Origin: Desulfocapsa sp. | Lineage (GTDB): Bacteria > Desulfobacterota > Desulfobulbia > Desulfobulbales > Desulfocapsaceae | Length of the DNA: 64,000 nucleotides | NCBI GenBank assembly: GCA_022712895.1 | Contig: JAFLJS010000023.1 | Location: 62,001-126,000 of the forward strand | Direction of reading: 5' to 3' | In this document: positions 1 to 64,000 of the stretch, piece by piece | Layout of the letters: each line of letters opens with the position of its first letter | How positions within the stretch are numbered: the stretch's first letter is position 1 | Notes under the pieces: model-generated | What the model was told of the DNA's origin: nothing | What the model saw: the letters and a program-made list of their open reading frames with translations, nothing else | Databases searched by the model: none | Program-made: the position numbers and the translations under genes

Positions 1-534
1 GTGGTTGACGAACAGGGCGTTTTAGTAGGAATGTTAACAGATAGAGATTTGCGATCTGCTTATCCCTCTTCTGTACTCAGTGACAGTGAATCCAGACTTG
101 TCTATGAGCGGGTAGAAAAGACAGAAGTGGCCGAGATAATGTCCACTGACTGTATATCTCTTACTCCTGACGCAACACTCGATGATGCACTTTATTTATT
201 TGATCGAGATCAGATGGGTGCATTACCAGTATTGGAAGATGGACAGGTGGTTGGTATCTTCTCTATCCGCGACCTGACAGCGGCCTATAAAACATCATTT
301 GGCGTAGGGGAAAAAGGTGCTGTTTTGATTGGCTTAGATGACGATGGCAGCGAAACGATACTGACTCGCCTGGTGACCCTTTTTGAAAAGGAGCGAATAC
401 CTTTTACAAGGTTATTACGTATTAAAAATAAAACTGATGGTGATGCTATTTACATTCGTATTAATACTTTTAAAATAGCTGCAGTACTTGAAATTCTGGA
501 AGATAATGGATTTTCCGTAAAACGTTTTGTTTAG
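1..534 (+). CDS. CBS-pair protein with C-terminal ACT-like domain (5' partial)
   Basis: The reading frame is open from the first base, and the protein begins inside the first CBS motif (GVLVGMLTDRDLR at residues 6-18), so the true start lies before the window. A second CBS motif follows at about residues 43-95 (VAEIMSTDCISLTP ... GIFSIRDL). Residues 105-177 resemble an ACT-like regulatory fold, as in AcuB-type CBS-ACT proteins. CBS pairs bind adenosine ligands and sense energy charge. The gene lies 2 bases before an ADP-forming acyl-CoA ligase gene on the same strand, so an allosteric or energy-sensing role for that acyl-CoA pathway is a reasonable inference. The exact ligand cannot be read from the sequence. 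Confidence 0.8.
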   Translation: MVDEQGVLVGMLTDRDLRSAYPSSVLSDSESRLVYERVEKTEVAEIMSTDCISLTPDATLDDALYLFDRDQMGALPVLEDGQVVGIFSIRDLTAAYKTSFGVGEKGAVLIGLDDDGSETILTRLVTLFEKERIPFTRLLRIKNKTDGDAIYIRINTFKIAAVLEILEDNGFSVKRFV

Positions 535-536
535 AA

Positions 537-2654
537 GTGAGTAAAATGAGCCTGAAAAGTCTATTTGAGCCTGAAAGTGTTGCCGTGGTAGGCGCTTCCC
601 GGAAAGAGGAAAAAGCTGGGCATGTCATTCTTAAAAATTTGACGGAGGGTGGTTTTAAGGGTGAAATTGTCGCCATTAATCCTGCCGTTAATACATTGCT
701 TGGTTGTTCCTGTTATCCTTCTCTTGCAGCATATGGAAAGGATATTGATCTTGTCGTGATCGCACTTCCGCAGAAAGACGTGAAGGAAGCTGTTGCTGAG
801 TGCGCAAAGGTCAACGCCAGTGGTGTTGTGGTTATTGCATCCGGTTTTAAGGAGGTTGGAGCAGAAGAAGCAAGGCTTGAACAGCAAATTGCCGATTTTT
901 GTGTGCGGCATGGCATGCGCTTGCTCGGTCCTAATTGCCTGGGTTTTATTAATACAGACATTAATCTGAACGTTACTTTTGCCAAAACGAGACCAAGTCC
1001 CGGAGGTATCTCAGTCTTTTCACAGTCCGGGGCACTATGCAGTGTCATGATAGATCTTGCCGAGGAGCAACATCTGGGGCTCAGCAAAGTTATTTCCATT
1101 GGGAATAAAGCTGATATTGCTGGATTTGATGTATTATCATATCTTGCTAATGATCCGCAAACCAAGGTTATAGTCGGGTACCTTGAAGACATTGCAACAG
1201 GCAAAAATTTCGTTAAAGCGGCCGAAGAAGCTTCATCAAAAAAACCTGTTATTATCCTTAAATCAGGGACAACAGCGGCTGGTCTTCGGGCCGCTTCCTC
1301 CCATACCGGTGTTTTGGCCACTGATGAGTCAGCATACGGTGCTGTTTTTAAACGTGCGGGAGTAATCAGAGCTGATAGCTTTGAAGCTCTGCTTGATGTA
1401 GCGTCAGCATTATCTATGCAACCGCTGCCAAAAGGAGATAATGTCCTTATTGTTACCAACGCCGGAGGGCCTGGAATTCTTGCTGCAGATGCAGTTGAAA
1501 ATGCAGGGATGAAGGTTGCCGAGCTCGACGATAAGGTTACAACCTTTCTAAGTCATGAACTTCTCTCTCAAGTGAATAGTGCCAGCCCTATAGATGTTCT
1601 TGGCGATGCTGAACCGTCACGTTACGCATCTGTCATAAAAGCTGCACAGGCAGATGCTGGAGTTGATTCTATTCTTATTATTCTTTCTCCGCAAGCTATG
1701 AGCAAACCAGCTGAAACGGCAAGAGCCATTGTCGGTAGCCTTGATGGAAGTAAACCCGTGGTTGCCACATTTATGGGCGGCTCTGCTCTGCTACCCGCTC
1801 GTCATGAACTGACTGCCGCAGGTCTCCCTCATTACAAATCTCCCGAACGTGCAATTACTGCTCTAAGAGGAATGAGCGCCTACGCAAACTGGAAACAACG
1901 GCCGCCACGCATGGTAACCCGATTCAGGGTGAACAGAAGACGTGTTGAACGCATCCTGTCAAGACGTCAACGAACAGGACGCTTACAACTTGGTGAAGTA
2001 AAAGGTAAAGATGTACTTGGTGCTTACGGCTTTCATGTTCCGGATGGAGCCTTGGCCTCAAGTGCTGAAGAAGCAAGGGAAATTGCTGAAAGAATAGGCT
2101 TTCCAGTGGCCATGAAGATAGTTTCTCCAGATATTGTGCATAAAAGCGATCTTGGAGGTGTTTTTCTTAATGTGGCAAATGGGGAAGCAGCTGATGACAG
2201 TTACGAACTGATGAATTTGAAGATCAGGAAAAAAGTACCTGAGGCTCATATTGAAGGCGTGTATGTAGAAAAAATGATTGGTAAAGGACTTGAGGTCATT
2301 ATCGGTATGACTCGTGATCCGCAATTTGGCCCAATGCTTATGTTCGGTCTTGGTGGAATATTTGTCGAGGTGATGAAAGATGTAACCTTTCACCTCGCTC
2401 CAATCACAGAACAGGAAGCTATTCAGATGCTGAAATCTACCAAGTCCTATGATATGCTGCAGGGAAGACGAGGGCAGGATGGCGTTGATCTGTCTGCAAT
2501 TGCTTCTGGTTTGCAACGAATCAGTCAGTTGACAACAGATTTTCCACAGATTCTGGAGCTTGATATTAACCCATTTATTGTTGGCGATTTTGGTTCGGAA
2601 CCAATTGTTGCTGATGTACGAATGACCTTGGCTGCGATGCAGGAAAAGGAGTAG
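537..2654 (+). CDS. ADP-forming acetate/acyl-CoA ligase (single-chain)
   Basis: This 705-residue protein has the full domain order of the NDP-forming acyl-CoA synthetases: CoA-binding Rossmann domain (about 5-130), succinyl-CoA-ligase-like domain, and an ATP-grasp domain from about residue 475. The phospho-relay histidine is visible in the ASSHTGVL motif (His about 256), and the ATP-grasp lysine region reads PVAMKIVSPDIVHKSDLGG. The enzyme interconverts acyl-CoA plus ADP and Pi with acid plus ATP, so in an anaerobe it can make ATP from acyl-CoA. Unlike PatZ-type relatives it carries no GNAT domain; one is fused to the next gene instead. The start is GTG at 537, 2 bases after the upstream stop, or ATG at 546; neither has a strong ribosome binding site. 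Confidence 0.92.
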   Translation: MSKMSLKSLFEPESVAVVGASRKEEKAGHVILKNLTEGGFKGEIVAINPAVNTLLGCSCYPSLAAYGKDIDLVVIALPQKDVKEAVAECAKVNASGVVVIASGFKEVGAEEARLEQQIADFCVRHGMRLLGPNCLGFINTDINLNVTFAKTRPSPGGISVFSQSGALCSVMIDLAEEQHLGLSKVISIGNKADIAGFDVLSYLANDPQTKVIVGYLEDIATGKNFVKAAEEASSKKPVIILKSGTTAAGLRAASSHTGVLATDESAYGAVFKRAGVIRADSFEALLDVASALSMQPLPKGDNVLIVTNAGGPGILAADAVENAGMKVAELDDKVTTFLSHELLSQVNSASPIDVLGDAEPSRYASVIKAAQADAGVDSILIILSPQAMSKPAETARAIVGSLDGSKPVVATFMGGSALLPARHELTAAGLPHYKSPERAITALRGMSAYANWKQRPPRMVTRFRVNRRRVERILSRRQRTGRLQLGEVKGKDVLGAYGFHVPDGALASSAEEAREIAERIGFPVAMKIVSPDIVHKSDLGGVFLNVANGEAADDSYELMNLKIRKKVPEAHIEGVYVEKMIGKGLEVIIGMTRDPQFGPMLMFGLGGIFVEVMKDVTFHLAPITEQEAIQMLKSTKSYDMLQGRRGQDGVDLSAIASGLQRISQLTTDFPQILELDINPFIVGDFGSEPIVADVRMTLAAMQEKE

Positions 2655-2662
2655 GGAAGCAA

Positions 2663-4540
2663 ATGGAATACGATGCTAATTGGAAAGAAACCTACAAAGA
2701 TATGATCAAGACCCCGAAGCGGGCCTTATCACAACTGCAATCAGGGCATAGAGTTTTTTTAGGTACAGGTTGTGGGGAACCCACGGTTCTTGTTGAAGCA
2801 ATGACCAAAATAGCTGGTAATCTGGCTGATGTTGAAATTGTTGAACTGCTCACCAAGGGAAATGCTCCCTATGCCGATAAAAAATTTGCCAGTTGTTTTA
2901 AAGTAAATTCCTTCTTTATTGGACACAATGTACGTGGGCTTATTCAGGATGGAAGAGGGGATTATACACCTGTCCTGATGTCAGACATCCCAAGACTTTT
3001 TGATTCTGGTCAGCTCCCGTTGGATGTCGCTTTAATTCAAGTTACTCCACCGGATTCTCGTGGTAAAATGAGTCTGGGAGTATCAGTCGATATTGTAAAA
3101 AGTGCGGCTGAAAATGCATCTCTTGTAATTGCACAGGTCAATCCGCAAATGCCCTGGACCAGAGGTGATAGCTTGATTGACGTGTATGACCTTGATATTC
3201 TGGTTCCGGCTGATGTCCCGCTGCTTGAGCGAAAATCAAAGCCTGCACATCCTATCAGTATCAAGATTGCAGAGTTTGCTGCAGCGCTAATTCCAAGTGG
3301 CTCCACCGTACAGTTTGGCATAGGACGAGTACCCGGTGTCGGCAGGATTCCACAGGCAGTGATGGCAGCCTTAAAAGGGAAGCATGACCTGGGTATCCAT
3401 ACTGAACTGATTACTGATGATTTGCTCGAACTTATTCAATGTGGAGCTGTAACTGGTAATCGAAAGTCGACCGATCGTGGCAAAGTCGTTACCAGCTTTT
3501 GTATGGGTTCTAGAAAATTGTACGACTTTATAGATGATAACCCACTGTTTTCATTTCGTCCCACAGAGTATGTAAATGACTCATACGTGATCGGTAAACA
3601 GAACCGTATGGTTTCCATTAATATGGCTCTTGAAATTGATCTTACCGGTCAGGTTTGTTCAGATTCTGAAGATGGTGTCTTCTATTCAGGTGTTGGTGGC
3701 CAGGTTGATTTTAACAGAGGTGCTGCTCGCTCAGAAGGGGGCAGGGCACTGATTACCATGCCTTCTACCACTAGAGAAGGTAAGTCGCGGATTAATTGCA
3801 GATTAAGCCGAGGCGCAGGAGTGGTTGTCAGCCGGGCAACTGTGCATTATGTGGTTACAGAATATGGGGTTGCGTATCTCCACGGAAAATCCGTACAGGA
3901 TCGGACCCTGACACTTATATCCATTGCCCATCCAGATCACAGGGCACAACTCTTAAAGGATGCCATTGAGGTCAAGTATATCCGGCCTGATTTTGTGAAG
4001 GTGGAAGGCAAGTTTGTGGTTGCACCTCATGATATGATGAGGGCCACCTATTTACTTGACAGCGGAACGGAAGTGTTTTTCAGACCCATTCATCCAACAG
4101 ATGAACCTTTAATCAGGGATCTTTTATACGATCTTTCCCAGCAGACTTTGTATTATCGGTTTATGAGCCATAATCATAATTTCGGCAGTCAACTGATCCA
4201 GAATTTTGTGTATGTGGATCATCGTACCGATGTCGCAATTGTTGGTACTATTCCCGAGGCACACGGTGATGATATTGTGGCTGTTGGCAGGTATTATCTT
4301 GACGAAAAGACGAATCGTGCAGAAGTCGCATTTATTGTTCGTGATGAATATCAGCGCAAAGGGATGGGTGTTTTTATGTTTAAACACCTGATAAACATAG
4401 CCAAGGCAAATGGAATCGCAGGTTTCACGGCTGAGGTATTACGGGAAAACAGAGGAATGCAGGCTATCTTTAATCATTCAGGATACAAAGTACAGAGTGT
4501 GATTGAGGAGGGAGTGTATAGTTTTCGCATAGAATTTTAA
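2663..4540 (+). CDS. Acetyl-CoA hydrolase/transferase fused to a GNAT acetyltransferase
   Basis: Residues 1 to about 440 form an acetyl-CoA hydrolase/CoA-transferase family protein ([16 protein letters not shown] near the N-terminus, FGIGRVPG and [10 protein letters not shown] later). From about residue 470 a GNAT domain follows ([16 protein letters not shown], then the acetyl-CoA loop [10 protein letters not shown] at about 559). The two-domain architecture is known in proteobacteria. The first part should move or release CoA from short acyl-CoAs. The GNAT half resembles the acetyltransferase module of Pat proteins and could acetylate acyl-CoA-handling enzymes, perhaps the ligase encoded 8 bases upstream; that partner is an inference. 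The gene is in an apparent operon with the two preceding genes. Confidence 0.9.
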
Positions 4541-4569
4541 CTGATTCCAATCGCACCGGAGGTAGTAAT

Positions 4570-6516
4570 ATGAGTATTAGAAATGATCTGTTTAAAGTGT
4601 CTTTTTTGTCCTTAGCTGCACTGGCACTGCTGCCGGGCATGGCCCTGGCGATGGACTTCGGGAATGCTTCCGTTGAGAACCTCAAGGGGCTCTATCCTGG
4701 CAAGGCCTATTCGCCCTATGCACAGCGTTCTTTTCCCAGCCGGGTGTACTGGGGTGAGACACACCTGCACACCGGGCTGTCACTCGATGCCGGGTTGTTC
4801 GGCTGTACTCTCGGCCCTGAGGACGCCTACCGCTTAGCGCGCGGTGAAGAAATTAAGTCTTCGACCGGTCAGCCGATCAAGCTGAGCCGACCGCTTGACT
4901 TTCTGGTGGTTGCAGACCACTCTGACATGATGGGCATCGCAACTGACATCCAGAATGGTGCACCCAACATTATGGCTGTTCCAAAGGGCAGGGAATGGGC
5001 TGAAGGTTTTGCCAAGGGGGGCGAGGCTGCTGGCAAGGCTGCCTTTGACCTGATTACCCATTTCGCCCAGGAGAAGGTTCCCGAGGAACTCCTCAAACAA
5101 TACTCTCCCGGCTCTCCGATCTACAACAAGGTCTGGGAAAGGATCATCAAGGCTGGAGACCACTTTAACGAGCCGGGCCGGTTCACGGCCCTGATCGGCT
5201 ACGAATGGACGTCGGTACCCAAAGGTTTCAACCTGCATCGCAATGTGATCCTGCGAGATGACGGGGGTCGGGCGAGACAGGTGCTTCCGTTGACTACTCT
5301 GGGACCTGTAGGCACTCAGAATCCGCTTGACCTCTATCAGTGGCTGGCGGACTACGAGACCAAAACCGGCGGTCAGGCTTTTGCTTTGGCCCATAACGGC
5401 AACCTCTCTAACGGATGGATGTTCCCCACTGTGGAAACCTATGCCGGCGGAAAGGTCGACAAGAACTATGTAGAGCTGCGTGCTAAGTGGGAACCGCTCT
5501 ACGAGGTGACCCAGATAAAAGGTGACGGCGAGGCACACCCGGTCCTATCACCCACCGATGAGTTCGCTGACCACGAAACTCTGGACGCAGGCAACCTCGA
5601 CCTCTCGCAACTCAAGAAACCGGAAATGCTGCAGCGAGAATACGCTCGTGAGGCACTGAAAAATGGTCTTGCCCTTGAACAGCAGCTGGGCACAAATCCT
5701 TACAAGTTCGGCATGGTTGGTGCAACAGACAGCCATACCGGTCTGCCAACGGCTGAAGAGGAAAACTTTTTCGGAAAAACAACCAGTGTTGAACCTTCTC
5801 CGACACGGGCAGCGCACCCTTTTGTCACATCAAAACTCGGCGCCATTGAAGGGTATGACTTGTCTGCCTCCGGCTACCAGGCTGTGTGGGCCATGGAGAA
5901 CACCCGCGAGGCGATCTTCGACGCCATGGAACGCAAGGAGACCTACGCCACCACAGGACCGCGTATGCTGGTACGTTTCTTCGGCGGCTGGGAGTATACT
6001 GATAATGACCTGCGCAGCCGCACCCCCGCCTTCATCGGTTACGAGAAGGGTGTACCCATGGGTGGTGATCTGACCAAGGCACCCTCCGGCAAGGCGCCGA
6101 CTTTCATGGTCATTTCGCTGCGTGATCCCATCGGTGCTAATCTCGACCGTGTCCAGATCATCAAGGGCTGGGTCGACAAAGACGGCAAGACCCACGAGAA
6201 GATTTACGACGTGGCGGTATCCGACGGCCGCATAATCGGAGCAGACGGACGTTGCAAGAAGCCAGTCGGTAACACCGTCGACCTGGAGGCAGCGAACTGG
6301 ACCAATACCATCGGCGCCTCCGAGCTCGCCTCGGTATGGACCGATCCCGATTTCGATCCTAACCTGAAGGCCTTTTACTACACTCGGATTCTTGAGATTC
6401 CAACGCCGCGTTGGGTGTTGTATGACAAGGTTCGCCTGGGTGCGAAGATTCCGAAGGAGGCTAAACTGACCCAACAGGAGCGGGCCTACTCATCGCCGAT
6501 CTGGTACACGCCTTAG
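4570..6516 (+). CDS. DUF3604 (PHP-like) secreted protein
   Basis: This 648-residue protein has a signal peptide ending near ALALA (about residue 27), so it is probably periplasmic. It belongs to the DUF3604 family, which has PHP-like metal-binding motifs: HLHTG (about 65), ADHSD (about 115), and GATDSHTG (about 383). These suggest a phosphoesterase or related hydrolase, but the substrate is unknown. A strong ribosome binding site (GGAGGT) precedes the ATG. The next four genes follow almost without gaps, and the DUF3604-PpiC-HupE grouping recurs in marine proteobacteria (from memory). Third codon positions are much GC-richer than in the flanking genes, for example 36 of 60 bases in the line at 6061 against 27 of 60 at 3361, which suggests acquisition by transfer. 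Confidence 0.88.
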
Positions 6517-6532
6517 GAGTTTGGTATAAGCG

Positions 6533-7429
6533 ATGAAATCTTTAATGCGTGAGCCCCTGATTCACTTTCTGTTAATCGGTGCGGCGCTTTTTCTTTTCTT
6601 CGAAGTATTCGACGCCCCGGCTGATCAACAATCCAGCCGGGTCGTCATCACAAATGGTCAGATTGAGTTTTTAAAGGCAAGTTTTGCCCGGACCCGGCAA
6701 CGCTTGCCAACCAAACAGGAGCTACAGGGACTCGTCGACGGCTATGTGCGCGAAGAGATATTCTACCGTGAGGCGATGGCCCTGGGGCTGGACAAAGATG
6801 ACACGGTTATCCGCAAACGTTTGAATCAGAAACTCGAGCTTATGAGCGATGATCTCGCTGGTATTATAGTTCCGACCGATGAAGACCTCCACCAATTTCT
6901 GGAGACCCATGCAGAAAGTTTCAGGACCCAAACGCGGATAGCATTCCGTCATGTATACCTTAATGTCTATCAACGCGGTAATTCGACAGATGATGAGGCC
7001 ACCCGGCTGCTTGCACTATTGAGCGATGAAGCAAACAAATCTGACCCGGATACCCTGGGCGACAGCTTGATGCTGCCAGGAACCTTCAACCTTACCCCTG
7101 TCCATGAAATTGCAAAGATGTTTGGCGAACCATTCAGCCTTGAACTTGTCAACACCAAACCCGGGCAATGGATTGGTCCGGTTCAGTCAGGTTACGGTCT
7201 GCACCTGATTCTGGTAACCGAGCATATAGCAGGCCAAATACCACAGCTGGATGAAACCCGGGACACTGTTGAGTGGGAATGGTCTGCTGCCAATAGAAAA
7301 AAACTCAAAGAAAACATCTACAACGAGCTCCGTGAAAGATACACCGTTGTTTTTGAACAACCCGCAGACGGATCAGAAAATATCCAGACGATACCAACAA
7401 CACAGGTCGCTCAGGAGGAGCAGAAATGA
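6533..7429 (+). CDS. Membrane-anchored PpiC-type peptidyl-prolyl isomerase
   Basis: An N-terminal hydrophobic segment (FLLIGAALFLFFEVF, about residues 9-23) anchors or exports the protein. It is followed by a SurA/PrsA-like helical chaperone region and a parvulin domain at about 115-235 (FRTQTRIAFRHVYLNV ... VQSGYGLHLILVTEH). The protein would help fold exported proteins in the periplasm. It sits 16 bases after the DUF3604 gene and overlaps the first HupE gene by 4 bases, so a dedicated chaperone role for this operon's products is likely. Its length of 298 residues is normal for this group. Confidence 0.87.
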   Translation: MKSLMREPLIHFLLIGAALFLFFEVFDAPADQQSSRVVITNGQIEFLKASFARTRQRLPTKQELQGLVDGYVREEIFYREAMALGLDKDDTVIRKRLNQKLELMSDDLAGIIVPTDEDLHQFLETHAESFRTQTRIAFRHVYLNVYQRGNSTDDEATRLLALLSDEANKSDPDTLGDSLMLPGTFNLTPVHEIAKMFGEPFSLELVNTKPGQWIGPVQSGYGLHLILVTEHIAGQIPQLDETRDTVEWEWSAANRKKLKENIYNELRERYTVVFEQPADGSENIQTIPTTQVAQEEQK

Positions 7430-8436
7430 TGGGGTTGACCTGGTTTTCTGTTTTTATGCTGTTGGTTGCCAGCATTGTACCGGCTCTCGCCCACGAATCC
7501 CAACCAGGGACACTGGAAATAAAACAACTAGCTTCGAACAGGTACGATGTGACTTGGAAGGCACCGATCTATTATGGCAAATCGCATCCGGCCAGGTTGC
7601 AACTGCCTGTAAACTGGAAGGATAGTATCCAGCCGACCAAACGGCGCATGGCAGACTCCATCGTTTTCCATTGGGTTGTTGATGTTGGTCAAGAAAGCAT
7701 AGAAGGTGCAGTTATCCGCTTCCCCGGCCTTGAATCCACAATAACAGATGTATATGTGCGGCTGACCCGGCTTGATTCCACAATGATGACAGCGGTTGTC
7801 CGGCCGACCAAACCTTTTGTCGAATTGCGTGGTGAACGATCCTGGTATGCCACAGCTAGTGAGTATATCGGTCTTGGCTTTTACCACATCCTGCTTGGAG
7901 TTGATCATCTCCTCTTCGTACTGGGCCTGTTGCTCATTGTGCAGGGCAGGATGATGCTGATCAAGACAATAACTTCTTTTACTATTGCCCATAGCATTAC
8001 TCTTGCCATCGCCACCCTTGGCTTTGCCAGTATACCTTTACCGCCCCTGAATGCAGCCGTGGCGCTCAGCATTCTTTTTCTGGGGCCGGAGATCGTCCGC
8101 TCCTGGCGAGGCGAAACAAGCCTTACCAGCAGCTATCCCTGGATCGTTGCCTTTGTGTTCGGGCTGCTCCACGGTTTTGGCTTTGCCAGTGGACTCATCA
8201 CAACCGGGATGCCCAAGGTAGAACTACCCTGGGCCCTGCTCTGCTTTAATATTGGTGTTGAGCTGGGACAACTGGCCTTTGTCGTCATAGCTCTGGCCCT
8301 TGCATGGTCGTTCAGGACTTTGGAGATTCGTTGGCCGCGATGGGCCCTGGTAATACCAGCTTATACAGTTGGGAGCCTGGGGGCATACTGGACCATCCAA
8401 CGGATAGTAATTCTGATTGGTGGCCTTTTGAAATGA
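7426..8436 (+). CDS. HupE/UreJ family membrane protein (long form)
   Basis: This 336-residue protein has a signal peptide ending at PALAHES and a soluble N-terminal extracytoplasmic domain (to about residue 145), followed by six or seven hydrophobic segments. The HupE/UreJ signatures are GVDHLLFVLGLLL and HGFGFASGL, each with a histidine that may bind nickel or another metal. HupE/UreJ proteins act as metal permeases for hydrogenase or urease, but the long forms encoded with DUF3604 have no established substrate. A strong AGGAGGAG ribosome binding site lies upstream, and the start overlaps the ppiC stop (ATGA). It is the first of three HupE-like genes in tandem. Confidence 0.85.
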   Translation: MMGLTWFSVFMLLVASIVPALAHESQPGTLEIKQLASNRYDVTWKAPIYYGKSHPARLQLPVNWKDSIQPTKRRMADSIVFHWVVDVGQESIEGAVIRFPGLESTITDVYVRLTRLDSTMMTAVVRPTKPFVELRGERSWYATASEYIGLGFYHILLGVDHLLFVLGLLLIVQGRMMLIKTITSFTIAHSITLAIATLGFASIPLPPLNAAVALSILFLGPEIVRSWRGETSLTSSYPWIVAFVFGLLHGFGFASGLITTGMPKVELPWALLCFNIGVELGQLAFVVIALALAWSFRTLEIRWPRWALVIPAYTVGSLGAYWTIQRIVILIGGLLK

Positions 8437-9044
8437 AGAAGGAATTGAGGTATCTGAATTCGATTGTCTGCTTATTGATGCTGGCGGGATATCTTTTCTT
8501 CACACCGTCCGCCCAGGCCCATATTCAACAAGGTCAGGCTGTCAGTTTATTGACCGGCATTGAGCATCCCTGGTCAGGCCTTGACCATGTTCTGGCAATG
8601 ATCGCCGTTGGTCTCTGGGGGGCACAACTTGGTAACCCTGCCATCTGGATTCTGCCGATAACATTTCCCCTGGTAATGTCATTTGGAGCCATGATGGGAT
8701 TAATCGGCATACCGCTGCCCGGCATCGAGATTGGCATAGCAGTCTCGGCGCTTGTGCTGGGGATAATGATCCTTGGAGAAGTACGTCCAAAATTGATCGT
8801 GTCGGCTATCATAGTCGGCTGTTTTGCTATTTTTCACGGCCATGCCCATGGCACTGAACTGCCCGCCGGGCAGAGCGGGCTTCTCTACAGCATGGGATTT
8901 GTCCTTGCCACTGGATGTTTGCACGCTATTGGTATCGGTATCGGCCTGATCCACCGTTGGCCGATAGGCAAGTTAGCGTTGCGTGGTTCTGGAGGATTGA
9001 TAGCGGCAATGGGCATTTTTTTTCTATGGCAGGCAATGGTATGA
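8433..9044 (+). CDS. HupE/UreJ family membrane protein (short form)
   Basis: The start chosen is the ATG at 8433, which overlaps the previous stop codon as ATGA. It gives a 203-residue protein with a cleavable leader ending in SAQAHIQQG and about six membrane segments. It has the classical HupE motifs GIEHPWSGLDHVLAMIAVG near the N-terminus and FHGHAHGTELP in the middle, with histidines placed as in nickel/cobalt permeases. It is probably a metal transporter of the cytoplasmic membrane; the metal is unknown. The tandem arrangement with a longer and a divergent third copy suggests gene duplication or a multi-subunit complex. Confidence 0.88.
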   Translation: MKKELRYLNSIVCLLMLAGYLFFTPSAQAHIQQGQAVSLLTGIEHPWSGLDHVLAMIAVGLWGAQLGNPAIWILPITFPLVMSFGAMMGLIGIPLPGIEIGIAVSALVLGIMILGEVRPKLIVSAIIVGCFAIFHGHAHGTELPAGQSGLLYSMGFVLATGCLHAIGIGIGLIHRWPIGKLALRGSGGLIAAMGIFFLWQAMV

Positions 9045-9910
9045 AAATACATCAAGCAATAATAGCACGTTTATTCTTCAGTGCAGCTGCTGCGATGGTG
9101 TTCCTCATGCCAGATGTCGCAGCAGCACATCTGGTAACAACTGGTATGGGGCCCGTCTATGATGGTATAGGACACTTGCTGCTGACTACCGAGGATCTGG
9201 TACCGGCAATAGCTGTTGCCTTGTATGTTGGCCTGCGTGGAAAAGCTCTTGGGCGGAGAGCCCTGTTCTCTTTCCCTCTTGCCTGGCTGGCAGGCGGTTT
9301 TGCCGGACTTATGATAACCTGCACCCTCACTTTTCCTTTGCCAATGCTCTCGTTTATCCTCCTGGGGGGTCTTATAGCGGCTGACTTAAGCCTTCCAGAC
9401 AATATTGTCAGCACACTAGTCATAGTTGTCGGTATCACACACGGTTTTTATAACGGTACAACCATGGAAGGAGGGCCAGGAATTTCTGGATTGCTCGGCA
9501 TTACTGCTACACTGTTTGTCCTGATCGGCATCGCCTCTGCCTTTGTTGTATCTCTCCAGGCTGCATGGACAAGAGTAGCAGTCAGGGTTGCCGGCAGCTG
9601 GATAGCGGCCGTGGGATTGCTTATGCTTGGCTGGCTGGTGAAGGGAGCCGGTACCGCAGTTTCGTTTTTCATCATAGTGATCTGCACCTTTTTCTTTACG
9701 GTACCCAATACTCAGGCAGTAGAGCATGGAAGACTAATAGTTACTAAAGGCAGGATGATAGACCCTGCTGAGGAAACAGTAGATAAAAATGTTGAGATTC
9801 TCATTGAGGATAAAAAACTCAGTCTGGTGACAGAAGATACTATTGCCCGGGAAGATACGGATCTGGTGGTTGACGCCAACAAAGGCGTGTTGGAATGTAA
9901 TTTTAACTGA
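9041..9910 (+). CDS. HupE-like membrane protein with truncated amidohydrolase tail
   Basis: Starting at the ATG at 9041 (ATGA overlap), this 289-residue protein has a leader ending at VAAAHLV, and about six membrane segments with GIGHLLLTTEDLVPA and VVGITHGFYNGT in HupE-like positions. After the last segment there is a second signal-peptide-like stretch (FFIIVICTFFFTVPNTQA). It is followed by KGRMIDPAEETVDKNVEI ... DLVVDANKGVL, which matches the first 50 or so residues of amidohydrolases of the dihydroorotase/urease superfamily. The frame then stops (TGA TAG) before any metal-binding HxH motif. The simplest reading is that a neighbouring secreted amidohydrolase gene was deleted and its beginning became fused to hupE. 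Confidence 0.75.
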   Translation: MKIHQAIIARLFFSAAAAMVFLMPDVAAAHLVTTGMGPVYDGIGHLLLTTEDLVPAIAVALYVGLRGKALGRRALFSFPLAWLAGGFAGLMITCTLTFPLPMLSFILLGGLIAADLSLPDNIVSTLVIVVGITHGFYNGTTMEGGPGISGLLGITATLFVLIGIASAFVVSLQAAWTRVAVRVAGSWIAAVGLLMLGWLVKGAGTAVSFFIIVICTFFFTVPNTQAVEHGRLIVTKGRMIDPAEETVDKNVEILIEDKKLSLVTEDTIAREDTDLVVDANKGVLECNFN

Positions 9911-10006
9911 TAGCAACCCTCTAAAACTTGAGGTCTCTGCTGTGTGTGTCAGGTACGATCACGCTTGGTTACTTCAATTTTCAGATCGAGTATGAACAGC
10001 TACAAT

Positions 10007-11635
10007 TTAGTCCCCCTCTATTACTGTTTTTCCTTGTTTGGTAGCACTGTGTTTAATGAGTTTTTCTGGGATAACGCCTAATTGCAACTCAGGACTCCAG
10101 TTCAACCACGTATCATCGGGATCTGCACTTAGTTCGAAATGGTGGCCATTGGCAAGCCTCTTTCCCATTTCCTTACCATCAGGTGTGGAAAAGGAAATTC
10201 CTCCTGCAATAAGGGTGGCCAGTGATTCGGTACTTATTTTCATGGTAGTCATCAATCCACCTTTCACACGGATACCGCTGGAGTTCCAGAATTTCGTGTT
10301 TTCTCGAATAAGATTAACATATGGAGGGGAAATATTTATATAGATCAGTACATTCTGGCCAGTAGGGGAGAGTTCATAACCGGTGGTCTTACCGACTTGT
10401 ACCTGACGGTAATAGACTGGTTTGTCATAACCAAGAGATCCCAGTCGATTTGTTTCAAGTACCAGGTTTAGCCCTGTACTAATTGTCATATCCACTGGTC
10501 TGCTGTCATGGACAGAAAATTGTGATGTTGCTTTGCCATTCCCTGGAATCAGATTCAGGTAAGGTCCGGAAATGATAGTCCCAAGATTAGAAACAGTTCC
10601 GGCATTTAATTTGGCACGAACAACATAAATATAAGTTCCTTCAACCAGAAGGTGTTTAAGCTTTTTGTTTATGTAAGCTTTGGCATGAACGTTTTTGTAG
10701 TCCTTGCTGAGAGTTAACTCACTGATAATGCCAATTTTCACACCATTGTATTGAATTGTCGAGTCTGCAGTCAGTCCATTTTCAATAGAAAAAATGAGAT
10801 CTATGCTTAAGTTGTCAGAATTGATAGCAGCCTGATAACTTTTATAGAGGTGATGAAAGGATGCATTACTTTTCAGGGCTTTACCTCCACCCGGGGTCAT
10901 AAAGCTGATGCCTCCACGCAGAATAGTTTTCAAAGGATCAACGTGAATAGACAATTTAGGAAGATTTACATCAATTTGGAGTCCGCTGCTAATGAAAAAG
11001 AGCGTCTTGTCACTCACATGTTTAGTGTATTTTGGATAAATCAGAATCTTGGTTTCTATGGATGTATCATCTTTTAAGATATTTGATATTACTTCGCCAA
11101 CTTCAATTTTTTTATAATAAACTGGCGAACCGGGTCCCAGGGACACGTCATGTTTAGCGGTAAGCGTCAGGTGTAAACCAGGGACACGGGATGAAATTGG
11201 TGGCGCTTCATTCAAAGCAACAAAAGAGTCTCCTGGAACTTTTGACGTACCAGGCTGCACCTCAAAATAACTGCCCTTAACCAGTGTGTCCAAACCAGTA
11301 ATTTTGTTAAAAGAAAACTCCGGCTTAACAACCCATATCTTACTGTCATCGGTGAGTTCTTCTTTGGCCTCTTTGATTATTTCTATATTGGCATTAATCC
11401 ATAGTAAATCAGGACTGATAGAAAAACTTTTTAAAGTTCCAATAGGCAAACCTTTAAAAAAGACTTTAGTTCTGTCGGCAGTGAGTCCTGTGGCATTTTT
11501 GATTTGCACCGTTATCATAAAACCGGATTTCTGATAATCTTTATAGAGCAATAATGCTCCAAGGAACAGGGCGAGCAAAGGGAGAATCCAAATGGGAGAT
11601 AAACCTTTTTTTGTCTTAACAACAGGCGTTTCCAT
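10007..11635 (-). CDS. pqiB: PqiB-type MCE-domain lipid transport protein
   Basis: This protein has one N-terminal membrane helix (LSPIWILPLLALFLGALLLY) followed by repeated MCE/MlaD domains (for example MITVQIKNATGLTADRTKV; later LNLIPGNG and LVLETNRLGSLGYDKPVYYR). It fits the PqiB/YebT group, which form periplasm-spanning tubes for lipid movement between the two membranes. The start at 11635 gives METPVVKTKKGLSPIW, which aligns with the E. coli PqiB beginning; an in-frame ATG at 11686 would overlap the previous gene by 8 bases, and neither has a good ribosome binding site. It is downstream of two PqiA-type genes on the same strand. Confidence 0.9.
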   Translation of the reverse strand: METPVVKTKKGLSPIWILPLLALFLGALLLYKDYQKSGFMITVQIKNATGLTADRTKVFFKGLPIGTLKSFSISPDLLWINANIEIIKEAKEELTDDSKIWVVKPEFSFNKITGLDTLVKGSYFEVQPGTSKVPGDSFVALNEAPPISSRVPGLHLTLTAKHDVSLGPGSPVYYKKIEVGEVISNILKDDTSIETKILIYPKYTKHVSDKTLFFISSGLQIDVNLPKLSIHVDPLKTILRGGISFMTPGGGKALKSNASFHHLYKSYQAAINSDNLSIDLIFSIENGLTADSTIQYNGVKIGIISELTLSKDYKNVHAKAYINKKLKHLLVEGTYIYVVRAKLNAGTVSNLGTIISGPYLNLIPGNGKATSQFSVHDSRPVDMTISTGLNLVLETNRLGSLGYDKPVYYRQVQVGKTTGYELSPTGQNVLIYINISPPYVNLIRENTKFWNSSGIRVKGGLMTTMKISTESLATLIAGGISFSTPDGKEMGKRLANGHHFELSADPDDTWLNWSPELQLGVIPEKLIKHSATKQGKTVIEGD

Positions 11636-11678
11636 AGTAATTACCAATGAGCGTTGGTGTATGTTCAGGAGTGTCTTT

Positions 11679-12308
11679 TCAGGCATCCCATAAAAGTCTT
11701 GAATCAAATGTGTGTGCGGCAATCATGGTACACACCACAACAGCTGCAAAATACGAAGCAGCAGGAGCTGCAAACGTAGCTGTGAAACTTCCAAATTCAA
11801 CCAAAGTTGCCATAAGTGCAATCACAAAAATATCGAGCATTGACCAGCGTCCGACAAATTCAATAAACCGAAACATAGCAGTTTTATGACGTAGCCCATG
11901 TTTCCACTTAAATTTGATGGATAGTAGAATTATGCTTAACCCGACTATTTTGAAAAGAGGCACGAGAATAGAAGCCACAAAGATGATCAGGCCAATACCG
12001 TATTCCTTACTATGAAAGAAAAAGAGAACACCATCCATAATAGTTGAATATTCACTGGACCCGAGAAAATCGACCCGCATTATAGGGAGCAGGTTTGCCG
12101 GGACAAAGAGGATTGCTGCAGCTATGATAAGGGCCCAGGTTGTGGAAATCGACTGGTGCTTTCGGAAGTGAACATTAGCATTACAACGTGGGCAGCCAAG
12201 GGGAACGTCAGAGGGAACCTTATTGGCATCTAATAGATATCCACAATCATGACATGCCATGAAACCCGATTCCATAGCTGTTTGTATTGTTTTGCTCGCA
12301 GTCATCAT
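11679..12308 (-). CDS. pqiA: PqiA-domain membrane protein (second half)
   Basis: This 209-residue protein starts with a rubredoxin-like Cys pair (CHDCGYLL ... LGCPRCNA), followed by four hydrophobic segments typical of one PqiA domain. It works with the MCE protein PqiB in intermembrane lipid transport and envelope maintenance. E. coli PqiA has two such domains in one chain; here the two halves are separate genes overlapping by 4 bases. This copy is immediately upstream of pqiB. Confidence 0.87.
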   Translation of the reverse strand: MMTASKTIQTAMESGFMACHDCGYLLDANKVPSDVPLGCPRCNANVHFRKHQSISTTWALIIAAAILFVPANLLPIMRVDFLGSSEYSTIMDGVLFFFHSKEYGIGLIIFVASILVPLFKIVGLSIILLSIKFKWKHGLRHKTAMFRFIEFVGRWSMLDIFVIALMATLVEFGSFTATFAAPAASYFAAVVVCTMIAAHTFDSRLLWDA

Positions 12309-12943
12309 TGTTTAATTGTCTTTGTTGAGGATTGTTTCAGCTCATCCAAAGCACTCCAAAAAATTTCAGGCTCAAGAGCTGATGTTGTAGCACGTGTCAT
12401 AAAGACCAGGAAGACAAAACAGAAAAAACCAATATCAAATTCAAGCGTTGCCATTTTGTGTATTTTAATAATGCTTACAATCAGGGCAATAAGGTACACA
12501 TCAACCATTCCCCATTCATCTAAATAATTAGCAGTTCTGAATAGAAAAAAGAGGGATTTTGAGTATAATCGAATTTTCAATTGCAGGCTGACGGAGAAAA
12601 GGATACTTAGCCTGACAAGAGGAAACAGGATTGAAGTAAGAAAAAGCAGGATTGTTACCAGATAATATTGCTGGTGATAAAAACTCAAAAACGCATCAAA
12701 GATTGATCCACTCTGCTTCATACCCATGGCGTGGATTGTTAAAAGGGGCATGAAAATCGCTGGTATATAGATCAGGAGGCCTGCTGTTGAAATGGCAAGG
12801 ACTTTTGTAATGGAGTTCGTTTTCTTCTGATATATGACTGTCTCGCAACGGGGGCAAAAAAGTTTTCTGCCACTGCTTGAATGAATTTTGTTGAGGAGTA
12901 AATCACAGCCAGGACAGGCAATATATGGGGTCGCAGATGCCAT
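12305..12943 (-). CDS. pqiA: PqiA-domain membrane protein (first half)
   Basis: The ATG at 12943 gives MASATPYIACPGCDLLLN, placing the zinc-type Cys pair (CPGCD ... LFCPRC) at the N-terminus as in other PqiA domains. About four hydrophobic segments follow (for example VLAISTAGLLIYIPAIFMPLL). The frame stays open upstream to 13243, but that part overlaps the divergent YkgJ gene and has no PqiA similarity, so it was left out. The start context has no clear Shine-Dalgarno sequence. With the next two minus-strand genes it forms a PqiA-PqiA-PqiB operon. Confidence 0.82.
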   Translation of the reverse strand: MASATPYIACPGCDLLLNKIHSSSGRKLFCPRCETVIYQKKTNSITKVLAISTAGLLIYIPAIFMPLLTIHAMGMKQSGSIFDAFLSFYHQQYYLVTILLFLTSILFPLVRLSILFSVSLQLKIRLYSKSLFFLFRTANYLDEWGMVDVYLIALIVSIIKIHKMATLEFDIGFFCFVFLVFMTRATTSALEPEIFWSALDELKQSSTKTIKQ

Positions 12944-13150
12944 GTATTTGTCAGGGAGATGTACCCATTCAGGCACAATAATGAGCCTCAACAAAGAAGA
13001 GGCAAATAGTGTCGGATTTGTGTTCGACAGCCGTGTCAATTGATTCAGAGCAGGAATAGACCGGTACTTTCTCTCTGTTATCTCTTTGGTTCTCTTAAGA
13101 AAAACGATAACATATCTTCTGGGAAAAATGAAGGAAAGAGTTGTTTGCCT

Positions 13151-13831
13151 ATGAAGCAAGGGGAAAAGAACAAGCAAATGAATGTTCAAAAAAGTTGTAA
13201 GCAGTGTGGTATCTGTTGCACCAAAGGTGGTGCGGCATTGCACATCGCAGATAGAGTACTTTTACAGGAAGGGAAAATACCACGTAGTGATTGTATTACT
13301 CTTCGTAAGGGAGAATTCGCATGGAGCCCTGTAAATGACATGGTTGAGGCAATCCAATCAGATATTGTCAAATTGCGTGGCACCGGTGGCGAATGGGTCT
13401 GCTGTTATTTTGATGTCTTAGCAAAAAACTGTGGAATTTATAAAAACCGTCCTGTTGCCTGTCGAACACTTCAGTGCTGGCAACCTGAAAAGAGTCTGGC
13501 AATGATAGGTAAAGATTTGTTGAGCCGTCAGGCTATTGTACAGGATGAGAAGTTTCTCCTTGAGTTAATAGAGAAGTATGAACGTGACTTGCCTTTACCC
13601 GACTTCTCGTCACTTTTATCAGATCTGAAACAGAACCCTGAAGAAACGATTCGCATCCTGGAAGAACTTATGAATCAGGATTTGAATTTCCGTAATAAAC
13701 AGGTTCAACTGTCAGCGAAAGTGGCTGCAGAGGAAATGTTTTTGTTTGGCAGACCGCTGTTTCAATTATTGCAGCCTTTTGGCCTAAGCGTTTACCAGAG
13801 GGGGAATCGTTTATGCTTGAAGCTGATTTGA
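13151..13831 (+). CDS. YkgJ-family cysteine cluster protein
   Basis: This protein has the zinc/iron-chelating CxxCxxCC-type cluster near its start (CKQCGICCTKGGAAL), with later cysteines in WVCCYFD, NCGIYKNRP and CRTLQCW. That is the YkgJ/Fe-S-oxidoreductase-like signature of unknown biochemical role. The C-terminal third is helical and not recognised. The start could be ATG at 13151 or 13178; the latter begins MNVQKSCKQCG. The frame is open further upstream, but that part overlaps the divergent pqiA region. Its 3' end overlaps a selenocysteine TusA-like gene by 19 bases, so the two are very probably translated together and may share a sulfur or metal relay function. Confidence 0.82.
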   Translation: MKQGEKNKQMNVQKSCKQCGICCTKGGAALHIADRVLLQEGKIPRSDCITLRKGEFAWSPVNDMVEAIQSDIVKLRGTGGEWVCCYFDVLAKNCGIYKNRPVACRTLQCWQPEKSLAMIGKDLLSRQAIVQDEKFLLELIEKYERDLPLPDFSSLLSDLKQNPEETIRILEELMNQDLNFRNKQVQLSAKVAAEEMFLFGRPLFQLLQPFGLSVYQRGNRLCLKLI

Positions 13832-14037
13832 TAGATTATCGAGGAGACTGCTGAAAAGGTTTTAAAGATGTGCGTGCGCGTCTTCAAACCATGTTAAGAA
13901 ATGAGGAATTCTCTTTTATTTGTGAGGCCAAAGTTGCAGATAAAATTGATAGGGTGTTAGCTTTGGCAGGTGGTGTGATCAGGAACAAAAAGAAGGTTGG
14001 AGAAGATACTGTTATTCGTGTTATGAAAGGTGAGTAA
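13813..14037 (+). CDS. Selenocysteine-containing TusA/SirA-like protein
   Basis: This gene is hidden because codon 14 is an in-frame TGA (13852-13854). The frame ATG 13813 to TAA 14037 reads MLEADLIDYRGDC-U-KGF, then a normal TusA-like beta-alpha-beta body with FSFICEAKVADKIDRVLA and EDTVIRVMKGE, for 74 residues in all. In TusA the motif is D-x-R-G-x-x-C-P; here the TGA falls exactly on the catalytic cysteine position and is preceded by Cys, giving a CU pair. A strong GAGGGGG ribosome binding site lies 8 bases before the ATG. A 12-base-pair hairpin sits directly after the TGA (13858-13890), placed as bacterial SECIS elements are. It overlaps the YkgJ gene. It probably encodes a selenol-based sulfurtransferase or redox protein. 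Confidence 0.85.
13858..13890 (+). promoter_or_regulatory. Bacterial SECIS-type hairpin
   Basis: Arms 13858-13870 (GGTTTTAAAGATG) and 13879-13890 (CGTCTTCAAACC) pair over about 11 to 12 positions with one bulge, one A-C mismatch and one G-U pair. The apical loop is TGCGTGCG and contains the GU that SelB usually recognises. The loop begins 17 bases after the TGA at 13852-13854, within the usual bacterial range. The hairpin is inside the coding sequence, as in bacterial selenoprotein mRNAs. Confidence 0.75.
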
Positions 14038-14044
14038 AAAAAAC

Positions 14045-14109
14045 GAATATCGAACAGGTAATGTCAACTGCTGAAGCGGAGGACTTCTACGCTTACCTAT
14101 TCGATATTC
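14045..14109. repeat. 17-base inverted repeat between convergent genes
   Basis: GAATATCGAACAGGTAA (14045-14061) is repeated in inverse orientation at 14093-14109 with one mismatch. The 31-base spacer contains a smaller GAAG/CTTC stem. It lies between the stop of the selenoprotein gene and the stop of the 4Fe-4S gene. It may act as a two-way transcription end, although no T-run follows either arm, or it may be a copy of a dispersed repeat. Confidence 0.6.
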
Positions 14110-14129
14110 TGTGCTTCTCTTGCCTCTGA

Positions 14130-14879
14130 TTACCAGGTCTTTTTGTCGATAACTGCACCCTGGGTGGAAATAGTGATCTGTTCAACAGGAACACTTTTTC
14201 CAGCACGTTCGATGGCTTTTTGAATTATGCCATTCATGGAAGAACAGCATGGAACTTCCATAATAAGAATGGTGATACTATTCAAATTGCAACTTGCGAT
14301 GATCTCAGCAAAACGTTGCGTGTACATCTCGGCATCATCGAATTTTGGACAACCCATCATAACGACTTTGCCCTGTAAATAATCAAGTTGAAAGTTCGGA
14401 GCAGATACTGCGCAACAATCTGCGGCAACAAGCAGATCAGCACCCTGTAAAAATGGAGCACTGGGGGGGACAAGGCGAATCTGTACCGGCCAGTGGGTCA
14501 AAGAGGAGGTTCCACCGCCAGCTGCCATTTGTAAGGGTTTGTTAGCTGTCTGGCAGGGAGTTTGTGGGGCAAACGTTTTGATTTGAGCAGAGGGACAACC
14601 TGAAGGTTTTGCTGCTTGCACTTCGCCCTCTTTTTGGTCGGCCAGATACTCTTCTACGGCTTCTTCATCAAAATCTTCAGCTTGACGTTCGATGATTTTT
14701 AAGGCACCGGTGGGACAAGAGCCGAGACAGGCACCTAGTCCATCACAAAGATTATCAGAAACAAGTTTTGCCTTTCCATCAATAATTTTTAAAGAACCTT
14801 CTGCACAATCTGTTACGCACTCACCGCATCCATTGCAAAGTTCCTCGTCGATCTCAATAATTTTTCGCATGATTATCAT
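14130..14879 (-). CDS. 4Fe-4S dicluster ferredoxin-type protein
   Basis: The start at 14879 has AGGA seven bases upstream and gives 249 residues. Two [4Fe-4S] motifs stand at the N-terminus: CNGCGECVTDC and CDGLGACLGSC. The rest (about 75-249) has further cysteines: GCPSAQ, ADCCAVSAP, MGCPKFDD and EVPCCSSMNG. The C-terminal part is seen attached to such ferredoxin modules in anaerobes but has no assigned role. It is likely to be a cytoplasmic electron carrier or Fe-S sensor-type protein. An FNR-type promoter about 130 bases upstream suggests control by oxygen or redox state. Confidence 0.85.
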   Translation of the reverse strand: MIIMRKIIEIDEELCNGCGECVTDCAEGSLKIIDGKAKLVSDNLCDGLGACLGSCPTGALKIIERQAEDFDEEAVEEYLADQKEGEVQAAKPSGCPSAQIKTFAPQTPCQTANKPLQMAAGGGTSSLTHWPVQIRLVPPSAPFLQGADLLVAADCCAVSAPNFQLDYLQGKVVMMGCPKFDDAEMYTQRFAEIIASCNLNSITILIMEVPCCSSMNGIIQKAIERAGKSVPVEQITISTQGAVIDKKTW

Positions 14880-15017
14880 GGTAATATCCTCATAAAAATT
14901 TTGTAGGTTTAATAAAGGCCAGTAGAACTTATGGGAACCCAAAATAGAGCCATACTTCATATCGAGTGGGTTCTGAATGGCAGTACTGGAAGTCTATACG
15001 TTAATATTTTGAGCCAT

Positions 15018-15058
15018 ATAATACCATGGTTTGCAACAAAATCATTGATCTAAGTCAA
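15018..15058 (-). promoter_or_regulatory. FNR/CRP-type promoter of the 4Fe-4S gene
   Basis: TTGATCTAAGTCAA (15045-15058) matches the FNR palindrome TTGATnnnnATCAA in all but one base. On the minus strand TATTAT at 15023-15018 is a good -10 box; with a start of transcription near 15011 the palindrome centre lies about 41 bases upstream, the spacing of class II FNR-activated promoters. The 4Fe-4S gene begins 132 bases downstream of that point, so there would be a long leader. Confidence 0.6.
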
Positions 15059-15109
15059 GGCACTTATTTTTTGTAAAACGTATGGGGAAAAAAGTGACAG
15101 ATGAAAAGT

Positions 15110-15223
15110 GATGGACTCGTAAAAAGTCCAGAAACAGGGTGGGGTTGTAAACAAAATAATATGCGATGCACGAAATATTTCTATCATTACGGCGTACTAA
15201 GGTACATCGTAATGATGGGAAAT
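15110..15223. repeat. Hairpin-rich intergenic element (possible MITE remnant)
   Basis: The 557-base gap between the 4Fe-4S gene and the FecR-like gene (14880-15436) holds no convincing gene. Apart from the FNR-type promoter it holds this element: GATGGACTCGTAAAAAGTCC (a TGGACT/AGTCCA hairpin) at 15110-15129, and a long hairpin at 15177-15223 whose arms ATTTC-T-ATCATTACG and CGTAATGAT-GG-GAAAT pair around an inner GTAC/GTAC stem. The first motif resembles a short sequence repeated between genes in several deltaproteobacterial genomes (from memory). Short open frames across it are not credible proteins. Confidence 0.45.
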
Positions 15224-15436
15224 GTGCAGCAACGAAGGAAGTGGAGAGTTTTTACGACGCTATCAAAAGTGACAAGATGGTTCTACGTCATGGATACTAT
15301 TATTTAAATAAGTTTTTATCCAATGGAATAAAAAAAGGAAAACTTTACAATTCTTCTAAATTATAGTACGTAGAAGTACTGATATTACAGGTTTGTAGAA
15401 AATAAAGATTTTTATTCCTATTAAACGGAGAGAATA

Positions 15437-16168
15437 ATGAAGAAAAAAATTGCAGTGACCGCGCTTAGTATGCTTATCGCCCTGGGAACCACTACAGCTT
15501 GTTTTGCTTCAGGAAGTATCGGACACGGTAACATGTCTGTTTTTAAAGGTGAACAACTTATTGATAAATTGTCAGGTCAAAACCCAATTGCAGAAAGTTC
15601 ACTGCTTGTTTGTGATGGGAAATGTATGGTTAAATCTAAAGGAATTTCGCTCGTAGCTGCTGATCAGGCAAAGTTTGCTATTCAAAATGAAGATTCCGTT
15701 TTTAATCTTTATGTTCGATCCGGTAAAGTTGAGTACGTTATTAATGATAATGCACGTAAGATTGCTTTTCATACTCCTGAAGGATCATACACTGTAGCGG
15801 ACGTTATCTTTAATGCTGGTTCTTCTCCTGTTGTCAGAGGTTCTGTTCAGGTAAGTGACTCTGGTGAAACCGAAATTGAGGTTACAGAAGGTCGACTGGT
15901 TTTTGCCACAGGTGATGGTGTGAAAGCGGTTGATGCCAACAATAAGATTGTACTTGCGGTTGTTCCTACTGCCGGTGCTGGAGCAGTTGCTGCTGGTTCC
16001 GGACTAAGCACTGCTGCAATTGCAGGTGGGATTCTAGTCGCTACTGCTGTAGTTGTAACAACAGTTGTAGTTGTTGATAATAACAGCAGTAGTAGTAGCA
16101 CTGGAGCAAGTCAGCCTACCGCACCTACCCCTACTTCAAAGACTTCTGTTGCCAGTCCAAGTTCGTAA
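15437..16168 (+). CDS. FecR-like domain exported protein
   Basis: This 243-residue protein has a signal peptide (cleavage after ACFAS, near residue 26), then a FecR-type beta domain at about 30-165 (VKSKGISLVAADQAKFAIQ; VEYVINDNARKIAFHTPEG; EIEVTEGRLVFATGDG). A very hydrophobic valine-rich helix follows (IAGGILVATAVVVTTVVVV) and a Ser/Pro/Thr-rich tail. It is probably held in the cytoplasmic membrane by the C-terminal helix with the FecR domain in the periplasm. The ribosome binding site GGAGAG precedes the ATG. It is first in the exopolysaccharide region but separated from it by a terminator, so it is likely to be transcribed separately at high level. Confidence 0.78.
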   Translation: MKKKIAVTALSMLIALGTTTACFASGSIGHGNMSVFKGEQLIDKLSGQNPIAESSLLVCDGKCMVKSKGISLVAADQAKFAIQNEDSVFNLYVRSGKVEYVINDNARKIAFHTPEGSYTVADVIFNAGSSPVVRGSVQVSDSGETEIEVTEGRLVFATGDGVKAVDANNKIVLAVVPTAGAGAVAAGSGLSTAAIAGGILVATAVVVTTVVVVDNNSSSSSTGASQPTAPTPTSKTSVASPSS

Positions 16169-16204
16169 GCAGAAGTGGTTTTTGTTGTGGCAGGAATGAA
16201 ATCT

Positions 16205-16244
16205 GAAGGACTATTAGCTACTAGTTAATAGTCCTTCGTTTTTG
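16205..16244 (+). terminator. Rho-independent terminator after the FecR-like gene
   Basis: GAAGGACTATTA (16205-16216) pairs perfectly with TAATAGTCCTTC (16226-16237) around a 9-base loop, and a run of T follows (GTTTTTG). It lies 36 bases after the FecR-like stop and just before the Wza gene. Confidence 0.88.
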
Positions 16245-16275
16245 TATAATTCGAAAAACCTATTAAGAGAAGGCT

Positions 16276-17316
16276 ATGTTTCAGGTCAGATTGTTGAAAT
16301 TCCTTTTTATTGTCCCCATATTATTTCTGTTGATTGGATGTGCAGAGGAAAAGTTTGAAGCCACTACCGACCTTGAACAATTTAGAAAACAATACGAAGA
16401 AAAGCAAAAAAAGTTTAACAGAAGTCAGGATAAAGTTTATTCTCCTGATGCTTTAAGTGATGCTGGTGACGGGGATTACCGTCTAGGGGAAGGAGATCTT
16501 GTCACTGTAAAAGTATACGAAAGCAAAGATCTTGATACTGAAGTTCGGGTTTCATCTCATGGAGAGATTAGTCTGCCACTGTTAGATAATGTAGATGTAT
16601 TTAATCTCACAACAGCTGAGGCAGAAGATAAAGTAGAAGCTCTTTATAGGGAAAAATACTTACATAATCCGCATGTAATCATACATATAAAGGAGCATGT
16701 CAGTAAGCAAATCACCTTGGTAGGGGCCGTTAAAATGCCTGGCACTTATGATTATGTTACAAGGCGAAGGCTACTCGATGTACTTGCCGTAGCAAATGGG
16801 CTTCTGGAAGATGCTGGTTCGATTGCGTACGTTACAAGAGAGAGCCCTGAAACCAAAAAAAGGATGCGATATATGGTAAGCCTTGATGAATTATTAAAAC
16901 AAGGCAATATGCGACAAAATATAGTCGTTCTTGGTGGTGATGTTATTTTCATTCCCATGGCAGGACAATGTTTTATTGACGGTGCGGTACGTAAGCCCGG
17001 AACCTATGCATTAAAAACGAAAATGACCATAACAGAGGCACTTGCCCTTGCTGGTGGCTTGGCGTCGTACGCTGATGATGATGGAATAAAGCTCATTCGA
17101 TATATGGGAAGTGATCAGGAACGCGCTATTGTTTCTCTTAGTTACAGTGATCTACAGGCTGGTATGGGAGACACGCTCTTTTTGCAGGACCAGGATATGA
17201 TTTTTGCAGAATCAAGCAGCATGGGGCTTATGACATCCGGATCAGGGATCTCAATTGGCTTTATGGGAACTGGTTTTACATATAAAGATCCTGAAGCGAA
17301 TACATACAGTAAATAA
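16276..17316 (+). CDS. Polysaccharide export outer-membrane lipoprotein (Wza type)
   Basis: The N-terminus is a lipoprotein leader (PILFLLIGC, lipobox Cys at about 22). A Poly_export domain follows (YRLGEGDLVTVKVYESKDL at about 73) and two SLBB domains (ITLVGAVKMPGTYDY and CFIDGAVRKPGTYALK). The protein would form the outer-membrane exit channel for a polysaccharide, working with the chain-length regulator/tyrosine kinase encoded three genes downstream. It is 346 residues long, typical of the family. It is the first gene of a tightly packed operon running to 26558. Confidence 0.92.
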   Translation: MFQVRLLKFLFIVPILFLLIGCAEEKFEATTDLEQFRKQYEEKQKKFNRSQDKVYSPDALSDAGDGDYRLGEGDLVTVKVYESKDLDTEVRVSSHGEISLPLLDNVDVFNLTTAEAEDKVEALYREKYLHNPHVIIHIKEHVSKQITLVGAVKMPGTYDYVTRRRLLDVLAVANGLLEDAGSIAYVTRESPETKKRMRYMVSLDELLKQGNMRQNIVVLGGDVIFIPMAGQCFIDGAVRKPGTYALKTKMTITEALALAGGLASYADDDGIKLIRYMGSDQERAIVSLSYSDLQAGMGDTLFLQDQDMIFAESSSMGLMTSGSGISIGFMGTGFTYKDPEANTYSK

Positions 17317-17351
17317 TGGAATTGATGTCGGTTAAGGAATAAGAAGCTGCT

Positions 17352-18791
17352 GTGAATATCCAAGGCCAACTCAACAAAATCCCTGCATATCTGTTCTTTT
17401 TTATCTTAATAACAGTACCAATCATCTTTGGTGCTATTCATCCTATAATTTTTGCGTCATATACTGCCGTCGTGCTGGTTGGTATCGGTGGCTGGTTGTG
17501 CTTCTCTGTGCCTTTATCTGATGCTAAAAGTGGAACCATTTCAAAAAAATGGTTAATCCCCATAGTACTCGTGTTAATTTTTTCTGCATTTCAGTCTATT
17601 CCTATTCCCCTTGGATTCCTGGAGGTTATTTCTCCTTCAAGAGCCGAAAGAGTTGAAATGCTCAATACCTTGGCTCAAACCACTCAAAATTATGCTTCAA
17701 TTAGTGAACATGGCTTGGTGGGTTTGACATCAACCACCTTACTCTTTGCCCTTTTGGTTTATTTTTGGGGGTTAAAAAGAGTATTACACCAAAATATATC
17801 CAATTATCGTGTAGTTTATTTGTTGATTATCATACTAGGCACATTTGAGGCACTTTATGGATTATTCCAATTCCTGAGCCCCAGGATTGGAATTCTCTGG
17901 CTACCTTTACCAGGTGGCAGGGCTGCTCATGGAACTATCATTTATAAAAACCAATTTGCATCTTTTATGAATATGTGCTGGCCGCTTGCCATTGCAGCAG
18001 CAACAGTTCATTTACAGAGTTTGATGCATACAAGTAATAGTAAAAAAAGAAAAATCCCCCTTAAGGAACGTATAAGAAGGATCGATGAAAAAACAAAACT
18101 GGTACCACTTTTTCTTCTTGCAACAGGAGTTATGCTTTTATCCGTTCTCTTTTCTCTTTCAAGAGGTGGCATTATAGCAATGTTGCTGGTTATGATTTTG
18201 CTTAATTTTTTCTTACCAATTAGTAGAAAAATAAAGCTCGTATTTTTAGGAATGTTTACTCTGTTTATTACCGCATACGGTGCATTGCTTGGTCTTAATA
18301 CCGTTATCTCACGATTTGATTCAATTGGCCACTCAGGTGCCACGCGCTTTGACACTTATCTTGCGAGTATTCCAATGCTGCTTGATCATGCATGGAGTGG
18401 GATCGGCTTCGGTTCCTATAAGCTGCTTTCTCCTGTGTACCTCAAGGGCCTAAGTGCAAATATGCAATGGGATCACTCTCATAACGAGTATTTGCAACTC
18501 ATGCTTGAGTTTGGCATTCCAGTAGCAGTACTCATCTTTTCATGGTTGATCGCAGCTATGTTTTTAACCGGATCTAAACTTTACACCTTGATAAGCGATA
18601 CCAGCCAACCAGTTCATGCATCTGTTATTATTGCAGGGGGAGCATTCTGTGGCTTATTGGGTTTATTGATTCATGGTTTTGTTGATTTTGGCTGGCGATT
18701 ACCAGCAAATCTTTTTTATGCTGTTACATTAGCTGCATTAGTTTCTTACGGGTTTGAAAATAAACCCGATTTTGCAGATGTGAAATCATGA
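17352..18791 (+). CDS. O-antigen ligase/polymerase family membrane protein
   Basis: This 479-residue protein has about eleven hydrophobic segments and a Wzy_C/RfaL-type periplasmic loop in the second half (GVMLLSVLFSLSRGGIIAML; WSGIGFGSYKLLSP; WDHSHNEYLQLMLEFGIPVA, with the His-Asn-Glu residues conserved in this family). It would polymerise or ligate lipid-linked sugar repeats at the periplasmic face. The start is a GTG at 17352, with AAGGAA a little far upstream. The stop overlaps the next start by 4 bases. Confidence 0.88.
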   Translation: MNIQGQLNKIPAYLFFFILITVPIIFGAIHPIIFASYTAVVLVGIGGWLCFSVPLSDAKSGTISKKWLIPIVLVLIFSAFQSIPIPLGFLEVISPSRAERVEMLNTLAQTTQNYASISEHGLVGLTSTTLLFALLVYFWGLKRVLHQNISNYRVVYLLIIILGTFEALYGLFQFLSPRIGILWLPLPGGRAAHGTIIYKNQFASFMNMCWPLAIAAATVHLQSLMHTSNSKKRKIPLKERIRRIDEKTKLVPLFLLATGVMLLSVLFSLSRGGIIAMLLVMILLNFFLPISRKIKLVFLGMFTLFITAYGALLGLNTVISRFDSIGHSGATRFDTYLASIPMLLDHAWSGIGFGSYKLLSPVYLKGLSANMQWDHSHNEYLQLMLEFGIPVAVLIFSWLIAAMFLTGSKLYTLISDTSQPVHASVIIAGGAFCGLLGLLIHGFVDFGWRLPANLFYAVTLAALVSYGFENKPDFADVKS

Positions 18792-19528
18792 TACCTGATA
18801 TAGCAAAATTTTTAGATATGCATAATCATATCCTGCCGGGTATCGATGATGGGCCCAAAAGTCTTGAAGAAAGTGCAGAAATGGCTCGTTGCTATGTAAA
18901 TGTAGGAATAACGCAAATTATCACAACGCCACATTTTATCCCAGGCACTGCCTGGGCCGTCGGACGTCAGAAAATTGCAGAAAAGATAGCAAAGTTGACA
19001 TGTTTTTTAAAGAAAAAACAAATACCTTTGAAGATTTTTCCAGGGATGGAAATTGCCTATCATAAAACATTGCTTGATCGCTTTGAGAAAGGATTACTAC
19101 AACCACTTGCCAATAGTTCAACGTATTTACTTGAACCGTCTTTTCAGGATACGGCAGAGGATCTTTTGCTATGCTCAAAAAAACTGCAAGAGAAGGAGCA
19201 ACATGTCATCCTTGCTCATCCTGAACGAATTAAAACATTTCAGGATTCCTTAGAGCCTCTTTTGGATCAGGTACATGATGGTCTTGAAATTCAATTAAAC
19301 ACTGGAAGTGTCCTTGGCAAATTCGGCTCAGCAAGTCGGGAAACAGCAATGTGTCTGATAGAAAAGCAATGTGTCCATTATCTTGCTTCAGATGCCCACT
19401 CTGCCAATAATAGAAAACCATTAGATCGTGCGGAATGGAATGAATTGTCTGTGATTCTTGGCCCTGAATTGCTGACTACCCTCTGTATAGACAATCCCAA
19501 TATATTAATATCGACTTCTTATGAATAA
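18788..19528 (+). CDS. CpsB/YwqE-type PHP tyrosine phosphatase
   Basis: This 246-residue protein has all PHP metal-binding motifs of the CpsB family: DMHNHILPGIDDGP at about 9-22, TTPHF, HPERIKTF and SDAHS. These manganese-dependent phosphatases remove phosphate from the tyrosine-rich tail of the partner BY-kinase and so control polysaccharide assembly. The partner kinase is the next gene, overlapping by 8 bases. Finding a Gram-positive-style phosphatase in this Gram-negative operon is common in deltaproteobacteria. Confidence 0.92.
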   Translation: MIPDIAKFLDMHNHILPGIDDGPKSLEESAEMARCYVNVGITQIITTPHFIPGTAWAVGRQKIAEKIAKLTCFLKKKQIPLKIFPGMEIAYHKTLLDRFEKGLLQPLANSSTYLLEPSFQDTAEDLLLCSKKLQEKEQHVILAHPERIKTFQDSLEPLLDQVHDGLEIQLNTGSVLGKFGSASRETAMCLIEKQCVHYLASDAHSANNRKPLDRAEWNELSVILGPELLTTLCIDNPNILISTSYE

Positions 19529-21806
19529 AAATAGAAATCAGTACCCTGAATCAGATAATCAGTTGCTTGTCCGTGATAACAACCAACAGCAGAATCTTCC
19601 AAGTGTGGAGGTTCGTGAAGTTGTTCCCGAATTCAAGGATGAGATTGATCTTCGTGATCTTTTAGATGTTCTGATTCGAAGGAAGTGGGTCGTTGTAAGT
19701 TCATTGATCTTTATCTTCTTTTCTGTGGCCCTGATAACATTTTCCATGACCCCACAGTTCAAAGCTCGTGGTTCCCTGAAGGTTTCTGCACAATCATCTA
19801 ATTTAACAAAATTTGACAACCTTGAATCAGGTGCTTTGAAGACCATGGAGTTTCAGCAAACCCAGGTGAAACTTCTGCAAAGTGAGCAGCTTGCTCTCAG
19901 AGTTATAGATGTACTAGAGTTAAACCGGAACAAATATTTTAATTCTCAGGTCGACAGCAAAGAAGGATCAAATCATACTGGACTACTCGCATCCATTAAG
20001 AATTTTGTTCGTACAGATGAATCAAAGGATTCTATAAGTGTCCTTTCAGATGATGCGAAACAACAGATTCTTCAGGAAAAAATTCTTGGTAGTTTTAAAA
20101 ATCGTTTTAAAGTGAGTCCTGTTCGAAATAGTGAGCTTATTGAACTTACCTTTGAAACACCTTCCCCCGCATTGTCCGCAGAAATCACCAACACGGCAAT
20201 GGATGAATTTATAAATATGCACATGGATGGAAATTTGCAACGATCCCGTGTTGCGTCTCAGTTTCTTGAAAAGCAGATACTAGTAGCACAGATAAAATTA
20301 GAAAAATCTGAGCTCGCACTCCAAAAATTTGCAAGAAAAATTGGAGTAGTTTCATTGGATCCTAAGCTCAACATGGTACTCCGACAAATGGAAGAGCTTA
20401 ATGAAGCTCTTGCAAAGGCAAGATCAACACGGATTGCTGCTGAAGCTCGTCATGAACAAATTAAGGTAATCGATCTTGAGGAATTCACTCAAATTTCACA
20501 GAGTCCACTTATTCAGGATTTGAGAAGTAAATATTCGGTATTAAAAGCAGAGTACGAAGACTTGGGTACCACATTCAAACGTGAGTATCCAAAGATGGTT
20601 AAAATTAAAGCCAGAATGGATGAGTTGATAAAGAGAGCTAAAGAAGAGCGCCTGCTTATCATTAACTCAATTGCAAATGAATACAAAACTGCCTTGAAAA
20701 CAGTTGAGTTTTATACGGAACGTGCAGAGGAGCAAAAGCAGCGGGCACTGGATCTGGAAGAAAAGGCGACTCAGTACAAAATTTACGAGCGTGAAGTGTC
20801 AAGTAGTAAGACCATCTATAACAGTTTATTAGAACGTTCCAAAGAAATTGAGGCAACGGTTGGTGCTGCTGTTACCAACATACAAATTATCGACACAGCA
20901 AGATCACCTCTTTTACCTTATAAACCACGTGTAGCTTTAAATCTCCTTCTTGGAATTGTACTCGGATTTTTCACCGGAATTGGTCTCGCCTTTCTTATCG
21001 AATATTTTGATAACACCATTAAGAGCCCTGATGAAATGGCAGATCGTTTCCATATTCCAGTGCTTGGTCTTATTCCTTATGATAAAGAGTCTGTAGATAA
21101 TCGTAAAAATATGGCTCTGAAATTTTTCAACGATCCTCGATCACCAGTATCTGAGGCCTTTCGTACAACCATGACCTCTGTTCGTCTCTCTGCCGCTGAT
21201 GACCCTCCAAAAGCTATACTTATTACGAGTGTATTGCCTGGAGCCGGCAAAAGCTCACTTGCCAGTAATTCATGTCTGTCTTATCTCTCAGAAGATGAAA
21301 CTTGTCTGTTGATCGATTGTGATTTGAGAAAACCAAGTCTTCATCGGGTTTTTAAAGCAGGAGAAAAAGGAAAAGGACTATCAAGTGTGCTCAGTGGTAT
21401 GAGTAAACTCACTGATGTTATCACGGAAACGGAATACGAAGGTTTGGATTTTATCAGTAGTGGACCGTTACCTCCTAATCCTGCAGAACTGCTATCTTCA
21501 AAGCGAATGCGTCAATTACTGAATCTTGCGACTCGAAAATACGATAAAGTTATTCTCGATGGCCCTCCATATCAGGGTTTTGCTGAAATTCTTGTCCTGG
21601 CAAACATGGTAGACGGTGTTATCTTAATTGCAGTAGAAGGTGACACACCAAGGGAAGGAGTTAAGCACTTCAGAAAAGCCATAACCAATGTGGGAGGCAG
21701 AATTCTTGGTGCTATCATCAACAAAGCAGGACGTAAAAAAGGCTACACTTCCTATGGTGGCTATAAGTATTACGCTTATAACTATGAGTACGGCAAGGAG
21801 AGTTAA
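19521..21806 (+). CDS. Chain-length regulator fused to tyrosine autokinase (BY-kinase)
   Basis: This 761-residue protein has a Wzz domain with membrane helix 1 (VVVSSLIFIFFSVALITF, about 57-75), a long periplasmic coiled coil (about 240-420) and membrane helix 2 (about 470-492). The cytoplasmic kinase has Walker A GAGKSS (about 573), Walker A' LIDCDLRKPS and Walker B KVILDGPP. The C-terminal tail carries eight tyrosines (YTSYGGYKYYAYNYEYG), the usual autophosphorylation cluster. It sets polymer length and couples synthesis to export with the Wza protein; the CpsB phosphatase upstream reverses its phosphorylation. Confidence 0.94.
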   Translation: MNKNRNQYPESDNQLLVRDNNQQQNLPSVEVREVVPEFKDEIDLRDLLDVLIRRKWVVVSSLIFIFFSVALITFSMTPQFKARGSLKVSAQSSNLTKFDNLESGALKTMEFQQTQVKLLQSEQLALRVIDVLELNRNKYFNSQVDSKEGSNHTGLLASIKNFVRTDESKDSISVLSDDAKQQILQEKILGSFKNRFKVSPVRNSELIELTFETPSPALSAEITNTAMDEFINMHMDGNLQRSRVASQFLEKQILVAQIKLEKSELALQKFARKIGVVSLDPKLNMVLRQMEELNEALAKARSTRIAAEARHEQIKVIDLEEFTQISQSPLIQDLRSKYSVLKAEYEDLGTTFKREYPKMVKIKARMDELIKRAKEERLLIINSIANEYKTALKTVEFYTERAEEQKQRALDLEEKATQYKIYEREVSSSKTIYNSLLERSKEIEATVGAAVTNIQIIDTARSPLLPYKPRVALNLLLGIVLGFFTGIGLAFLIEYFDNTIKSPDEMADRFHIPVLGLIPYDKESVDNRKNMALKFFNDPRSPVSEAFRTTMTSVRLSAADDPPKAILITSVLPGAGKSSLASNSCLSYLSEDETCLLIDCDLRKPSLHRVFKAGEKGKGLSSVLSGMSKLTDVITETEYEGLDFISSGPLPPNPAELLSSKRMRQLLNLATRKYDKVILDGPPYQGFAEILVLANMVDGVILIAVEGDTPREGVKHFRKAITNVGGRILGAIINKAGRKKGYTSYGGYKYYAYNYEYGKES

Positions 21807-23039
21807 GTGAGAGTGCTGCGTTTTCTGTGCTTTTTTGTCTTAGTCTCTTTAGCACTGGTACAGTTTCGACTTGCCTTGTTTGAGCAAACTAAATACAGCA
21901 ATCATGAAAATGCTTCATCACTCAATAAATATCAGACCAATCCATACTTACTGTCCTGGTTAGCCAAACAAAAGCATCTGTTTGAAGCTGATCTAGAACA
22001 AGCCCAGTTACTATACAAACAGGCTTTACTGATTAACTCCGTCTATGTTCCAGCATGGCTCGGACTGGCTGAATTACGGTTTGATAAAAAGCAGAAACAA
22101 AATGCGAATGCAATCCTTGATTATACAAGTCAACTGACAGACAATGTGAAACGCTGGCGCTGGGATAAAACATTAGTTGCCTATCAGTTTAATCGAGAGG
22201 ATATTTTGGCAGTTGATCTTGCCTATATCATTCTGGAAATGCCTGGAAAGCCACGGAATGATGCTCTAAGGACAGCATTTTCTATATGGCCAGATCCTAA
22301 AGAAATGCAAAAAGAATTAGGTTCTGAAACTTTAGAATATCTTTTTCGCTACGCAACACGAACTAATAAAATAGAGCAGGGTCTTGCCCTTTGGCTGGAA
22401 ATCGAAAAGAAAGAAATAGAATCAGAAGCGCAACAAAAAGATACTCTTGCCTTTATCAACATGCTGATAGGGCAGGGCGAATTAAAAAGGGCAACTGAAA
22501 TCTGGAGAAAACACTTCAATCGTACAAAACTTTTATTTAACGGAAGCTTTACAGGTGCTCCTTTACAGACAGCATTTGGATGGAGAGTTGGAAAAAATAA
22601 AGGTGTCAGCTGGTACCTGACTAAGGAAAATAAAAAGAAAGATGACCTGACTGCCTTGCGTATTCATTTCAAAAGAAAGTCGAATATCAATTTATATAAC
22701 ATATATCAGATAGTGCCTTTGCAGGGTGGTAAAGTGTATGCTTTAAAAGGGAAAATAAAAACGAAAAAGCTTACCACAGATCAGTTACCTTTTGTTGAAG
22801 CGTTAGGTTATAAATGTAAAGCACCATACAATAAATCTGAGATGATGTTAGCTAATCAGCCATGGTCAGATCTCTATTTCGTTTTTGAAGTGCCGGATGA
22901 ATGTGACGCAATGCAAATACGTCTACGAAGAAGGGAAAGCAGACACATTGATAATAAATTGGCAGGTGATATCTGGCTAACAAACTTCAGCATTTCTGAA
23001 ACAGAAGAATTGTTTACAATATTAGACGAAAAACCATGA
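21807..23039 (+). CDS. TPR-containing exported or membrane protein of the polysaccharide operon
   Basis: The GTG start is preceded by AAGGAG at a good distance and directly follows the kinase stop. An N-terminal hydrophobic helix (FLCFFVLVSLALVQFRLAL) anchors the protein. Residues about 50-240 look like TPR repeats (AQLLYKQALLINSVYVPAWLGL). The C-terminal part (about 245-400) is a beta-rich domain (FNGSFTGAPLQTAFGWRV; WSDLYFVFEVP) resembling carbohydrate-binding folds seen at the end of other polysaccharide-operon TPR proteins. The precise role is not recognised; it probably assists assembly of the polysaccharide. Confidence 0.7.
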   Translation: MRVLRFLCFFVLVSLALVQFRLALFEQTKYSNHENASSLNKYQTNPYLLSWLAKQKHLFEADLEQAQLLYKQALLINSVYVPAWLGLAELRFDKKQKQNANAILDYTSQLTDNVKRWRWDKTLVAYQFNREDILAVDLAYIILEMPGKPRNDALRTAFSIWPDPKEMQKELGSETLEYLFRYATRTNKIEQGLALWLEIEKKEIESEAQQKDTLAFINMLIGQGELKRATEIWRKHFNRTKLLFNGSFTGAPLQTAFGWRVGKNKGVSWYLTKENKKKDDLTALRIHFKRKSNINLYNIYQIVPLQGGKVYALKGKIKTKKLTTDQLPFVEALGYKCKAPYNKSEMMLANQPWSDLYFVFEVPDECDAMQIRLRRRESRHIDNKLAGDIWLTNFSISETEELFTILDEKP

Positions 23040-24526
23040 TCACAAGTCAGGATAAACAGCTTATTACCCACCTCATAATGAAATATGCCGGTAATATCTC
23101 AACAGAGGCCATGATAGCATTTGTTGCAGACACAAACGGTATGCTTTCGGTTTGCAAATCTTTGGTAAGCAGCAATAACAATGATGACCAGTTAACTATT
23201 TCCTGGGTTGATGAACAATGCAATAAGCGAAAGGTTGACATCCGCGGATTCTTGTTTGAAGTTGAGCGAATCCTTTCTATATTTCTACCAGGGCATGAAG
23301 TTGAAGATTATTATGCCGTTCTTGATTTGCATGATGGTGCGAGTGATGAGGAGATAAAGAAGGCGTATCGGCAGCTAAGCAGAAAATATCACCCGGACAC
23401 AGCATCCTCAAATGATGTTGGTAATGGTGATATGTTTATTAGAATCACGAAAGCATATCATGTTTTAATGGGTGGAGATGAAAGCAGCACACGTTCTTTG
23501 CCATCAATACATCCTGCAAACCATTGGCGTGAACAAAAAAAGAATCATATAAGTCGAGAACGGAAAAAAAAGAATCTGTTCTGGTTTGCTGCTTTGGCTT
23601 CAGTTATGATAGTTGCAAGTCTGATAGTTGCTAATAACTATAAAGAAAGGGTTATGATTGCCGGCCTTCAGAATATGAGTGCAGCTTTTATCCCTCCTGA
23701 TTCACAAGCGCAACCAGTAGAACAGGAAGACAAGCAGCTTGGGTCTGTTGAAAATAAAACTGAACAACCTGAGCTTACAGAGAATGCGACGGTTGCGGAA
23801 ACTACCGAACCACCCGTCCAAATTGTAGTAACTGTATCCCCCGATCCTGTCCAGCAACCATTGCCGCCTAAAAAACCAGGAACGGTAGTGAAGAAGAAAA
23901 CGGAAGAAGCTATAACACAGACTGTTACAGAGATTAGCACTCCAGATATACAACTTCTGACAGAAAAACCAACAGAAGAAAAAGTCATAAAGGTAAAGGA
24001 AGAACTTCCTGTTGAGAGAGTAAAACTGGAACCCAAGATAGCTACCCCCCTCAAAAAGAAAAAATCAGTCATTCAAAGTACCGTAGAGCAAACGGCAAAA
24101 GCCCAATCAATACCATCGATTGTTAAGCAAGAACCTGTAGTGCTAACATCCGTTGAAATACGGGAAAACACAAAACAAAAGGTTGATTCTTTTTTATATG
24201 ATTATATACAATCATATGAAAATAAAGACCTGCTTGCCTTTACCCGATTCTTTGATTTGAAGGCAACAGAAAATGGGAAACCACTGGCAGAGATATTGCC
24301 AACCTATTCAGAGCTGTTTCAGATTGCAGAGACAATGACATTAACTGTTACAGTTCTTAAGTGGGTAAACACCCAAAATATGATCAAGATAGAGGGACGT
24401 TTTAAAAATACTATTCAGTATAAAAAAGGTGGAAAGGTTAAAGGGACAGGCATGATTTCTTTCTTATTACTTGATAATGATCGCCAGTTTCTTATAAAAG
24501 AAATGACTTATCAATTCGATAATTAG
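23036..24526 (+). CDS. Membrane protein with J domain and SnoaL/NTF2-like C-terminus
   Basis: This 496-residue protein has an unassigned N-terminal region (1-95), then a J domain at about 97-150 with the diagnostic HPD (SRKYHPDTASS). A single membrane helix follows (FAALASVMIVASLIVAN, about 185-202), then a long Lys/Pro/Thr/Glu-rich linker, and a C-terminal NTF2/SnoaL-like domain (about 385-496). The topology puts the J domain in the cytoplasm and the NTF2-like domain in the periplasm. It would recruit DnaK to the polysaccharide machinery. It overlaps the TPR gene by 4 bases, so it clearly belongs to the operon. I do not know a characterised homologue. Confidence 0.8.
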   Translation: MITSQDKQLITHLIMKYAGNISTEAMIAFVADTNGMLSVCKSLVSSNNNDDQLTISWVDEQCNKRKVDIRGFLFEVERILSIFLPGHEVEDYYAVLDLHDGASDEEIKKAYRQLSRKYHPDTASSNDVGNGDMFIRITKAYHVLMGGDESSTRSLPSIHPANHWREQKKNHISRERKKKNLFWFAALASVMIVASLIVANNYKERVMIAGLQNMSAAFIPPDSQAQPVEQEDKQLGSVENKTEQPELTENATVAETTEPPVQIVVTVSPDPVQQPLPPKKPGTVVKKKTEEAITQTVTEISTPDIQLLTEKPTEEKVIKVKEELPVERVKLEPKIATPLKKKKSVIQSTVEQTAKAQSIPSIVKQEPVVLTSVEIRENTKQKVDSFLYDYIQSYENKDLLAFTRFFDLKATENGKPLAEILPTYSELFQIAETMTLTVTVLKWVNTQNMIKIEGRFKNTIQYKKGGKVKGTGMISFLLLDNDRQFLIKEMTYQFDN

Positions 24527-24533
24527 GCTATAG

Positions 24534-26558
24534 ATGTCTTCATTCTTCTCTTATCAATTAAGTAATCAACTGATTATCATGCGTGGGCTGGTAAAAAACC
24601 CTAAGTTTTGGATTATCCTGTGTCTGGATATCGTTTTTATCATCCTGGCCCATGTTTTTGCTTATATGATCCGTTTCGAACATTTCTATGATGGGGAAAA
24701 TCTAGTACAAATCCTTGCAACGATACCTCTTCTGCTAGTTGTTAAGATCCCTGTTTTTTACTCTGTTGGCTTGTACCGTGGTATGTGGCGCTATACCAGT
24801 TTACGTGATCTCATGCATATCCTCAGTGGTACCTTTTTTTCAACTGTCATTATCACTACGATCATCCTCTACGGAAACAGATTCTCCGGTATTTCACGTT
24901 CAGTTTTTATTTTGGACGCACTGTTAACTTTTCTGTTTATAAGCGGCCACCGTGTCATGATACGTTTTTATCACCAAAACAGTAAAGATCCCAGAGGTTT
25001 TATTCCCGGGTTTAAAGCTCCCCATAAAAAAAGACTCTTGTTGATAGGGGCAGGGGCAGCAGTTGAGAGGGTATTAAGGGAATTACAGACGAATAGTTCG
25101 CTCTCCTATATTCCTGTAGGTTTGGTTGATGATGATCCCGTAAAAACCGGGCTCAGTATACACGGCGTTACAGTATATGGCCAATTAGATGACCTCAATG
25201 AGCATATCCTTCGAACCAGAGCCCAGGAAATTCTCATTTCCATTGCATCAGCAACAGGAAAGGAGATGAAAAGAATCGTTGGACTATGTCAGGATTCTCA
25301 ATTACCCTTTAAGGTTTTACCCGGATTAGGTGAACTTATCGACGGTAAAGTGTCCCTTAAATCCATGCGTAATATTTCCTATGCAGACCTTCTTGGGAGA
25401 GAAGAAGTCAAGCTGGAGCAAGATAAAATTGGCAACTACCTTAATGATAATGTCGTACTTGTAACAGGAGCAGGAGGCTCTATTGGATCTGAACTGTGTC
25501 GGCAGATTCTTCGGTTTTCTCCTCAACAGATAATTCTTTTTGATGCCGGTGAAGAAAATTTATATTCCATCCAGATGGAACTGCAGCATGAACATAACTA
25601 CAACTGCATAGTTCCTGTACTTGGCAAAGTTCAGGATCAAGGCCTACTTGAGCTAGTATTTACGCAATACAAGCCATCTGTTGTATTCCATGCCGCAGCA
25701 TATAAACATGTGCCACTGGTTGAAAACAATCCCTGGCAGGCAATACATAACAACGTCTTCGCAGCCCAGCTTCTGATAGAGACAGCCATCGTCCATAGTG
25801 TACACCGCTTTGTATTGGTTTCAACCGATAAGGCAGTACGGCCGACCAATGTGATGGGTGCGTCAAAACGGCTGACAGAGTTGCTGATGATGGCCTATGG
25901 CAAAGACAAATGGAACGGCAGCTTTTGTCCTGCCCGCCAGAAGCTGCAACAGGAGGTCGCTCAATCAAAGGCCGGGAAGGATACGATCACGAGCCATAGT
26001 ACCATTTTTATGGCGGTTCGTTTTGGAAATGTACTCGGTTCATCCGGATCAGTGATACCGCTCTTCAAACGTCAGATAGAAAAGGGTGGACCAGTCACAG
26101 TGACACATCCTGAAATTACCAGATATTTCATGTCCATTGAAGAAGCAGCCCAACTTATTCTCCAGGCTGGCGCCATGGGCCAGGGTGAAGAGATTTTTAT
26201 TCTAAAAATGGGCGAGGCTATCAAAATCGCACAAATGGCCAGAGATCTGATCAAGCTTGCAGGTCGTGAGCCTGACTCTGAGATAAAAATAAAATTCACA
26301 GGGTTGCGTGAAGGTGAAAAACTCTATGAAGAACTTATCACCGAAGGTGAAGGGATCGTTGATACCAGCCATGAGAAAATTATGGTTTTACGGGGTAACG
26401 GGAAAAGTTGTGCTGATCTCGCCACGGGACTTGAGCAACTCCAGCAAAAGAGCAAATCACATGACAGCCATGGCATCAAAGATATTTTGCAGCAATTGAT
26501 CCCGGAATACACTCCGGATCATAATGCTGGATCAATTAAAGAACCGGGAATTCATTAA
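24534..26558 (+). CDS. CapD/FlaA1-type nucleoside-diphosphate-sugar epimerase/dehydratase
   Basis: This 674-residue protein has four N-terminal membrane helices (from FWIILCLDIVFIILAHVFAY), a CoA-binding-like Rossmann domain (KKRLLLIGAGAAVERVLREL), and an SDR catalytic domain with VTGAGGSIGSEL at about 307. The motif STDKAVRPTNVMGASKR marks the UDP-GlcNAc 4,6-dehydratase group (PglF, WbpM, CapD). It would make a deoxy-keto amino sugar precursor for the polysaccharide. An insertion of about 25 residues (WNGSFCPARQKLQQEVAQSK) after the active site is not usual. It is the last intact gene of the operon before an IS30 insertion. Confidence 0.9.
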   Translation: MSSFFSYQLSNQLIIMRGLVKNPKFWIILCLDIVFIILAHVFAYMIRFEHFYDGENLVQILATIPLLLVVKIPVFYSVGLYRGMWRYTSLRDLMHILSGTFFSTVIITTIILYGNRFSGISRSVFILDALLTFLFISGHRVMIRFYHQNSKDPRGFIPGFKAPHKKRLLLIGAGAAVERVLRELQTNSSLSYIPVGLVDDDPVKTGLSIHGVTVYGQLDDLNEHILRTRAQEILISIASATGKEMKRIVGLCQDSQLPFKVLPGLGELIDGKVSLKSMRNISYADLLGREEVKLEQDKIGNYLNDNVVLVTGAGGSIGSELCRQILRFSPQQIILFDAGEENLYSIQMELQHEHNYNCIVPVLGKVQDQGLLELVFTQYKPSVVFHAAAYKHVPLVENNPWQAIHNNVFAAQLLIETAIVHSVHRFVLVSTDKAVRPTNVMGASKRLTELLMMAYGKDKWNGSFCPARQKLQQEVAQSKAGKDTITSHSTIFMAVRFGNVLGSSGSVIPLFKRQIEKGGPVTVTHPEITRYFMSIEEAAQLILQAGAMGQGEEIFILKMGEAIKIAQMARDLIKLAGREPDSEIKIKFTGLREGEKLYEELITEGEGIVDTSHEKIMVLRGNGKSCADLATGLEQLQQKSKSHDSHGIKDILQQLIPEYTPDHNAGSIKEPGIH

Positions 26559-26570
26559 AATTAAAATACA

Positions 26571-26599
26571 CTGAATTCGTATAAGCTGAATTCGTATAA
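26571..26599. repeat. Tandem duplication CTGAATTCGTATAA at the IS30 left end
   Basis: CTGAATTCGTATAA occurs at 26571-26584 and again at 26586-26599, a 15-base period. The second copy is the outer part of the left inverted repeat of the IS30 element, so the first copy could be a duplicated terminus or the trace of an earlier insertion. Confidence 0.7.
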
Positions 26600-27704
26600 T
26601 AAGTGCATAACCTCTGTAGGTAGTAGAGCCCCAAACACCATTGAGTAAAACAAGGCTTAGGTGTATTCTGGAAAAAAGCTACCAAACGATTTTCCGGAGG
26701 TTCCAAATGAGTTACCAACACCTAAGCCTTGCAGAAAGATACTATATCGAGACAGAGCTAAAAATGGAAGCATCAATCAGTAAAATAGCCAAAGTTATGG
26801 GGCGTTCCCAAAGCTCTATTTATCGAGAAATACGCCGCAATACAGGTCGGCGTGGCTATCGGCATAAGCAAGCTGACCGTTTTGCTGGAGAACGCCATTT
26901 AAACAAGCCAAAAGCCATCAAACTGACAGAAGAAATCAAATACCTGACTACGTCCTGCATTACCCGAGAATGGAGTCCTGAGCAAATATCCGGTCGTTTC
27001 CATGCAGACGGGTGGCTTTCATTGCATCACGAAACAATTTATCAGTTCATTTTAACCGATAAATCCTCAGGTGGCCGACTCTACAAGCATTTACGCCACC
27101 AGAACAAAACCTACCGCAAACGTTACGGATCTGCCCATAATCGTTCAGGTATCCCCAATCGTACCGACATTGACGAAAGACCTTCTGAGGCCAACAACCG
27201 TGAACGTGTTGGCGACTGGGAAGCTGATACGATCATAGGTAAAAGCCATAAAGGGGCAATAGTAAGCATTGATGATGGGAAATTTAAACTACGTTTTGCT
27301 GTGCCACTGGCCGGTAAGAAAGCAAGATATGTTAAAGACGCAATAGTGTCTCTCTTGTCACCTATAAAAGAGTTCGTAGAAACGATGACCTTTGACAACG
27401 GAAAAGAATTTACTCTCCATGAAAAGATAGCAACTGATCTTGCTTGTTCAACCTATTTTGCCAAGCCTTACCATTCCTGGGAAAGAGGACAGAATGAAAA
27501 TGCCAACGGCTTGCTACGTCAACACTTTCCAAAAGCTATGGAACTTGTGGATATAACGACGAAACAAGTCATTGATGCTGTGGACAAATTGAACAACAGA
27601 CCAAGAAAACGTCTTAATTTCAAAACGCCCTATGAAGCGTTTGAAAGCTTAACAGGCGTGAATGTTCAAAAATAACGGGTTATGCACTTATCACTTGAAT
27701 TCAG
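26586..27704 (+). mobile_element. IS30-family insertion sequence
   Basis: The ends form an inverted repeat of 27 positions: CTGAATTC-gtata-ATAAGTGCATAACC on the left (26586-26612) and its inverse on the right (27678-27704), where only the five central bases differ. The inner 14 bases are identical. The length of 1119 bases and the single transposase fit IS30. No clear target duplication is visible. The insertion separates the polysaccharide operon from a decayed defence-type patch. Confidence 0.82.
26707..27675 (+). CDS. IS30-family transposase
   Basis: The ATG at 26707 is preceded by an excellent GGAGG, so this start is preferred over an upstream in-frame ATG at 26641. The 322-residue product begins with an IS30-type HTH (LSLAERYYIETELK ... 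SISKIAKVMGRSQSSIYREI). It carries the DDE core: GDWEADTIIGKSHKG (first Asp), TFDNGKEF (second Asp), and the glutamate in RGQNENANGLLRQHFPK. The frame is complete and looks functional. Confidence 0.93.
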   Translation: MSYQHLSLAERYYIETELKMEASISKIAKVMGRSQSSIYREIRRNTGRRGYRHKQADRFAGERHLNKPKAIKLTEEIKYLTTSCITREWSPEQISGRFHADGWLSLHHETIYQFILTDKSSGGRLYKHLRHQNKTYRKRYGSAHNRSGIPNRTDIDERPSEANNRERVGDWEADTIIGKSHKGAIVSIDDGKFKLRFAVPLAGKKARYVKDAIVSLLSPIKEFVETMTFDNGKEFTLHEKIATDLACSTYFAKPYHSWERGQNENANGLLRQHFPKAMELVDITTKQVIDAVDKLNNRPRKRLNFKTPYEAFESLTGVNVQK

Positions 27705-27963
27705 GTTAGTTGACTGTATGCTTCATGCCAAAGAAAAATATTATGGGACAGGGATGTCAATTTATGAACAAATTATAGATTGCATGGTCTTCCAACTGTA
27801 CTTTCCTGACCACATGCAGGAGAAGCAAATAGACATCCTGCAATTCGTGGAAGAGGAGCTTCACGCCCGCTGGACTCACCCGCACAGCGAAGTTCGCAAC
27901 CGCATCAAACTCTTTGCCGTCCGCAGCCCTGATATCTTAAAACCCATTCTGGAATCCAGCTAA
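27705..27963 (+). pseudogene. C-terminal remnant of a restriction-modification methylase
   Basis: An open frame beginning inside the IS30 right end reads [20 protein letters not shown] and then [17 protein letters not shown] to a stop at 27963. This resembles the extreme C-terminus of Eco57I/TaqI-like DNA methylase-endonuclease proteins. The body of the gene is missing, and the start codon that could be used (27682) is supplied by the insertion sequence. I regard it as a remnant cut off by the IS30 insertion or a deletion with it. The family assignment rests on the short YEQIIDxMVFxLYFP motif only. Confidence 0.45.
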
Positions 27964-27970
27964 CGCCATC

Positions 27971-28621
27971 ATGAAAAAACAGGGAAAATATTCAACCTCC
28001 GGGTTGGTGGAAGATCAGTATATGCCGGGCTCTGGTGGGCAGGTACTCAAAAACCGCTTGAATATCACGACTAAAGATGAAATTGATAAGATCGAAACAG
28101 AACTGCTTTTTGTGGTAACCGAGCAACTGTTGGATGAGTTGGATACAAATCACTGTTTCTCTGCTGATGGTATTATGCAGATGCACCGCCGGTGGTTGGG
28201 TTCGGTGTATACGTGGGCTGGGTCATATCGTCAGGTTATGATGAGCAAGGGCAATTTCATGTTTGCCGCCCCGGCATATATACCAGGGTTAATGGCGGAT
28301 TTTGAAACTGAAATCCTGCAAAAATATACCCCGTGTGTTTTTGATTCAAGAGAGAAAGTCGTTACGGCCCTGGCTCTAGTCCATACGGAGCTTCTCCTGA
28401 TTCATCCATTTCGGGAGGGGAACGGTAGGGCTTCCCGGCTGTTGGCAACATTGATGGCCTTACAGGCAGGTCTGCCACCGCTTGATTTTAGTGATTTTGA
28501 GCAAGATCGCCGGGAAGAATATTTTGCCGCCGTCCGGCACGGACTGGATAGAAACTATACACCCATGGAAGAGGTGTTCAGCGCCGTGATTGCCCACTCA
28601 CTAAAGGCTTTCGGGGCATAG
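27971..28621 (+). CDS. Fic/DOC family AMP-transferase (probable toxin)
   Basis: This 216-residue protein has the complete catalytic motif HPFREGNGRASR (about residues 138-149) and the Fic flap region (MMSKGNFMFAAPAYIP). Fic enzymes transfer AMP to target proteins and are often toxins. There is no inhibitory S/TxxxEG/N helix inside this protein, so it depends on a separate antitoxin. A small gene encoding exactly that motif lies on the opposite strand, overlapping the 3' end by 44 bases. The length and N-terminus (SGLVEDQYMPGSGGQVLKN) are usual for stand-alone Fic proteins. Confidence 0.9.
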   Translation: MKKQGKYSTSGLVEDQYMPGSGGQVLKNRLNITTKDEIDKIETELLFVVTEQLLDELDTNHCFSADGIMQMHRRWLGSVYTWAGSYRQVMMSKGNFMFAAPAYIPGLMADFETEILQKYTPCVFDSREKVVTALALVHTELLLIHPFREGNGRASRLLATLMALQAGLPPLDFSDFEQDRREEYFAAVRHGLDRNYTPMEEVFSAVIAHSLKAFGA

Positions 28622-28778
28622 CTTTATCCCTTTTTTGCAGGAGATTGCGAATAACACCATTAGCGGTGGTGATACCTTCAATGGCAGAAGATGAACAGAC
28701 AGAGGCAATAAGCCCAGTTTGACGTTTTACCCTGTCCCGCAGGTATGGATTTGTTTGGCTGACAAGTACTTTTTTCAT
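28578..28778 (-). CDS. Small Fic-antitoxin-like protein with inhibitory helix motif
   Basis: From ATG 28778 the gene encodes 66 residues starting MKKVLVSQTNPYLRDRVKRQ and containing CSSSAIEGIT, which fits the Fic inhibition motif S/TxxxE(G/N). Class I Fic antitoxins insert this helix into the active site of the toxin. A TATAAT box lies seven bases before the ATG on this strand, and could give a leaderless or very short leader transcript. The convergent, overlapping orientation with fic is unusual, because these antitoxins normally precede the toxin on the same strand. It might instead be the N-terminal scrap of another Fic protein. Confidence 0.6.
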   Translation of the reverse strand: MKKVLVSQTNPYLRDRVKRQTGLIASVCSSSAIEGITTANGVIRNLLQKRDKAMPRKPLVSGQSRR

Positions 28779-28833
28779 ACTACGATTATAGCACAATCGG
28801 TAAAAATTTACATTTGCTTTGTGGTGAAACTGA

Positions 28834-29531
28834 ATGAAAAAAATATCTCAAATCAAGACCAGGAATTTCAAAGCGTTTCAGGGTGAGCAGGTCTTTGACC
28901 TGAAAGGTAAGAATGTTCTGGCCTACGGTAATAACGGTTCCGGTAAGTCATCTCTGTTTTGGGCCTTGTACGCTCTGACCTAGAGCAGCATCAAAAGGGA
29001 TACGGAGATTCAAAAATATTTCAAAAACTTCAAAGAGTCAGACAAGGCTACGCATCAGTCCTTGCGAAATGTGTTCACCGATGAGGATGAAGATTTCTAC
29101 ATCGAACTGACCACCGTAGATGAACATAGCACAACAGAGACCTACATCATTTCCCACGATACCATCATCCAGGAATTGAACCAGGCCAGTGATTTTATAA
29201 ACTATAAGCTGCTTCACAATTTTTACACAGCAACCCACGAGCAGGAGGTAAACCTGTGGCCTGTCTTTGAGCGTGATATCTTCCCGTTTCTTATGGATGA
29301 CGCCAACCGTGTCATGCTCGACAAAATTCAGGCAAGAACAGAAGATGTCATACGATACAGCTCCGGACAACCTGTTAGAGGAAAAAAGGCCGACTTCTTG
29401 AAGAGATCCAAAGTACGCTGAAACGAGTTATGAATCCAGCATCCCACGCCTCGACCATACCATTTTTTGGAGCAGAATTGAAAGATGCTATTGCAGCAGT
29501 CAAAAAGCTAAAGACACATTTGAGCGATTAG
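28834..29531 (+). pseudogene. Broken AAA-family (SMC/RecF-like) ATPase
   Basis: The frame starts MKKISQIKTRNFKAFQGEQ with Walker A AYGNNGSGKSSL, then meets an amber codon at 28981-28983 (LYALT-TAG-SSIKRDTE). Homology-like sequence continues in the same frame to about 29400 (LLHNFYTATHEQEVNLWPVF). It then shifts by one base to read LEEIQSTLKRVMNPAS and ends at 29531. With one nonsense codon, one frameshift and no Walker B region, it is a decayed fragment of a larger defence-type or repair-type ATPase. Confidence 0.85.
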
Positions 29532-29719
29532 AACAGAAATCAGAGACAAACCATGGTTTCAGTTCAACAACAAAAAAAGTCAACATATCTCCCCTGTGTT
29601 GTCTCAAATAGCCTTTCAGCATAGAAGAGATCTCTCTTGGCAAGTCTTGGCTTTGGAGCATACCGTATAGGTTGAAATGGTTTCCTGATTCTGTCAGATT
29701 TTATTAGACCTAACCACAG

Positions 29720-30280
29720 CTAAAACAATCCTGGAATAAACATTTTGCTTCGCTGCATGTACTGCCTGTAACTCTCCCCAAAAAAACGAATATTCTCTCC
29801 CTCTTCCACCCTTGCCGCAATGAACAGAAAAAACGTCACGCCAATAACCAGCACAGATGTTAGAAAAGAAATGTTTTTCAGATATGTGCCCCAGGCAAGA
29901 AACAGCAGGGAACTGTACATGGGGTGCCGAATATAACTGTACAGACCATCTTCCACGACATTTACTGTGTTTTCAAAAGCGTGATTTTCGGGCATATCCT
30001 GCCTTTCAGCATGCCCCCCTTTCTGAGTAAGCATCCACAGCGATTGAACAATAAAACAGACCGAAACGGAGAGAAAACACCAGGAAAGGAAAGGAAACAG
30101 AGAGAACGGATTATCAAACCAGTGGGGTTGGTTGATAAGTAGTAACAGTAAAATGCCTTCAAAGACAAAAAAACGATAGAAGCCGTGGGTGCCAGGGTTC
30201 TGTAGTGAGCGCCATGAAAAACGAATTAAAAAGAGCGTAGCCAGTATAAAAACAATTATTCGGATCACACTTTCCATCAT
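29720..30280 (-). CDS. ICMT/PEMT-like membrane methyltransferase
   Basis: This 186-residue protein has five hydrophobic segments and the signature RHPMYSSLLFLAWGTYL near residue 115 followed by EGENIRFFGESYRQYM. This is the cofactor-binding region of isoprenylcysteine-carboxyl/phospholipid methyltransferases. It may methylate a lipid carboxyl or head group. Its ATG overlaps the stop of the FAD oxidoreductase gene (ATGATG), so the two are one operon. Because that operon is divergent from the darA/darB arm, O- or C-methylation of the cluster product is a reasonable inference. Confidence 0.8.
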   Translation of the reverse strand: MMESVIRIIVFILATLFLIRFSWRSLQNPGTHGFYRFFVFEGILLLLLINQPHWFDNPFSLFPFLSWCFLSVSVCFIVQSLWMLTQKGGHAERQDMPENHAFENTVNVVEDGLYSYIRHPMYSSLLFLAWGTYLKNISFLTSVLVIGVTFFLFIAARVEEGENIRFFGESYRQYMQRSKMFIPGLF

Positions 30281-31755
30281 AAACTCACATTCTTTATAAA
30301 ATTTTCCGGCCCAAGGATCAGTTTCACCGTGCTGAACGATCCCATAATAGTGCCTATCACCCCTGGTGCCAATACATTTTGACCAGCCAGGTATAAACCT
30401 TTGACTGCCGTTCGGTTGAGCAAGGCCGTGGCAAGAGTTTGGCCTGTAGAACGTAGTACCCCGTAAGTACTGCCATCCGGGCTATTCATCCAATCTCGCA
30501 GGGTAAGAGGAGTTGCGACATCAAGAAGTTTTAGATTACTGAAGTTGCCAAGTACTCCCGCTGCCTCCTCCAAAAGTTGTTCAGCACAATCTCTTTTCAG
30601 ACTGTTATACTCGTTCCCACGCCTGCCGCTTTTACTCTCTTTCCATGGGGTCCATTTTTCGTCATGCCCGGAAGTCAGGATTGAGAGAAGACTCTTCTCC
30701 TGCCTGCCACTTTTACGAATTTGATAAAATTTCAAATCCGTTATATTACCTGCGGGATCAGTATCTACGTTATAGATATTATAGGGTTTTTCTGGATGAA
30801 CAGTTGCATCAACAGAGGCGTGTACGGAAAAAATAGAGTGCGTATTCTGCAACTTTTGTATCCTATGTCTGTATGAAGGTTTTACAGCACCATCCGGAAG
30901 CATTTTCAATACCATTTGGGGATGAATTGCTCCTATGACGATATCAGCATCAACCCTCTCACCACTGATCAACTCCACCCCTTCGACAATACGATTTTGA
31001 ACAATAATTTTGTCGATTTCTGATCCAGTTTGTATAGTCCCGCCAAGATTCTGAAAGCGTTTTGCAAACACATCAGCCATGGCAGCGCCACTGATATCAA
31101 GCCTCCACGAAGAGGAGAGATAGGAAGCAAGAGCCATATTATGATAATACGCGGGACAATCCCCCACTGCGACCCCAATCCACGAAGATGCCATGGCCAG
31201 AACACTTCGCAACCCCGGAGAACATCCGAGGCTGTCCAGAATTTCACCATATGGTTCCGCCTGATCAAGGAGACTGAAATCGTTATCGGTGCCAAAAAGC
31301 AGATCGAGATTATGTAATTGCTTTGATGTGTCACGAATATGGGCCACAACACTCTGGATGCATTTGGTATCGCGTGGAAATCCTTCGTGCAGGTTGGCCT
31401 CAAAGGCGTCAAAGCCTTCGGGTAAATCAAATTTCAGAGGATTACTCTCTGTGGCGTTAAACAGGTACCTGTCGATAACACCGTTTGTTCCCATTCGGGA
31501 AACAGGAATCCCCTCTTTTACACCCAGGTATGTAAAAAAGGTATCAAGGATCTGCCCTTTTGCTAACGAGCCCAGATAATGAACACCGGTTTCACATTCA
31601 AAGCCATCACGAGTATAACTTCGCAGCAGCCCCCCAGCTCGTCTATTTTTTTCTAATATCCTAACGTCATATCCTAGTTTTGCCAGAATAATCCCAGTAC
31701 TCAGCCCACCAATCCCTGAGCCTATAATCAACACCTTTTTCGAATTACTCAGCAT
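30277..31755 (-). CDS. CrtI/retinol-saturase-like FAD oxidoreductase
   Basis: This 492-residue protein has the N-terminal FAD fold KVLIIGSGIGGLSTGIILAK (about 7-26) with EKNRRAGGLLRSY, and the C-terminal FAD motif GLYLAGQNVLAPGVIG. It belongs to the phytoene desaturase / all-trans-retinol 13,14-reductase superfamily, which oxidises or reduces conjugated polyene chains. Such enzymes are seen beside flexirubin-type and ladderane-candidate clusters. It is divergent from the dialkylresorcinol genes, with only 36 bases between the outer start codons. The substrate is inferred to be the cluster's polyene or acyl chain. Confidence 0.87.
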   Translation of the reverse strand: MLSNSKKVLIIGSGIGGLSTGIILAKLGYDVRILEKNRRAGGLLRSYTRDGFECETGVHYLGSLAKGQILDTFFTYLGVKEGIPVSRMGTNGVIDRYLFNATESNPLKFDLPEGFDAFEANLHEGFPRDTKCIQSVVAHIRDTSKQLHNLDLLFGTDNDFSLLDQAEPYGEILDSLGCSPGLRSVLAMASSWIGVAVGDCPAYYHNMALASYLSSSWRLDISGAAMADVFAKRFQNLGGTIQTGSEIDKIIVQNRIVEGVELISGERVDADIVIGAIHPQMVLKMLPDGAVKPSYRHRIQKLQNTHSIFSVHASVDATVHPEKPYNIYNVDTDPAGNITDLKFYQIRKSGRQEKSLLSILTSGHDEKWTPWKESKSGRRGNEYNSLKRDCAEQLLEEAAGVLGNFSNLKLLDVATPLTLRDWMNSPDGSTYGVLRSTGQTLATALLNRTAVKGLYLAGQNVLAPGVIGTIMGSFSTVKLILGPENFIKNVSL

Positions 31756-31791
31756 CCAAGAATACCTTCTGTTCAGTTATGCAATTAAATA

Positions 31792-32787
31792 ATGAAAAAT
31801 TGTTACGTAATCAGTACAGTACAGCACAAACCGATTGAAATTAATTCAAACCCAATTAGAAATACAACAAATACCGTGAAAAAAGTACTGATCCTCTACT
31901 ATTCGCAGAGTGGACAATTACAGAATGTTCTGGACAATATCCTTATGCCCATGCGGCAAGATAGTAATATCAGCTGTGATTACAAGCAAATAAAACCTAA
32001 GACGTCTTTTCCGTATCCCTGGAAATTCTATGATTTCTTCGATGTTTTCCCAGAATCAGTCTACCTCAACGGTTGTGAAGTCGAAGCAATCGACTGCCAA
32101 AAAAAATACGATCTGATTATTCTTGGATACACCGTCTGGTTTCTCTCTCCATCCCTTCCTATTACCGGATTTCTACAAAGTCCTCAGGCGAAAAAAATAT
32201 TCAAGGGCAAACCGGTTATCACCGTTAATGCCTGCCGTGATATGTGGTTGACGGCTCAGGAGAAGATGAAATCACTTCTTGAAAACGTCGGTGCACACCT
32301 TATTGACAACGTGGTTCTCACCGATCAGGGAAAATCCATTCACTCCTTTATCACCACTCCACGCTGGATGCTGACCGGAAAAAAAGATGCTTTCTGGTTA
32401 TTCCCAAAAGCTGGTGTGGCCGAGAACGAAATTGAAGAAGCATCTCGTTTTGGTGAGCGCATCTGTACCGCGCTTGCGAACGATCTTGAAAAGAAAAAAG
32501 AACCACTGCTCAAAAACCTTGGCGCAGTAAATGTGGTGGGGAAACTCATCGCCACAGAACGTATTGCTCACAGAAGTTTTCTCATCTGGTGCAAACTTAT
32601 CAAAAAGGCTGGTCCTCCCAAGTCTCGTGGCCGCAAGGTTGTAATCACTATTTATGCTTTTTTTCTGCTGGCTCTGGTACTCACCATTGTTCCTGTTAAT
32701 ATCATTATCCGCAAGCTGCTCTACCCTTTTCGGAAAAAACAGATTACAAAGGCTATCAACTACTACGAAGCTCCTTCCGGGAAATAA
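31792..32787 (+). CDS. darA: Dialkylresorcinol condensing enzyme DarA-like (flavodoxin fold)
   Basis: The protein shows the flavodoxin-like start of the DarA/CurA group: KKVLILYYSQSGQLQNVLDN, then KPKTSFPYPWKFYDFFDVFP and DLIILGYTVWFLSPSLP. A C-terminal membrane-associated helix (FFLLALVLTIVPVNIIIRKLL) ends it. DarA acts with the ketosynthase DarB in making dialkylresorcinols, the aromatic-lipid half of flexirubin pigments. DarB follows 6 bases downstream. The start is uncertain: ATG 31792 gives a 28-residue unmatched leader, while GTG 31876 gives MKKVLILYYSQSG as in relatives and would leave a more natural 120-base divergent promoter region. Confidence 0.85.
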   Translation: MKNCYVISTVQHKPIEINSNPIRNTTNTVKKVLILYYSQSGQLQNVLDNILMPMRQDSNISCDYKQIKPKTSFPYPWKFYDFFDVFPESVYLNGCEVEAIDCQKKYDLIILGYTVWFLSPSLPITGFLQSPQAKKIFKGKPVITVNACRDMWLTAQEKMKSLLENVGAHLIDNVVLTDQGKSIHSFITTPRWMLTGKKDAFWLFPKAGVAENEIEEASRFGERICTALANDLEKKKEPLLKNLGAVNVVGKLIATERIAHRSFLIWCKLIKKAGPPKSRGRKVVITIYAFFLLALVLTIVPVNIIIRKLLYPFRKKQITKAINYYEAPSGK

Positions 32788-32793
32788 GAGCAG

Positions 32794-33945
32794 ATGCCAC
32801 AACACGTTTACATTACACATATTTCGTCATTTTTCCCCAATGATCCCGTATCAAACGATGATATGGAAGACATCCTTGGTAAAATAGGCGGACGCCCATC
32901 ACGTGCTAGAAAATTAATCCTGCGCTCCAACAAAATCAAATCCCGATACTATGCCATTGACCCTAAAACAGGCAAAGCATCCCACAGCAATACGGAACTA
33001 ACTGCTGAGGCAATCCGTAATCTGCAAAGGATGGGCTGCAATCTGGACAAACTTGCGCTCCTTGCCTGCGGTACTACTCTACCGGACCAGATCATGCCCA
33101 ACCATGCACTTATGGTGCAGGGTGCCTTGCAGTTACATCCCTGTGAAGTGGTTGCCACTTCAGGTATTTGTCTCTCTGGCATGATGGCACTCAAATACGG
33201 CTATCTTTCCATTAAAGCCCAGGAAACCACAAATGCAATTGCCACAGGCTCTGAAAATGTATCCTCTCTCATGCGTGGACATCTTTTCAAAGAAGAATCC
33301 AAAACTGGCGAAGAGCAGCTGAAACAGAACAAAAATGAAATCGCCTTTGAAAAAGATTTTCTGCGCTGGATGCTCAGTGACGGCGCGGGTGCTGTGTGGA
33401 TGAGTGACCAGCCCCTATGCGACGGAATTTCCCTTCGCATTGACTGGATAAAACAGATTTCTTACGCTGGCGAGCTACCCACCTGCATGTATTCTGGGGC
33501 CGACAAAGAAGAAAGTGGTAAATTGAATGGCTGGCGAACATTTTTACCGAAGGCCTGGATGGATCATTCTATTTTTGCCATTAAACAGGATGTGAAACTG
33601 CTCAACGAGAAGATTATCGAATACACAATCACCAAACCACTGCAAACACTGGTGGATGATGGACAGGTAGAGGCGGACAACATTGACTGGTTTCTCCCCC
33701 ATTACTCATCAGGTTATTTTCGCGATAAGGTCTATGACGGAATTGTGGCGGCAGGTTGTGATATTCCACAAGAGAAATGGTTCAGTAATCTCAGCAGCAA
33801 GGGTAATACCGGTTCTGCATCCATTTATATTATCCTTGAAGAACTGTTCCACTCGGGAAAACTCAAAAAAGGTGAGACCCTGCTCTGTTATATTCCCGAG
33901 AGCGGACGATTCTCCACCGCATTTATGCAGTTAACGGTGGTGTAA
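32794..33945 (+). CDS. darB: Ketosynthase III, DarB-like
   Basis: This 383-residue FabH-fold enzyme has the full Cys-His-Asn triad: Cys126 in TSGICLSGMMALKYGY, His about 303 in FLPHYSSGYF and Asn about 337 in SSKGNTGSASIY. DarB-type enzymes condense a beta-keto acyl thioester with a second acyl unit to make the carbon skeleton that becomes a resorcinol ring. Being directly after a DarA-like gene makes this assignment much stronger than FabH of primary metabolism. FabH-type enzymes using acyl-ACP would load from the ACPs encoded at 37245 or 42555. Confidence 0.87.
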   Translation: MPQHVYITHISSFFPNDPVSNDDMEDILGKIGGRPSRARKLILRSNKIKSRYYAIDPKTGKASHSNTELTAEAIRNLQRMGCNLDKLALLACGTTLPDQIMPNHALMVQGALQLHPCEVVATSGICLSGMMALKYGYLSIKAQETTNAIATGSENVSSLMRGHLFKEESKTGEEQLKQNKNEIAFEKDFLRWMLSDGAGAVWMSDQPLCDGISLRIDWIKQISYAGELPTCMYSGADKEESGKLNGWRTFLPKAWMDHSIFAIKQDVKLLNEKIIEYTITKPLQTLVDDGQVEADNIDWFLPHYSSGYFRDKVYDGIVAAGCDIPQEKWFSNLSSKGNTGSASIYIILEELFHSGKLKKGETLLCYIPESGRFSTAFMQLTVV

Positions 33946-33947
33946 CG

Positions 33948-34367
33948 ATGGAAACCAGCAATGTCCCCCAACAGGATATTTCCACCTATTCAGGAAATAA
34001 AAAAGCGATGTACGCCACACAGAAAAATGGCGACTACACCGTCATCGCCTCAAGCGGCTGGAGTGTTGAGGAAGCGGTAACCAAACAGGCCATACAGGAG
34101 CTTGAGCGCTTGGCAAATACCGCTTATCAATCAGTTGTTGCCGGTAAATTTTCCCCCCTCTATTTTCATATGTACGATCAACGTATGGATCTGCCAACCC
34201 TTGCCCAGAGCAGTGGTTTTTTTCAATGGCGGGTCAAACGCCATTTCAAACCAGTTATTTTCCAAAAACTTTCGACAAAAATCCTTGCTCGCTACAGTGA
34301 TGCTTTGGGGCTAGACAGAGATATTCTGTGCACGATTCCAGAAAAGAGGAAGCAGGGAAATGGCTGA
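33948..34367 (+). CDS. Unrecognised cluster protein
   Basis: This 139-residue protein has no signal peptide or membrane segment. The first half is mixed alpha/beta (YATQKNGDYTVIASSGWSVEEAV), and the second half is basic and amphipathic (FFQWRVKRHFKPVIFQKLS). I do not recognise a family. It overlaps the BtrH-like gene by 8 bases and follows darB after 2 bases, so it is translationally tied to the resorcinol arm. A role as a small scaffold or as a partner of the ketosynthase or acyltransferase is possible but only inferred from position. Confidence 0.65.
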   Translation: METSNVPQQDISTYSGNKKAMYATQKNGDYTVIASSGWSVEEAVTKQAIQELERLANTAYQSVVAGKFSPLYFHMYDQRMDLPTLAQSSGFFQWRVKRHFKPVIFQKLSTKILARYSDALGLDRDILCTIPEKRKQGNG

Positions 34368-35355
34368 AACTCATTTTAAGCATGACCATTTCGCCCACTG
34401 CGAAAGTGGTGTTATGTCCCTTATGCTCCGCCATCATGGCCTGGATATCTCAGAGCCCATGGCCTTCGGGCTCTCTACAGGGCTCATGTTTGCCTATATC
34501 CCTTTTGTCAAACTTGGTGGTATGCCCCTTATAGCTTATCGCAATATGCCTCGAGGCATCATCAAGGGCTTGCAGAAAAATATCGGTATTCGAATGAAAA
34601 TGCACACCTTTTCAAATCCGGAAAAGGGTACAGAGATGCTCAATTCGCTTCTGGCACAAGGTAAATTTGTAGGGGCTCAAACCTCCGTTTTCTGGCTTCC
34701 CTACTTTCCACCTGAAATGCAATTCCACTTTAACGGACACAATCTGATTGTGTACGGCAGAGAGGAAAACGAATATCTAATCAGTGACCCTGTTTTAGAA
34801 AACCCTGTCAGATGCGAAATTTCCGCACTGCAGAAGGCACGTTTTGTCAAAGGAGTCATGGCCCCCAAAGGCCTGTTATACTATCCGGAATTTGTGCCAG
34901 CAGAGATCGATTTTGAGAAGATCCTGCCCAAAGTCATTCGTAAGAATGCAAAGATTATGCTCAAGACACCACTTCCCATTGCCGGTGTCAGTGGCATTCG
35001 AGCGCTGGCAAGAAAGATTGCAAAACTCAAGAAAAAAGAGACACGTTACGCATCACTGTTCTTAGGACATATTGTACGAATGCAGGAAGAGATCGGCACA
35101 GGCGGAGCAGGATTTCGTTTTATCTACGCCTCTTTTTTGCAGGAAGCTGGCACAATACTGGACAATTCACAGCTGAGTGAAAGTTCACAAGCGATGACAG
35201 CGGTGGGCGATGGGTGGCGTGATTTTGCCATGATGATTGCTAAAGCGATTCGCAACAAAAAGGGTGAGCCGATTGATTTCATGGCAATCAGTAACAAATT
35301 ACTCTCCGTTGCAAGCTCAGAGGCAGAGGTGTACAAACGCCTGATGCAAATATGA
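34360..35355 (+). CDS. BtrH-like acyltransferase (DUF4872)
   Basis: The N-terminal half has the cysteine-peptidase-like fold of BtrH: HFAHCESGVMSLMLRHHG (Cys about 13), FNGHNLIVYGREENEYL (His about 128) and ISDPVLENPV (Asp about 145), making a Cys-His-Asp triad. The rest is the alpha-helical DUF4872 region. BtrH moves an acyl group from an acyl carrier protein to an acceptor, so this protein could join the polyene or fatty acyl chain to the dialkylresorcinol hydroxyl, the ester bond of flexirubins. The gene overlaps those before and after it. Confidence 0.85.
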   Translation: MAETHFKHDHFAHCESGVMSLMLRHHGLDISEPMAFGLSTGLMFAYIPFVKLGGMPLIAYRNMPRGIIKGLQKNIGIRMKMHTFSNPEKGTEMLNSLLAQGKFVGAQTSVFWLPYFPPEMQFHFNGHNLIVYGREENEYLISDPVLENPVRCEISALQKARFVKGVMAPKGLLYYPEFVPAEIDFEKILPKVIRKNAKIMLKTPLPIAGVSGIRALARKIAKLKKKETRYASLFLGHIVRMQEEIGTGGAGFRFIYASFLQEAGTILDNSQLSESSQAMTAVGDGWRDFAMMIAKAIRNKKGEPIDFMAISNKLLSVASSEAEVYKRLMQI

Positions 35356-36086
35356 TTTCCATTACAAATCTCTCAAAACGGTATAAGGCACACACCGCTC
35401 TTGACCATGTTTCACTTGAAGTACAACAGGGAATTATCTTAGGTCTTTTGGGACCAAATGGTGCTGGTAAGACTACCCTTATCTCCATCCTCAATGGCCT
35501 GATACCGTACCGGGATGGTGACGTCTCTATTTTTGGCCTGCCCCTCAAAGAAAATCAGAAAGAAATCAGACGCAGAAGTTCTTTTATTCCACAGGCATTT
35601 GCTTTTTATGACAATTTAACTGTTCTGGAAAACCTGCGGTTTTTTGCCGGCATTCAGCGAATTACGGGGAATACACTGCAAAACACCATTGATTCTGCCG
35701 TTTCCACAAATCGTTTACAGACAATGCTGGATAGACGGGCACATAGCCTGTCAGGTGGACAAAAACAGCGATTAAATATTGCCATCGGCCTCCTCAACGA
35801 CCCTGAAATCATCTACTTCGACGAACCGACTGCTGGCATTGATCCTGAACTACGTAACAATATCCTGCAATCCATTTTGTCATTTAAAGCTGCTGGAAAA
35901 ACCATTATCTACACCTCTCATTATATGCAGGAAATTGAACAGATCTGCGACGAGGCAGCGATTATCCATCAGGGCAAAATCGTTTGCCATAAGCCCCTTA
36001 CTGACCTCCTTCAGCAAAACGATTCGCAAACGACTCTTGAGTCTATTTATCTCTCACTCACATCCGGGCAGGACGAACAATGCTGA
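35352..36086 (+). CDS. ABC transporter ATP-binding protein
   Basis: This 244-residue protein carries Walker A GPNGAGKTTL (about 36), Q-loop FIPQAF, ABC signature LSGGQKQRLNIAIG, Walker B IIYFDEPTAGID and the H-loop YTSHYM. It belongs to the ABC-2 drug/lipid exporter group. It pairs with the permease gene that overlaps it by 7 bases. It would energise movement of the cluster's lipid product out of the inner membrane. Confidence 0.92.
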   Translation: MISITNLSKRYKAHTALDHVSLEVQQGIILGLLGPNGAGKTTLISILNGLIPYRDGDVSIFGLPLKENQKEIRRRSSFIPQAFAFYDNLTVLENLRFFAGIQRITGNTLQNTIDSAVSTNRLQTMLDRRAHSLSGGQKQRLNIAIGLLNDPEIIYFDEPTAGIDPELRNNILQSILSFKAAGKTIIYTSHYMQEIEQICDEAAIIHQGKIVCHKPLTDLLQQNDSQTTLESIYLSLTSGQDEQC

Positions 36087-37240
36087 CCCAGATGCTACGC
36101 AAAGAATTTATTCTTATCCTGCGGGACAAACACAGTCTGGCCGCCCTCTTTATCATGCCCTTTCTCTTTATACTGATCATGAGTATGGCGCTAAAAGATA
36201 CCTTTAACAATGAACGCGCCCTTTTAAATTATGAAATAATTGATCTGGATAAGAGTCTTGCAAGCAGAACACTACAGGATTTTATGCTGACCAGCTCTTT
36301 TCTGCATAAACAGACAGAAGAGAGTAACAGCAAAACTCACCTCACCATTTCCATTCCCAAAGGATTTTCCACAAGTCTTTTGCGGAAGGATAGAAAAGAA
36401 CCACTGCTGCAACTTGAAGTGGCACCCGATGTTAAACAGGAAATGGTGTTAATCTTTCAGGCAAAGCTCACAGCTGACATCATGGCTCTGCGCCTGATGC
36501 AAATTCAGAAGAAAATTGCACTGCTGTTGCCTGCCTCACAGACTTTTCCGGATTTAACAGATTTTCAGTCAAAGGATTTCCTACAGATTGATTACAAGGG
36601 CATGAAAACCAATGAACAGCCAACCTCCACACAGCAATCAGTCCCCTCGTGGATTGTGTTTGGAATGTTTTTTGTTATCATCCCCATGTCCACAATTTTC
36701 ATAGGTGAACGTAAGCAGAACACTTTAATGCGTATGGCCAGCATGAATATCTCCGTGCCCGTCCTCTTTGCCGGAAAAGTAATTCCATATATCCTGATCA
36801 ACCAGTTTCAGGTGGTGCTTATGATTGCTGCCGGTGTTTTTGTTGTCCCTCTGCTTGGAGGAGATGCACTAACTCTTGGCCATTCTCTTTCCGGACTGGT
36901 TCTGGTATCTCTTGCCTTAAGTATTGCTGCCATTGGCACGTCGGTACTCATTGCAACGCTTGCAGGTACAGTGGAACAGGCGACAACCATCGGTGGATTG
37001 TTAAACATTCTTTTCGGAGCCATTGGCGGAGTTATGGTGCCCAAGATGTATATGCCACAAGCCATGCAGACATTTTCCAATGTTTCTCCCATGTCCTGGG
37101 GTCTTGAAGGATTCCTTGATATTTTTCTGCGTGGATATGGAGTAACAGAAGTCATTCCGGAAACGCTTGCACTTTGTGGATTTGGCATCAGCCTACTCTT
37201 GGTGGCAGCTTTAATTTTCAGTAAGCGAGTGAATATATAA
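36080..37240 (+). CDS. ABC-2 type transporter permease
   Basis: This 386-residue protein has one N-terminal membrane helix (SLAALFIMPFLFILIMSMAL), a large extracytoplasmic domain (about 45-200), and five C-terminal helices, the ABC2_membrane_3 layout. The motifs WIVFGMFFVIIPMSTIFIGERKQNTL and MSWGLEGFLDIFLRG are typical. With the ATPase just upstream it should form a lipid or secondary-metabolite exporter. Aryl-polyene clusters more often carry an MMPL exporter; none is visible here, so this ABC pair is the best candidate. Confidence 0.9.
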   Translation: MLTQMLRKEFILILRDKHSLAALFIMPFLFILIMSMALKDTFNNERALLNYEIIDLDKSLASRTLQDFMLTSSFLHKQTEESNSKTHLTISIPKGFSTSLLRKDRKEPLLQLEVAPDVKQEMVLIFQAKLTADIMALRLMQIQKKIALLLPASQTFPDLTDFQSKDFLQIDYKGMKTNEQPTSTQQSVPSWIVFGMFFVIIPMSTIFIGERKQNTLMRMASMNISVPVLFAGKVIPYILINQFQVVLMIAAGVFVVPLLGGDALTLGHSLSGLVLVSLALSIAAIGTSVLIATLAGTVEQATTIGGLLNILFGAIGGVMVPKMYMPQAMQTFSNVSPMSWGLEGFLDIFLRGYGVTEVIPETLALCGFGISLLLVAALIFSKRVNI

Positions 37241-37244
37241 TATA

Positions 37245-37541
37245 ATGTCCCACACACAAATACAGAAACAGATGACAGATGATAAGAATATGACGTTGAA
37301 AAAACGTCTTAAGCAGATGATACTCACCGAGTGCGATGTGGACCATATCACAGTCGATGAGTTTGCTGATGATGTACCGATTTTTTCAGATGAAAGTCAA
37401 CTTGGGCTGGATTCGTTAGATGCGCTACAGATATCTGTGGGTTTACAAAAAGAATTTAATGTACGGCTGCCGGATTCAAAGTCCTTTCGGCGTCATGTGA
37501 CCACCATTAATGAACTAGCAGAATACATCCAATCGCAATAA
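37245..37541 (+). CDS. Acyl carrier protein of the resorcinol arm
   Basis: This 98-residue acidic protein has the phosphopantetheine motif SQLGLDSLDALQISVGL with Ser at about 58. The predicted helices fit an ACP. The start could be ATG 37245 or the later in-frame ATG 37272; the former leaves 4 bases after the permease stop. It probably carries the acyl chain for the DarB-like ketosynthase or the BtrH-like acyltransferase. A second ACP at 42292-42555 sits next to the FabF-like ketosynthase. Confidence 0.88.
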   Translation: MSHTQIQKQMTDDKNMTLKKRLKQMILTECDVDHITVDEFADDVPIFSDESQLGLDSLDALQISVGLQKEFNVRLPDSKSFRRHVTTINELAEYIQSQ

Positions 37542-37598
37542 TTGATGGTTTCGTGAGGGGCTATTTCAACAGATTAAGAGTTTTTACGATTCCATCCA

Positions 37599-38624
37599 TC
37601 ATTTCTGATTTCGCCAGCAAGTGGGATCAGCAGCCAGATAGTCACCGGTAAGCTGATAAGCAGCACCACGACAGCCATAACATTCATGGGCCTTATCACA
37701 ATCCCGACACTCTCCCTTGATCATCTCCCGGAAATTCTTTAGATCCTTTACGACCTGAGAATTTTTCAGAATATCACCAAGTGGATTATTTCGAATATTA
37801 TCCAGCGGGATAGTAACACCAACACAAGGCATAACCTCGCCAGAGGCTGTTACCAGGCAGGAGACCTGATGCCGCATGCATTTATTGCCAACCAGTGGTG
37901 GCTGCGGGTCCCATTGACGATGATATTTTTCCTGATCTATTCGCGACAATTCTGCAAAGAGTTCCTTCAACTGTATAGAATCAACCTGCAACCATAAATT
38001 ATCAAGGGCATTTGCCTGGGGCGTAAGCACTTCAAAGTAGGGCTCGATATTCTGATCACGGACCCACTGCCATAACTCCGGCAACTCTTCAAAGTTAGAC
38101 TGACAAATGATGGTGGACAACGCCAGAAACTTGTCCTCTGCCGGATAACCGGCATCTTTTAAATGTGTAAAAGCCTTCTGAATAATATCGTAGGCTCCTT
38201 TTCTACCCGCCAGGAGATCCTGAATTTCGGCTTTTCGGGAATTCAACTTTAAGATCACCCGAACATTCAGCTCAGCAAGTAATCCGGCAAGCTCTTCGTC
38301 CACACCGGTACCGTTGGTAAACATCTCAATTTCAAAACCCTGACTATTCAAGAATTGCAACATTTCCGGCAAATGAGGATAGATACTTGGCTCACCACCT
38401 AAAATAATGATCTTCCCGGCTCCCAAAGCCTTCGCCTGTAGGATAACATCTTTTATTTCATCCCTTGAAAGCTCACCCTTGCACTCTACCTTCTCAGGCA
38501 CATAACAGTACGAGCAACGGAAATTGCAAATACGACTGAACTCAATTTCCATGGACAGCAAGCGATCATCAGCCACTGCATCCTTAATTTCCTGCTCTGT
38601 AAATTCCAGATTATATAATTGCAT
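37599..38624 (-). CDS. Radical SAM/SPASM enzyme
   Basis: This 341-residue protein has the radical SAM cluster CNFRCSYC (about 33-40) and a C-terminal SPASM domain with eight or more cysteines (CMRHQVSCLVTASGEVMPC, CRDCDKAHECYGCRG and a final CW). SPASM enzymes hold extra Fe-S clusters and modify peptides, proteins or small molecules. No RiPP precursor gene is visible nearby. It is convergent with the ACP gene and follows the cobalamin-type radical SAM gene on the same strand, so a part in the cluster's chemistry is likely. The substrate is unknown. Confidence 0.85.
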   Translation of the reverse strand: MQLYNLEFTEQEIKDAVADDRLLSMEIEFSRICNFRCSYCYVPEKVECKGELSRDEIKDVILQAKALGAGKIIILGGEPSIYPHLPEMLQFLNSQGFEIEMFTNGTGVDEELAGLLAELNVRVILKLNSRKAEIQDLLAGRKGAYDIIQKAFTHLKDAGYPAEDKFLALSTIICQSNFEELPELWQWVRDQNIEPYFEVLTPQANALDNLWLQVDSIQLKELFAELSRIDQEKYHRQWDPQPPLVGNKCMRHQVSCLVTASGEVMPCVGVTIPLDNIRNNPLGDILKNSQVVKDLKNFREMIKGECRDCDKAHECYGCRGAAYQLTGDYLAADPTCWRNQK

Positions 38625-38630
38625 TTCTGA

Positions 38631-38709
38631 TCAGCACCGGTGATGAACGGTAAGCCGGCACTCAGCATAGTACCCCCTTCAGGGGTGAAATTGCCTTGGT
38701 GCTGACCCA
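38631..38709 (-). other. Structured intergenic RNA-like region
   Basis: GATCAGCACC (38631-38640) pairs with GGTGCTGACC near 38700-38709 to form a 10-base outer stem with one G-U pair. Inside are ACCCC-cttca-GGGGT and a possible AAGGCA/TGCC stem. It lies in the 148-base gap between the two radical SAM genes. It could be a structured leader of the SPASM gene or a processing site. It matches no riboswitch known to me. Confidence 0.35.
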
Positions 38710-38772
38710 ACCATTCAAGTTAATTCATCAATAAAAAATTCTTCCTTTTGTACAGCTCCTAAAAAAAACGCG

Positions 38773-40263
38773 CTAATATCCTTCAAGATCTTTAAAATAA
38801 TTCATTTTTTCCAAACGCTGTATGTCCTGGCGAAAGCGTCCTTTCCAACCAATTTTTTTCATAATCCGCCGATAACGCATTTTCAAAATCGGCTTCATCA
38901 GGTAAACCCAGATCCAAATCCAGAGTCTTCCCTGTTTGCGTACAGATGTTGGCGGATTCCACCAACCGAGTACCACTTGGCGCTGATACCAGAACTGGTA
39001 TTGCAACTCGTCACTACTCAAATGTTTCGTACGCACATTCGCCCACAGACCGTTGTACTTCTTTAGATCTGTCTTGTTGGTTATCAGACCATCTGCTAAA
39101 AGCTTGTCACGCATACCTGTTTTCGGGTAAGGAGTGATAATCTGACAATAGGCGGCATCCGCCTCAATTTCCTTAAAAAACTCGTAGTTTTCTTTGACGG
39201 AGTCAGCGTCATCATCGGGAAACCCGAAGATAAGCCCACCGATAACCATCATTCCATGCTTATGACAATTGGCGATAGCCTGTTGGGAAGCCTTAACGAT
39301 ATCACCCTTGCCGGCAATACTGAGATTCTTTTTTGATCCGTTTTCAATACCTAAAAAAACAGATTTAAAACCGGCCTGTGCCATTTTCTCAACCATGTCT
39401 TCATTGCTGGCCATGGTCATACAGTCTGCTTGTACGAACAGTTTCAGGTTTTTATAGTTTCTGGCAATTATGGCATCGCAAAGTTTTTTGACACGTGTTG
39501 GGTTCAGTACCATATTATCATCGGTAATGAAAATAGATTTCACTTTCAAATTATAATAAATATCATCAATATCTTCTATCACTCGGCTGATGGGATAGGC
39601 ACGAAACCTGCGTCCATACATATTTTTCATGGAACAGAAGTTACAGGATCTGGTACAGCCCCTCGAGGTCTCCAAGGCTTCGATCCCGGCATTCATCAGA
39701 TGGTAACCCCAGGTGAGACGGCGTTTATCGCGAATGGGGCGTTTGATGGTTTCAAGATCAAGGTTCTGAGCCCGATTATTATGACTAAATGATCCGTCAA
39801 CCTTATGGGAAAGAGATGGAATTGTTGCCAGGTCATCTCCGTCAGCAAGCGCATTTACCAGAAGCCTGCAAGATTCCTCCCCCTCACCACGAATTAGAAA
39901 ATCAACCCACTGCATATCAGCTGTCAGCCCTATTTCCTCAGCCATTAGAGTCGCATGATATCCACCGACAACAATCTTTGTATCCGGTGATAACTCCTTA
40001 ATCAGGTGAGCAATTTTAATGCAGGTATCGTATTGCCAGGCCATGGCCGACAATCCCACAAGATCGGGTTGAATCCTGGCCATCACTTTGGTGATATACT
40101 TTTTTACAGATCTCCGCTTACGGATCAGATCCACAAGAAAAACATCATGGTGCGAGTCGATATTTCCGCCAATGCTGGCGATACCAAGATTGGGGATATG
40201 CACCGCCGCTTCATGCACCAGTATCGGCACCACATCTGGCATGGAGATTAACAGTACTTTCAT
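38773..40263 (-). CDS. Cobalamin-binding-domain radical SAM enzyme (first copy)
   Basis: This 496-residue protein has an N-terminal B12-binding-type Rossmann domain (MKVLLISMPDVVPILVHEAA to about 150, with VGLSAMAWQYDTCIKIAH and IVVGGYHATLM). The radical SAM core begins at SRGCTRSCNFCSMKNMYG (cluster cysteines near 200-207) and contains GLIFGFPDDD. A basic C-terminal region (WIWIWVYLMKPILKMRYRRIM) may contact membranes. This class methylates unactivated carbons or rearranges carbon chains. Its start overlaps the acyltransferase stop (ATGA), so it belongs to the lipid arm. Confidence 0.87.
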   Translation of the reverse strand: MKVLLISMPDVVPILVHEAAVHIPNLGIASIGGNIDSHHDVFLVDLIRKRRSVKKYITKVMARIQPDLVGLSAMAWQYDTCIKIAHLIKELSPDTKIVVGGYHATLMAEEIGLTADMQWVDFLIRGEGEESCRLLVNALADGDDLATIPSLSHKVDGSFSHNNRAQNLDLETIKRPIRDKRRLTWGYHLMNAGIEALETSRGCTRSCNFCSMKNMYGRRFRAYPISRVIEDIDDIYYNLKVKSIFITDDNMVLNPTRVKKLCDAIIARNYKNLKLFVQADCMTMASNEDMVEKMAQAGFKSVFLGIENGSKKNLSIAGKGDIVKASQQAIANCHKHGMMVIGGLIFGFPDDDADSVKENYEFFKEIEADAAYCQIITPYPKTGMRDKLLADGLITNKTDLKKYNGLWANVRTKHLSSDELQYQFWYQRQVVLGWWNPPTSVRKQGRLWIWIWVYLMKPILKMRYRRIMKKIGWKGRFRQDIQRLEKMNYFKDLEGY

Positions 40264-41057
40264 GGCACCACCTGTTCTTTTTCGGGTTTCTGCTGCTCAA
40301 AAGCCTGTTGTACTTTTTCGTGAAGCATGGAAACAGTCATCTTCCCTTGTGTTGATTGTGCCGTAATTATTTCGAGTTGTTGCAAGGTGATACTGTTCTG
40401 CAAGGTAGTATTAAAGAAAAACTGGGCGGGCGTAAAGAGTTTATCCGTCCCACATAACCTGAGCACATGGATGGGACACTGATACATTCTGGCAATTTTA
40501 AACACACCTTTATGTAAGGGCCCCACACTTTCCCCACCACTTCTGGTACCTTCCGGAAAGACAAAAAGGTTGCCTCCACTTTCAAAAAATGATCCGATAT
40601 TTCCAATCTGCTCTATCATCTTACCTGCATATTTCCCTTCAGTGGACGATGGCAGATAGCCTGATACATCTAGAAGAAAACCAAAAACGGGAGCTGAAAA
40701 GAATTTTGACTTCACAATACTCTTACTCTGTGCCAAAAGTGAAATAAAGAGCAAGGGATCAAGGTAAGAGAGATGATTACAGACAATAATTGCCCCCCGA
40801 ATATCTTTTACTCGACGGTCAATCGACCAATGATGACTGGGGGCCAGCGTTCGCAAAAGAGCTAAAAAACCCTTAAAAAAACGATGATTCAAATATTGAA
40901 AAGACTTTTCCTTATTAGAAGAGAAAAAGTAACTGCCAAGATAAAAGAACGAGAAGAAAAACAGAAAGGCGAATATAAAATATCCCCAGCAGATAAACGT
41001 TACCGAGACATCGATAAACCACTGCAAGGGAGTTTTATTCCTGTTACTCCCGAACAT
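40260..41057 (-). CDS. PlsC-like lysophospholipid acyltransferase
   Basis: This 265-residue protein has an N-terminal membrane hairpin region (FICWGYFIFAFLFFFSFFYL), the catalytic variant NHLSYLDPLLF at about 92 and the acceptor motif FPEGTRSGGE at about 169. The usual NHxxxxD is kept. It would transfer an acyl group from an ACP or CoA to a lipid acceptor. PlsC-like and LpxL-like acyltransferases are both standard in aryl-polyene clusters, where they attach or handle the polyene chain. It overlaps the ketosynthase gene by 14 bases. Confidence 0.87.
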   Translation of the reverse strand: MFGSNRNKTPLQWFIDVSVTFICWGYFIFAFLFFFSFFYLGSYFFSSNKEKSFQYLNHRFFKGFLALLRTLAPSHHWSIDRRVKDIRGAIIVCNHLSYLDPLLFISLLAQSKSIVKSKFFSAPVFGFLLDVSGYLPSSTEGKYAGKMIEQIGNIGSFFESGGNLFVFPEGTRSGGESVGPLHKGVFKIARMYQCPIHVLRLCGTDKLFTPAQFFFNTTLQNSITLQQLEIITAQSTQGKMTVSMLHEKVQQAFEQQKPEKEQVVP

Positions 41058-42282
41058 CTCTAACTAGAAGGCAGGTGTTAACCCCGCCAAAGGCAAAGTT
41101 CTGAATGGCCGCTATCTTCGCTTTTGTTTCAGTCACTTGCCGCACATGATTAAGCATGGCGCAACGTTCATCCACGTTCTCAAGATTCAGGGTGGGGGCA
41201 ATAAAACCCTGCTCCATCATATACAAACTCAGGATAAGTTCAATACCACCACAGGTTCCCATGGTGTGCCCCATATAGCTTTTAAGGCCGGTTACATAAG
41301 GACGACCACCATACACGTTGTGGATTGCCTGTGACTCAATGACATCACCCATTTTGGTGGCTGTGGCGTGGGCACTGATAAAATCAACATCGGCAGCCTC
41401 TATTTCTGCATCCTGCAAGGCCAGACGCAAGGTGGTGGTAATACCGTTAAGATTTGGCAAAATAAGATCACCACCATTGTTATTACAGCCAAAACCAATC
41501 ACCTCGCCAATGATATTGGCTCCCCGCGCCTTTGCCGACTCATACTCTTCTAATAGAACGGCAGCCCCGCCCTCACCCACTACCAAGCCATCCCTATTCG
41601 TATCAAATGGGCGTGGCGTGCATTCAGGGGTATCATTATAGTCCACCGAGCAGGCAAGCAGATTGTCAAAAACTGCCACGGTGGTTGTATCGTACTCGTC
41701 TGCTCCTCCACAGATCATGGCATCCTGCATGCCGTACTTCACCATCTCATAACCAAAGCCAATGGATTGGCTGGAAGTTGTGCAGGCAGTGGATGAGGCG
41801 ATGACCCGTCCGGTAATACCAAACATACGGGTTATATTCACTGCGGTGGTGTGTACCATGGATTTTAAATAATCCACGGCTCCGATGGAGGAAAATTCAT
41901 TTTTCAGATTACTGAAGAATGTTTTGTAGATATTTCGCTGTATGGTTGGGCTGCCATGGGTTGAACTGAACGAAACACCCAGACGCCCGGATTGAATAAA
42001 CTCCTGGCTGAGGCCCGAATCTTCCAGTACATCCTTTGCCACTTGGCAGGCATAAAAGGAGACTGGACCCATGGTTTTTGTGTGTTTTCTGGCAAAACCG
42101 TAATCGATTTCATAATCCACAGTACCAAAGACTTTGGAGTGGAGATGGTCGGTGAGTAAACCATCGTCACGCAAAGGTTTTACTCCAGATCTTCCACTAC
42201 GCAGACTTTCTACGATATCACTCTTCCCGTATCCTATGGGAGTGATTGCTGAACAGGCAGTTATAACGACTCGTCTTGGCAT
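41044..42282 (-). CDS. FabF-like beta-ketoacyl-ACP synthase
   Basis: This 412-residue KAS II-type ketosynthase has the active-site cysteine in STACTTSSQSIGFGYEM (about 165), the first histidine in SAHATATKMGD and the second in YMGHTMGTCGG. It has the ordinary length of an iterative elongating ketosynthase and all three catalytic residues. In aryl-polyene and polyene-type pathways such an enzyme extends the chain with malonyl units. The preceding ACP gene is 9 bases away and the gene overlaps the PlsC-like acyltransferase gene. No separate chain-length factor is visible. Confidence 0.9.
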   Translation of the reverse strand: MPRRVVITACSAITPIGYGKSDIVESLRSGRSGVKPLRDDGLLTDHLHSKVFGTVDYEIDYGFARKHTKTMGPVSFYACQVAKDVLEDSGLSQEFIQSGRLGVSFSSTHGSPTIQRNIYKTFFSNLKNEFSSIGAVDYLKSMVHTTAVNITRMFGITGRVIASSTACTTSSQSIGFGYEMVKYGMQDAMICGGADEYDTTTVAVFDNLLACSVDYNDTPECTPRPFDTNRDGLVVGEGGAAVLLEEYESAKARGANIIGEVIGFGCNNNGGDLILPNLNGITTTLRLALQDAEIEAADVDFISAHATATKMGDVIESQAIHNVYGGRPYVTGLKSYMGHTMGTCGGIELILSLYMMEQGFIAPTLNLENVDERCAMLNHVRQVTETKAKIAAIQNFAFGGVNTCLLVRDVRE

Positions 42283-42291
42283 AAGAACAGT

Positions 42292-42555
42292 TTATCCGTT
42301 TTCCTTATTTGCTTGCATGGTCTGGACATAATCAAGGATATCATTAATCGTGCGGATAGACATCGCCTGCTCTTTTTCTTTTCTGGAAAGCTGAAAGCCG
42401 ATCATCTCTTCAATTTTGGCCAGCAGTTCTATGGCATCGATTGAATCAAAACCATGATCATCACGTAGATTATCAGTGAGTCCTGGTTCTTCAAACTCAA
42501 ATTCATCCACAAGAACTGCTACAATTTTCTGCTCTAATTCGTCTCTAGTCATCAT
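42292..42555 (-). CDS. Acyl carrier protein of the polyene arm
   Basis: This 87-residue acidic protein has the phosphopantetheine site DDHGFDSIDAIELL (Ser about 39), followed by an ACP helix III region (FQLSRKEKEQAMSIRTINDI). The start is ATG 42555 or the ATG directly after it; there is no obvious Shine-Dalgarno. It is first in the minus-strand group ACP-KS-acyltransferase-radical SAM. It should carry the growing chain for the FabF-like enzyme; its sequence is distinct from the ACP at 37245. Confidence 0.88.
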   Translation of the reverse strand: MMTRDELEQKIVAVLVDEFEFEEPGLTDNLRDDHGFDSIDAIELLAKIEEMIGFQLSRKEKEQAMSIRTINDILDYVQTMQANKENG

Positions 42556-42655
42556 ATGGGTAACTTTTAATGGAAAAGTAATATTCAGAATGTGTTAGCC
42601 CTGATAGTACACATTTTCCGTGGAAATGAAAAAGGATTTTTTGTAAGCCTTCACC

Positions 42656-42683
42656 TTGACAAACCAAAGCAGTAGGCTATCGT
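42656..42683 (+). promoter_or_regulatory. Possible sigma-70 promoter of sbcB
   Basis: TTGACA at 42656-42661 is a perfect -35 box. TATCGT at 42678-42683 is a fair -10 at 16 bases spacing. It lies about 40 bases before the sbcB ATG. Confidence 0.5.
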
Positions 42684-42721
42684 GAATAAAGGATTTTTTC
42701 CATCAACTCCGGAACAACACA

Positions 42722-44155
42722 ATGACAACCACTCTGTACTGGCATGATTATGAAACCTGGGGAGCTGACCCGAGGCGGGATCGCGCCGCACAATTTGCAG
42801 GCATCCGCACCGACACCGATCTGAAGATTATAGGCAAACCTCTAGTGCAGTACTGCAAACCGGCAACGGATATGCTGCCAAACCCTGAAGCCTGTTTAAT
42901 AACCGGAATAACACCGCAACAGGCCATGAAAGAAGGGGTATGTGAAGCAGAATTTATGGCAGAAATTCACCGGGAATTTATCCAGCCCGGCACCTGTGGC
43001 GTAGGTTATAACAGTCTACGCTTTGATGACGAATTCACCCGATATGGCTTCTACCGAAATTTTTTCGACCCCTACGCACGAGAGTGGAAAAATGGGAATT
43101 CCCGCTGGGATATCATTGATATGATACGACTCACCCATGCCTTACGCCCGGAAGGGATTGAATGGCCAATGCGGGAGGACGGTACGGTCAGCTTTCGTCT
43201 TGAAGAGTTGACGAAAGCAAATGGTATCAGCCACGAAGGGGCTCACGATGCACTGTCCGATGTACATGCAACCATCGACATGGCTCGGCTTGTGCGAAAA
43301 TGCCAGCCCAAGTTGTATGACTATCTCTTTGATCTTCGCAACAAACAAAAGGTCGCAGGACAACTCAACCTGCAAACGCGGGAAATGGTACTCCATGTCT
43401 CCTCAATGTATCCGGCAGCTCAGGGTTGTATTGCACCTGTGATCCCACTGGCACAGCACCCCACCAATAAAAACGGTATTATCGTTTTCGATCTGCGAAA
43501 TGATCCAGAGCCACTGCTAGACTTGAGTATTGAAGAAATTCAGGAACGATTATTCGTCAGTAATAAAGATCTACCGAAAGGTGAAGAACGCATCCCCTTA
43601 AAAACAGTGCATATCAACAAATGTCCGGTGATCGCCCCCATGGCGACCATGAATTCACAGAGAGCTGAAAAGTGGCAGATCGATATAGGGCTTGCCAAAA
43701 GATATGCTGACAAGTTACGTGCTAACTCGGATCTATCTAAAAAAATCCAGCAAGTCCACGAAGCGAATGAATTTCCTGCCATTGCTGACCCGGATCAAAA
43801 CCTCTACGGAGGTGGTTTTTTCTCAAACCTTGACCGACGGAAAATGGATGACCTCACAGACATGAGTCCAAAAGATCTCAGTAAAACCCGCACACAATTT
43901 GATGATCCTCGTATTCCTGAAATGTTGTTTCGGTATCGTGCCAGGAACTGGCCACAAAGCTTATCGCAGGAAGAGCGTATGCGCTGGGAAGATTTCCGGA
44001 GAAACAGAATTTCCAACCCGGAAGCTGACTGCGGAATCACACTCGCCTCCTATCAGAAGCAACTAGCTGAGCAGGTGACACATCCTAAAACAAACTCCCG
44101 TGACCGAGCAATCCTCTTAGGACTGGCTGACTGGCTTGAAATTATCAAGCTTTAG
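42722..44155 (+). CDS. sbcB: Exodeoxyribonuclease I
   Basis: This 477-residue protein has the DEDDh exonuclease motifs: HDYETWGADPRRDRAAQFAG (Asp and Glu of Exo I), SLRFDDEFTRYGFYRNFFDP (Exo II) and HEGAHDALSDVHATI (Exo III with His and Asp). It continues through the SH3-like and helical regions of ExoI (AQGCIAPVIPLAQHP). It degrades single-stranded DNA 3' to 5' in recombination and mismatch repair. It has no metabolic link to the surrounding lipid cluster and, with the next two plus-strand genes, interrupts it. Confidence 0.93.
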   Translation: MTTTLYWHDYETWGADPRRDRAAQFAGIRTDTDLKIIGKPLVQYCKPATDMLPNPEACLITGITPQQAMKEGVCEAEFMAEIHREFIQPGTCGVGYNSLRFDDEFTRYGFYRNFFDPYAREWKNGNSRWDIIDMIRLTHALRPEGIEWPMREDGTVSFRLEELTKANGISHEGAHDALSDVHATIDMARLVRKCQPKLYDYLFDLRNKQKVAGQLNLQTREMVLHVSSMYPAAQGCIAPVIPLAQHPTNKNGIIVFDLRNDPEPLLDLSIEEIQERLFVSNKDLPKGEERIPLKTVHINKCPVIAPMATMNSQRAEKWQIDIGLAKRYADKLRANSDLSKKIQQVHEANEFPAIADPDQNLYGGGFFSNLDRRKMDDLTDMSPKDLSKTRTQFDDPRIPEMLFRYRARNWPQSLSQEERMRWEDFRRNRISNPEADCGITLASYQKQLAEQVTHPKTNSRDRAILLGLADWLEIIKL

Positions 44156-44389
44156 CTGCTCCAATCAGTCTCAAAAACATGGTATGGGAAACACCCTCTA
44201 CGACAATATTATACCTGCGCATTCAGACAAATAAAAGCCACCTCCACATCCACACTACTTCTCACAACTGAATAATTTGTCGGCTTCGGCAAACCGCCTT
44301 GCCCGAGACGCCACATTGTGGTACTGTCGCATTGTATCCACTTGCCACAGGCGAGTTCACCACAACTCCACACAAAGAGGAATTGAACA

Positions 44390-44824
44390 ATGGCCACCAT
44401 TGAAGCAATTTGTATTAGTAAAAAAAAAGGCATGGTTAAAAAGGCGACCTCCGTTGCCACATTCAAGGCCGGTTTCGGTATAATTGATGATGCACATGCC
44501 GGGAAATGGCACCGTCAAGTATCGCTCCTTGCCGGGGAAAGTATCGATACAGTAAAAGAAAAGCTACCCACCCTTAAAGATGGTGCTTTTGCAGAAAATA
44601 TAATCACCAGAGATCTTGATCTAAGCTCAGTCAGCGTTGGAGATTCTTTACAGATCGGTACGGATATCATTCTTGAGATCACTCAGATTGGTAAAAAATG
44701 CCACAACGATGGATGTATAATAAAAAAGGCCACCGGTGACTGCATCATGCCCAAAGAAGGTATTTTTGCAAAAGTTATACAAGGTGGAACTGCGCAAGCA
44801 AACGACTCTATTGTACTGAATTAA
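44390..44824 (+). CDS. MOSC-domain protein
   Basis: This 144-residue protein is a stand-alone MOSC domain (GFGIIDDAHAGKWHRQVSLL, then AFAENIITRDLDLS and a conserved cysteine in KKCHNDGCIIKKATGDCIMP). MOSC domains handle sulfur or molybdenum cofactor chemistry. In anaerobes this short form is encoded near molybdopterin genes, but none are adjacent here. AGAGGA precedes the ATG. The 234-base leader contains three small hairpins. Confidence 0.88.
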   Translation: MATIEAICISKKKGMVKKATSVATFKAGFGIIDDAHAGKWHRQVSLLAGESIDTVKEKLPTLKDGAFAENIITRDLDLSSVSVGDSLQIGTDIILEITQIGKKCHNDGCIIKKATGDCIMPKEGIFAKVIQGGTAQANDSIVLN

Positions 44825-44850
44825 TCTTCATCGAAGCACCCCGCCTCAAC

Positions 44851-44876
44851 ACCACCTTGTGCCCCCACAAGGTGGT
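44851..44876. terminator. Perfect 11-base-pair hairpin after the MOSC gene
   Basis: ACCACCTTGTG (44851-44861) pairs perfectly with CACAAGGTGGT (44866-44876) around a CCCC loop. It lies 27 bases after the MOSC stop. No T-run follows directly, so it may be a weak terminator or mRNA-stabilising end. Confidence 0.55.
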
Positions 44877-45001
44877 AACATCCTCTCACATTAAGAAATA
44901 AAAAAAAAAGCATTTCATTTTTTTTCTTCCAGCACATATACTCATAAGAAATATACACTACAAGATGCTATCTGTTATCAACGTTAATGCAGGAGATTCT
45001 G

Positions 45002-47146
45002 ATGTTAAAAAGGTTATTACCACAAACTGTTAAAGCAAAACTCTTAGCAGCAATAGGGTTTTCATTCTTTATACTTATTTCAGCCACTGTATTATTGACC
45101 GCCAAGGAGAAGGAACAGACTTTTCTCCAAGCAGAACGACTCAACCTGACAGCAAAATTTAATGGCATTATAAAATCACTGGAAGATGAAGCGCGCACCG
45201 CAACTGCCATGGCTCTGGTGGTTGCTGCCATGCCCGATGTGCAAAACGCATTTGGCGATCAAGACCGGGAGCAATTAAGTGCTCTGACCCTCCCATTTTT
45301 CGAAAATGAAAGAAAACGTCTGTCTCTTGCTCAGTTTCAATTTCACCTTCCCCCGGCGACCTCATTTCTGCGCCTTCATAAACCAGAAAAATTTGGCGAT
45401 GACCTTTCCTCCATCCGGCAAACCGTTATTGAAGTGAACAGAAACAAAACAACTGTCTCTGGTATTGAGAAAGGACTTGCCGGCCTTGGAATCAGAGGAG
45501 TTGTCCCGGTTTACCAGAACAACAATCATATCGGCTCCGTCGAATTTGGAATCAAACTGAATGACAAACTGCTTATGCCCATGAAAAAAACCATGGGGGT
45601 AGATATTTCTGTTGTTGCCCCTGATGGACAAGGTTTTAAATACCTTGCCAAAACGCATTCGTTATCCATTCCGAAGAAAAGTTATCCCTGGCTCAATAAA
45701 ATGATGAAAGCCCAAGAGATTCATTTTAAACAGGTTCACAAAAACGGCAAACACTTAATGACAGTTTTCGGTCCCCTGAAGGACTACAACGGAAAAACTA
45801 TTGGTATTCTTGCCATACCTACAGATATTTCAGATACCATGGCCACAATTAAAAACACTATGTACAAGATGGCAGTTGGCGGCATCCTGGCATTGGCGAT
45901 AACCATGGTAGTGATGTATTTCCTGATGAATACTCTTATTCACTCTCCAATGAGAATCCTTGTTGAGAAATTCCAACAGGCTGGCCAGGGAGACCTGACG
46001 GTTTCAATGGATTTAAAAAGCCTGCACTGTGCAAAGTGCAGCGACATAGTACAGTGCAACAAGCCAGAATGTTCCAGCTACGGGAAAGACACCAAGTGTT
46101 GGGAACAGAGTGGGTCACTCTCCACAAACGTCGAATGTCCTAAAATACTGACAGGAGAATATGCAACCTGTCGTGAATGCAATGTATATCAAACTTCTGT
46201 CACCGACGAATTTGCAGAATTAAGTACAACCTTTAACTCTTTCGTTGCCAATATCCGACGTATGGTTCTTAGTCTTCAGGAAAGTGTAGAAGCTACTAGC
46301 TCAGCATCTTCAGAGTTGTCTGATTTGTCACAGGGAATGCAGGATGGCGCATCATCGGCTTCAGAACGCACACAAACAGTTGCGGCTGCAGCAGAGGAGA
46401 TGAGCGTTAACATGAACTCCGTAGCGGCTGCAAGTGAAGAGGCGTCCACCAATGTAAATATGGTAGCCACAGCAACTGAGGAGATGAGTGCCACTATTTC
46501 AGAGATTTCTGCAAATACCGATGAAGCAAGTAATATCGCAACCCGCGCAGTTGAACAGGCATCAAGCGCCAGCGCCAAGGTCGATATTCTTGGGGAAGCA
46601 GCAGTCAAAATCAGCAAAGTTACTGAAGTTATATCTGATATTTCCGCCCAGACAAATCTCCTTGCCCTGAATGCAACCATTGAGGCAGCCCGTGCCGGTG
46701 AAGCAGGTAAAGGTTTTGCAGTTGTTGCCAACGAGATTAAGGAGCTGGCCCGCCAGACTTCTGAAGCTACGCAACAGATCAAATCACAAATTGAAGGGAT
46801 ACAAAACTCAACGGATGAGACGGTAACTGAAATACGTGATATCACCGAAGTTATCAACAAGGTGAATGAAATTGTCGCCACCATTGCCGCAGCCATTGAA
46901 GAGCAAGCTGCAACCACCGGAGAGATTGGTGGCAACGTACAACAGGCAGCCGTTGGCATTTCTGAAGTGAATGAAAATGTTGCACAAACATCCAGTGTTG
47001 CCAGTGAGATTGCCGAGGATATCAATCAAATCAGCGTAATAACCGATGAGATGACAGAGAGTTCGGGGAAGGTAAACTTGAGTGCAGATTCCATGGCAGC
47101 CCTTGCCAGGACACTAGAAAAGATGGTGAACCGATTTAAGGTATAG
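45002..47146 (+). CDS. Methyl-accepting chemotaxis protein with Cys-rich insert
   Basis: The ATG at 45002 has AGGAG six bases upstream, so it is preferred over the ATG at 44987. The 714-residue receptor has membrane helix 1 ([19 protein letters not shown]), a periplasmic Cache-type sensor (about 35-285), helix 2 ([19 protein letters not shown]) and HAMP. A Cys-rich insert at about 342-396 ([36 protein letters not shown]) follows, then the signalling domain with [19 protein letters not shown]. The insert resembles the two-CW motif found in deltaproteobacterial receptors and may bind metal or sense redox. No terminal methylase-docking pentapeptide is present. Confidence 0.92.
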
Positions 47147-47152
47147 AGCAAG

Positions 47153-48022
47153 CTACTTCACAAAACGGTCGAAATGATACCATTCGAAGGGATGGTTCAA
47201 TAACTGCTGCTCCAGTAAATTTGCATATTGCTGAGCAGCAGTTTGTATTTGAGCATCCCTTTCTTTTCTGTTTGCGCATTGTATATATATTGGGTCGGCA
47301 AGACTAAAGCTGTAGCTGTTTTTCCCAGTTCTGAAACTGAAAAAACAGAAAATGGGTGCTCCTGAGACCAGTGCAAAAACATACGGCGCTTCTGGAACAA
47401 AGGCCTTTCCACCAAGAAAATTAACTTCTCTCTGTCGTTGATCAGGACGCCACACGATATCACCAGTCATGGAAATCAGGCCTCCATCCTGCAAAAACCG
47501 TATCCCTTCCACAGCATCAAAAGGTGAACCACCGTCTTTTTCAACGCCTATTATTTTCACCCCCGAATCCTGCAACTGCTCTTTCTGCATGCCCTCCACA
47601 CCTTCCTTTTCTTTTACACCCATATAGAGAAGAAGTTTTTGTGGTGTTTTCTGTTGCTGTAAAAGGTGGGCCGCTATCTCCCAGTTACCAAGATGCGACA
47701 TGAGTAATATTGCGCCCTTTTGCTGCACTACCGATTCAAGTTTCTCCCAACCTTTTGATTGAAAGAGTGTCTGCTGCCCATGGGCTGCCAGAAATCTGTC
47801 ATAGTGGATAGTTGTGAAGTTTTGATATTGGAGGAACGTACAGTAGTTGTGGTACAAAAAATTTTTGTGGGTATACAGCAGACGGTAAAAGCGACGGCTC
47901 TCTTTCACATTTTTCGAGAAGCAAAAATACCCTGTAGCAATGATCCGAGAGATAATCGAAAACAGCCACCCTCCGAATATTCCAGTCACTTTTTCAAGGA
48001 TAGTGTACCAGAAGTTTTTCAT
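47153..48022 (-). CDS. LpxL/HtrB-like lipid acyltransferase
   Basis: This 289-residue protein has a membrane-proximal N-terminus (LEKVTGIFGGWLFSIISRII) and the catalytic HLGNWE motif (about 112-117), then SMTGDIVWRPDQRQREVNFLG and a C-terminal region ending PFEWYHFDRF. The HxxxxE motif is that of lauroyl/myristoyl transferases of lipid A. In aryl-polyene clusters an acyltransferase of this family is always present and is thought to act on the polyene conjugate. It overlaps the glycosyltransferase gene by 4 bases. Confidence 0.88.
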   Translation of the reverse strand: MKNFWYTILEKVTGIFGGWLFSIISRIIATGYFCFSKNVKESRRFYRLLYTHKNFLYHNYCTFLQYQNFTTIHYDRFLAAHGQQTLFQSKGWEKLESVVQQKGAILLMSHLGNWEIAAHLLQQQKTPQKLLLYMGVKEKEGVEGMQKEQLQDSGVKIIGVEKDGGSPFDAVEGIRFLQDGGLISMTGDIVWRPDQRQREVNFLGGKAFVPEAPYVFALVSGAPIFCFFSFRTGKNSYSFSLADPIYIQCANRKERDAQIQTAAQQYANLLEQQLLNHPFEWYHFDRFVK

Positions 48023-48741
48023 CCCTTTTTAGAGAAAACCGAGAAAATACGCTTAAAAATAAGCCGACTGAATGTTGCGGAATTACGCAGAAAATCCAGC
48101 CAGGGGTGGAAATGGGAAATGCGTTCGGCTCCTTTTTGATACACTACCTGTACAGCAGTTTCCACGATGGGTATCTTCTTTTGATGCGCTTTTACCAAAA
48201 CCTCAACTTCATATTGAAAACGTCTGGCCTGCACATCAAGGGCTAACACTTCGGGAAGGGGGTAGAGCCTGAATCCTGATTGTGAGTCACTGACCATTGG
48301 CCCGCCTGATACCCACACCCAAAAATTAGAGAATTTCCTACCGACTTTTGAGGTCCAGGGAACGTGTGTTTCATCCATCCCTTGACGTTTTCCGATAATA
48401 ATTGCACGTTGATTTCCTTCTCGTGCCTGCAACAGATTTTCAATATCTTCCGGTTTATGCTGCCCATCAGCGTCAATGGTCACCACCCAGCCACAGCTTT
48501 TTTGCGCTGCCTGAAAACCGGTTAGCAAAGCAGCCCCTTTCCCCCTGTTTTGAGAATGGCTGAGCACAGTGATGTTCTCATTATCCATGGCCGCAAGCAT
48601 TTCAGCCGTTGCATCCGTTGATCCGTCATCAACCACAAATAGAGGATAGCCAAGGACAACAGTCTTATGCACCACATCACTGATTCGTGTTCCGTGGTTA
48701 TACACGGGAATCACAATGGCAACCTTGTTATTTTCTGGCAT
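48019..48741 (-). CDS. Family 2 glycosyltransferase
   Basis: The ATG at 48741 has GGAG eight bases upstream and gives 240 residues starting MPENNKVAIVIPVYNHGTRI. The GT-A motifs are FVVDDGSTDATAEML, GKGAALLTGF and TIDADGQHKPEDI (DxD), followed by GSQSGFRLYP-like DSQSGFRLYP. Such short enzymes, without membrane helices, resemble the glycosyltransferase/acyltransferase partners of aryl-polyene loci. It probably adds a sugar to a lipid head group. It overlaps the FakA-DegV gene by 14 bases. Confidence 0.88.
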   Translation of the reverse strand: MPENNKVAIVIPVYNHGTRISDVVHKTVVLGYPLFVVDDGSTDATAEMLAAMDNENITVLSHSQNRGKGAALLTGFQAAQKSCGWVVTIDADGQHKPEDIENLLQAREGNQRAIIIGKRQGMDETHVPWTSKVGRKFSNFWVWVSGGPMVSDSQSGFRLYPLPEVLALDVQARRFQYEVEVLVKAHQKKIPIVETAVQVVYQKGAERISHFHPWLDFLRNSATFSRLIFKRIFSVFSKKG

Positions 48742-50452
48742 AAGCGATGCTCCAGGTACCTGGTCCCATATGGACACCAGACGTAAGAGAGAGTGGAACG
48801 AGTTTGATTTCCGCATCAGGAAGCAGTTTTCGAATTGCTGGTTGCACCTTCTTTTGTAACCACATTTTATTGTCTGAATGTTGAAGTAAAACAAACAGTT
48901 TTTTAGAGTTTCCTTTTTGCTTTTCAAGTTTTTCGAGAGCAAAAACCAGCTGCCCCTTCCTATTACGTACAACACCCACCTTGCGCACACCCTCAAAACC
49001 CGGGCTGATCACAGGTTTCATATGCAAAAGATCAGCAAAGAAGGCCTTGGTTTTTGTAACCCGGCCTCCTGCCACCAGATATTTTAGTTCATCTATAAAA
49101 ACATACTCTTTGGCCTGTTTACTTAACTCTCTTGCCAAAGCAACAACGTCTCCTGCCGCGGCCCCTGTTTCAGCAAGTCTGGCCGTTAACAGTGCTATAA
49201 CAGCCAGACGACCGGATGCGGCACCACTATCAAGTATCTCAAACCTGTCCCCAACTGTACTTTTCTCCTGCCAGTTTTTGGCGGTGGAATAATTCCCTGT
49301 GAAAGCTGATCCTGTGCAGACATACAACACCTTATCATACTGCGCACAAGCAGCCTGATAATGTAACTCACGTTCATTGCTTGACGCCTGAGCTGTACTT
49401 ACTTTGGCTCCTTTTAGCATTTGAGAGTACAGATTTTCTGGCAGATACAGACTCTCCGGCAAGGCCTGATCCTCTGTTACAATATAACTGTCCAGTAGAA
49501 TAATTCCATGCTGCTGGGCAAGATCAAGCGGAATAGAACCTGCCGCATCTGACATAATCCTGATACGATTACCAGCGAATGTTTTCTCATTTGAGGAATG
49601 CAGCTGAGGATCAATAGCCGCATTTGACCAGCTAACAACAGTACCCAGGGTAGCTAACTGCTCTCGTAAATAAGTCGGATTTTTTGTATGCAAATGAACT
49701 TTTGTTTCGGTTTCCCCGGGAACAAGTACAACACTGTCGCTAAACATTGCAATTTCATCCGACAGCGCAGCGTCCTCTTTATCGCTGGCTAGAACAACTT
49801 CAACACAATACTCACCACTTTTTTCTGGCTGGTAAGAAGCTGCCAGCTGCAGTCTGCTGCCGAAGAGTTCCATCACCGGAGAAGCGGTGGCGTTACCATT
49901 AATATATTGCTGAAAAAAACCATCGAAGAAGATAAACATCCCCAAAGCACCAGAATCCACGACCCCTGCTTCCTCCAAGACGGACAGGCGATTCGCCGTA
50001 TTTGCAACAGCATCGCTCAGTTGTTGACGTACAGCTGAAAAGGAGATCTGTTTTTTTTCTTCATCTTGCAAACATATTACCAGAGCATCAAAGATATCCA
50101 GCATCGTGCCCGATATGGGTTTGTGTATTGCCCGGTACGCCTGCTGCCGTCCCTGCATAGCCTGCTCTACTAGTTCACCAATATCATGATTTAAAAATGG
50201 AGCAAGAAAGGCAGCTGCGATATTCCCAGAATTTCCAAGAGCCGTTGTCGCAAGGTTTTGCACACTGGCAACCATATCGGAAGCACAATCCCGCAGGGGA
50301 CTGAGGCTAATCCGAAGATTTGTTCCGGTATCTCCATCAGCCACAGGAAAGACGTTTATGGCATCTAGCAGATCAGCCCACACAACCAGATTTTCATAGC
50401 CGGCAATACAGGACTGTGCAAAAAGCAGAGGATTGGATTTACTTTCTATCAA
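48728..50452 (-). CDS. FakA-DegV fusion, probable one-piece fatty-acid kinase
   Basis: The N-terminal part (1-190) is a DAK2/DhaL-type kinase domain with INVFPVADGDTGTNLRIS (nucleotide/metal loop). The middle part (about 200-285) carries the FakA signature GETETKVHLHTKNP. The C-terminal part (about 290-574) is a complete DegV/FakB fatty-acid-binding fold (SDAAGSIPLDLA, STAQASSNE, LKYLVAGGRVTKTKAF, HMGPGTWSIAY). In Gram-positive bacteria separate FakA and FakB phosphorylate fatty acids to acyl-phosphate; here both are in one chain. The start codon appears to be TTG at 50452. Its place between the AMP-ligase and glycosyltransferase genes suggests activation of a free acyl chain of the cluster. 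Confidence 0.87.
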   Translation of the reverse strand: MIESKSNPLLFAQSCIAGYENLVVWADLLDAINVFPVADGDTGTNLRISLSPLRDCASDMVASVQNLATTALGNSGNIAAAFLAPFLNHDIGELVEQAMQGRQQAYRAIHKPISGTMLDIFDALVICLQDEEKKQISFSAVRQQLSDAVANTANRLSVLEEAGVVDSGALGMFIFFDGFFQQYINGNATASPVMELFGSRLQLAASYQPEKSGEYCVEVVLASDKEDAALSDEIAMFSDSVVLVPGETETKVHLHTKNPTYLREQLATLGTVVSWSNAAIDPQLHSSNEKTFAGNRIRIMSDAAGSIPLDLAQQHGIILLDSYIVTEDQALPESLYLPENLYSQMLKGAKVSTAQASSNERELHYQAACAQYDKVLYVCTGSAFTGNYSTAKNWQEKSTVGDRFEILDSGAASGRLAVIALLTARLAETGAAAGDVVALARELSKQAKEYVFIDELKYLVAGGRVTKTKAFFADLLHMKPVISPGFEGVRKVGVVRNRKGQLVFALEKLEKQKGNSKKLFVLLQHSDNKMWLQKKVQPAIRKLLPDAEIKLVPLSLTSGVHMGPGTWSIAYARK

Positions 50453-50458
50453 CGTCGA

Positions 50459-51808
50459 TTAGGAGAGCAGTTGAATGATCGCATCCCGGTCATATTTGCC
50501 ATTTGGCCGCATGGGGATTTGAGATGCAAGTCTGATTATTTTAGGCATGGCAGCGGGCTCAAGGCTGACGGACATGACAAGTTTAATGGGGACAAGATCA
50601 AGATTTTCCTGATCGCTGCGGATAAGCACTGCTATACGATTTCCCCGCCCGGTACTATCTTTTAATGGCAATACCACACATTCTGCCACGCCCGTTTGTT
50701 GTTGCAGCAGATCTCGTATTTCATCAAGATCCACCCTCTCTCCTGCAACCTTGGTAATTGCATCCGCTCGGCCATGCAGCGAAAAGGTGTCCTTACCCTG
50801 TAACCGAACACGGTCTCCTGAAAGAAACCAATTGTCCTTTTCCCGTGGCACATCAGGAGACAGGAATGGCGAACGAATAGTTAAACGCTGCTCTCGTATC
50901 TGCCATTCAATGGGAGGCAAGGGAGTAAAGAACTCTTCTCCTGCCGCTCTGTTTCTTGCTGCTAGCCCTCCCGTTTCCGTTGAACCGTAGATTTCAACGA
51001 TCTCTGCCCTGTTCCCACTGCAAAACCCCGTATTATCTTCTTCCGGTAGCATTCCTGCAGAAGAAAAGGCCAAGCGCAAAGACGAGTGCAAACTGCGCCC
51101 CTGCAAGGCACGATAATGTGCGGGAACACTGGACAGCACAGTTACAGCATGTTTTTCAACACACTCTGCAATCTCGGCCGGGAAAAACGGGCTTTCAGCC
51201 ACAATTCTGGCATTTGCCACCAGCGGGATCACCACAGAAAACAGAAACCCGTAGATATGATACGGAGTGATGGTGGCCAAAATACAATCCCTGTCACCTA
51301 TTGCATAACGAGAAGCCATAAATTGCGCTTCACCAAAAATATTGGCGATACTTTTAGACCATATTTTTGCAGCACCAGTAGAACCACCAGTAAAAAGTTT
51401 TACTAACTCCGCATTGGGATTTACTGTCTGTTTGGACAATGATGCTGGGCAAATCTGCGCAAGATCTTGTGGATGAATGCATGTTGTTCCATGGGACAGC
51501 TCCCGGTCCACATCAACGATTGCAGTAGTGAATCCTGTGAGATCCTGCATCTGCCTAAGCGCTCGTGCAGAAAAGCTGTGAGGAAGTGTTAAGACCCTGC
51601 CGGAGGCGACGGCTGCAAGCAGTGCGGCAGCTATTACATCACGTCCCTCTGCTGCCAGACAAATGGGAACATTTGGTTCTAAGGTAAAAAAACTTGCGCA
51701 AAACCGGGCAGCCAGATCGTGAACATTTTTTCTTGTTACGGATCCTGCAATAAACTCCTGTCTGGCGTCAAAAGGTTCCTGAAAAAGAGTTGCAAACAAG
51801 GCGTTCAT
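50459..51808 (-). CDS. AMP-dependent acyl/aryl ligase
   Basis: The start at 51808 follows the previous stop after one base (TGA-T-ATG) and gives 449 residues. ANL-family motifs are present: VKLFTGGSTGAAKIWSKS (phosphate loop, about 132), EIYGSTETGGLA (about 275), WFLSGDRVRL and GRADAITKVAGERVDLDEI. This short form is typical of the AMP-ligases of aryl-polyene clusters, which load an aromatic or acyl starter on an ACP. The substrate pocket cannot be read from sequence alone. It is followed closely by the FakA-DegV gene. Confidence 0.88.
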   Translation of the reverse strand: MNALFATLFQEPFDARQEFIAGSVTRKNVHDLAARFCASFFTLEPNVPICLAAEGRDVIAAALLAAVASGRVLTLPHSFSARALRQMQDLTGFTTAIVDVDRELSHGTTCIHPQDLAQICPASLSKQTVNPNAELVKLFTGGSTGAAKIWSKSIANIFGEAQFMASRYAIGDRDCILATITPYHIYGFLFSVVIPLVANARIVAESPFFPAEIAECVEKHAVTVLSSVPAHYRALQGRSLHSSLRLAFSSAGMLPEEDNTGFCSGNRAEIVEIYGSTETGGLAARNRAAGEEFFTPLPPIEWQIREQRLTIRSPFLSPDVPREKDNWFLSGDRVRLQGKDTFSLHGRADAITKVAGERVDLDEIRDLLQQQTGVAECVVLPLKDSTGRGNRIAVLIRSDQENLDLVPIKLVMSVSLEPAAMPKIIRLASQIPMRPNGKYDRDAIIQLLS

Positions 51809-51809
51809 A

Positions 51810-53072
51810 TCAGCCAATATTCCTGCCAAATGCCTGCCCGGCAAGGCTTCTGTCTCGTGGTCTGAAACTCCCATCTTCCATCTCTTTACCCACAACCTGC
51901 CTGAAGAGTTTAAACATCTTCATTTCCTGGGACTCATCACCATAAAATCTACTCCAGGCAAGATCGAGAAGTTCCTGGAGCCGCTCAGGACTCATCTGTT
52001 TGGGCTGATAGACGACTTTATCGGCGGAAAAATCGTTCCAATCGGTGGAGAGCATTCGATTTTGTGCCACCATATCTTTATAGGCTTTGGTGTGGGGGAA
52101 TGGGGTTAGCACTGTAAATTCTGCCAGATCCAGCTCAATATCAAGCAGAAAGTCAATGAGTTCCAGGATAAATTCTTCACTGTGATTATCAAGTCCAAGG
52201 AGAATGGTTCCTTCAACTCCAATGCCATGATCATGATAGCGCTTAATACGTTCACGAATATAATCTGAAGTATCAAATACGGCCTGATACACGTACCAGG
52301 CACCCGCCTGTGCCGCCAGATCCAAAATCTCCGGTTTGTCTTCTATGGGGTGAGAACACCATTTCTTTTTCAGCGGAATCATCTCTCTAAAGAGATCCTT
52401 CTCCCACTGACTATCCTGCGCCAGCGAATTATCCACAATAAACATTCGATTATTATCAATGCCTGCCATTTCTGCCACCGCCTTGTCAATGGGCCGTGGC
52501 CTGAAATCACGGCCACCCAGATAAGAAACTGCGCAAGGGTAGCAGTTAAAGCGACACCCCCGTGAGGCATGAACCAGATCAACCATCTGCACACCTTTAT
52601 AGTTGTACAGTTCACGGTTCAGGATATCTCTTCGAGCCGGCCCCACCAGTGCAATATCGGGCCTGTTATTCATATAGTCGTAACGGGGTTTAAGCTCTCC
52701 CTTCCTGAAATCATCAAGAACAGTTTCCATGCGGCTTTCAGCTTCACCTAAAAAAACAGAATCCGCGTGTTCCATCGTTTCTTCAGCATGGAGCATGGTT
52801 GCAATGCCCCCAAAAATCACTTTAACGCCTTTTTTTCGATACCTATCCGCAATCTCCCATCCTCTTTTTACTTGAACAGTGAGCATCATGGAAATTCCGA
52901 CGATATCAACATCTTCATCAAAGTCGATATCTTCGAGATTTTCATCGGTGAAAACTATATCCACATAATCTGGCAGAGCTGCAGCAAAAACGACAGGGCC
53001 GTGAGGTGGCAGATGAAACTCAGTCTGGCGAAACAGTTTTGCCCATTTGGGATAGATCAGTTTAAATTTCAT
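51810..53072 (-). CDS. Cobalamin-binding-domain radical SAM enzyme (second copy)
   Basis: This 420-residue protein has an N-terminal B12-type Rossmann region (VVFAAALPDYVDIVFTDENL; DIVGISMMLTVQVKRGWEIA; KVIFGGIATMLHAEE). The radical SAM cluster is CRFNCYPC at about 166-173, and GLDNHSEEFI lies further on. It resembles the hopanoid/bacteriochlorophyll-type group of cobalamin radical SAM methylases or cyclases. It is clearly different from the enzyme at 38773. It lies between the lipoprotein and AMP-ligase genes, so it probably modifies the acyl chain or the aromatic head. Confidence 0.87.
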   Translation of the reverse strand: MKFKLIYPKWAKLFRQTEFHLPPHGPVVFAAALPDYVDIVFTDENLEDIDFDEDVDIVGISMMLTVQVKRGWEIADRYRKKGVKVIFGGIATMLHAEETMEHADSVFLGEAESRMETVLDDFRKGELKPRYDYMNNRPDIALVGPARRDILNRELYNYKGVQMVDLVHASRGCRFNCYPCAVSYLGGRDFRPRPIDKAVAEMAGIDNNRMFIVDNSLAQDSQWEKDLFREMIPLKKKWCSHPIEDKPEILDLAAQAGAWYVYQAVFDTSDYIRERIKRYHDHGIGVEGTILLGLDNHSEEFILELIDFLLDIELDLAEFTVLTPFPHTKAYKDMVAQNRMLSTDWNDFSADKVVYQPKQMSPERLQELLDLAWSRFYGDESQEMKMFKLFRQVVGKEMEDGSFRPRDRSLAGQAFGRNIG

Positions 53073-53095
53073 AGTATGAGGTTCAGGCCTGTTTT

Positions 53096-53758
53096 TTATA
53101 GTTTTTCTGCACTTAACAGCTGCAGTTTTAACGTGTAACCCTGCGTACCAGAGGTTGTCAGTTGTATCCGTTCGGGAATGTTTTCCCCTGTCACTTCTTT
53201 GTAATTAAGAGCAGTGATTGATTGCTGGAGCATACCTTGTGTATCGTACAGGTTAATTCTATTCCATCCCTGCTGAGCCATCACCACATCTGTCACCTGA
53301 TTATTGTCAGCGGTATACCGACAGATCAGTTCTCCTTCCGTATTTTCGGCAAGAGTTCTCTCTGCATATTCGGGTTCCACAAACAGCGTTTGGACATCTC
53401 GCATCAACCCTCTCGCAAATCCTGTTTTGTCAAAGGGTGGCATGGCTCTTCGCACAATAACACGGCCGCTTCCTTCCTGTTCTGCCTCAAAGAGGACAAA
53501 ACCTTCAACACCCATCAGTACCGTTTTCAGTTTTTTTCCTTGCAGCACAGTGACTCCAACGAGCGTTGCACCATAACCGCTGTCCATTACGAAACTGACG
53601 GAATGCACAAACTGCCAGTTTCCCTGAACAAAAGCATATTCACAGATCGCCTCTTTTGTATCAACAAATGAAACTCTCTGCAACTGAGGTACAGATGGAA
53701 CTTGAGCCACCGAGCAGGATACAAACAGGCAACAGACAAAGAGGCAGGCAATTCTCAT
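53096..53758 (-). CDS. DUF3261-like outer-membrane lipoprotein
   Basis: This 220-residue protein has a lipoprotein leader (LFVCCLFVSC, acylated Cys about 15) and a beta-rich body (VMDSGYGATLVGVTVLQGKK; GFVLFEAEQEGSGRVIVRRA). It resembles the DUF3261 lipoproteins that accompany LolA in aryl-polyene clusters. The pair is thought to move the polyene lipid to the outer membrane. The start overlaps the LolA stop by 4 bases. The assignment rests on size, leader and position more than on motifs. Confidence 0.65.
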   Translation of the reverse strand: MRIACLFVCCLFVSCSVAQVPSVPQLQRVSFVDTKEAICEYAFVQGNWQFVHSVSFVMDSGYGATLVGVTVLQGKKLKTVLMGVEGFVLFEAEQEGSGRVIVRRAMPPFDKTGFARGLMRDVQTLFVEPEYAERTLAENTEGELICRYTADNNQVTDVVMAQQGWNRINLYDTQGMLQQSITALNYKEVTGENIPERIQLTTSGTQGYTLKLQLLSAEKL

Positions 53759-54324
53759 GGCTCACGAAAACTGGCTTCTGGAATCTGTTGATTAAGCAAT
53801 GCACCTGAAAAATTCATTTTAGTAAAAGAATCTTCACCTTCATAAAGGATCACCGACTCCATCAGCCCTGATTGATCAAGGAGTTTCAATTCGATACGAC
53901 TGATAATCTTGGCCAGTACTTCCTTGCGGGGTGTGAGAACAATTCGGTTTGCATCTATCTGCTTAGCAAGAAAGGTTGTTGTATCTGTTATGTCGCCGTC
54001 CAGCCATCCCGTTATCTCCTGCATGACCACCTGCATGGCATTGAGCCCCATCCCTCGTTCTTCAACAAATTGACCATCCTTTTTGACAAACTTTCGGATC
54101 TGGCCATTATCCATGAGTAATACGGAGTGCAACGGAGTGAAATATTCCCACCGCAGTGAATCCGGCGCCTGATAGAGGAATTTTCCTGTGGAAAGTAATG
54201 GCCGAGCAAGAATTGCCATGTTCTTTTCCTGGACAAAGTCCGCCTGAACCGATTCCACGCGCTGTGCTGCACATAGCGGGGTGCTAGAAAAAATGACAAG
54301 TAAAATAAAACCAAGCAGTTTCAT
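53755..54324 (-). CDS. LolA-like lipoprotein/lipid carrier
   Basis: The ATG at 54324 overlaps the FabG stop by one base (TGATG); a GTG at 54330 is also possible. It has a signal peptide ([20 protein letters not shown]), then LolA-type strands (VQADFVQEKNMAILARPL, GKFLYQAPDSLRWEYFTPLHS). LolA chaperones carry lipidated molecules across the periplasm. A cluster-specific copy beside a DUF3261-like lipoprotein is the hallmark of aryl-polyene-type loci. It is not likely to be the housekeeping lolA. Confidence 0.87.
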   Translation of the reverse strand: MKLLGFILLVIFSSTPLCAAQRVESVQADFVQEKNMAILARPLLSTGKFLYQAPDSLRWEYFTPLHSVLLMDNGQIRKFVKKDGQFVEERGMGLNAMQVVMQEITGWLDGDITDTTTFLAKQIDANRIVLTPRKEVLAKIISRIELKLLDQSGLMESVILYEGEDSFTKMNFSGALLNQQIPEASFREP

Positions 54325-55061
54325 CAACACATCCCGCCATTCACGGAGAGTATCTGTCCTGTCACATATGAAGCATCATCAGAACAGAGAAAAGCAACAA
54401 CCTTTGCAACCTCGTCTGGTCTTCCTATGCGGGCCATGGGGATCAACGTTTTAATATGGTCTTTAGGAGCATCGGCAATCATATCTGTCTCAATAAGTCC
54501 CGGAGCCACCACGTTCACCCGGATGCCAAGGCGGGCAACCTCAGAAGCCACAACCCGGCTGGCTGCATTGAGCCCGGCTTTAGCCGCTGAATAATTGGCC
54601 TGTCCACGATTGGGCAGAAGAGCGGACGCAGAAGAGAGGGAAACTATCACGCCACTTCTTTCACGCACCATCTTCTCAATAACAGGCCGGGTCATATTGT
54701 AAAATCCGTTGAGACTGGTATCCACAACTGCCTGCCAGTTTTCAGGTTCCATCATCATAAAGAGACCATCTTTAATGATTCCTGCATTGTTTATAAGCAC
54801 ATCAATACGACCGAGACGTGCAGCAATATCATCAATAACCGCTTCTGTTTTTTTGCCATCCCGAACATCAAAGCCGTATATTTCGCCTTCACTTCCGGCG
54901 GCTTTCACCAATGTTAGAGTGTTTTCCGCACCAATTTTATCCGAGAGATAATTAATAACGATGTAATATCCGCTTTCGGCAAGTGTCACAGCAACGGCCC
55001 GACCTATACCTTTAGCAGCTCCGGTGACAATGGCCACTTTTTGTACTTTTTTCTCATTCAT
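54324..55061 (-). CDS. FabG-like 3-oxoacyl-ACP reductase
   Basis: This 245-residue short-chain dehydrogenase has the NADP-binding motif [14 protein letters not shown] (about 12-25), NNAGI, the catalytic Ser in SLSSASALL and the YSAAK pair. The C-terminus ends in [13 protein letters not shown] as in FabG. It would reduce the beta-keto group during each chain extension. It starts 6 bases after the dehydratase gene; the two give the reduction and dehydration steps needed for a polyene. Confidence 0.92.
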
Positions 55062-55067
55062 ATGTTT

Positions 55068-55499
55068 TCACGCCTGAATCAACTGTAATGTAATTTCGCC
55101 AAGTAATACTTCACCCAGATGTACCACACAAAAAACTTCCCGCAACATATCAAACTCATGACGATTTTCAGAACGAATAACAAGTCGGCTGCCAATGGCA
55201 ATGGAATCATCAACAAAAAATTGCGCCCGTTTCACACCAACCAGCCAACCTTTTCTACTTGAATCTTTACCCTCAGTTTTAAGTTTGCTAAGCCCATTGC
55301 AAACGCCTGCTGTCTGTGCAGCAAGCTCCACCAGAATCAAGGGAGACACGCCGCGACTATCCGCCATGGGATATGACTTACTGACTATTGCTTCCGTTAC
55401 GGCATAGTTTTCCTCAACGATGATAACATCGTCAATCAGCGACATAGCTCCCCGATGAGGCAGTATGTCTTCCAGGCTATAGCCGTCTATGTGAATCAC
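55068..55499 (-). CDS. Hotdog-fold 3-hydroxyacyl-ACP dehydratase (ApeI/FabZ-like)
   Basis: This 143-residue hotdog protein starts at a GTG with AGG eight bases upstream. It has the catalytic-type histidine in LEDILPHRGAMSLID and the helix SPLILVELAAQTAGV with the matching acidic residue. Such FabZ-like dehydratases without an enoyl reductase give conjugated polyene chains. It is the first gene of the long minus-strand arm. No enoyl-ACP reductase gene is visible in the cluster. Confidence 0.87.
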   Translation of the reverse strand: MIHIDGYSLEDILPHRGAMSLIDDVIIVEENYAVTEAIVSKSYPMADSRGVSPLILVELAAQTAGVCNGLSKLKTEGKDSSRKGWLVGVKRAQFFVDDSIAIGSRLVIRSENRHEFDMLREVFCVVHLGEVLLGEITLQLIQA

Positions 55500-55603
55500 A
55501 TTGTTTACCTGTGTATTTTTTTCATTTCACTTGAAGCGAATTTATAAAAAAACTACAATAACAGTTCGTTGACAGAACAAAAACAATTTTGTTTACTTTT
55601 CCC

Positions 55604-55631
55604 TTGCACCCCTCGACGCCAGTGATATTCT
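55604..55631 (+). promoter_or_regulatory. Possible sigma-70 promoter of argC
   Basis: TTGCAC (55604-55609) and TATTCT (55626-55631) stand 16 bases apart and about 47 bases before the argC ATG. Confidence 0.45.
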
Positions 55632-55677
55632 GCTGGTTCATATAAAATCACTATCTGCAACAAAAGGAATAGTTACC

Positions 55678-56727
55678 ATGATAAAAGTAAAACTTGTCGG
55701 AGCAACTGGCTATGGTGGAGTAGGGCTGATTGAACTCCTCCTGAGACACCCTGAAATTGAAGTCAGCACCTTGATTGCCGCCAATGATACCGGAAAGCCG
55801 ATATCACACTTCTACCCGCATCTTGAAGGTTTTTGCGACATGATGGTTTACGCAGCAGATGCACCGGAAGCTGATGCGGAAGCTGATGTTGTTGTCTATT
55901 CCACACCAGACGGAATTGGTATGCAACTGGCACCTGAAGAGATTAAAAAAGGACGAAAAGTTCTCGATTATTCAGGAGATTTCAGATTTAACTCTGTTCA
56001 GCTTTACAAAGAGTATGCCTCACGATTAGGACTTCCCACTGAGCACAAATCGCCAGAACTGCTTGAAGAATCTGTTTACGGGCTTACAGAACTGCATCGT
56101 GACAAGATTGCCAACGCAAATATTGTCGGTAATCCAGGCTGTTACGCCGTGGCCTGTATCTTAGGCATGGCTCCCGCTGCTCAGGAAAAAATGATAGAAA
56201 ACGGGAAAATCATCTGTGACGGAAAAACCGGTATCAGCGGTGGCGGCAAGAAACCTAAACCGGGCTTTCATTATCCAGAAGCATATGACAATACTTACGC
56301 ATACAGACTCACCGGTCATCAGCATGTGATGGAGGTCGAGCGCGAGCTCTCTTTACTCGCGGGAACAGACATTCAAACTACATTCACTCCTCAGGTTGTA
56401 CCCATGTCAAGGGGCATTATGGCAACCCTGTACGGAACACTGCCAGCGAATGTCAGTCAGCAGAAGGTTCTGGAAGCATACAAAGAATTCTACGCCGACA
56501 AGCCATTTATTCGAGTGTCTGACGCACCCAGCTCAACCAGCCACGTGCGAGGCAGCAACTTTGTCAATATTACTGTGGCTTGTGACGAGCGCACGGGAAC
56601 CCTGCGTATTATTTCTCACATCGACAATCTGATTAAGGGGCAGGCGGGCAGCGCACTGCAAAATCTTAATGTTATGTTTGGACTTGACGAAATGAGCGGC
56701 CTTCAGTTTCCGGGTGCACATCCGTAA
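55678..56727 (+). CDS. argC: N-acetyl-gamma-glutamyl-phosphate reductase
   Basis: This 349-residue NADP-dependent enzyme has the Rossmann start KVKLVGATGYGGVGLIELL and the active-site cysteine in VGNPGCYAVACIL (about 158). The substrate region ITVACDERTGTLRI and the C-terminal AGSALQNLNVMFG fit ArgC of the type 1 group. It reduces N-acetylglutamyl phosphate in arginine synthesis. No other arg gene is adjacent. An AAAGGAA ribosome binding site precedes the ATG. Confidence 0.93.
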   Translation: MIKVKLVGATGYGGVGLIELLLRHPEIEVSTLIAANDTGKPISHFYPHLEGFCDMMVYAADAPEADAEADVVVYSTPDGIGMQLAPEEIKKGRKVLDYSGDFRFNSVQLYKEYASRLGLPTEHKSPELLEESVYGLTELHRDKIANANIVGNPGCYAVACILGMAPAAQEKMIENGKIICDGKTGISGGGKKPKPGFHYPEAYDNTYAYRLTGHQHVMEVERELSLLAGTDIQTTFTPQVVPMSRGIMATLYGTLPANVSQQKVLEAYKEFYADKPFIRVSDAPSSTSHVRGSNFVNITVACDERTGTLRIISHIDNLIKGQAGSALQNLNVMFGLDEMSGLQFPGAHP

Positions 56728-56906
56728 AAAGTCGTACTCGCGCACGGAAACAAAGCAATCACGTCTGTCTCAATGGGCACCTTAACCATCCATAGATCTA
56801 CTTTTTGTCAGCCTCTTGGACATTCCTATCAAAAATATGATAGCATAGTTAGAGGTATTTATATCTACTCATCTATTTGCATCGGCACATGTCAGGAGTG
56901 CGTAAC

Positions 56907-59438
56907 ATGACCTGTTTCATTCGACTTGCTATTCACTCTCTGCTATGTGCCCAATTTCTCTTTTTTGTCACCCCGGACAGCCTCTTTGCTGCTGAATCTG
57001 CCGAAACAACAAAAAATTCCGCATCTTTTTCTCAAGAAGAGCAGCAATATCTCAACAAGAAGCAACAGATCACCATGTGCATCGACCCTGACTGGCTCCC
57101 CCTTGAAGCCATAGTGGATGGTCGCCATGTGGGGATCACAGCAGAATACATGGACTTGTTCAGCAAGATAATCGGCATTCCCATAAAACTAGTTTCAACT
57201 AAAAACTGGACACAGGCCATTGCCTACGCCAAAGAACGAAAATGTGATATCTTTTCACTGGCCATGCCTACACCTGAAAGGGAAACGTATATGCTCTTCA
57301 GCAGCCCTTACCTGAATATCCCGCTGGTAATGGCTACAAAATCAGAGACACCCTTTTTCGATAACATCTCAGCCATTACAGGTAAAAAAATCGGCATGGT
57401 GACAGGCTACGCGTTTAACGAATTATTGCGGACACGCTATCCAAATATGCAAGTTATTGACGTTGATTCTGTAAATGATGGTTTAGAAAAGGTTGCTCAA
57501 GACAAAATATTTGCTTTTGTTGGAACGCTGGCCACCGTTGGCTATGCAATACAAAAAGACTTTATTGGAGAGCTCAAGGTTTCGGGAAAATTTGATGAGC
57601 GTTGGAGTCTTGGCATAGGCGCCCGAAACGACGAGCCACTTCTGGTCGATATTTTTGAAAAAGCCATCAGCACCATTGCACCGCTCAAACAGCAGCAAAT
57701 ACTCAACCACTGGATAGCGGTCCGTTTTGAACAGGGGACGGATTACAACTTGCTCTGGAAAGTTTTCCCTTTTGCCCTGGCTGCAATCCTTGTTCTACTC
57801 TACAGAAATTATACCCTTGACAGCTACACCCGAAAACTGGAACAGCAAAATAAAGAAATCCAGAAACAAGCAGAACAGTTGCAGCAGACCAAAGAACAAC
57901 TGCTTTTCACCCAATACGCCATCGAGACCAGTATCGTCCCCATGATCTGGGTTAAGCACTCTCAGCGCCTTCAGGATACGGCTATTACCCACACAAACAA
58001 GGCAGCTGCCTCAGCCCTTGGATACAGTGAGGAAGACCTTGTTGGACGTTCCATTGCTGAAATTGACGCAACAGTCACAGAAGAGCGATGGAATGACGAA
58101 ATTGGCAATATGCACAAAAACGCCTTCGCTAATGTAACCAGTGATTTTCTCCGTAAAGATGGAAGTACCTTTCCTGTTGAGTTATTCATAAATTATTTTG
58201 AGTATAATGATGAAGCATATCACTTCACCTTTTTCAAAGACATAAGCCGCCAGCAGGATATGGAAAAGAAACTGCACAGATCCTTGAAGATGGAGGCTGT
58301 GGGCCTAATGGCTGGCGGAGTTGCCCACGACTTAAACAATATTTTATCAGGGCTTATCACCTATCCCGAAGTTGTCCTCATGAAAATGCCCGCAGACAGT
58401 CCGTTACGAGAACATATCATTCAGATCAGAAATGCAGGTCTTAGGGCTGCTGAAGTAGTTGCTGATATGTTGACTGTAACAAGGGGCACGGCAGCCACCA
58501 GAAAAGTAGAATCCCTGAACACACTAGTTCAGGAGTTGCTGGAATCTGCCGAGTATCAACAGATTTTAACGAACCATAAACAACTTACCTGTAAGACCAT
58601 ATTTGCCCGTGATCTGCTGAACATCTCCTGTTCCGCAATGCACATCCGAAAGAGCATATTGAATTTACTGTTTAACGCAGCGGAGGCAGTGGAAGGAGCT
58701 GGTAGCGTAACTCTTCGCACGGAAAACCGTTACATCGAAAAACCTGTTGCTGCAAATCAGTTTATGAAAGCAGGAAAATACGTACTCCTGTCCGTCAGTG
58801 ATAATGGTTCTGGTATATCAGAAGAAGATCAGGAACATATTTTTGAGCCTTTTTACAGTAAGAAAATAATGGGAAAGAGTGGTACCGGCTTAGGACTGAC
58901 CATCGTTAAAAACACTGTACAGGATCATGATGGCGACGTTACCCTGAAGAGCGACAGCACGGGAACAACATTTTCCCTCTTTTTCCCAGCAACTCGTGCA
59001 AAACCAGAACAGGCGATACAGGAAGCCACCACCGTCAACTATTTTGGCCATGGTGAGCGAATCCTGGTTATTGACGATGAAGCGTTACAGCGTGATATTG
59101 CCTGTCAGCTGTTATCCTCTCTTGGCTACAATACCAAAAGTTGTGCGTCAGGTGAGGAGGCCGTATTTCTGATTGAAAAAGAATCATTTGACCTGGTTTT
59201 ATTAGATATGCTCATGGAACCTGGGATCAATGGTCGTCAGTGCTTTGAACAGATGCGAGCCCATAAACCGGATCTGAAGGCAATTATTGTCAGTGGTTTT
59301 TCTAAAAGTGATGAGGTGAAAAAAGCTCTGCGACAGGGTGCTTCCTCTTTTATCCGCAAGCCATACACTCTGCATCAGCTCGGTGAAGCAATCAACAACA
59401 TACTGAAAGATAGCGACAAATCACTCCCACCGACCTAA
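56907..59438 (+). CDS. Hybrid sensor kinase with periplasmic solute-binding domain
   Basis: The ATG at 56907 has AGGAG eight bases upstream. The 843-residue protein has a signal/anchor (LAIHSLLCAQFLFFV), a family 3 solute-binding domain (about 40-275, ITMCIDPDWLPLEAI), one membrane helix near 290, a coiled coil and a PAS domain (about 345-450). The kinase H-box is GGVAHDLNNILSGL (His about 473), with HATPase motifs SDNGSGISEEDQEHIFEPF and GTGLGL. A receiver domain with LVLLDMLME (about 766) ends it. It senses an amino-acid-like ligand and has no partner regulator nearby. Confidence 0.9.
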   Translation: MTCFIRLAIHSLLCAQFLFFVTPDSLFAAESAETTKNSASFSQEEQQYLNKKQQITMCIDPDWLPLEAIVDGRHVGITAEYMDLFSKIIGIPIKLVSTKNWTQAIAYAKERKCDIFSLAMPTPERETYMLFSSPYLNIPLVMATKSETPFFDNISAITGKKIGMVTGYAFNELLRTRYPNMQVIDVDSVNDGLEKVAQDKIFAFVGTLATVGYAIQKDFIGELKVSGKFDERWSLGIGARNDEPLLVDIFEKAISTIAPLKQQQILNHWIAVRFEQGTDYNLLWKVFPFALAAILVLLYRNYTLDSYTRKLEQQNKEIQKQAEQLQQTKEQLLFTQYAIETSIVPMIWVKHSQRLQDTAITHTNKAAASALGYSEEDLVGRSIAEIDATVTEERWNDEIGNMHKNAFANVTSDFLRKDGSTFPVELFINYFEYNDEAYHFTFFKDISRQQDMEKKLHRSLKMEAVGLMAGGVAHDLNNILSGLITYPEVVLMKMPADSPLREHIIQIRNAGLRAAEVVADMLTVTRGTAATRKVESLNTLVQELLESAEYQQILTNHKQLTCKTIFARDLLNISCSAMHIRKSILNLLFNAAEAVEGAGSVTLRTENRYIEKPVAANQFMKAGKYVLLSVSDNGSGISEEDQEHIFEPFYSKKIMGKSGTGLGLTIVKNTVQDHDGDVTLKSDSTGTTFSLFFPATRAKPEQAIQEATTVNYFGHGERILVIDDEALQRDIACQLLSSLGYNTKSCASGEEAVFLIEKESFDLVLLDMLMEPGINGRQCFEQMRAHKPDLKAIIVSGFSKSDEVKKALRQGASSFIRKPYTLHQLGEAINNILKDSDKSLPPT

Positions 59439-59554
59439 CCGTGCGACCCCTCATTGCGTTATTTCTGTAAAATTTCTATTATGCTGTCTTTGCAGCTGAA
59501 CCATTTGTCATCAACTCAGTCTTTGCAAACCAAAACCCGACAAATCAAAACCAC

Positions 59555-61012
59555 ATGAATTTTTCCTCTATAGCTCATGTAATTGGAGTCCTGCTGATTG
59601 TTACAGGCAGCTCCATGTCTCTACCCATTGCCTGTTCGCTCTACTATCAGGAAGATGATCTCTACCCTTTTATCTACTCAGCACTCACTGCTCTTGCCAT
59701 CGGTATTCCCATGCTCTGGCTCTTCCGTAAAGAGAATGAGCTGAATATCAGGGACGGTTTTTTTATTGCTGTCACTGGCTGGATATTTGTGTCCGCATTT
59801 TCAGCACTGCCTTATATGCTGCACGGTTCCATCCCCTCATTTACTGATGCATTTTTTGAGATGATCTCCGGCTACACCACAACCGGGGCCACAATTCTCA
59901 CTGATATTGAAGCATTACCCCACGGACTACTCTTCTGGCGTAGTCAGACTCATCTCTTGGGTGGCATGGGATTCTTAACACTCACCATAATTTTTCTACC
60001 ACACGGTATGGGCGGCTTGCGACTTTTCCGGGCAGAATCAAGCCCTGGCCAGGTGATTACCAAAGAAAAATTCAAACCCCGTAACCGCGATACCATGGTT
60101 AGACTCTGGTGGTTATATATCGGACTTAATATCCTACAAATAATTATGCTTACCCTTGGGGGAATGGGACTTTTCGACTCTCTCTGTACCGCATTCGGTA
60201 CGGTTTCCACATCTGGATACTCACCCAAAAATGCCAGTATTGGTTATTACGACAGTGCCTATATCGACTGGGTAACGATCTTCTTTATGTTTCTTGGAGG
60301 CCTGAGCTTTGTGTTGCTCTATCAGATCTTACTGGGAAATGGAAAAGCGTTACAGATCAACACTGAATTTCGCTGGTATATAGGTTTTCTTATCTTTTTC
60401 TGTGGAGGAGTCAGCCTTATTCTCTGGGATAATGGTGTCTATACAAGCCTTGTTGACAGTGTACGCTATGGAACTTTTCAAGTTATGTCACTACTGACAA
60501 CCACCGGTTTTTCCACAGCAGACTATGAACTATGGCCGCAATCTGCCCAGATGCTACTCTACGTTGTCTGCTTTATTGGTGCCTGTGCAGGTTCCACCAC
60601 CAGTGGCATAAAGATTATCCACTACGTCATTCTCTGCAAATTCATGTATCAGACCATCCGCAAAATATTTTTCCAGCCCATGGCTATGGTCTCTGTTCGC
60701 CTAAATGGCAAGGCAATTGATGACACTATCATCAACCTTGCCATCTGCTACTTTATTATCAACATTTTTATGATTTTTATTGGTGGCTTTGTGATGACGC
60801 TCACCGATGACATGGACTATGTCACAGCAATGAGTTCGGTAATTGCCACACTCATGAATATCGGACCGGGATTTGGCATGATTGGCCCAACGGAAAACTA
60901 TGCCTTTATTTCAGATAGTGGCAAATGGTTTCTCTCCTGGAATATGCTGGTGGGACGTCTGGAGATGTTTTCAGCCCTGGTAGTTTTTTATCCTTCTTTC
61001 TGGGAAAAGTGA
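59555..61012 (+). CDS. trkH: TrkH family potassium uptake protein
   Basis: This 485-residue membrane protein has four pore repeats typical of Trk/Ktr: SGYTTTGATIL, FGTVSTSGYSP, LTTTGFSTADYE and IGPGFGMIGP. It is expected to import K+ across the cytoplasmic membrane together with a TrkA regulator, which is not in this window. The start ATG at 59555 lacks a good Shine-Dalgarno sequence. It stands alone between the sensor kinase and the cupin gene. Confidence 0.92.
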   Translation: MNFSSIAHVIGVLLIVTGSSMSLPIACSLYYQEDDLYPFIYSALTALAIGIPMLWLFRKENELNIRDGFFIAVTGWIFVSAFSALPYMLHGSIPSFTDAFFEMISGYTTTGATILTDIEALPHGLLFWRSQTHLLGGMGFLTLTIIFLPHGMGGLRLFRAESSPGQVITKEKFKPRNRDTMVRLWWLYIGLNILQIIMLTLGGMGLFDSLCTAFGTVSTSGYSPKNASIGYYDSAYIDWVTIFFMFLGGLSFVLLYQILLGNGKALQINTEFRWYIGFLIFFCGGVSLILWDNGVYTSLVDSVRYGTFQVMSLLTTTGFSTADYELWPQSAQMLLYVVCFIGACAGSTTSGIKIIHYVILCKFMYQTIRKIFFQPMAMVSVRLNGKAIDDTIINLAICYFIINIFMIFIGGFVMTLTDDMDYVTAMSSVIATLMNIGPGFGMIGPTENYAFISDSGKWFLSWNMLVGRLEMFSALVVFYPSFWEK

Positions 61013-61039
61013 TCTTAAACCTTACAGCAAAATATCGAT

Positions 61040-61405
61040 TCAGGCCTTGTCAACCAAGGCAATGATGTCTTCTTTATTGGGAATCAAGCAGATAAAGACA
61101 TAGTCCTCATCGGTAGAAGCTTTGTACCAGTGGGGAACACCTGCGGGGATCAGTAGCACGTCATCCTGTTTTAGCTGATGCACAGTATCACCAATACCAA
61201 CTTCTGCTGAACCAGATAACACATACTGCTCATGCTCCACCGAGTTCGTGTGGTTTGGCATGAACCCGCCTGCCTTAATAACAATCCTTCGCATAATGAA
61301 ATTTTCAGCAGCAGAAGGGGGTATAAGTACCTGCATGGAAGTGCCAGTGGCAGCGCCTATGGCTGTTGGCTCGACTTCAGAGCTTGATGTTATAAGGGGA
61401 AGCAT
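61040..61405 (-). CDS. Small cupin-domain protein
   Basis: This 121-residue single cupin has the two conserved motifs GGFMPNHTNSVEHEQYVLSG (histidines and glutamate for a metal) and GVPHWYKASTDEDYVF. The function cannot be assigned. It is convergent with trkH and followed upstream by a 209-base gap with no gene. AAGGATAATTCGTT before the ATG provides a usable ribosome binding site. Confidence 0.87.
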   Translation of the reverse strand: MLPLITSSSEVEPTAIGAATGTSMQVLIPPSAAENFIMRRIVIKAGGFMPNHTNSVEHEQYVLSGSAEVGIGDTVHQLKQDDVLLIPAGVPHWYKASTDEDYVFICLIPNKEDIIALVDKA

Positions 61406-61614
61406 AACGAATTATCCTTGTTAGATGGTATCTTACTGAGCTGGTACTCTCGCACCCTTTCTCCTCTGCCCTTAACGGTTGAGGCGGGTACTTTGGGAGA
61501 GGATAGTCTGCGTATTACGTTGGCTAAATGCCAAAACATGGACACATGCCTCCTGTGGCACAACCTCCTGAACATACATGGATAATTGACACCACAGAGA
61601 GAATGTATGTTTGC

Positions 61615-62622
61615 TTACTTCCCGCTAAGCACTGCCGGAGTAAGCTCAAGAAAAGACACTATTTTCCCGCCATTGTTTTCCACAAAGGCCTGAGCATTTT
61701 TTTTATCCTTAAAAGGAAGAGCCTCCACACCCATTGGCCCATGTACTTTTGAGCCAACCACATAATATGGACCAAAAGCCGATTCATACATGCCATCGGA
61801 AAAAAGAGTTACCCATGCCATTTTGGTCATTACTGCTTTTCCCACATATTTTGCAGGCTCAGCGTTAAAATTCACAAAACAGTGTGTCGAGCAGAAGTGA
61901 ATGGTCTTTCCGCCCTTGGCCCAAATCTGAGCATTATGCTTTGGGTACCTTGCTGGATACATGCCGCAGACTACGCACGTATCTTTTTCATTTGGTTCCT
62001 TTATTTTTCCGGTTTTCTTCCGCTTTGCATCAATCATCATTCTGGATTTTGATAACTCCATACCAGCCGCTTTGAAGGCACCATCAAAATCAGTGATGTG
62101 CCCACCATATTCGGCCACGAATTTTTCAGCCTCCTGCGCATCGGTAAAAGCAATCTTTGAATTCATGGTCATGGTTCCTTTAGCCGAAGATCCCACAACA
62201 TAAACAGCTTTTTCGGCAGGAAATGTAATCTCCGGTGTAAGGTAGATCGCCACCTGAGTATCAGTTACCATATCTCCTGAATTTTCTACTTTATCCGCCA
62301 GGCACCGAATGGAACAGGTTGTAAAATCCCCTTCCGGGTGAGAAAAAGAATGTCTGGTACGCGCCCACATATTAATCATCATCCCACAGTTTGGACATCG
62401 CTTAACCTCGCTGTACATCTTGGGCTTCATCATCGGATGCTCAACAGCAGGTTTTTTCTTCTCACCCTGCATCATCATCTGTCCCTGCCCATCACCTTTT
62501 TTATTACCATGTTCCATGGCAAAGGCTGCAGTCACACTGATACAAATCAGAAAAAAACAGATAACGAGACTCTCCAGCAACCTGTTTCCTGCTCCAGTTT
62601 TCTTGTAAACTTGCTTATGCAT
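61615..62622 (-). CDS. Tandem NosL-like copper-type protein
   Basis: This 335-residue exported protein has an N-terminal signal or anchor (LVICFFLICISVTAAFAM) and a Met/Lys-rich stretch. Two NosL-like units follow: KRCPNCGMMINMWARTRHSF with TCSIRC, and DTCVVCGMYPARYPKHNAQI with FCSTHC. NosL is a copper-binding lipoprotein of nitrous oxide reductase clusters; stand-alone forms bind Cu(I). Two units in one chain and no nos genes nearby point to metal trafficking in another context. GAGGG precedes the ATG. Confidence 0.88.
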   Translation of the reverse strand: MHKQVYKKTGAGNRLLESLVICFFLICISVTAAFAMEHGNKKGDGQGQMMMQGEKKKPAVEHPMMKPKMYSEVKRCPNCGMMINMWARTRHSFSHPEGDFTTCSIRCLADKVENSGDMVTDTQVAIYLTPEITFPAEKAVYVVGSSAKGTMTMNSKIAFTDAQEAEKFVAEYGGHITDFDGAFKAAGMELSKSRMMIDAKRKKTGKIKEPNEKDTCVVCGMYPARYPKHNAQIWAKGGKTIHFCSTHCFVNFNAEPAKYVGKAVMTKMAWVTLFSDGMYESAFGPYYVVGSKVHGPMGVEALPFKDKKNAQAFVENNGGKIVSFLELTPAVLSGK

Positions 62623-62743
62623 TTTTCCCTCTTCTGGTTAACGTTAGCGAGCGGTGTCTATATGCCCTTTGTTCGGGTGAAACACTTTATAATCGAGAAA
62701 CATGCCCCCGCAGGAGTCTCAGCTCTCTTGAAATTCCTTTTTG

Positions 62744-63274
62744 TTATTTTGGCGCATACTTGTAGAGTTTACGTTGCAGGGTTCTCCTGTGAATACCAAG
62801 CCTTTTGGCAGCACAACTGACATTCCCATCACAATCTGTCAAAACCCGCTGGATGTGCTCCCACTCTACTCTGGCCAGGGAGGGTGGTTGGATTTCCTTC
62901 TCGGAGAGAACTTCAGCATGCCCGCCATCCTCACCGAAGGCTTTAATAATTTCATCAACATCGGCGGGCTTGGCAAGATAGGAAATAGCACCCAGCTTAA
63001 TAGCTTCTGTGGCAGTTGCGATGGAGCCATAACCGGTGAGCACAACAATACTCAGCTGCGGCAGAGTTCCCAAAGCATCCTTCAACAACAGCAGGCCACT
63101 TTTCCCGGGCATTTTTAGATCGATAACAGCCAGTGGCGGTTTATGCTCTTCTATAACGTTCATGGCTTCATCGTAACAGGAAGCCGTATGAGTATCATAC
63201 CCTCTACGTATAAATGCGCGATTCATTCGATCCAGAAAAAACTGTTCATCATCCACCAGTAAGATCGTTTCCAT
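62744..63274 (-). CDS. RegA/PrrA/ActR-type response regulator
   Basis: The ATG at 63274 has an excellent AAGGAG. The 176-residue protein has a receiver domain (ILLVDDEQFFLDRMNRAF; phosphoacceptor Asp in AVIDLKMPGKSG; Lys in YLAKPADVDEI) and a C-terminal Fis-type HTH (VSCAAKRLGIHRRTLQRKL). This is the RegA/PrrA/ActR architecture and length, the redox-responsive regulators of respiration and metabolism. The partner kinase gene lies 10 bases upstream. Confidence 0.92.
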   Translation of the reverse strand: METILLVDDEQFFLDRMNRAFIRRGYDTHTASCYDEAMNVIEEHKPPLAVIDLKMPGKSGLLLLKDALGTLPQLSIVVLTGYGSIATATEAIKLGAISYLAKPADVDEIIKAFGEDGGHAEVLSEKEIQPPSLARVEWEHIQRVLTDCDGNVSCAAKRLGIHRRTLQRKLYKYAPK

Positions 63275-63284
63275 CTTTTCTCCT

Positions 63285-64000
63285 TTACAACAGACTGGCA
63301 AGCGGCAAACTCACGGTAACAGTACTTCCTCGTCCCGGCTCGGAGACAATATCCATGGTTCCATGCAACTGGTCAGCCAGCGTTTTAGCGAGAAAAAGCC
63401 CCAGACCTAAGCCGGATTCTTTGGTGGTAAAAAAAGGAGTGATCACAAGTTCCATATTTTCCTCCTTGATCCCCACTCCGTGATCCATAACTTTAATACA
63501 GAGCATATCAGCATCGACAACCCACTCCATGGCGACCTCTGAATCCTCAGTCGATGCTTCTAGCCCATTGAGCAGAAGCCCTTTTATGGTACGACACAAT
63601 GAACGCAAAGGAATGCGAATGGGATCGATCACACCTTTAATATCCACCCGTATACGCTGACACTGTTCAGGAGTCAGCCCCTCAAGAATCTGGGCAACAA
63701 CCTCTTCAACCGGATACCGTTCACTCCCTTCTCCCAGATGCTCCCCTGCACCAGCTGACATCTGATAAAGTATTTCCTTACAATCTGTGACCTGCTTTCG
63801 TATCAACCGGGCATCGTCAAGCAGTTCAGCACTGCATCCCTGTTCCTTGAGGCTATGGATCATTTCATTCGAAACAATTGCGACAGTTCCAAGGGGTGTT
63901 GACAGCTCGTGAGCCGCACCTGCGGCTAAGGTTGTCAGGGAGGAAAGCTTTTCATTGCGGGCCTCCTCTTTTTCAAGACTTTGCAGTGTCGCACGATGCA
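63285..64000 (-). CDS. RegB/PrrB-type sensor histidine kinase (5' partial)
   Basis: The frame is open to the right edge of the window, so the sensor part is missing. The H-box AAGAAHELSTPLGTVAIVSNE is of the RegB/PrrB type, and the ATP-binding part has GLVLFLAKTLA-like GLGLGLFLAKTLADQLHG and GRGSTVTVSLPLA. It would phosphorylate the RegA-type regulator encoded just downstream. Membrane segments and the redox-active cysteine or quinone site would lie beyond the window. Confidence 0.9.
   Translation of the reverse strand, partial: HRATLQSLEKEEARNEKLSSLTTLAAGAAHELSTPLGTVAIVSNEMIHSLKEQGCSAELLDDARLIRKQVTDCKEILYQMSAGAGEHLGEGSERYPVEEVVAQILEGLTPEQCQRIRVDIKGVIDPIRIPLRSLCRTIKGLLLNGLEASTEDSEVAMEWVVDADMLCIKVMDHGVGIKEENMELVITPFFTTKESGLGLGLFLAKTLADQLHGTMDIVSEPGRGSTVTVSLPLASLL

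Follow-up and report, generated by a model that had tools for sequence, protein, structure and literature searches.

The question raised by this stretch of Desulfocapsa sp. DNA (64,000 nucleotides, here called the window) is whether an open reading frame interrupted by a single TGA is a selenoprotein gene and, if so, what kind of protein it specifies. The frame occupies positions 13813–14037 of the forward strand, from an ATG at 13813 to a TAA at 14035–14037, and its sole in-frame TGA is at 13852–13854. A complete coding body continues past this codon. With the TGA read as selenocysteine (Sec, U), the translation is MLEADLIDYRGDCUKGFKDVRARLQTMLRNEEFSFICEAKVADKIDRVLALAGGVIRNKKKVGEDTVIRVMKGE, a product of 74 residues that includes Sec14 within a DYRGDCU motif. 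A preliminary description of this DNA had proposed a hidden selenocysteine gene with a Cys-Sec (CU) active site, related to TusA/SirA, equipped with a ribosome binding site and overlapping a YkgJ gene. The features of the gene itself were borne out. The TGA is preceded by TGC for Cys13 (the codon pair spans 13849–13854), a Shine–Dalgarno-like GAGGGGG is present at 13798–13804, 8 nt 5′ of the ATG, and the upstream gene for a YkgJ-type CxxCxxCC protein (13151–13831, forward strand, start uncertain; PF03692, E = 6e-7) terminates at TGA 13829–13831 and so shares 19 nt with the frame. On the downstream side, a convergent neighbouring gene for a ferredoxin-like Fe–S protein lies at 14130–14960 on the reverse strand, with a listed start that is probably too long. 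Between the two genes is an imperfect inverted repeat (14044–14112; CGAATATCGAACAGGTAA ... TTACCTATTCGATATTC), possibly a bidirectional terminator. When both strands of the window were scanned mechanically for frames that read through a TGA and have a bSECIS-like hairpin behind it, only four sites passed. The stem behind TGA 13852 is the longest, or equal longest, and the peptides flanking the other three TGAs (54588 on the forward strand, 31436 and 12990 on the reverse) appear non-coding.

We assessed the conservation of the interrupted frame at three scales. About 95 non-redundant relatives, from Desulfobulbales and other Thermodesulfobacteriota, have a TGA at the same codon within an invariant Cys-TGA pair. 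Of 193 related genomes, 49 gave a match, which almost always contains a single TGA, at codon 14; this codon is TGA in 43 of the 49 positive relatives, and the Sec copies have 34–63% identity. Profile searches over 395 genomes of the phylum returned 28 strong matches, or 32 with a wider profile (E ≤ 3e-15), all 32 of which have exactly one TGA; below them comes a sharp fall in score, to remote TusA proteins and chance matches. Finally, a DNA pattern scan that included the TGA, run on one genome per species (84,980), identified 62 loci in Desulfobulbaceae/Desulfobulbales and other deltaproteobacterial MAGs. The hosts include Desulfocapsa, Desulfobulbus, Desulfurivibrio, Candidatus Electrothrix and the cultured Desulfogranum mediterraneum DSM 13871. 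One member (L157, JAFDEW010000106.1) is on a MAG labelled Myxococcota, outside the phylum of all others, which reflects either misbinning or transfer.

Coding sequence is conserved on both sides of the in-frame UGA in several species. In a wide alignment (A4, 52 rows) the Cys-Sec pair provides the only invariant positions, Cys37 not being retained in all subfamilies. For the part of the gene after the hairpin, dN/dS was mostly 0.09–0.57 between close pairs, which alone were used because at larger distances the NG86 estimate saturates (overall median 0.67). As judged from these substitution patterns, the frame after the TGA is under purifying selection. Several genomes carry two or three paralogues of the gene, one of which (L027, G018; 1501–1692) retains the Sec-TGA and an intact hairpin, has an extra TAA 10 codons on and appears to be a decaying copy. 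The gene is missing from several complete genomes of the same genus and is therefore dispensable. There is practically no chance that the TGA is a true stop, arising from a sequencing error or a pseudogene, with the downstream frame as a relic: gene callers would terminate at this codon and a few copies have additional stops (as in L027), but dozens of genomes share the TGA, the conserved protein and a covarying hairpin, a codon present in so many genomes is not a misread TGC or TGT, and we reject this explanation on the conservation of the TGA across relatives and phylum.

Directly behind the TGA, folding and pairing statistics delineate a hairpin on the forward strand with a 7-bp stem (13866–13872 paired with 13877–13883) and a 4-nt CGTG loop (13873–13876). 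Published constraints on bSECIS elements specify a loop of 3–9 nt, a stem of 4–16 bp, a G in loop position 1 or 2, a loop 16–37 nt from the UGA and an MFE of at most −7.5 (PMC13188914). The hairpin falls within all of these ranges, with a loop of 4 nt that begins 18 nt after the UGA, a stem of 7–8 bp, G at loop position 2 and an MFE of −12.7 for a 42-nt segment of the window, so the bSECIS check suggested in the preliminary description had a positive outcome. The G at loop position 2 is invariant among relatives. All seven pairs (positions 15–21 with 26–32, counted from the T of the TGA) form in 89 of 95 non-redundant sequences, and 98.1% of the cells counted are paired, a level equalled in none of 500 shuffles and far above that of slid partners. 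Five of the seven pairs vary on both sides, and the stem shows compensatory changes.

The hairpin lies over the well-conserved peptide K-D-V-R-x-R-L, and its conservation could in principle be a by-product of that peptide. This has a negligible probability and was rejected by synonymous codon shuffling, which destroys the stem, leaving it complete in only 2.6 ± 1.6 of the 95 sequences. The same reading is also contradicted at one pair in particular. The residue two past the Val varies (Ala, Leu, Arg, Val or Thr), and the Val codon varies in step at its third base, which keeps the pair intact. Thus, the RNA constrains the protein.

A natural control is provided by one clade of the genus g33, in which the gene is in the same position, with tatC upstream, and the CU pair has been replaced in a single event by TL or IL. 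The proteins of this clade read DTL or DIL, and where Sec has given way to Leu the hairpin has decayed. A further locus in the Thr-Leu clade (L065, G144; about 1956–1965) reads ACC TGA, the Cys codon being gone, the TGA present and the hairpin decayed; this TGA may be a genuine stop, an intermediate state or an error.

Decoding of the UGA would require the Sec machinery, and the check for selA, selB, selC and selD found all four in the genome, each above its curated cut-off: tRNA-Sec at 77 bits, selA at 613 bits, selB at 384 bits and selD at 373 bits. The selD gene (L106, G000:C44:78532-79473) is itself a TGA-containing Sec gene. Because tRNA-Sec is present in 166 of the 193 relatives, its co-occurrence with the selenoprotein gene is uninformative. 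We propose that the UGA at codon 14 would be read as selenocysteine by SelB and tRNA-Sec, aided by the bSECIS hairpin just 3′. The conservation of the TGA, the hairpin and the Sec machinery thus strongly support the proposed hidden selenocysteine gene and its CU site, none of the three refuting conditions set out in the preliminary description having been borne out, and the frame at 13813–14037 almost certainly encodes a selenoprotein with Sec at position 14.

Selenoproteins are usually, though not obligatorily, accompanied by Cys forms, and the preliminary description expected Cys homologues at codon 14 in relatives. This expectation failed. A pattern scan of the 84,980 species for the Cys-for-Sec form DCCxGx[KR]D[VI]R, a single motif that a more divergent CC form might escape, found no relative, and the profile searches of the phylum recovered TGA members and remote TusA proteins only. 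The authors of deep-Sep stated in 2025 that Cys homologues now seem to exist for every known selenoprotein, and their method retains a new candidate only when a Sec homologue is already known for it or when it has two or more Cys homologues (PMC12013277). Discovery methods that depend on Cys homologues would discard the present family, which is also invisible to current annotation.

We next consider the fold. The window protein and a remote member were modelled with AlphaFold (pLDDT 89.5 and 95.5, respectively), and both models have the beta-alpha-beta-alpha-beta-beta order of TusA, with the Cys-Sec pair where helix 1 begins. In VIA-align comparisons, the top PDB matches of both models were YeeD/TsuB and TusA/SirA-like chains (Z 10.8–9.0 and 10.4–9.2), and in the structure matches the YeeD/TusA entries stood somewhat above Alba, IF3-C and methyltransferase domains; in a plain Foldseek list for the remote-member model, PrmA tied with TusA. 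A sequence search of solved structures gave nothing relevant. On these models, a TusA-like fold is very probable. For the main reading, that the frame encodes a selenoprotein and that this protein has a TusA-like fold, we put the joint probability at roughly 0.88.

Membership of the TusA family is a separate matter. Neither the Pfam nor the NCBIfam TusA model scored the window protein, the Pfam model (PF01206) having no match at E ≤ 1. Members touch the Pfam model in only 3 of 54 and 6 of 52 cases, with a best E of 0.0014, all below its curated family cut-off; TusA is nevertheless the Pfam family that most members touch, weakly, and the next profile matches inspected outside the selenoprotein family were TusA-type proteins. 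Alignment of profiles with hhalign to a local TusA alignment gave 1–20% probability and left the active-site region unaligned. The CPxP motif is absent from the members, which have CU[K/W/R][GA] instead. The likeness to TusA/SirA that had been suggested for this gene therefore stands for the fold and for a remote profile relationship but not for the family as modelled, and we rejected filing the protein as a TusA family member because it lacks CPxP and scores below the cut-off. It is probably a distant TusA descendant, outside the family as defined. For the suggested placement of the TGA on the catalytic cysteine of TusA, the register is ambiguous by one residue: aligned from the D-x-R-G strand, Sec14 matches the TusA cysteine, but aligned from the helix Cys13 does so. 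Ordinary CPxP TusA proteins coexist with the selenoprotein in the same genomes, and the window genome has a separate long ORF with a YedF-type TusA domain. The selenoprotein itself lacks the SirA-like plus DsrE-like architecture of YedF (TIGR03527) and had no NCBIfam match.

Gene neighbourhoods differ between lineages. In Desulfocapsa-type loci ykgJ is conserved upstream and an Fe–S protein gene, a neighbour in many loci, is convergent downstream. The neighbour is creA in Electrothrix/Desulfobulbus-type loci, tatC in g33 and a NapH-like gene elsewhere; no universal partner was found across the loci inspected. With neighbours that vary between clades, the function cannot be read from context. 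In the window, the wider surroundings comprise three consecutive ORFs for HupE/UreJ-type membrane protein-like products (7426–9910, forward), the third of which extends into a short C-terminal stretch resembling a truncated amidohydrolase start; a PqiB/MlaD-like and two PqiA-like ORFs (10007–13243, reverse), a cluster that also precedes the ykgJ and selenoprotein genes at about seven loci; and, beyond the convergent Fe–S gene, an apparent exopolysaccharide locus (15437–23039, forward) with FecR-like, polysaccharide export, O-antigen ligase-like, PHP phosphatase and BY-kinase type Wzc genes.

One clade outside the order, and that clade only, links the gene to a regulator. In eight of its nine members, a LysR_Se gene is immediately upstream, and in seven of these eight genomes the start of the selenoprotein gene overlaps the LysR_Se stop (ATGA) or is no more than about 30 nt away from it. 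Six of the eight regulators were scored and pass the cut-off of NF040786 (LysR_Sec_metab, the model for LysR regulators associated with selenium metabolism); the other two are homologous by tblastn. The proposed role of LysR_Se is selenophosphate sensing and regulation of Sec genes; the TusA-type domain already known from selenium metabolism is that of YedF, a CPxP protein of SirA and DsrE domains (PMC5322559).

These observations suggest a working model in which a TusA-fold product presents its invariant Cys-Sec pair where helix 1 begins, the site of the sulfur-carrying cysteine of TusA. Sec14 and Cys13 might cycle between selenol/thiol and selenenylsulfide states, or might carry sulfane sulfur or selenium as a perselenide or persulfide that is handed to a partner. 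In YeeD, the corresponding cysteine forms a persulfide and related adducts (PMC11073785), which illustrates the chemistry that a TusA fold supports. The odds of such a chalcogen-carrier or redox role are just short of even. The position of the gene directly behind LysR_Se in one lineage makes homeostasis of selenium (or of sulfur linked to it) the likeliest setting, in which the protein would carry Se/S or report selenium status; a link specifically to selenium metabolism is a tentative assignment, somewhat short of even odds. A bolder proposal, which on balance we regard as unlikely, is that Sec cannot be replaced by Cys in this family because the CU protein handles selenium itself, either as a selenium carrier to SelD or as a sensor, translationally coupled to LysR_Se, whose own synthesis reports selenium supply.

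Two other roles for the same selenoprotein have to be weighed. It may be a redox or metal-binding protein, acting as a selenenylsulfide switch or in peroxide or metal(loid) detoxification and merely sharing the TusA fold. The CU motifs of the metal-related selenoproteins HgcA, SaoL and MbdU (PMC13188914) and the CxxCxxCC protein upstream in Desulfocapsa-type loci are consistent with this idea, but that neighbour is clade-specific and the protein has only two invariant ligating residues, with Cys37 lost in some subfamilies; we consider this role improbable. The other is a sulfur-side role, in which a TusA variant would feed or buffer sulfane sulfur for dissimilatory sulfur metabolism, as in sulfur disproportionation or cable bacteria, and use Sec for speed or redox potential. 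The hosts include Desulfocapsa, Desulfurivibrio and Electrothrix, YeeD/TusA is the closest fold, and TusA of cable bacteria passes sulfur to type II DsrEFH (PMC13293266). However, YeeE, DsrE, Dsr and Tus genes were not recognised adjoining the gene in the loci inspected, the same genomes already have ordinary CPxP TusA proteins, and the one clade with a regulator points to LysR_Se. A sulfur-side role is therefore possible but rather doubtful. The chalcogen-carrier reading set in selenium homeostasis is the one that we retain, and a role in handling selenium can be tested directly through the LysR_Se neighbourhood.

The family was not found in current inventories. Among the 119 prokaryotic selenoprotein families listed in 2026 there is no TusA/SirA-like entry (PMC13188914), no NCBIfam model of June 2026 has a meaningful match to the members, and text searches of the literature on selenoproteins with TusA or SirA yielded no Sec-containing TusA-like protein, an earlier mention outside the lists being possible. 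Thus, this is a previously unlisted selenoprotein family with a predicted TusA-like fold, distinguished by its Sec-only pattern and its coupling to LysR_Se, and it spans sulfate reducers, sulfur disproportionators and cable bacteria.

Comparison with known systems places the protein beside several families without merging it into any. GrdA, the glycine reductase selenoprotein A, was similarly long believed to have no Cys homologue (PMC12013277), but it is an unrelated protein and its Cys homologues have since been reported. The known CU-motif selenoproteins (HgcA, SaoL, SaoC, MbdU, KCU-star and Csac_0668; PMC13188914) share the vicinal Cys-Sec pair but belong to unrelated families, and no NCBIfam model matches the members meaningfully. 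YedF (TIGR03527) offers a TusA-type domain tied to selenium genes (PMC5322559), but it has CPxP and a DsrE domain and no Sec, whereas the selenoprotein is a single domain of 74 residues. Set against TusA/SirA proteins (PF01206, including YeeD/TsuB), the selenoprotein differs in having CU[K/W/R]x in place of CPxP, in its Sec and in its sub-cut-off score, but it shares with them the beta-alpha-beta-alpha-beta-beta order, a length of about 75 residues, the D-x-R-G strand and, within the one-residue ambiguity of register, a putative reactive chalcogen residue where helix 1 begins.

Follow-up and report, generated by a model that had tools for sequence, protein, structure and literature searches.

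The 64,000-nt window analysed here (Desulfocapsa sp. contig JAFLJS010000023.1, positions 62,001-126,000, assembly GCA_022712895.1) probably carries the first half of an aryl-polyene (APE) pathway that is split between two loci; a dialkylresorcinol (DAR) operon interrupts it, and the expected product is a polyene-resorcinol pigment with radical SAM tailoring. This reading was given a probability of about 0.65. The genes (Table 1) best fit a coloured polyene linked to a resorcinol lipid, rather than ladder-shaped lipids, and include several radical enzymes that are absent from other pathways of this kind. The host is presumably a strict anaerobe, Desulfocapsa-like and within the Desulfobulbales.

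Table 1. Features of the window, with the evidence for each name (scores in bits)
Feature	Position	Strand	Evidence
PEMT/ICMT-like membrane methyltransferase, core operon end in genus	29720..30280	-	PF04191 33, > cut-off; adjoins CrtI-like gene in relatives
CrtI/CrtD-like flavin oxidoreductase, putative chain or ring desaturase	30277..31755	-	best CrtD 99.6 vs 549.7
DarA, putative flavodoxin-like DAR aromatase	31792..32787	+	directly upstream of darB; weak flavodoxin match
DarB/StlD-type ketosynthase-cyclase	32794..33945	+	NF005293 592.8, cut-off 450
DarG-family protein, dar operon	33948..34367	+	NF053536 166, cut-off 70
DarH BtrH-type acyltransferase, candidate for polyene-DAR ester formation	34360..35355	+	NF053550 491, cut-off 300
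ABC transporter ATPase, dar operon	35352..36086	+	Pfam; order as in Azoarcus dar genes (PMC3949708 Table 1)
ABC transporter permease, dar operon	36080..37240	+	Pfam
Acyl carrier protein, dar operon, DarC position	37245..37541	+	PF00550
SPASM radical SAM protein	37599..38624	-	Pfam; directly downstream of rSAM1 in 53/69 loci (best 80 of 212)
rSAM1, B12-binding radical SAM	38773..40263	-	Pfam; reaches no NCBIfam cut-off
PlsC-type (AGPAT) acyltransferase	40260..41057	-	Pfam; rSAM1 neighbour
KS2, ApeR-type aryl-polyene ketosynthase	41044..42282	-	PDB matches; invariant Tyr138/Phe205
Acyl carrier protein, polyene pathway	42292..42555	-	Pfam
LpxL-type acyltransferase	47153..48022	-	Pfam
GT2 glycosyltransferase	48019..48744	-	listed ORF start 48996; inner start suggested by relatives
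FakA-FakB fusion (DAK2 + DegV), fatty-acid-kinase-like	48728..50452	-	profile matches
AMP-forming acyl ligase, starter activation	50459..51895	-	profile matches
rSAM2, divergent B12-binding radical SAM	51810..53072	-	among best conserved proteins of pathway
Small secreted or lipoprotein-like protein, no family	53096..53758	-	position conserved in relatives
LolA-type carrier	53755..54330	-	PF03548; nearest NCBIfam LolA2_flexi 90.5, < cut-off 125
FabG/FlxB-like ketoreductase	54324..55061	-	FlxB 285 < 340; FabG PRK05653.1-5 283.8 > 273
FabZ-like dehydratase	55068..55499	-	weak match

The aryl-polyene character of the cluster was evident in its ketosynthases. The best PDB matches of KS2 were 7F27 (AbApeR) and 4EWG (PpApeR), both at 332 bits, and the top-scoring E. 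coli KAS I/FabB entry reached 239; Tyr138 and Phe205 of KS2, equivalent to the aryl-stacking Tyr135 and Phe202 of AbApeR, were invariant in 62 of 62 rows. A second contig carries a KS-CLF fusion (KS-KS) for which 7F28 and 6QSP (ApeO-ApeC) were two of the four best PDB matches; PF13723 was present in the orthologue of this fusion from the relative G010. The APE set of ApeI-type dehydratase, ketoreductase, AMP ligase, LolA and MMPL exporter was present, the ApeI-like dehydratase (31.8 bits, cut-off 28.5) and the exporter (58.2, cut-off 20.5) lying on that other contig. On this homology and synteny, the cluster very probably belongs to the aryl-polyene-type pathway class. The aromatic ammonia-lyase family PF00221 had no match in the genome; therefore, the cluster is called APE-type rather than a proven APE cluster, a ready-made aryl starter from such a lyase was rejected, and the head group may be something other than aryl, since this search returned no usual aryl starter enzyme.

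The second contig holds the other half of the pathway, namely the KS-CLF fusion, ApeI-like dehydratase and MMPL exporter, together with three further radical SAM proteins assigned to this pathway. Both halves occupied one contig in G010, and most of both formed a single block in Desulforhopalus IMCC35007 and Desulfogranum japonicum. In one draw of 145 genomes, with statistics that ignore shared descent, rSAM1 occurred in 49 and was accompanied by rSAM2 in 47, by rSAM3 (from the second locus) in 41 and by DarB in 42. DarB was absent from the other 7 of the 49, so that DAR is not obligatory.

The original proposal, that a lipid-type cluster with a CrtI-like oxidoreductase also contains one SPASM and two distinct B12-binding radical SAM proteins, was borne out by Pfam. 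The SPASM protein scored 91.3 bits for Radical_SAM and 32.7 for SPASM, and rSAM1 scored 63.5 for Radical_SAM and 59.9 for B12-binding, all above gathering thresholds. The B12-binding domain of rSAM2 passed its cut-off (37.4 vs 32.1 bits), while Radical_SAM fell short (24.7 vs 29.5); the latter call was accepted as real because the CxxxCxxC cysteines (173, 177 and 180) were invariant in 22 of 22 orthologues, and because the predicted structure (pLDDT 73, medium) matched the two-domain B12 radical SAM enzymes AprD4, MgmA and TsrM, at low TM-scores. The 5' end of the AMP ligase overlaps rSAM2, and its real start is probably further in. Neighbours of rSAM1 were counted in 80 named loci, the best 80 of 212: 68 of the 74 loci that extend far enough had the AGPAT gene immediately upstream, and 53 of 69 had the SPASM gene immediately downstream. 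As both are fixed neighbours, the grouping is not due to chance. The CrtI-like gene, which scored below every NCBIfam cut-off shown, was found in 27 of these 80 loci, many of them incomplete.

The dar operon interrupts the polyene cluster, and a flexirubin- or arcuflavin-like pigment is expected for that reason. DarB, the DarG-family protein and DarH all exceeded NCBIfam cut-offs and were accompanied by an ACP and an ABC transporter. DarA reached no model cut-off; it was named by position and by exclusive distribution, its orthologues being confined to, and present in all of, the 22 genomes (of 145) that have this type of DarB, and its functional name follows the Azoarcus dar genes (PMC3949708 Table 1). 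Across the 145 related genomes, 65 had DarB, and the gene upstream was either DarA (22) or a B12 radical SAM gene (43), never both. The DarB tree required one change for this exchange, and many independent events were rejected accordingly. The predicted structure of the DarB-linked radical SAM protein was too poor (pLDDT 61.5) and its matches were discarded. Searches of the open-licence PMC literature listed no description of the exchange. The exchange suggests an oxygen-independent route to make or modify resorcinol lipids.

In the proposed pathway, the AMP ligase would load a starter acid onto ACP, and malonyl units would be added by the ApeR-type KS2, the KS-CLF fusion and two further ketosynthases of the second locus. 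FabG and the FabZ, ApeI and PS-DH dehydratases would leave one double bond per round, giving a conjugated polyene acid that thioesterase, FakAB and acyltransferases would hand on. DarB and DarA would make the dialkylresorcinol, DarH-type or PlsC-type acyltransferases would join it to the polyene, and LolA and the MMPL exporter would carry the product outward. The radical SAM enzymes would tailor chain or starter without oxygen. Those that bind B12 would most probably be C-methylases or catalyse related radical rearrangements, and the SPASM and short proteins would act in desaturation or in making the starter. That all these enzymes act in this pathway is likely from their conservation, their place in the operon and their co-occurrence; their exact reactions are a guess, and methylation would sooner prove wrong than right.

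The first proposal had also allowed for methylation, cyclisation or C-C coupling of the chain, and had linked the two B12 enzymes to ladderanes. The gene combination on which this link was based (CrtI-like enzyme, B12 radical SAM, KS, dehydratase and ACPs) is indeed that reported for anammox ladderane-candidate clusters in PMC2649909. However, rSAM1 (112 bits) and rSAM2 (44 bits) were far below the cut-off of 360 for the 'ladder' model TIGR04072, and formed separate clades from it in a tree with long branches that was used only for the separation of four clades; membership of either in the ladderane family was therefore rejected. The TIGR04072 member is rSAM3 (394.8 bits), which fell in the lower-scoring of two sub-clades. 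Genes of the higher clade (561-626 bits) lie next to those for rSAM2 homologues, in similarly built clusters. For these families, the count for rSAM1 went from 51 to 49 genomes by leaving out two at ~370 bits, that for rSAM2 from 84 to 59 + 23 by leaving out two below 220 bits, and that for the low TIGR04072 clade was 51 genomes, of which 7 were below 360, weaker matches being left out. Placement in a tRNA or cofactor family, named beforehand as refuting, did not appear for either B12 enzyme, so methylation may still apply; nothing in these results pointed to ring closure.

A ladderane-like or other ring-containing lipid, with rings formed in a polyene chain by the radical SAM enzymes along the lines suggested for anammox bacteria, could explain the gene combination, its published synteny with Kuenenia (PMC2649909), the score of rSAM3 and the position of the higher TIGR04072 clade beside rSAM2 homologues. 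It is nevertheless very unlikely, given that TIGR04072 excludes rSAM1 and rSAM2, that an ApeR-type KS with a dar operon indicates a linear polyene ester, and that Desulfotalea psychrophila, whose loci were published in 2009 as syntenic with the anammox clusters, made no ladderanes according to PMC2649909. Rattray et al. suggested polyunsaturated fatty acids or C31 hydrocarbons for D. psychrophila, in which PMC2649909 reports the hydrocarbons C31:8 and C31:9 together with the absence of any known PUFA synthase. The present genome is likewise without PfaA over cut-off, its 2713-aa PKS scoring 321 against 1010 bits and so not being a PUFA synthase by that model. Against this, a hydrocarbon needs no ApeR-type or KS-CLF ketosynthases, LolA/MMPL export or dar operon, and head-to-head hydrocarbon (Ole) genes account for such hydrocarbons elsewhere; this explanation was considered unlikely, if less so than the ladderane. 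Least probable was that the radical SAM proteins serve a tRNA, heme or cofactor pathway and are placed here incidentally. The heme synthase AhbD was the nearest model to the SPASM protein, at 120 bits, but its cut-off is 500, and none of the MiaB-like, AhbD, BzaD and similar NCBIfam models was passed (MiaB/RimO-type ~20 bits). The fixed neighbours of rSAM1 also argue against it, and orthologues lying mostly away from KS2-ACP-AGPAT genes were not seen among the best 80 of 212 rSAM1 loci.

The polyene-resorcinol pigment is preferred, and it may extend beyond this genome. Tentatively, with somewhat less than an even chance, sulfate-reducer-type anaerobes have an oxygen-independent form of the flexirubin/arcuflavin pathway, with as many as six radical SAM enzymes to make or tailor polyene and starter, a B12 radical SAM enzyme takes the place of the flavodoxin-like DarA on the resorcinol side in many relatives, and part of the mined non-anammox 'ladderane' clusters would belong to this pigment pathway. 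The pigment reading gives a testable product class to sulfate-reducer clusters that have been catalogued as 'ladderane' with no product assigned, and sets the ladderane family (rSAM3-type) apart from rSAM1 and rSAM2.

Among known systems, rSAM1 shares its two-domain architecture with the B12 radical SAM families HpnR, BchE and HpnJ, but scored 121, 155 and 126 bits against cut-offs of 650, 481 and 578; hopanoid, bacteriochlorophyll, tRNA and heme families were rejected for the radical SAM proteins, all being under cut-offs. The anammox ladderane-candidate and D. psychrophila loci, as described in PMC2649909, have KS paralogues, radical SAM and phytoene-desaturase-like enzymes, an acyl ligase and a membrane protein in common with the window, but rSAM1 and rSAM2 here lie outside TIGR04072. 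Flexirubin clusters (Chitinophaga, Flavobacterium) start with a tyrosine ammonia-lyase (PMC3992019), PF00221 being absent here, and the flexirubin-specific models were all missed (FlxB 285/340, LolA2_flexi 90.5/125, flexirubin_DarG 123/170 bits); they share polyene and DAR, LolA, exporter, GT, acyltransferase and SDR homologues. Split APE loci with dar genes were already known from arcuflavin, the xanthomonadin-dialkylresorcinol hybrid of Azoarcus BH72 (PMC3949708). Azoarcus differs in its XanB2-type chorismatase and halogenase, and in that Table 1 of that paper lists no radical SAM or CrtI-like gene. As here, its APE genes are distributed over unlinked loci with a dar operon, and the order darA, darB, small protein, BtrH-like, ABC pair and ACP is common to both.

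The original prediction placed three radical SAM genes and a CrtI-like gene in the window, and all four were real and located where they had been put (see table). The CxxxCxxC motif was retained in every aligned row of rSAM1 (8/8), rSAM2 (22/22) and the SPASM protein (8/8); among the matches listed, none of these proteins reached an NCBIfam cut-off. Relatives of rSAM1 lay on 212 stretches, and the best 80 of these, many of them short, were taken; by title they came nearly throughout from Desulfobulbales or Desulfobacterales, the closest named loci being Desulfocapsa MAGs (90 and 85% identical), so that the window probably comes from a Desulfocapsa-like bacterium of the Desulfobulbales. One relative, with 60% identity, occurred in a MAG titled Spirochaetes (L116), where 0 usual neighbours lay within 21 kb.

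Features of the cluster and of the second locus; counts refer to the best 80 of 212 rSAM1 stretches, many of them short
Feature	Position (strand)	Count	Remark
Capsular polysaccharide genes; DnaJ-domain, HTH_38 and Fic proteins	16276-26558 and 26641-28621
CrtI-like flavin oxidoreductase	30277-31755(-)	27/80
dar operon	31792-37541(+)
darA	31792-32787
DarB		15/80
SPASM radical SAM protein	37599-38624(-)	58/80
rSAM1 (B12 radical SAM)	38773-40263(-)
AGPAT (PlsC-type)	40260-41057(-)	76/80
KS2 (ApeR-type)	41044-42282(-)	70/80
ACP2	42292-42555(-)	57/80
Insertion	42722-47146		between ACP2 and LpxL-type gene
LpxL-type		43/80
GT2		40/80
FakAB	48728-50452	35/80
rSAM2 (divergent B12 radical SAM)	51810-53072(-)	25/80
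h220	53096-53758(-)		small secreted/lipoprotein-like
KS-KS fusion	contig C8
rSAM3	contig C8		TIGR04072 394.8 bits, cut-off 360
ApeI-like dehydratase	contig C8
rSAM4, rSAM5	contig C8		short radical SAM proteins; Pfam 19.5 and 28.9, below 29.5
Two KSs	contig C8
Thioesterase	contig C8		TIGR00051 over cut-off
PS-DH-like dehydratase	contig C8		family called from Desulforhopalus homologue
GT25-like protein	contig C8
MMPL-type exporter fused to class I methyltransferase domain	L121:9924-12983		second locus
Polysaccharide deacetylase	contig C8

The common core order was FabZ-FabG-LolA-h220-rSAM2-AMP ligase-FakAB-GT2-LpxL-ACP2-KS2-AGPAT-rSAM1-SPASM-CrtI-PEMT. The window, a 64-kb part of a 186-kb contig (genome of 3.68 Mb, 75 contigs), departed from this by two insertions: the dar operon, and a segment encoding exonuclease I, a MOSC protein and a dCache chemotaxis receptor, which broke an operon that runs uninterrupted in G010 and G023, among other relatives. 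FakA-like and FakB-like domains formed one fused protein within this Gram-negative polyene operon, which suggests that the released chain is activated as an acyl phosphate. Just before the cluster were capsular polysaccharide genes and DnaJ-domain, Fic and HTH_38 proteins, the last of which we take to be IS30-like.

Within the window alone, the aryl-polyene set was incomplete, with parts absent. The KS-KS protein adjoining the core in G010, used as query, identified a homologue on contig C8 of the window's genome, and with it a second locus. The entire core and most of the second set were consecutive on one contig in G010 (L034 with L123) and about 7 kb apart in G009 (L022, L124); in Desulforhopalus IMCC35007 (L066) and Desulfogranum japonicum (L086) the core passed directly into ApeI-rSAM4-rSAM5-KS-KS-thioesterase, the KS-KS fusion and rSAM3 not being found inside these 21-kb loci. 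Since the halves adjoin or lie close together in these genomes, both loci make up a single pathway, whose radical SAM proteins number six altogether. Contig C11 of the window's genome (L205) also encoded a multidomain PKS of 2713 residues, whose likeness to PfaA was partial (321 of 1010 bits).

The two best PDB matches of KS2 were 7F27 and 4EWG, i.e., ApeR of Acinetobacter baumannii and an ApeR of Paraburkholderia phymatum; the available excerpts of the source attribute aryl stacking to Tyr135 and Phe202 of ApeR, and put the loss caused by Y135A at nearly threefold (PMC8358021). The equivalent Tyr138 and Phe205 of KS2 were invariant in 62/62 rows, as were its catalytic Cys and one catalytic His; the rows comprised the window and 61 loci that aligned over 380 or more residues at >60% identity. 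The top matches of the KS-KS fusion were 9S5H, 7F28 (AbApeO-ApeC), a FabF and 6QSP (ApeO-ApeC of X. doucetiae). On account of the proximity of KS2 to ApeR, its invariant stacking residues and these ApeO-ApeC matches, the cluster was called aryl-polyene-type. A flexirubin label was withheld, because flexirubin-specific models were missed.

Alongside the gene content, homology, conservation and synteny observed, a route may be proposed in which KS/KR/DH rounds would produce a conjugated polyene acid, which would then be joined to a resorcinol. The reactions of the radical SAM enzymes are guesswork. C-methylation is the reaction for which B12 radical SAM enzymes are best known, but the best PDB matches were OxsB for rSAM1 and AprD4 for rSAM2, neither of which is known as a plain C-methylase. 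As no aromatic ammonia-lyase was found in the window's genome, making the starter could be the task of the SPASM protein, of a short radical SAM protein, or of several of these.

A tree of the kind called for in the original prediction placed rSAM1 and rSAM2 each in its own clade, while BchE and the hopanoid enzymes were compared through curated models instead. This maximum-likelihood tree of 64 rows contained four separate groups, each with stem support of 100/98 or better: rSAM1; rSAM2 with a sister clade; rSAM3 with a clade scoring highly against TIGR04072 (NCBI's 'ladder' family); and a DarB-linked protein. Relations between the groups were unsure, since branches were long. Among 145 genomes of the order, taken as one repeated draw and each at least 90% complete, 49 carried an rSAM1 orthologue, 59 an rSAM2 orthologue, 51 a member of the rSAM3 clade and 65 DarB; the 49 rSAM1 genomes also had rSAM2 (47), the rSAM3 clade (41) and DarB (42), a co-occurrence with Fisher p <1e-12, shared descent being ignored. 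Of the 26 genomes with the high-scoring TIGR04072 clade (561-626 bits), 19 also had the rSAM2 sister clade (23 genomes in all), and none was among the 49 rSAM1 genomes.

Three loci (L201-L203) carried a high-scoring TIGR04072 gene beside an rSAM2 homologue; all had ACP, GT2, acyltransferase and KS-CLF homologues, and 2/3 had SPASM and KS2 homologues. These are possibly the closest non-anammox relatives of ladderane-candidate clusters. Such parallel clusters, together with the sharing of genomes, argue that the rSAM2-rSAM3 pair is part of a broader family of polyene-type clusters that are rich in radical SAM genes. The predicted ladderane-type link holds in part: the ladderane-named branch is a relative of the rSAM2-rSAM3 branch, not the identical one. 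In the available excerpts, Rattray et al. (2009) described syntenic clusters in Kuenenia and D. psychrophila that encode radical SAM and phytoene-desaturase-like proteins; in D. psychrophila they detected polyunsaturated C31 hydrocarbons but no ladderanes (PMC2649909); an excerpted later source mentions 'ladderane' clusters of unknown function in Desulfobacterota MAGs (PMC9902471). Searches of the open-licence literature listed no paper that connects radical SAM enzymes to aryl polyenes, flexirubins or dialkylresorcinols.

The gene directly upstream of darB was inspected in all 65 DarB genomes of the 145 (L136-L200, L204), at 64 loci and, for G011, where darB is split over two contigs, at the C83 part. 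It was darA in 22/65, as in the window, and a B12 radical SAM gene in 43/65, with both in 0/65. The DarB-linked radical SAM proteins formed a single family (49-100% identity to one of its members); B12-binding and Radical_SAM domains exceeded gathering in 3/3 tested, and the nearest model was HpnR (162 and 171 bits of 650, 2/2 tested). Genome-wide, darA orthologues (>350 bits; next-best score 70) occurred in 22/145 genomes and the radical SAM family (>400 bits; next-best 226) in 43/145, and these lists coincided with the two DarB groups; in G112, which lacks DarB, a 68-residue piece remained. Forty-three independent exchanges were ruled out by the DarB tree, where DarA-type DarBs were one clade (100/99, one change). 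By this topology it was a single old switch, followed by inheritance or by transfer of the whole operon.

DarB, the DarG-family protein and DarH all exceeded their own NCBIfam cut-offs, and the gene order of the window matched darA-B-D-E-F-I-C of Azoarcus, except for two small genes extra in Azoarcus (PMC3949708, in excerpt). On both counts, a dialkylresorcinol ester is a likely product of the window's pathway. The same excerpt describes APE genes that are likewise divided between two loci, and functionally joined with dar genes (PMC3949708).
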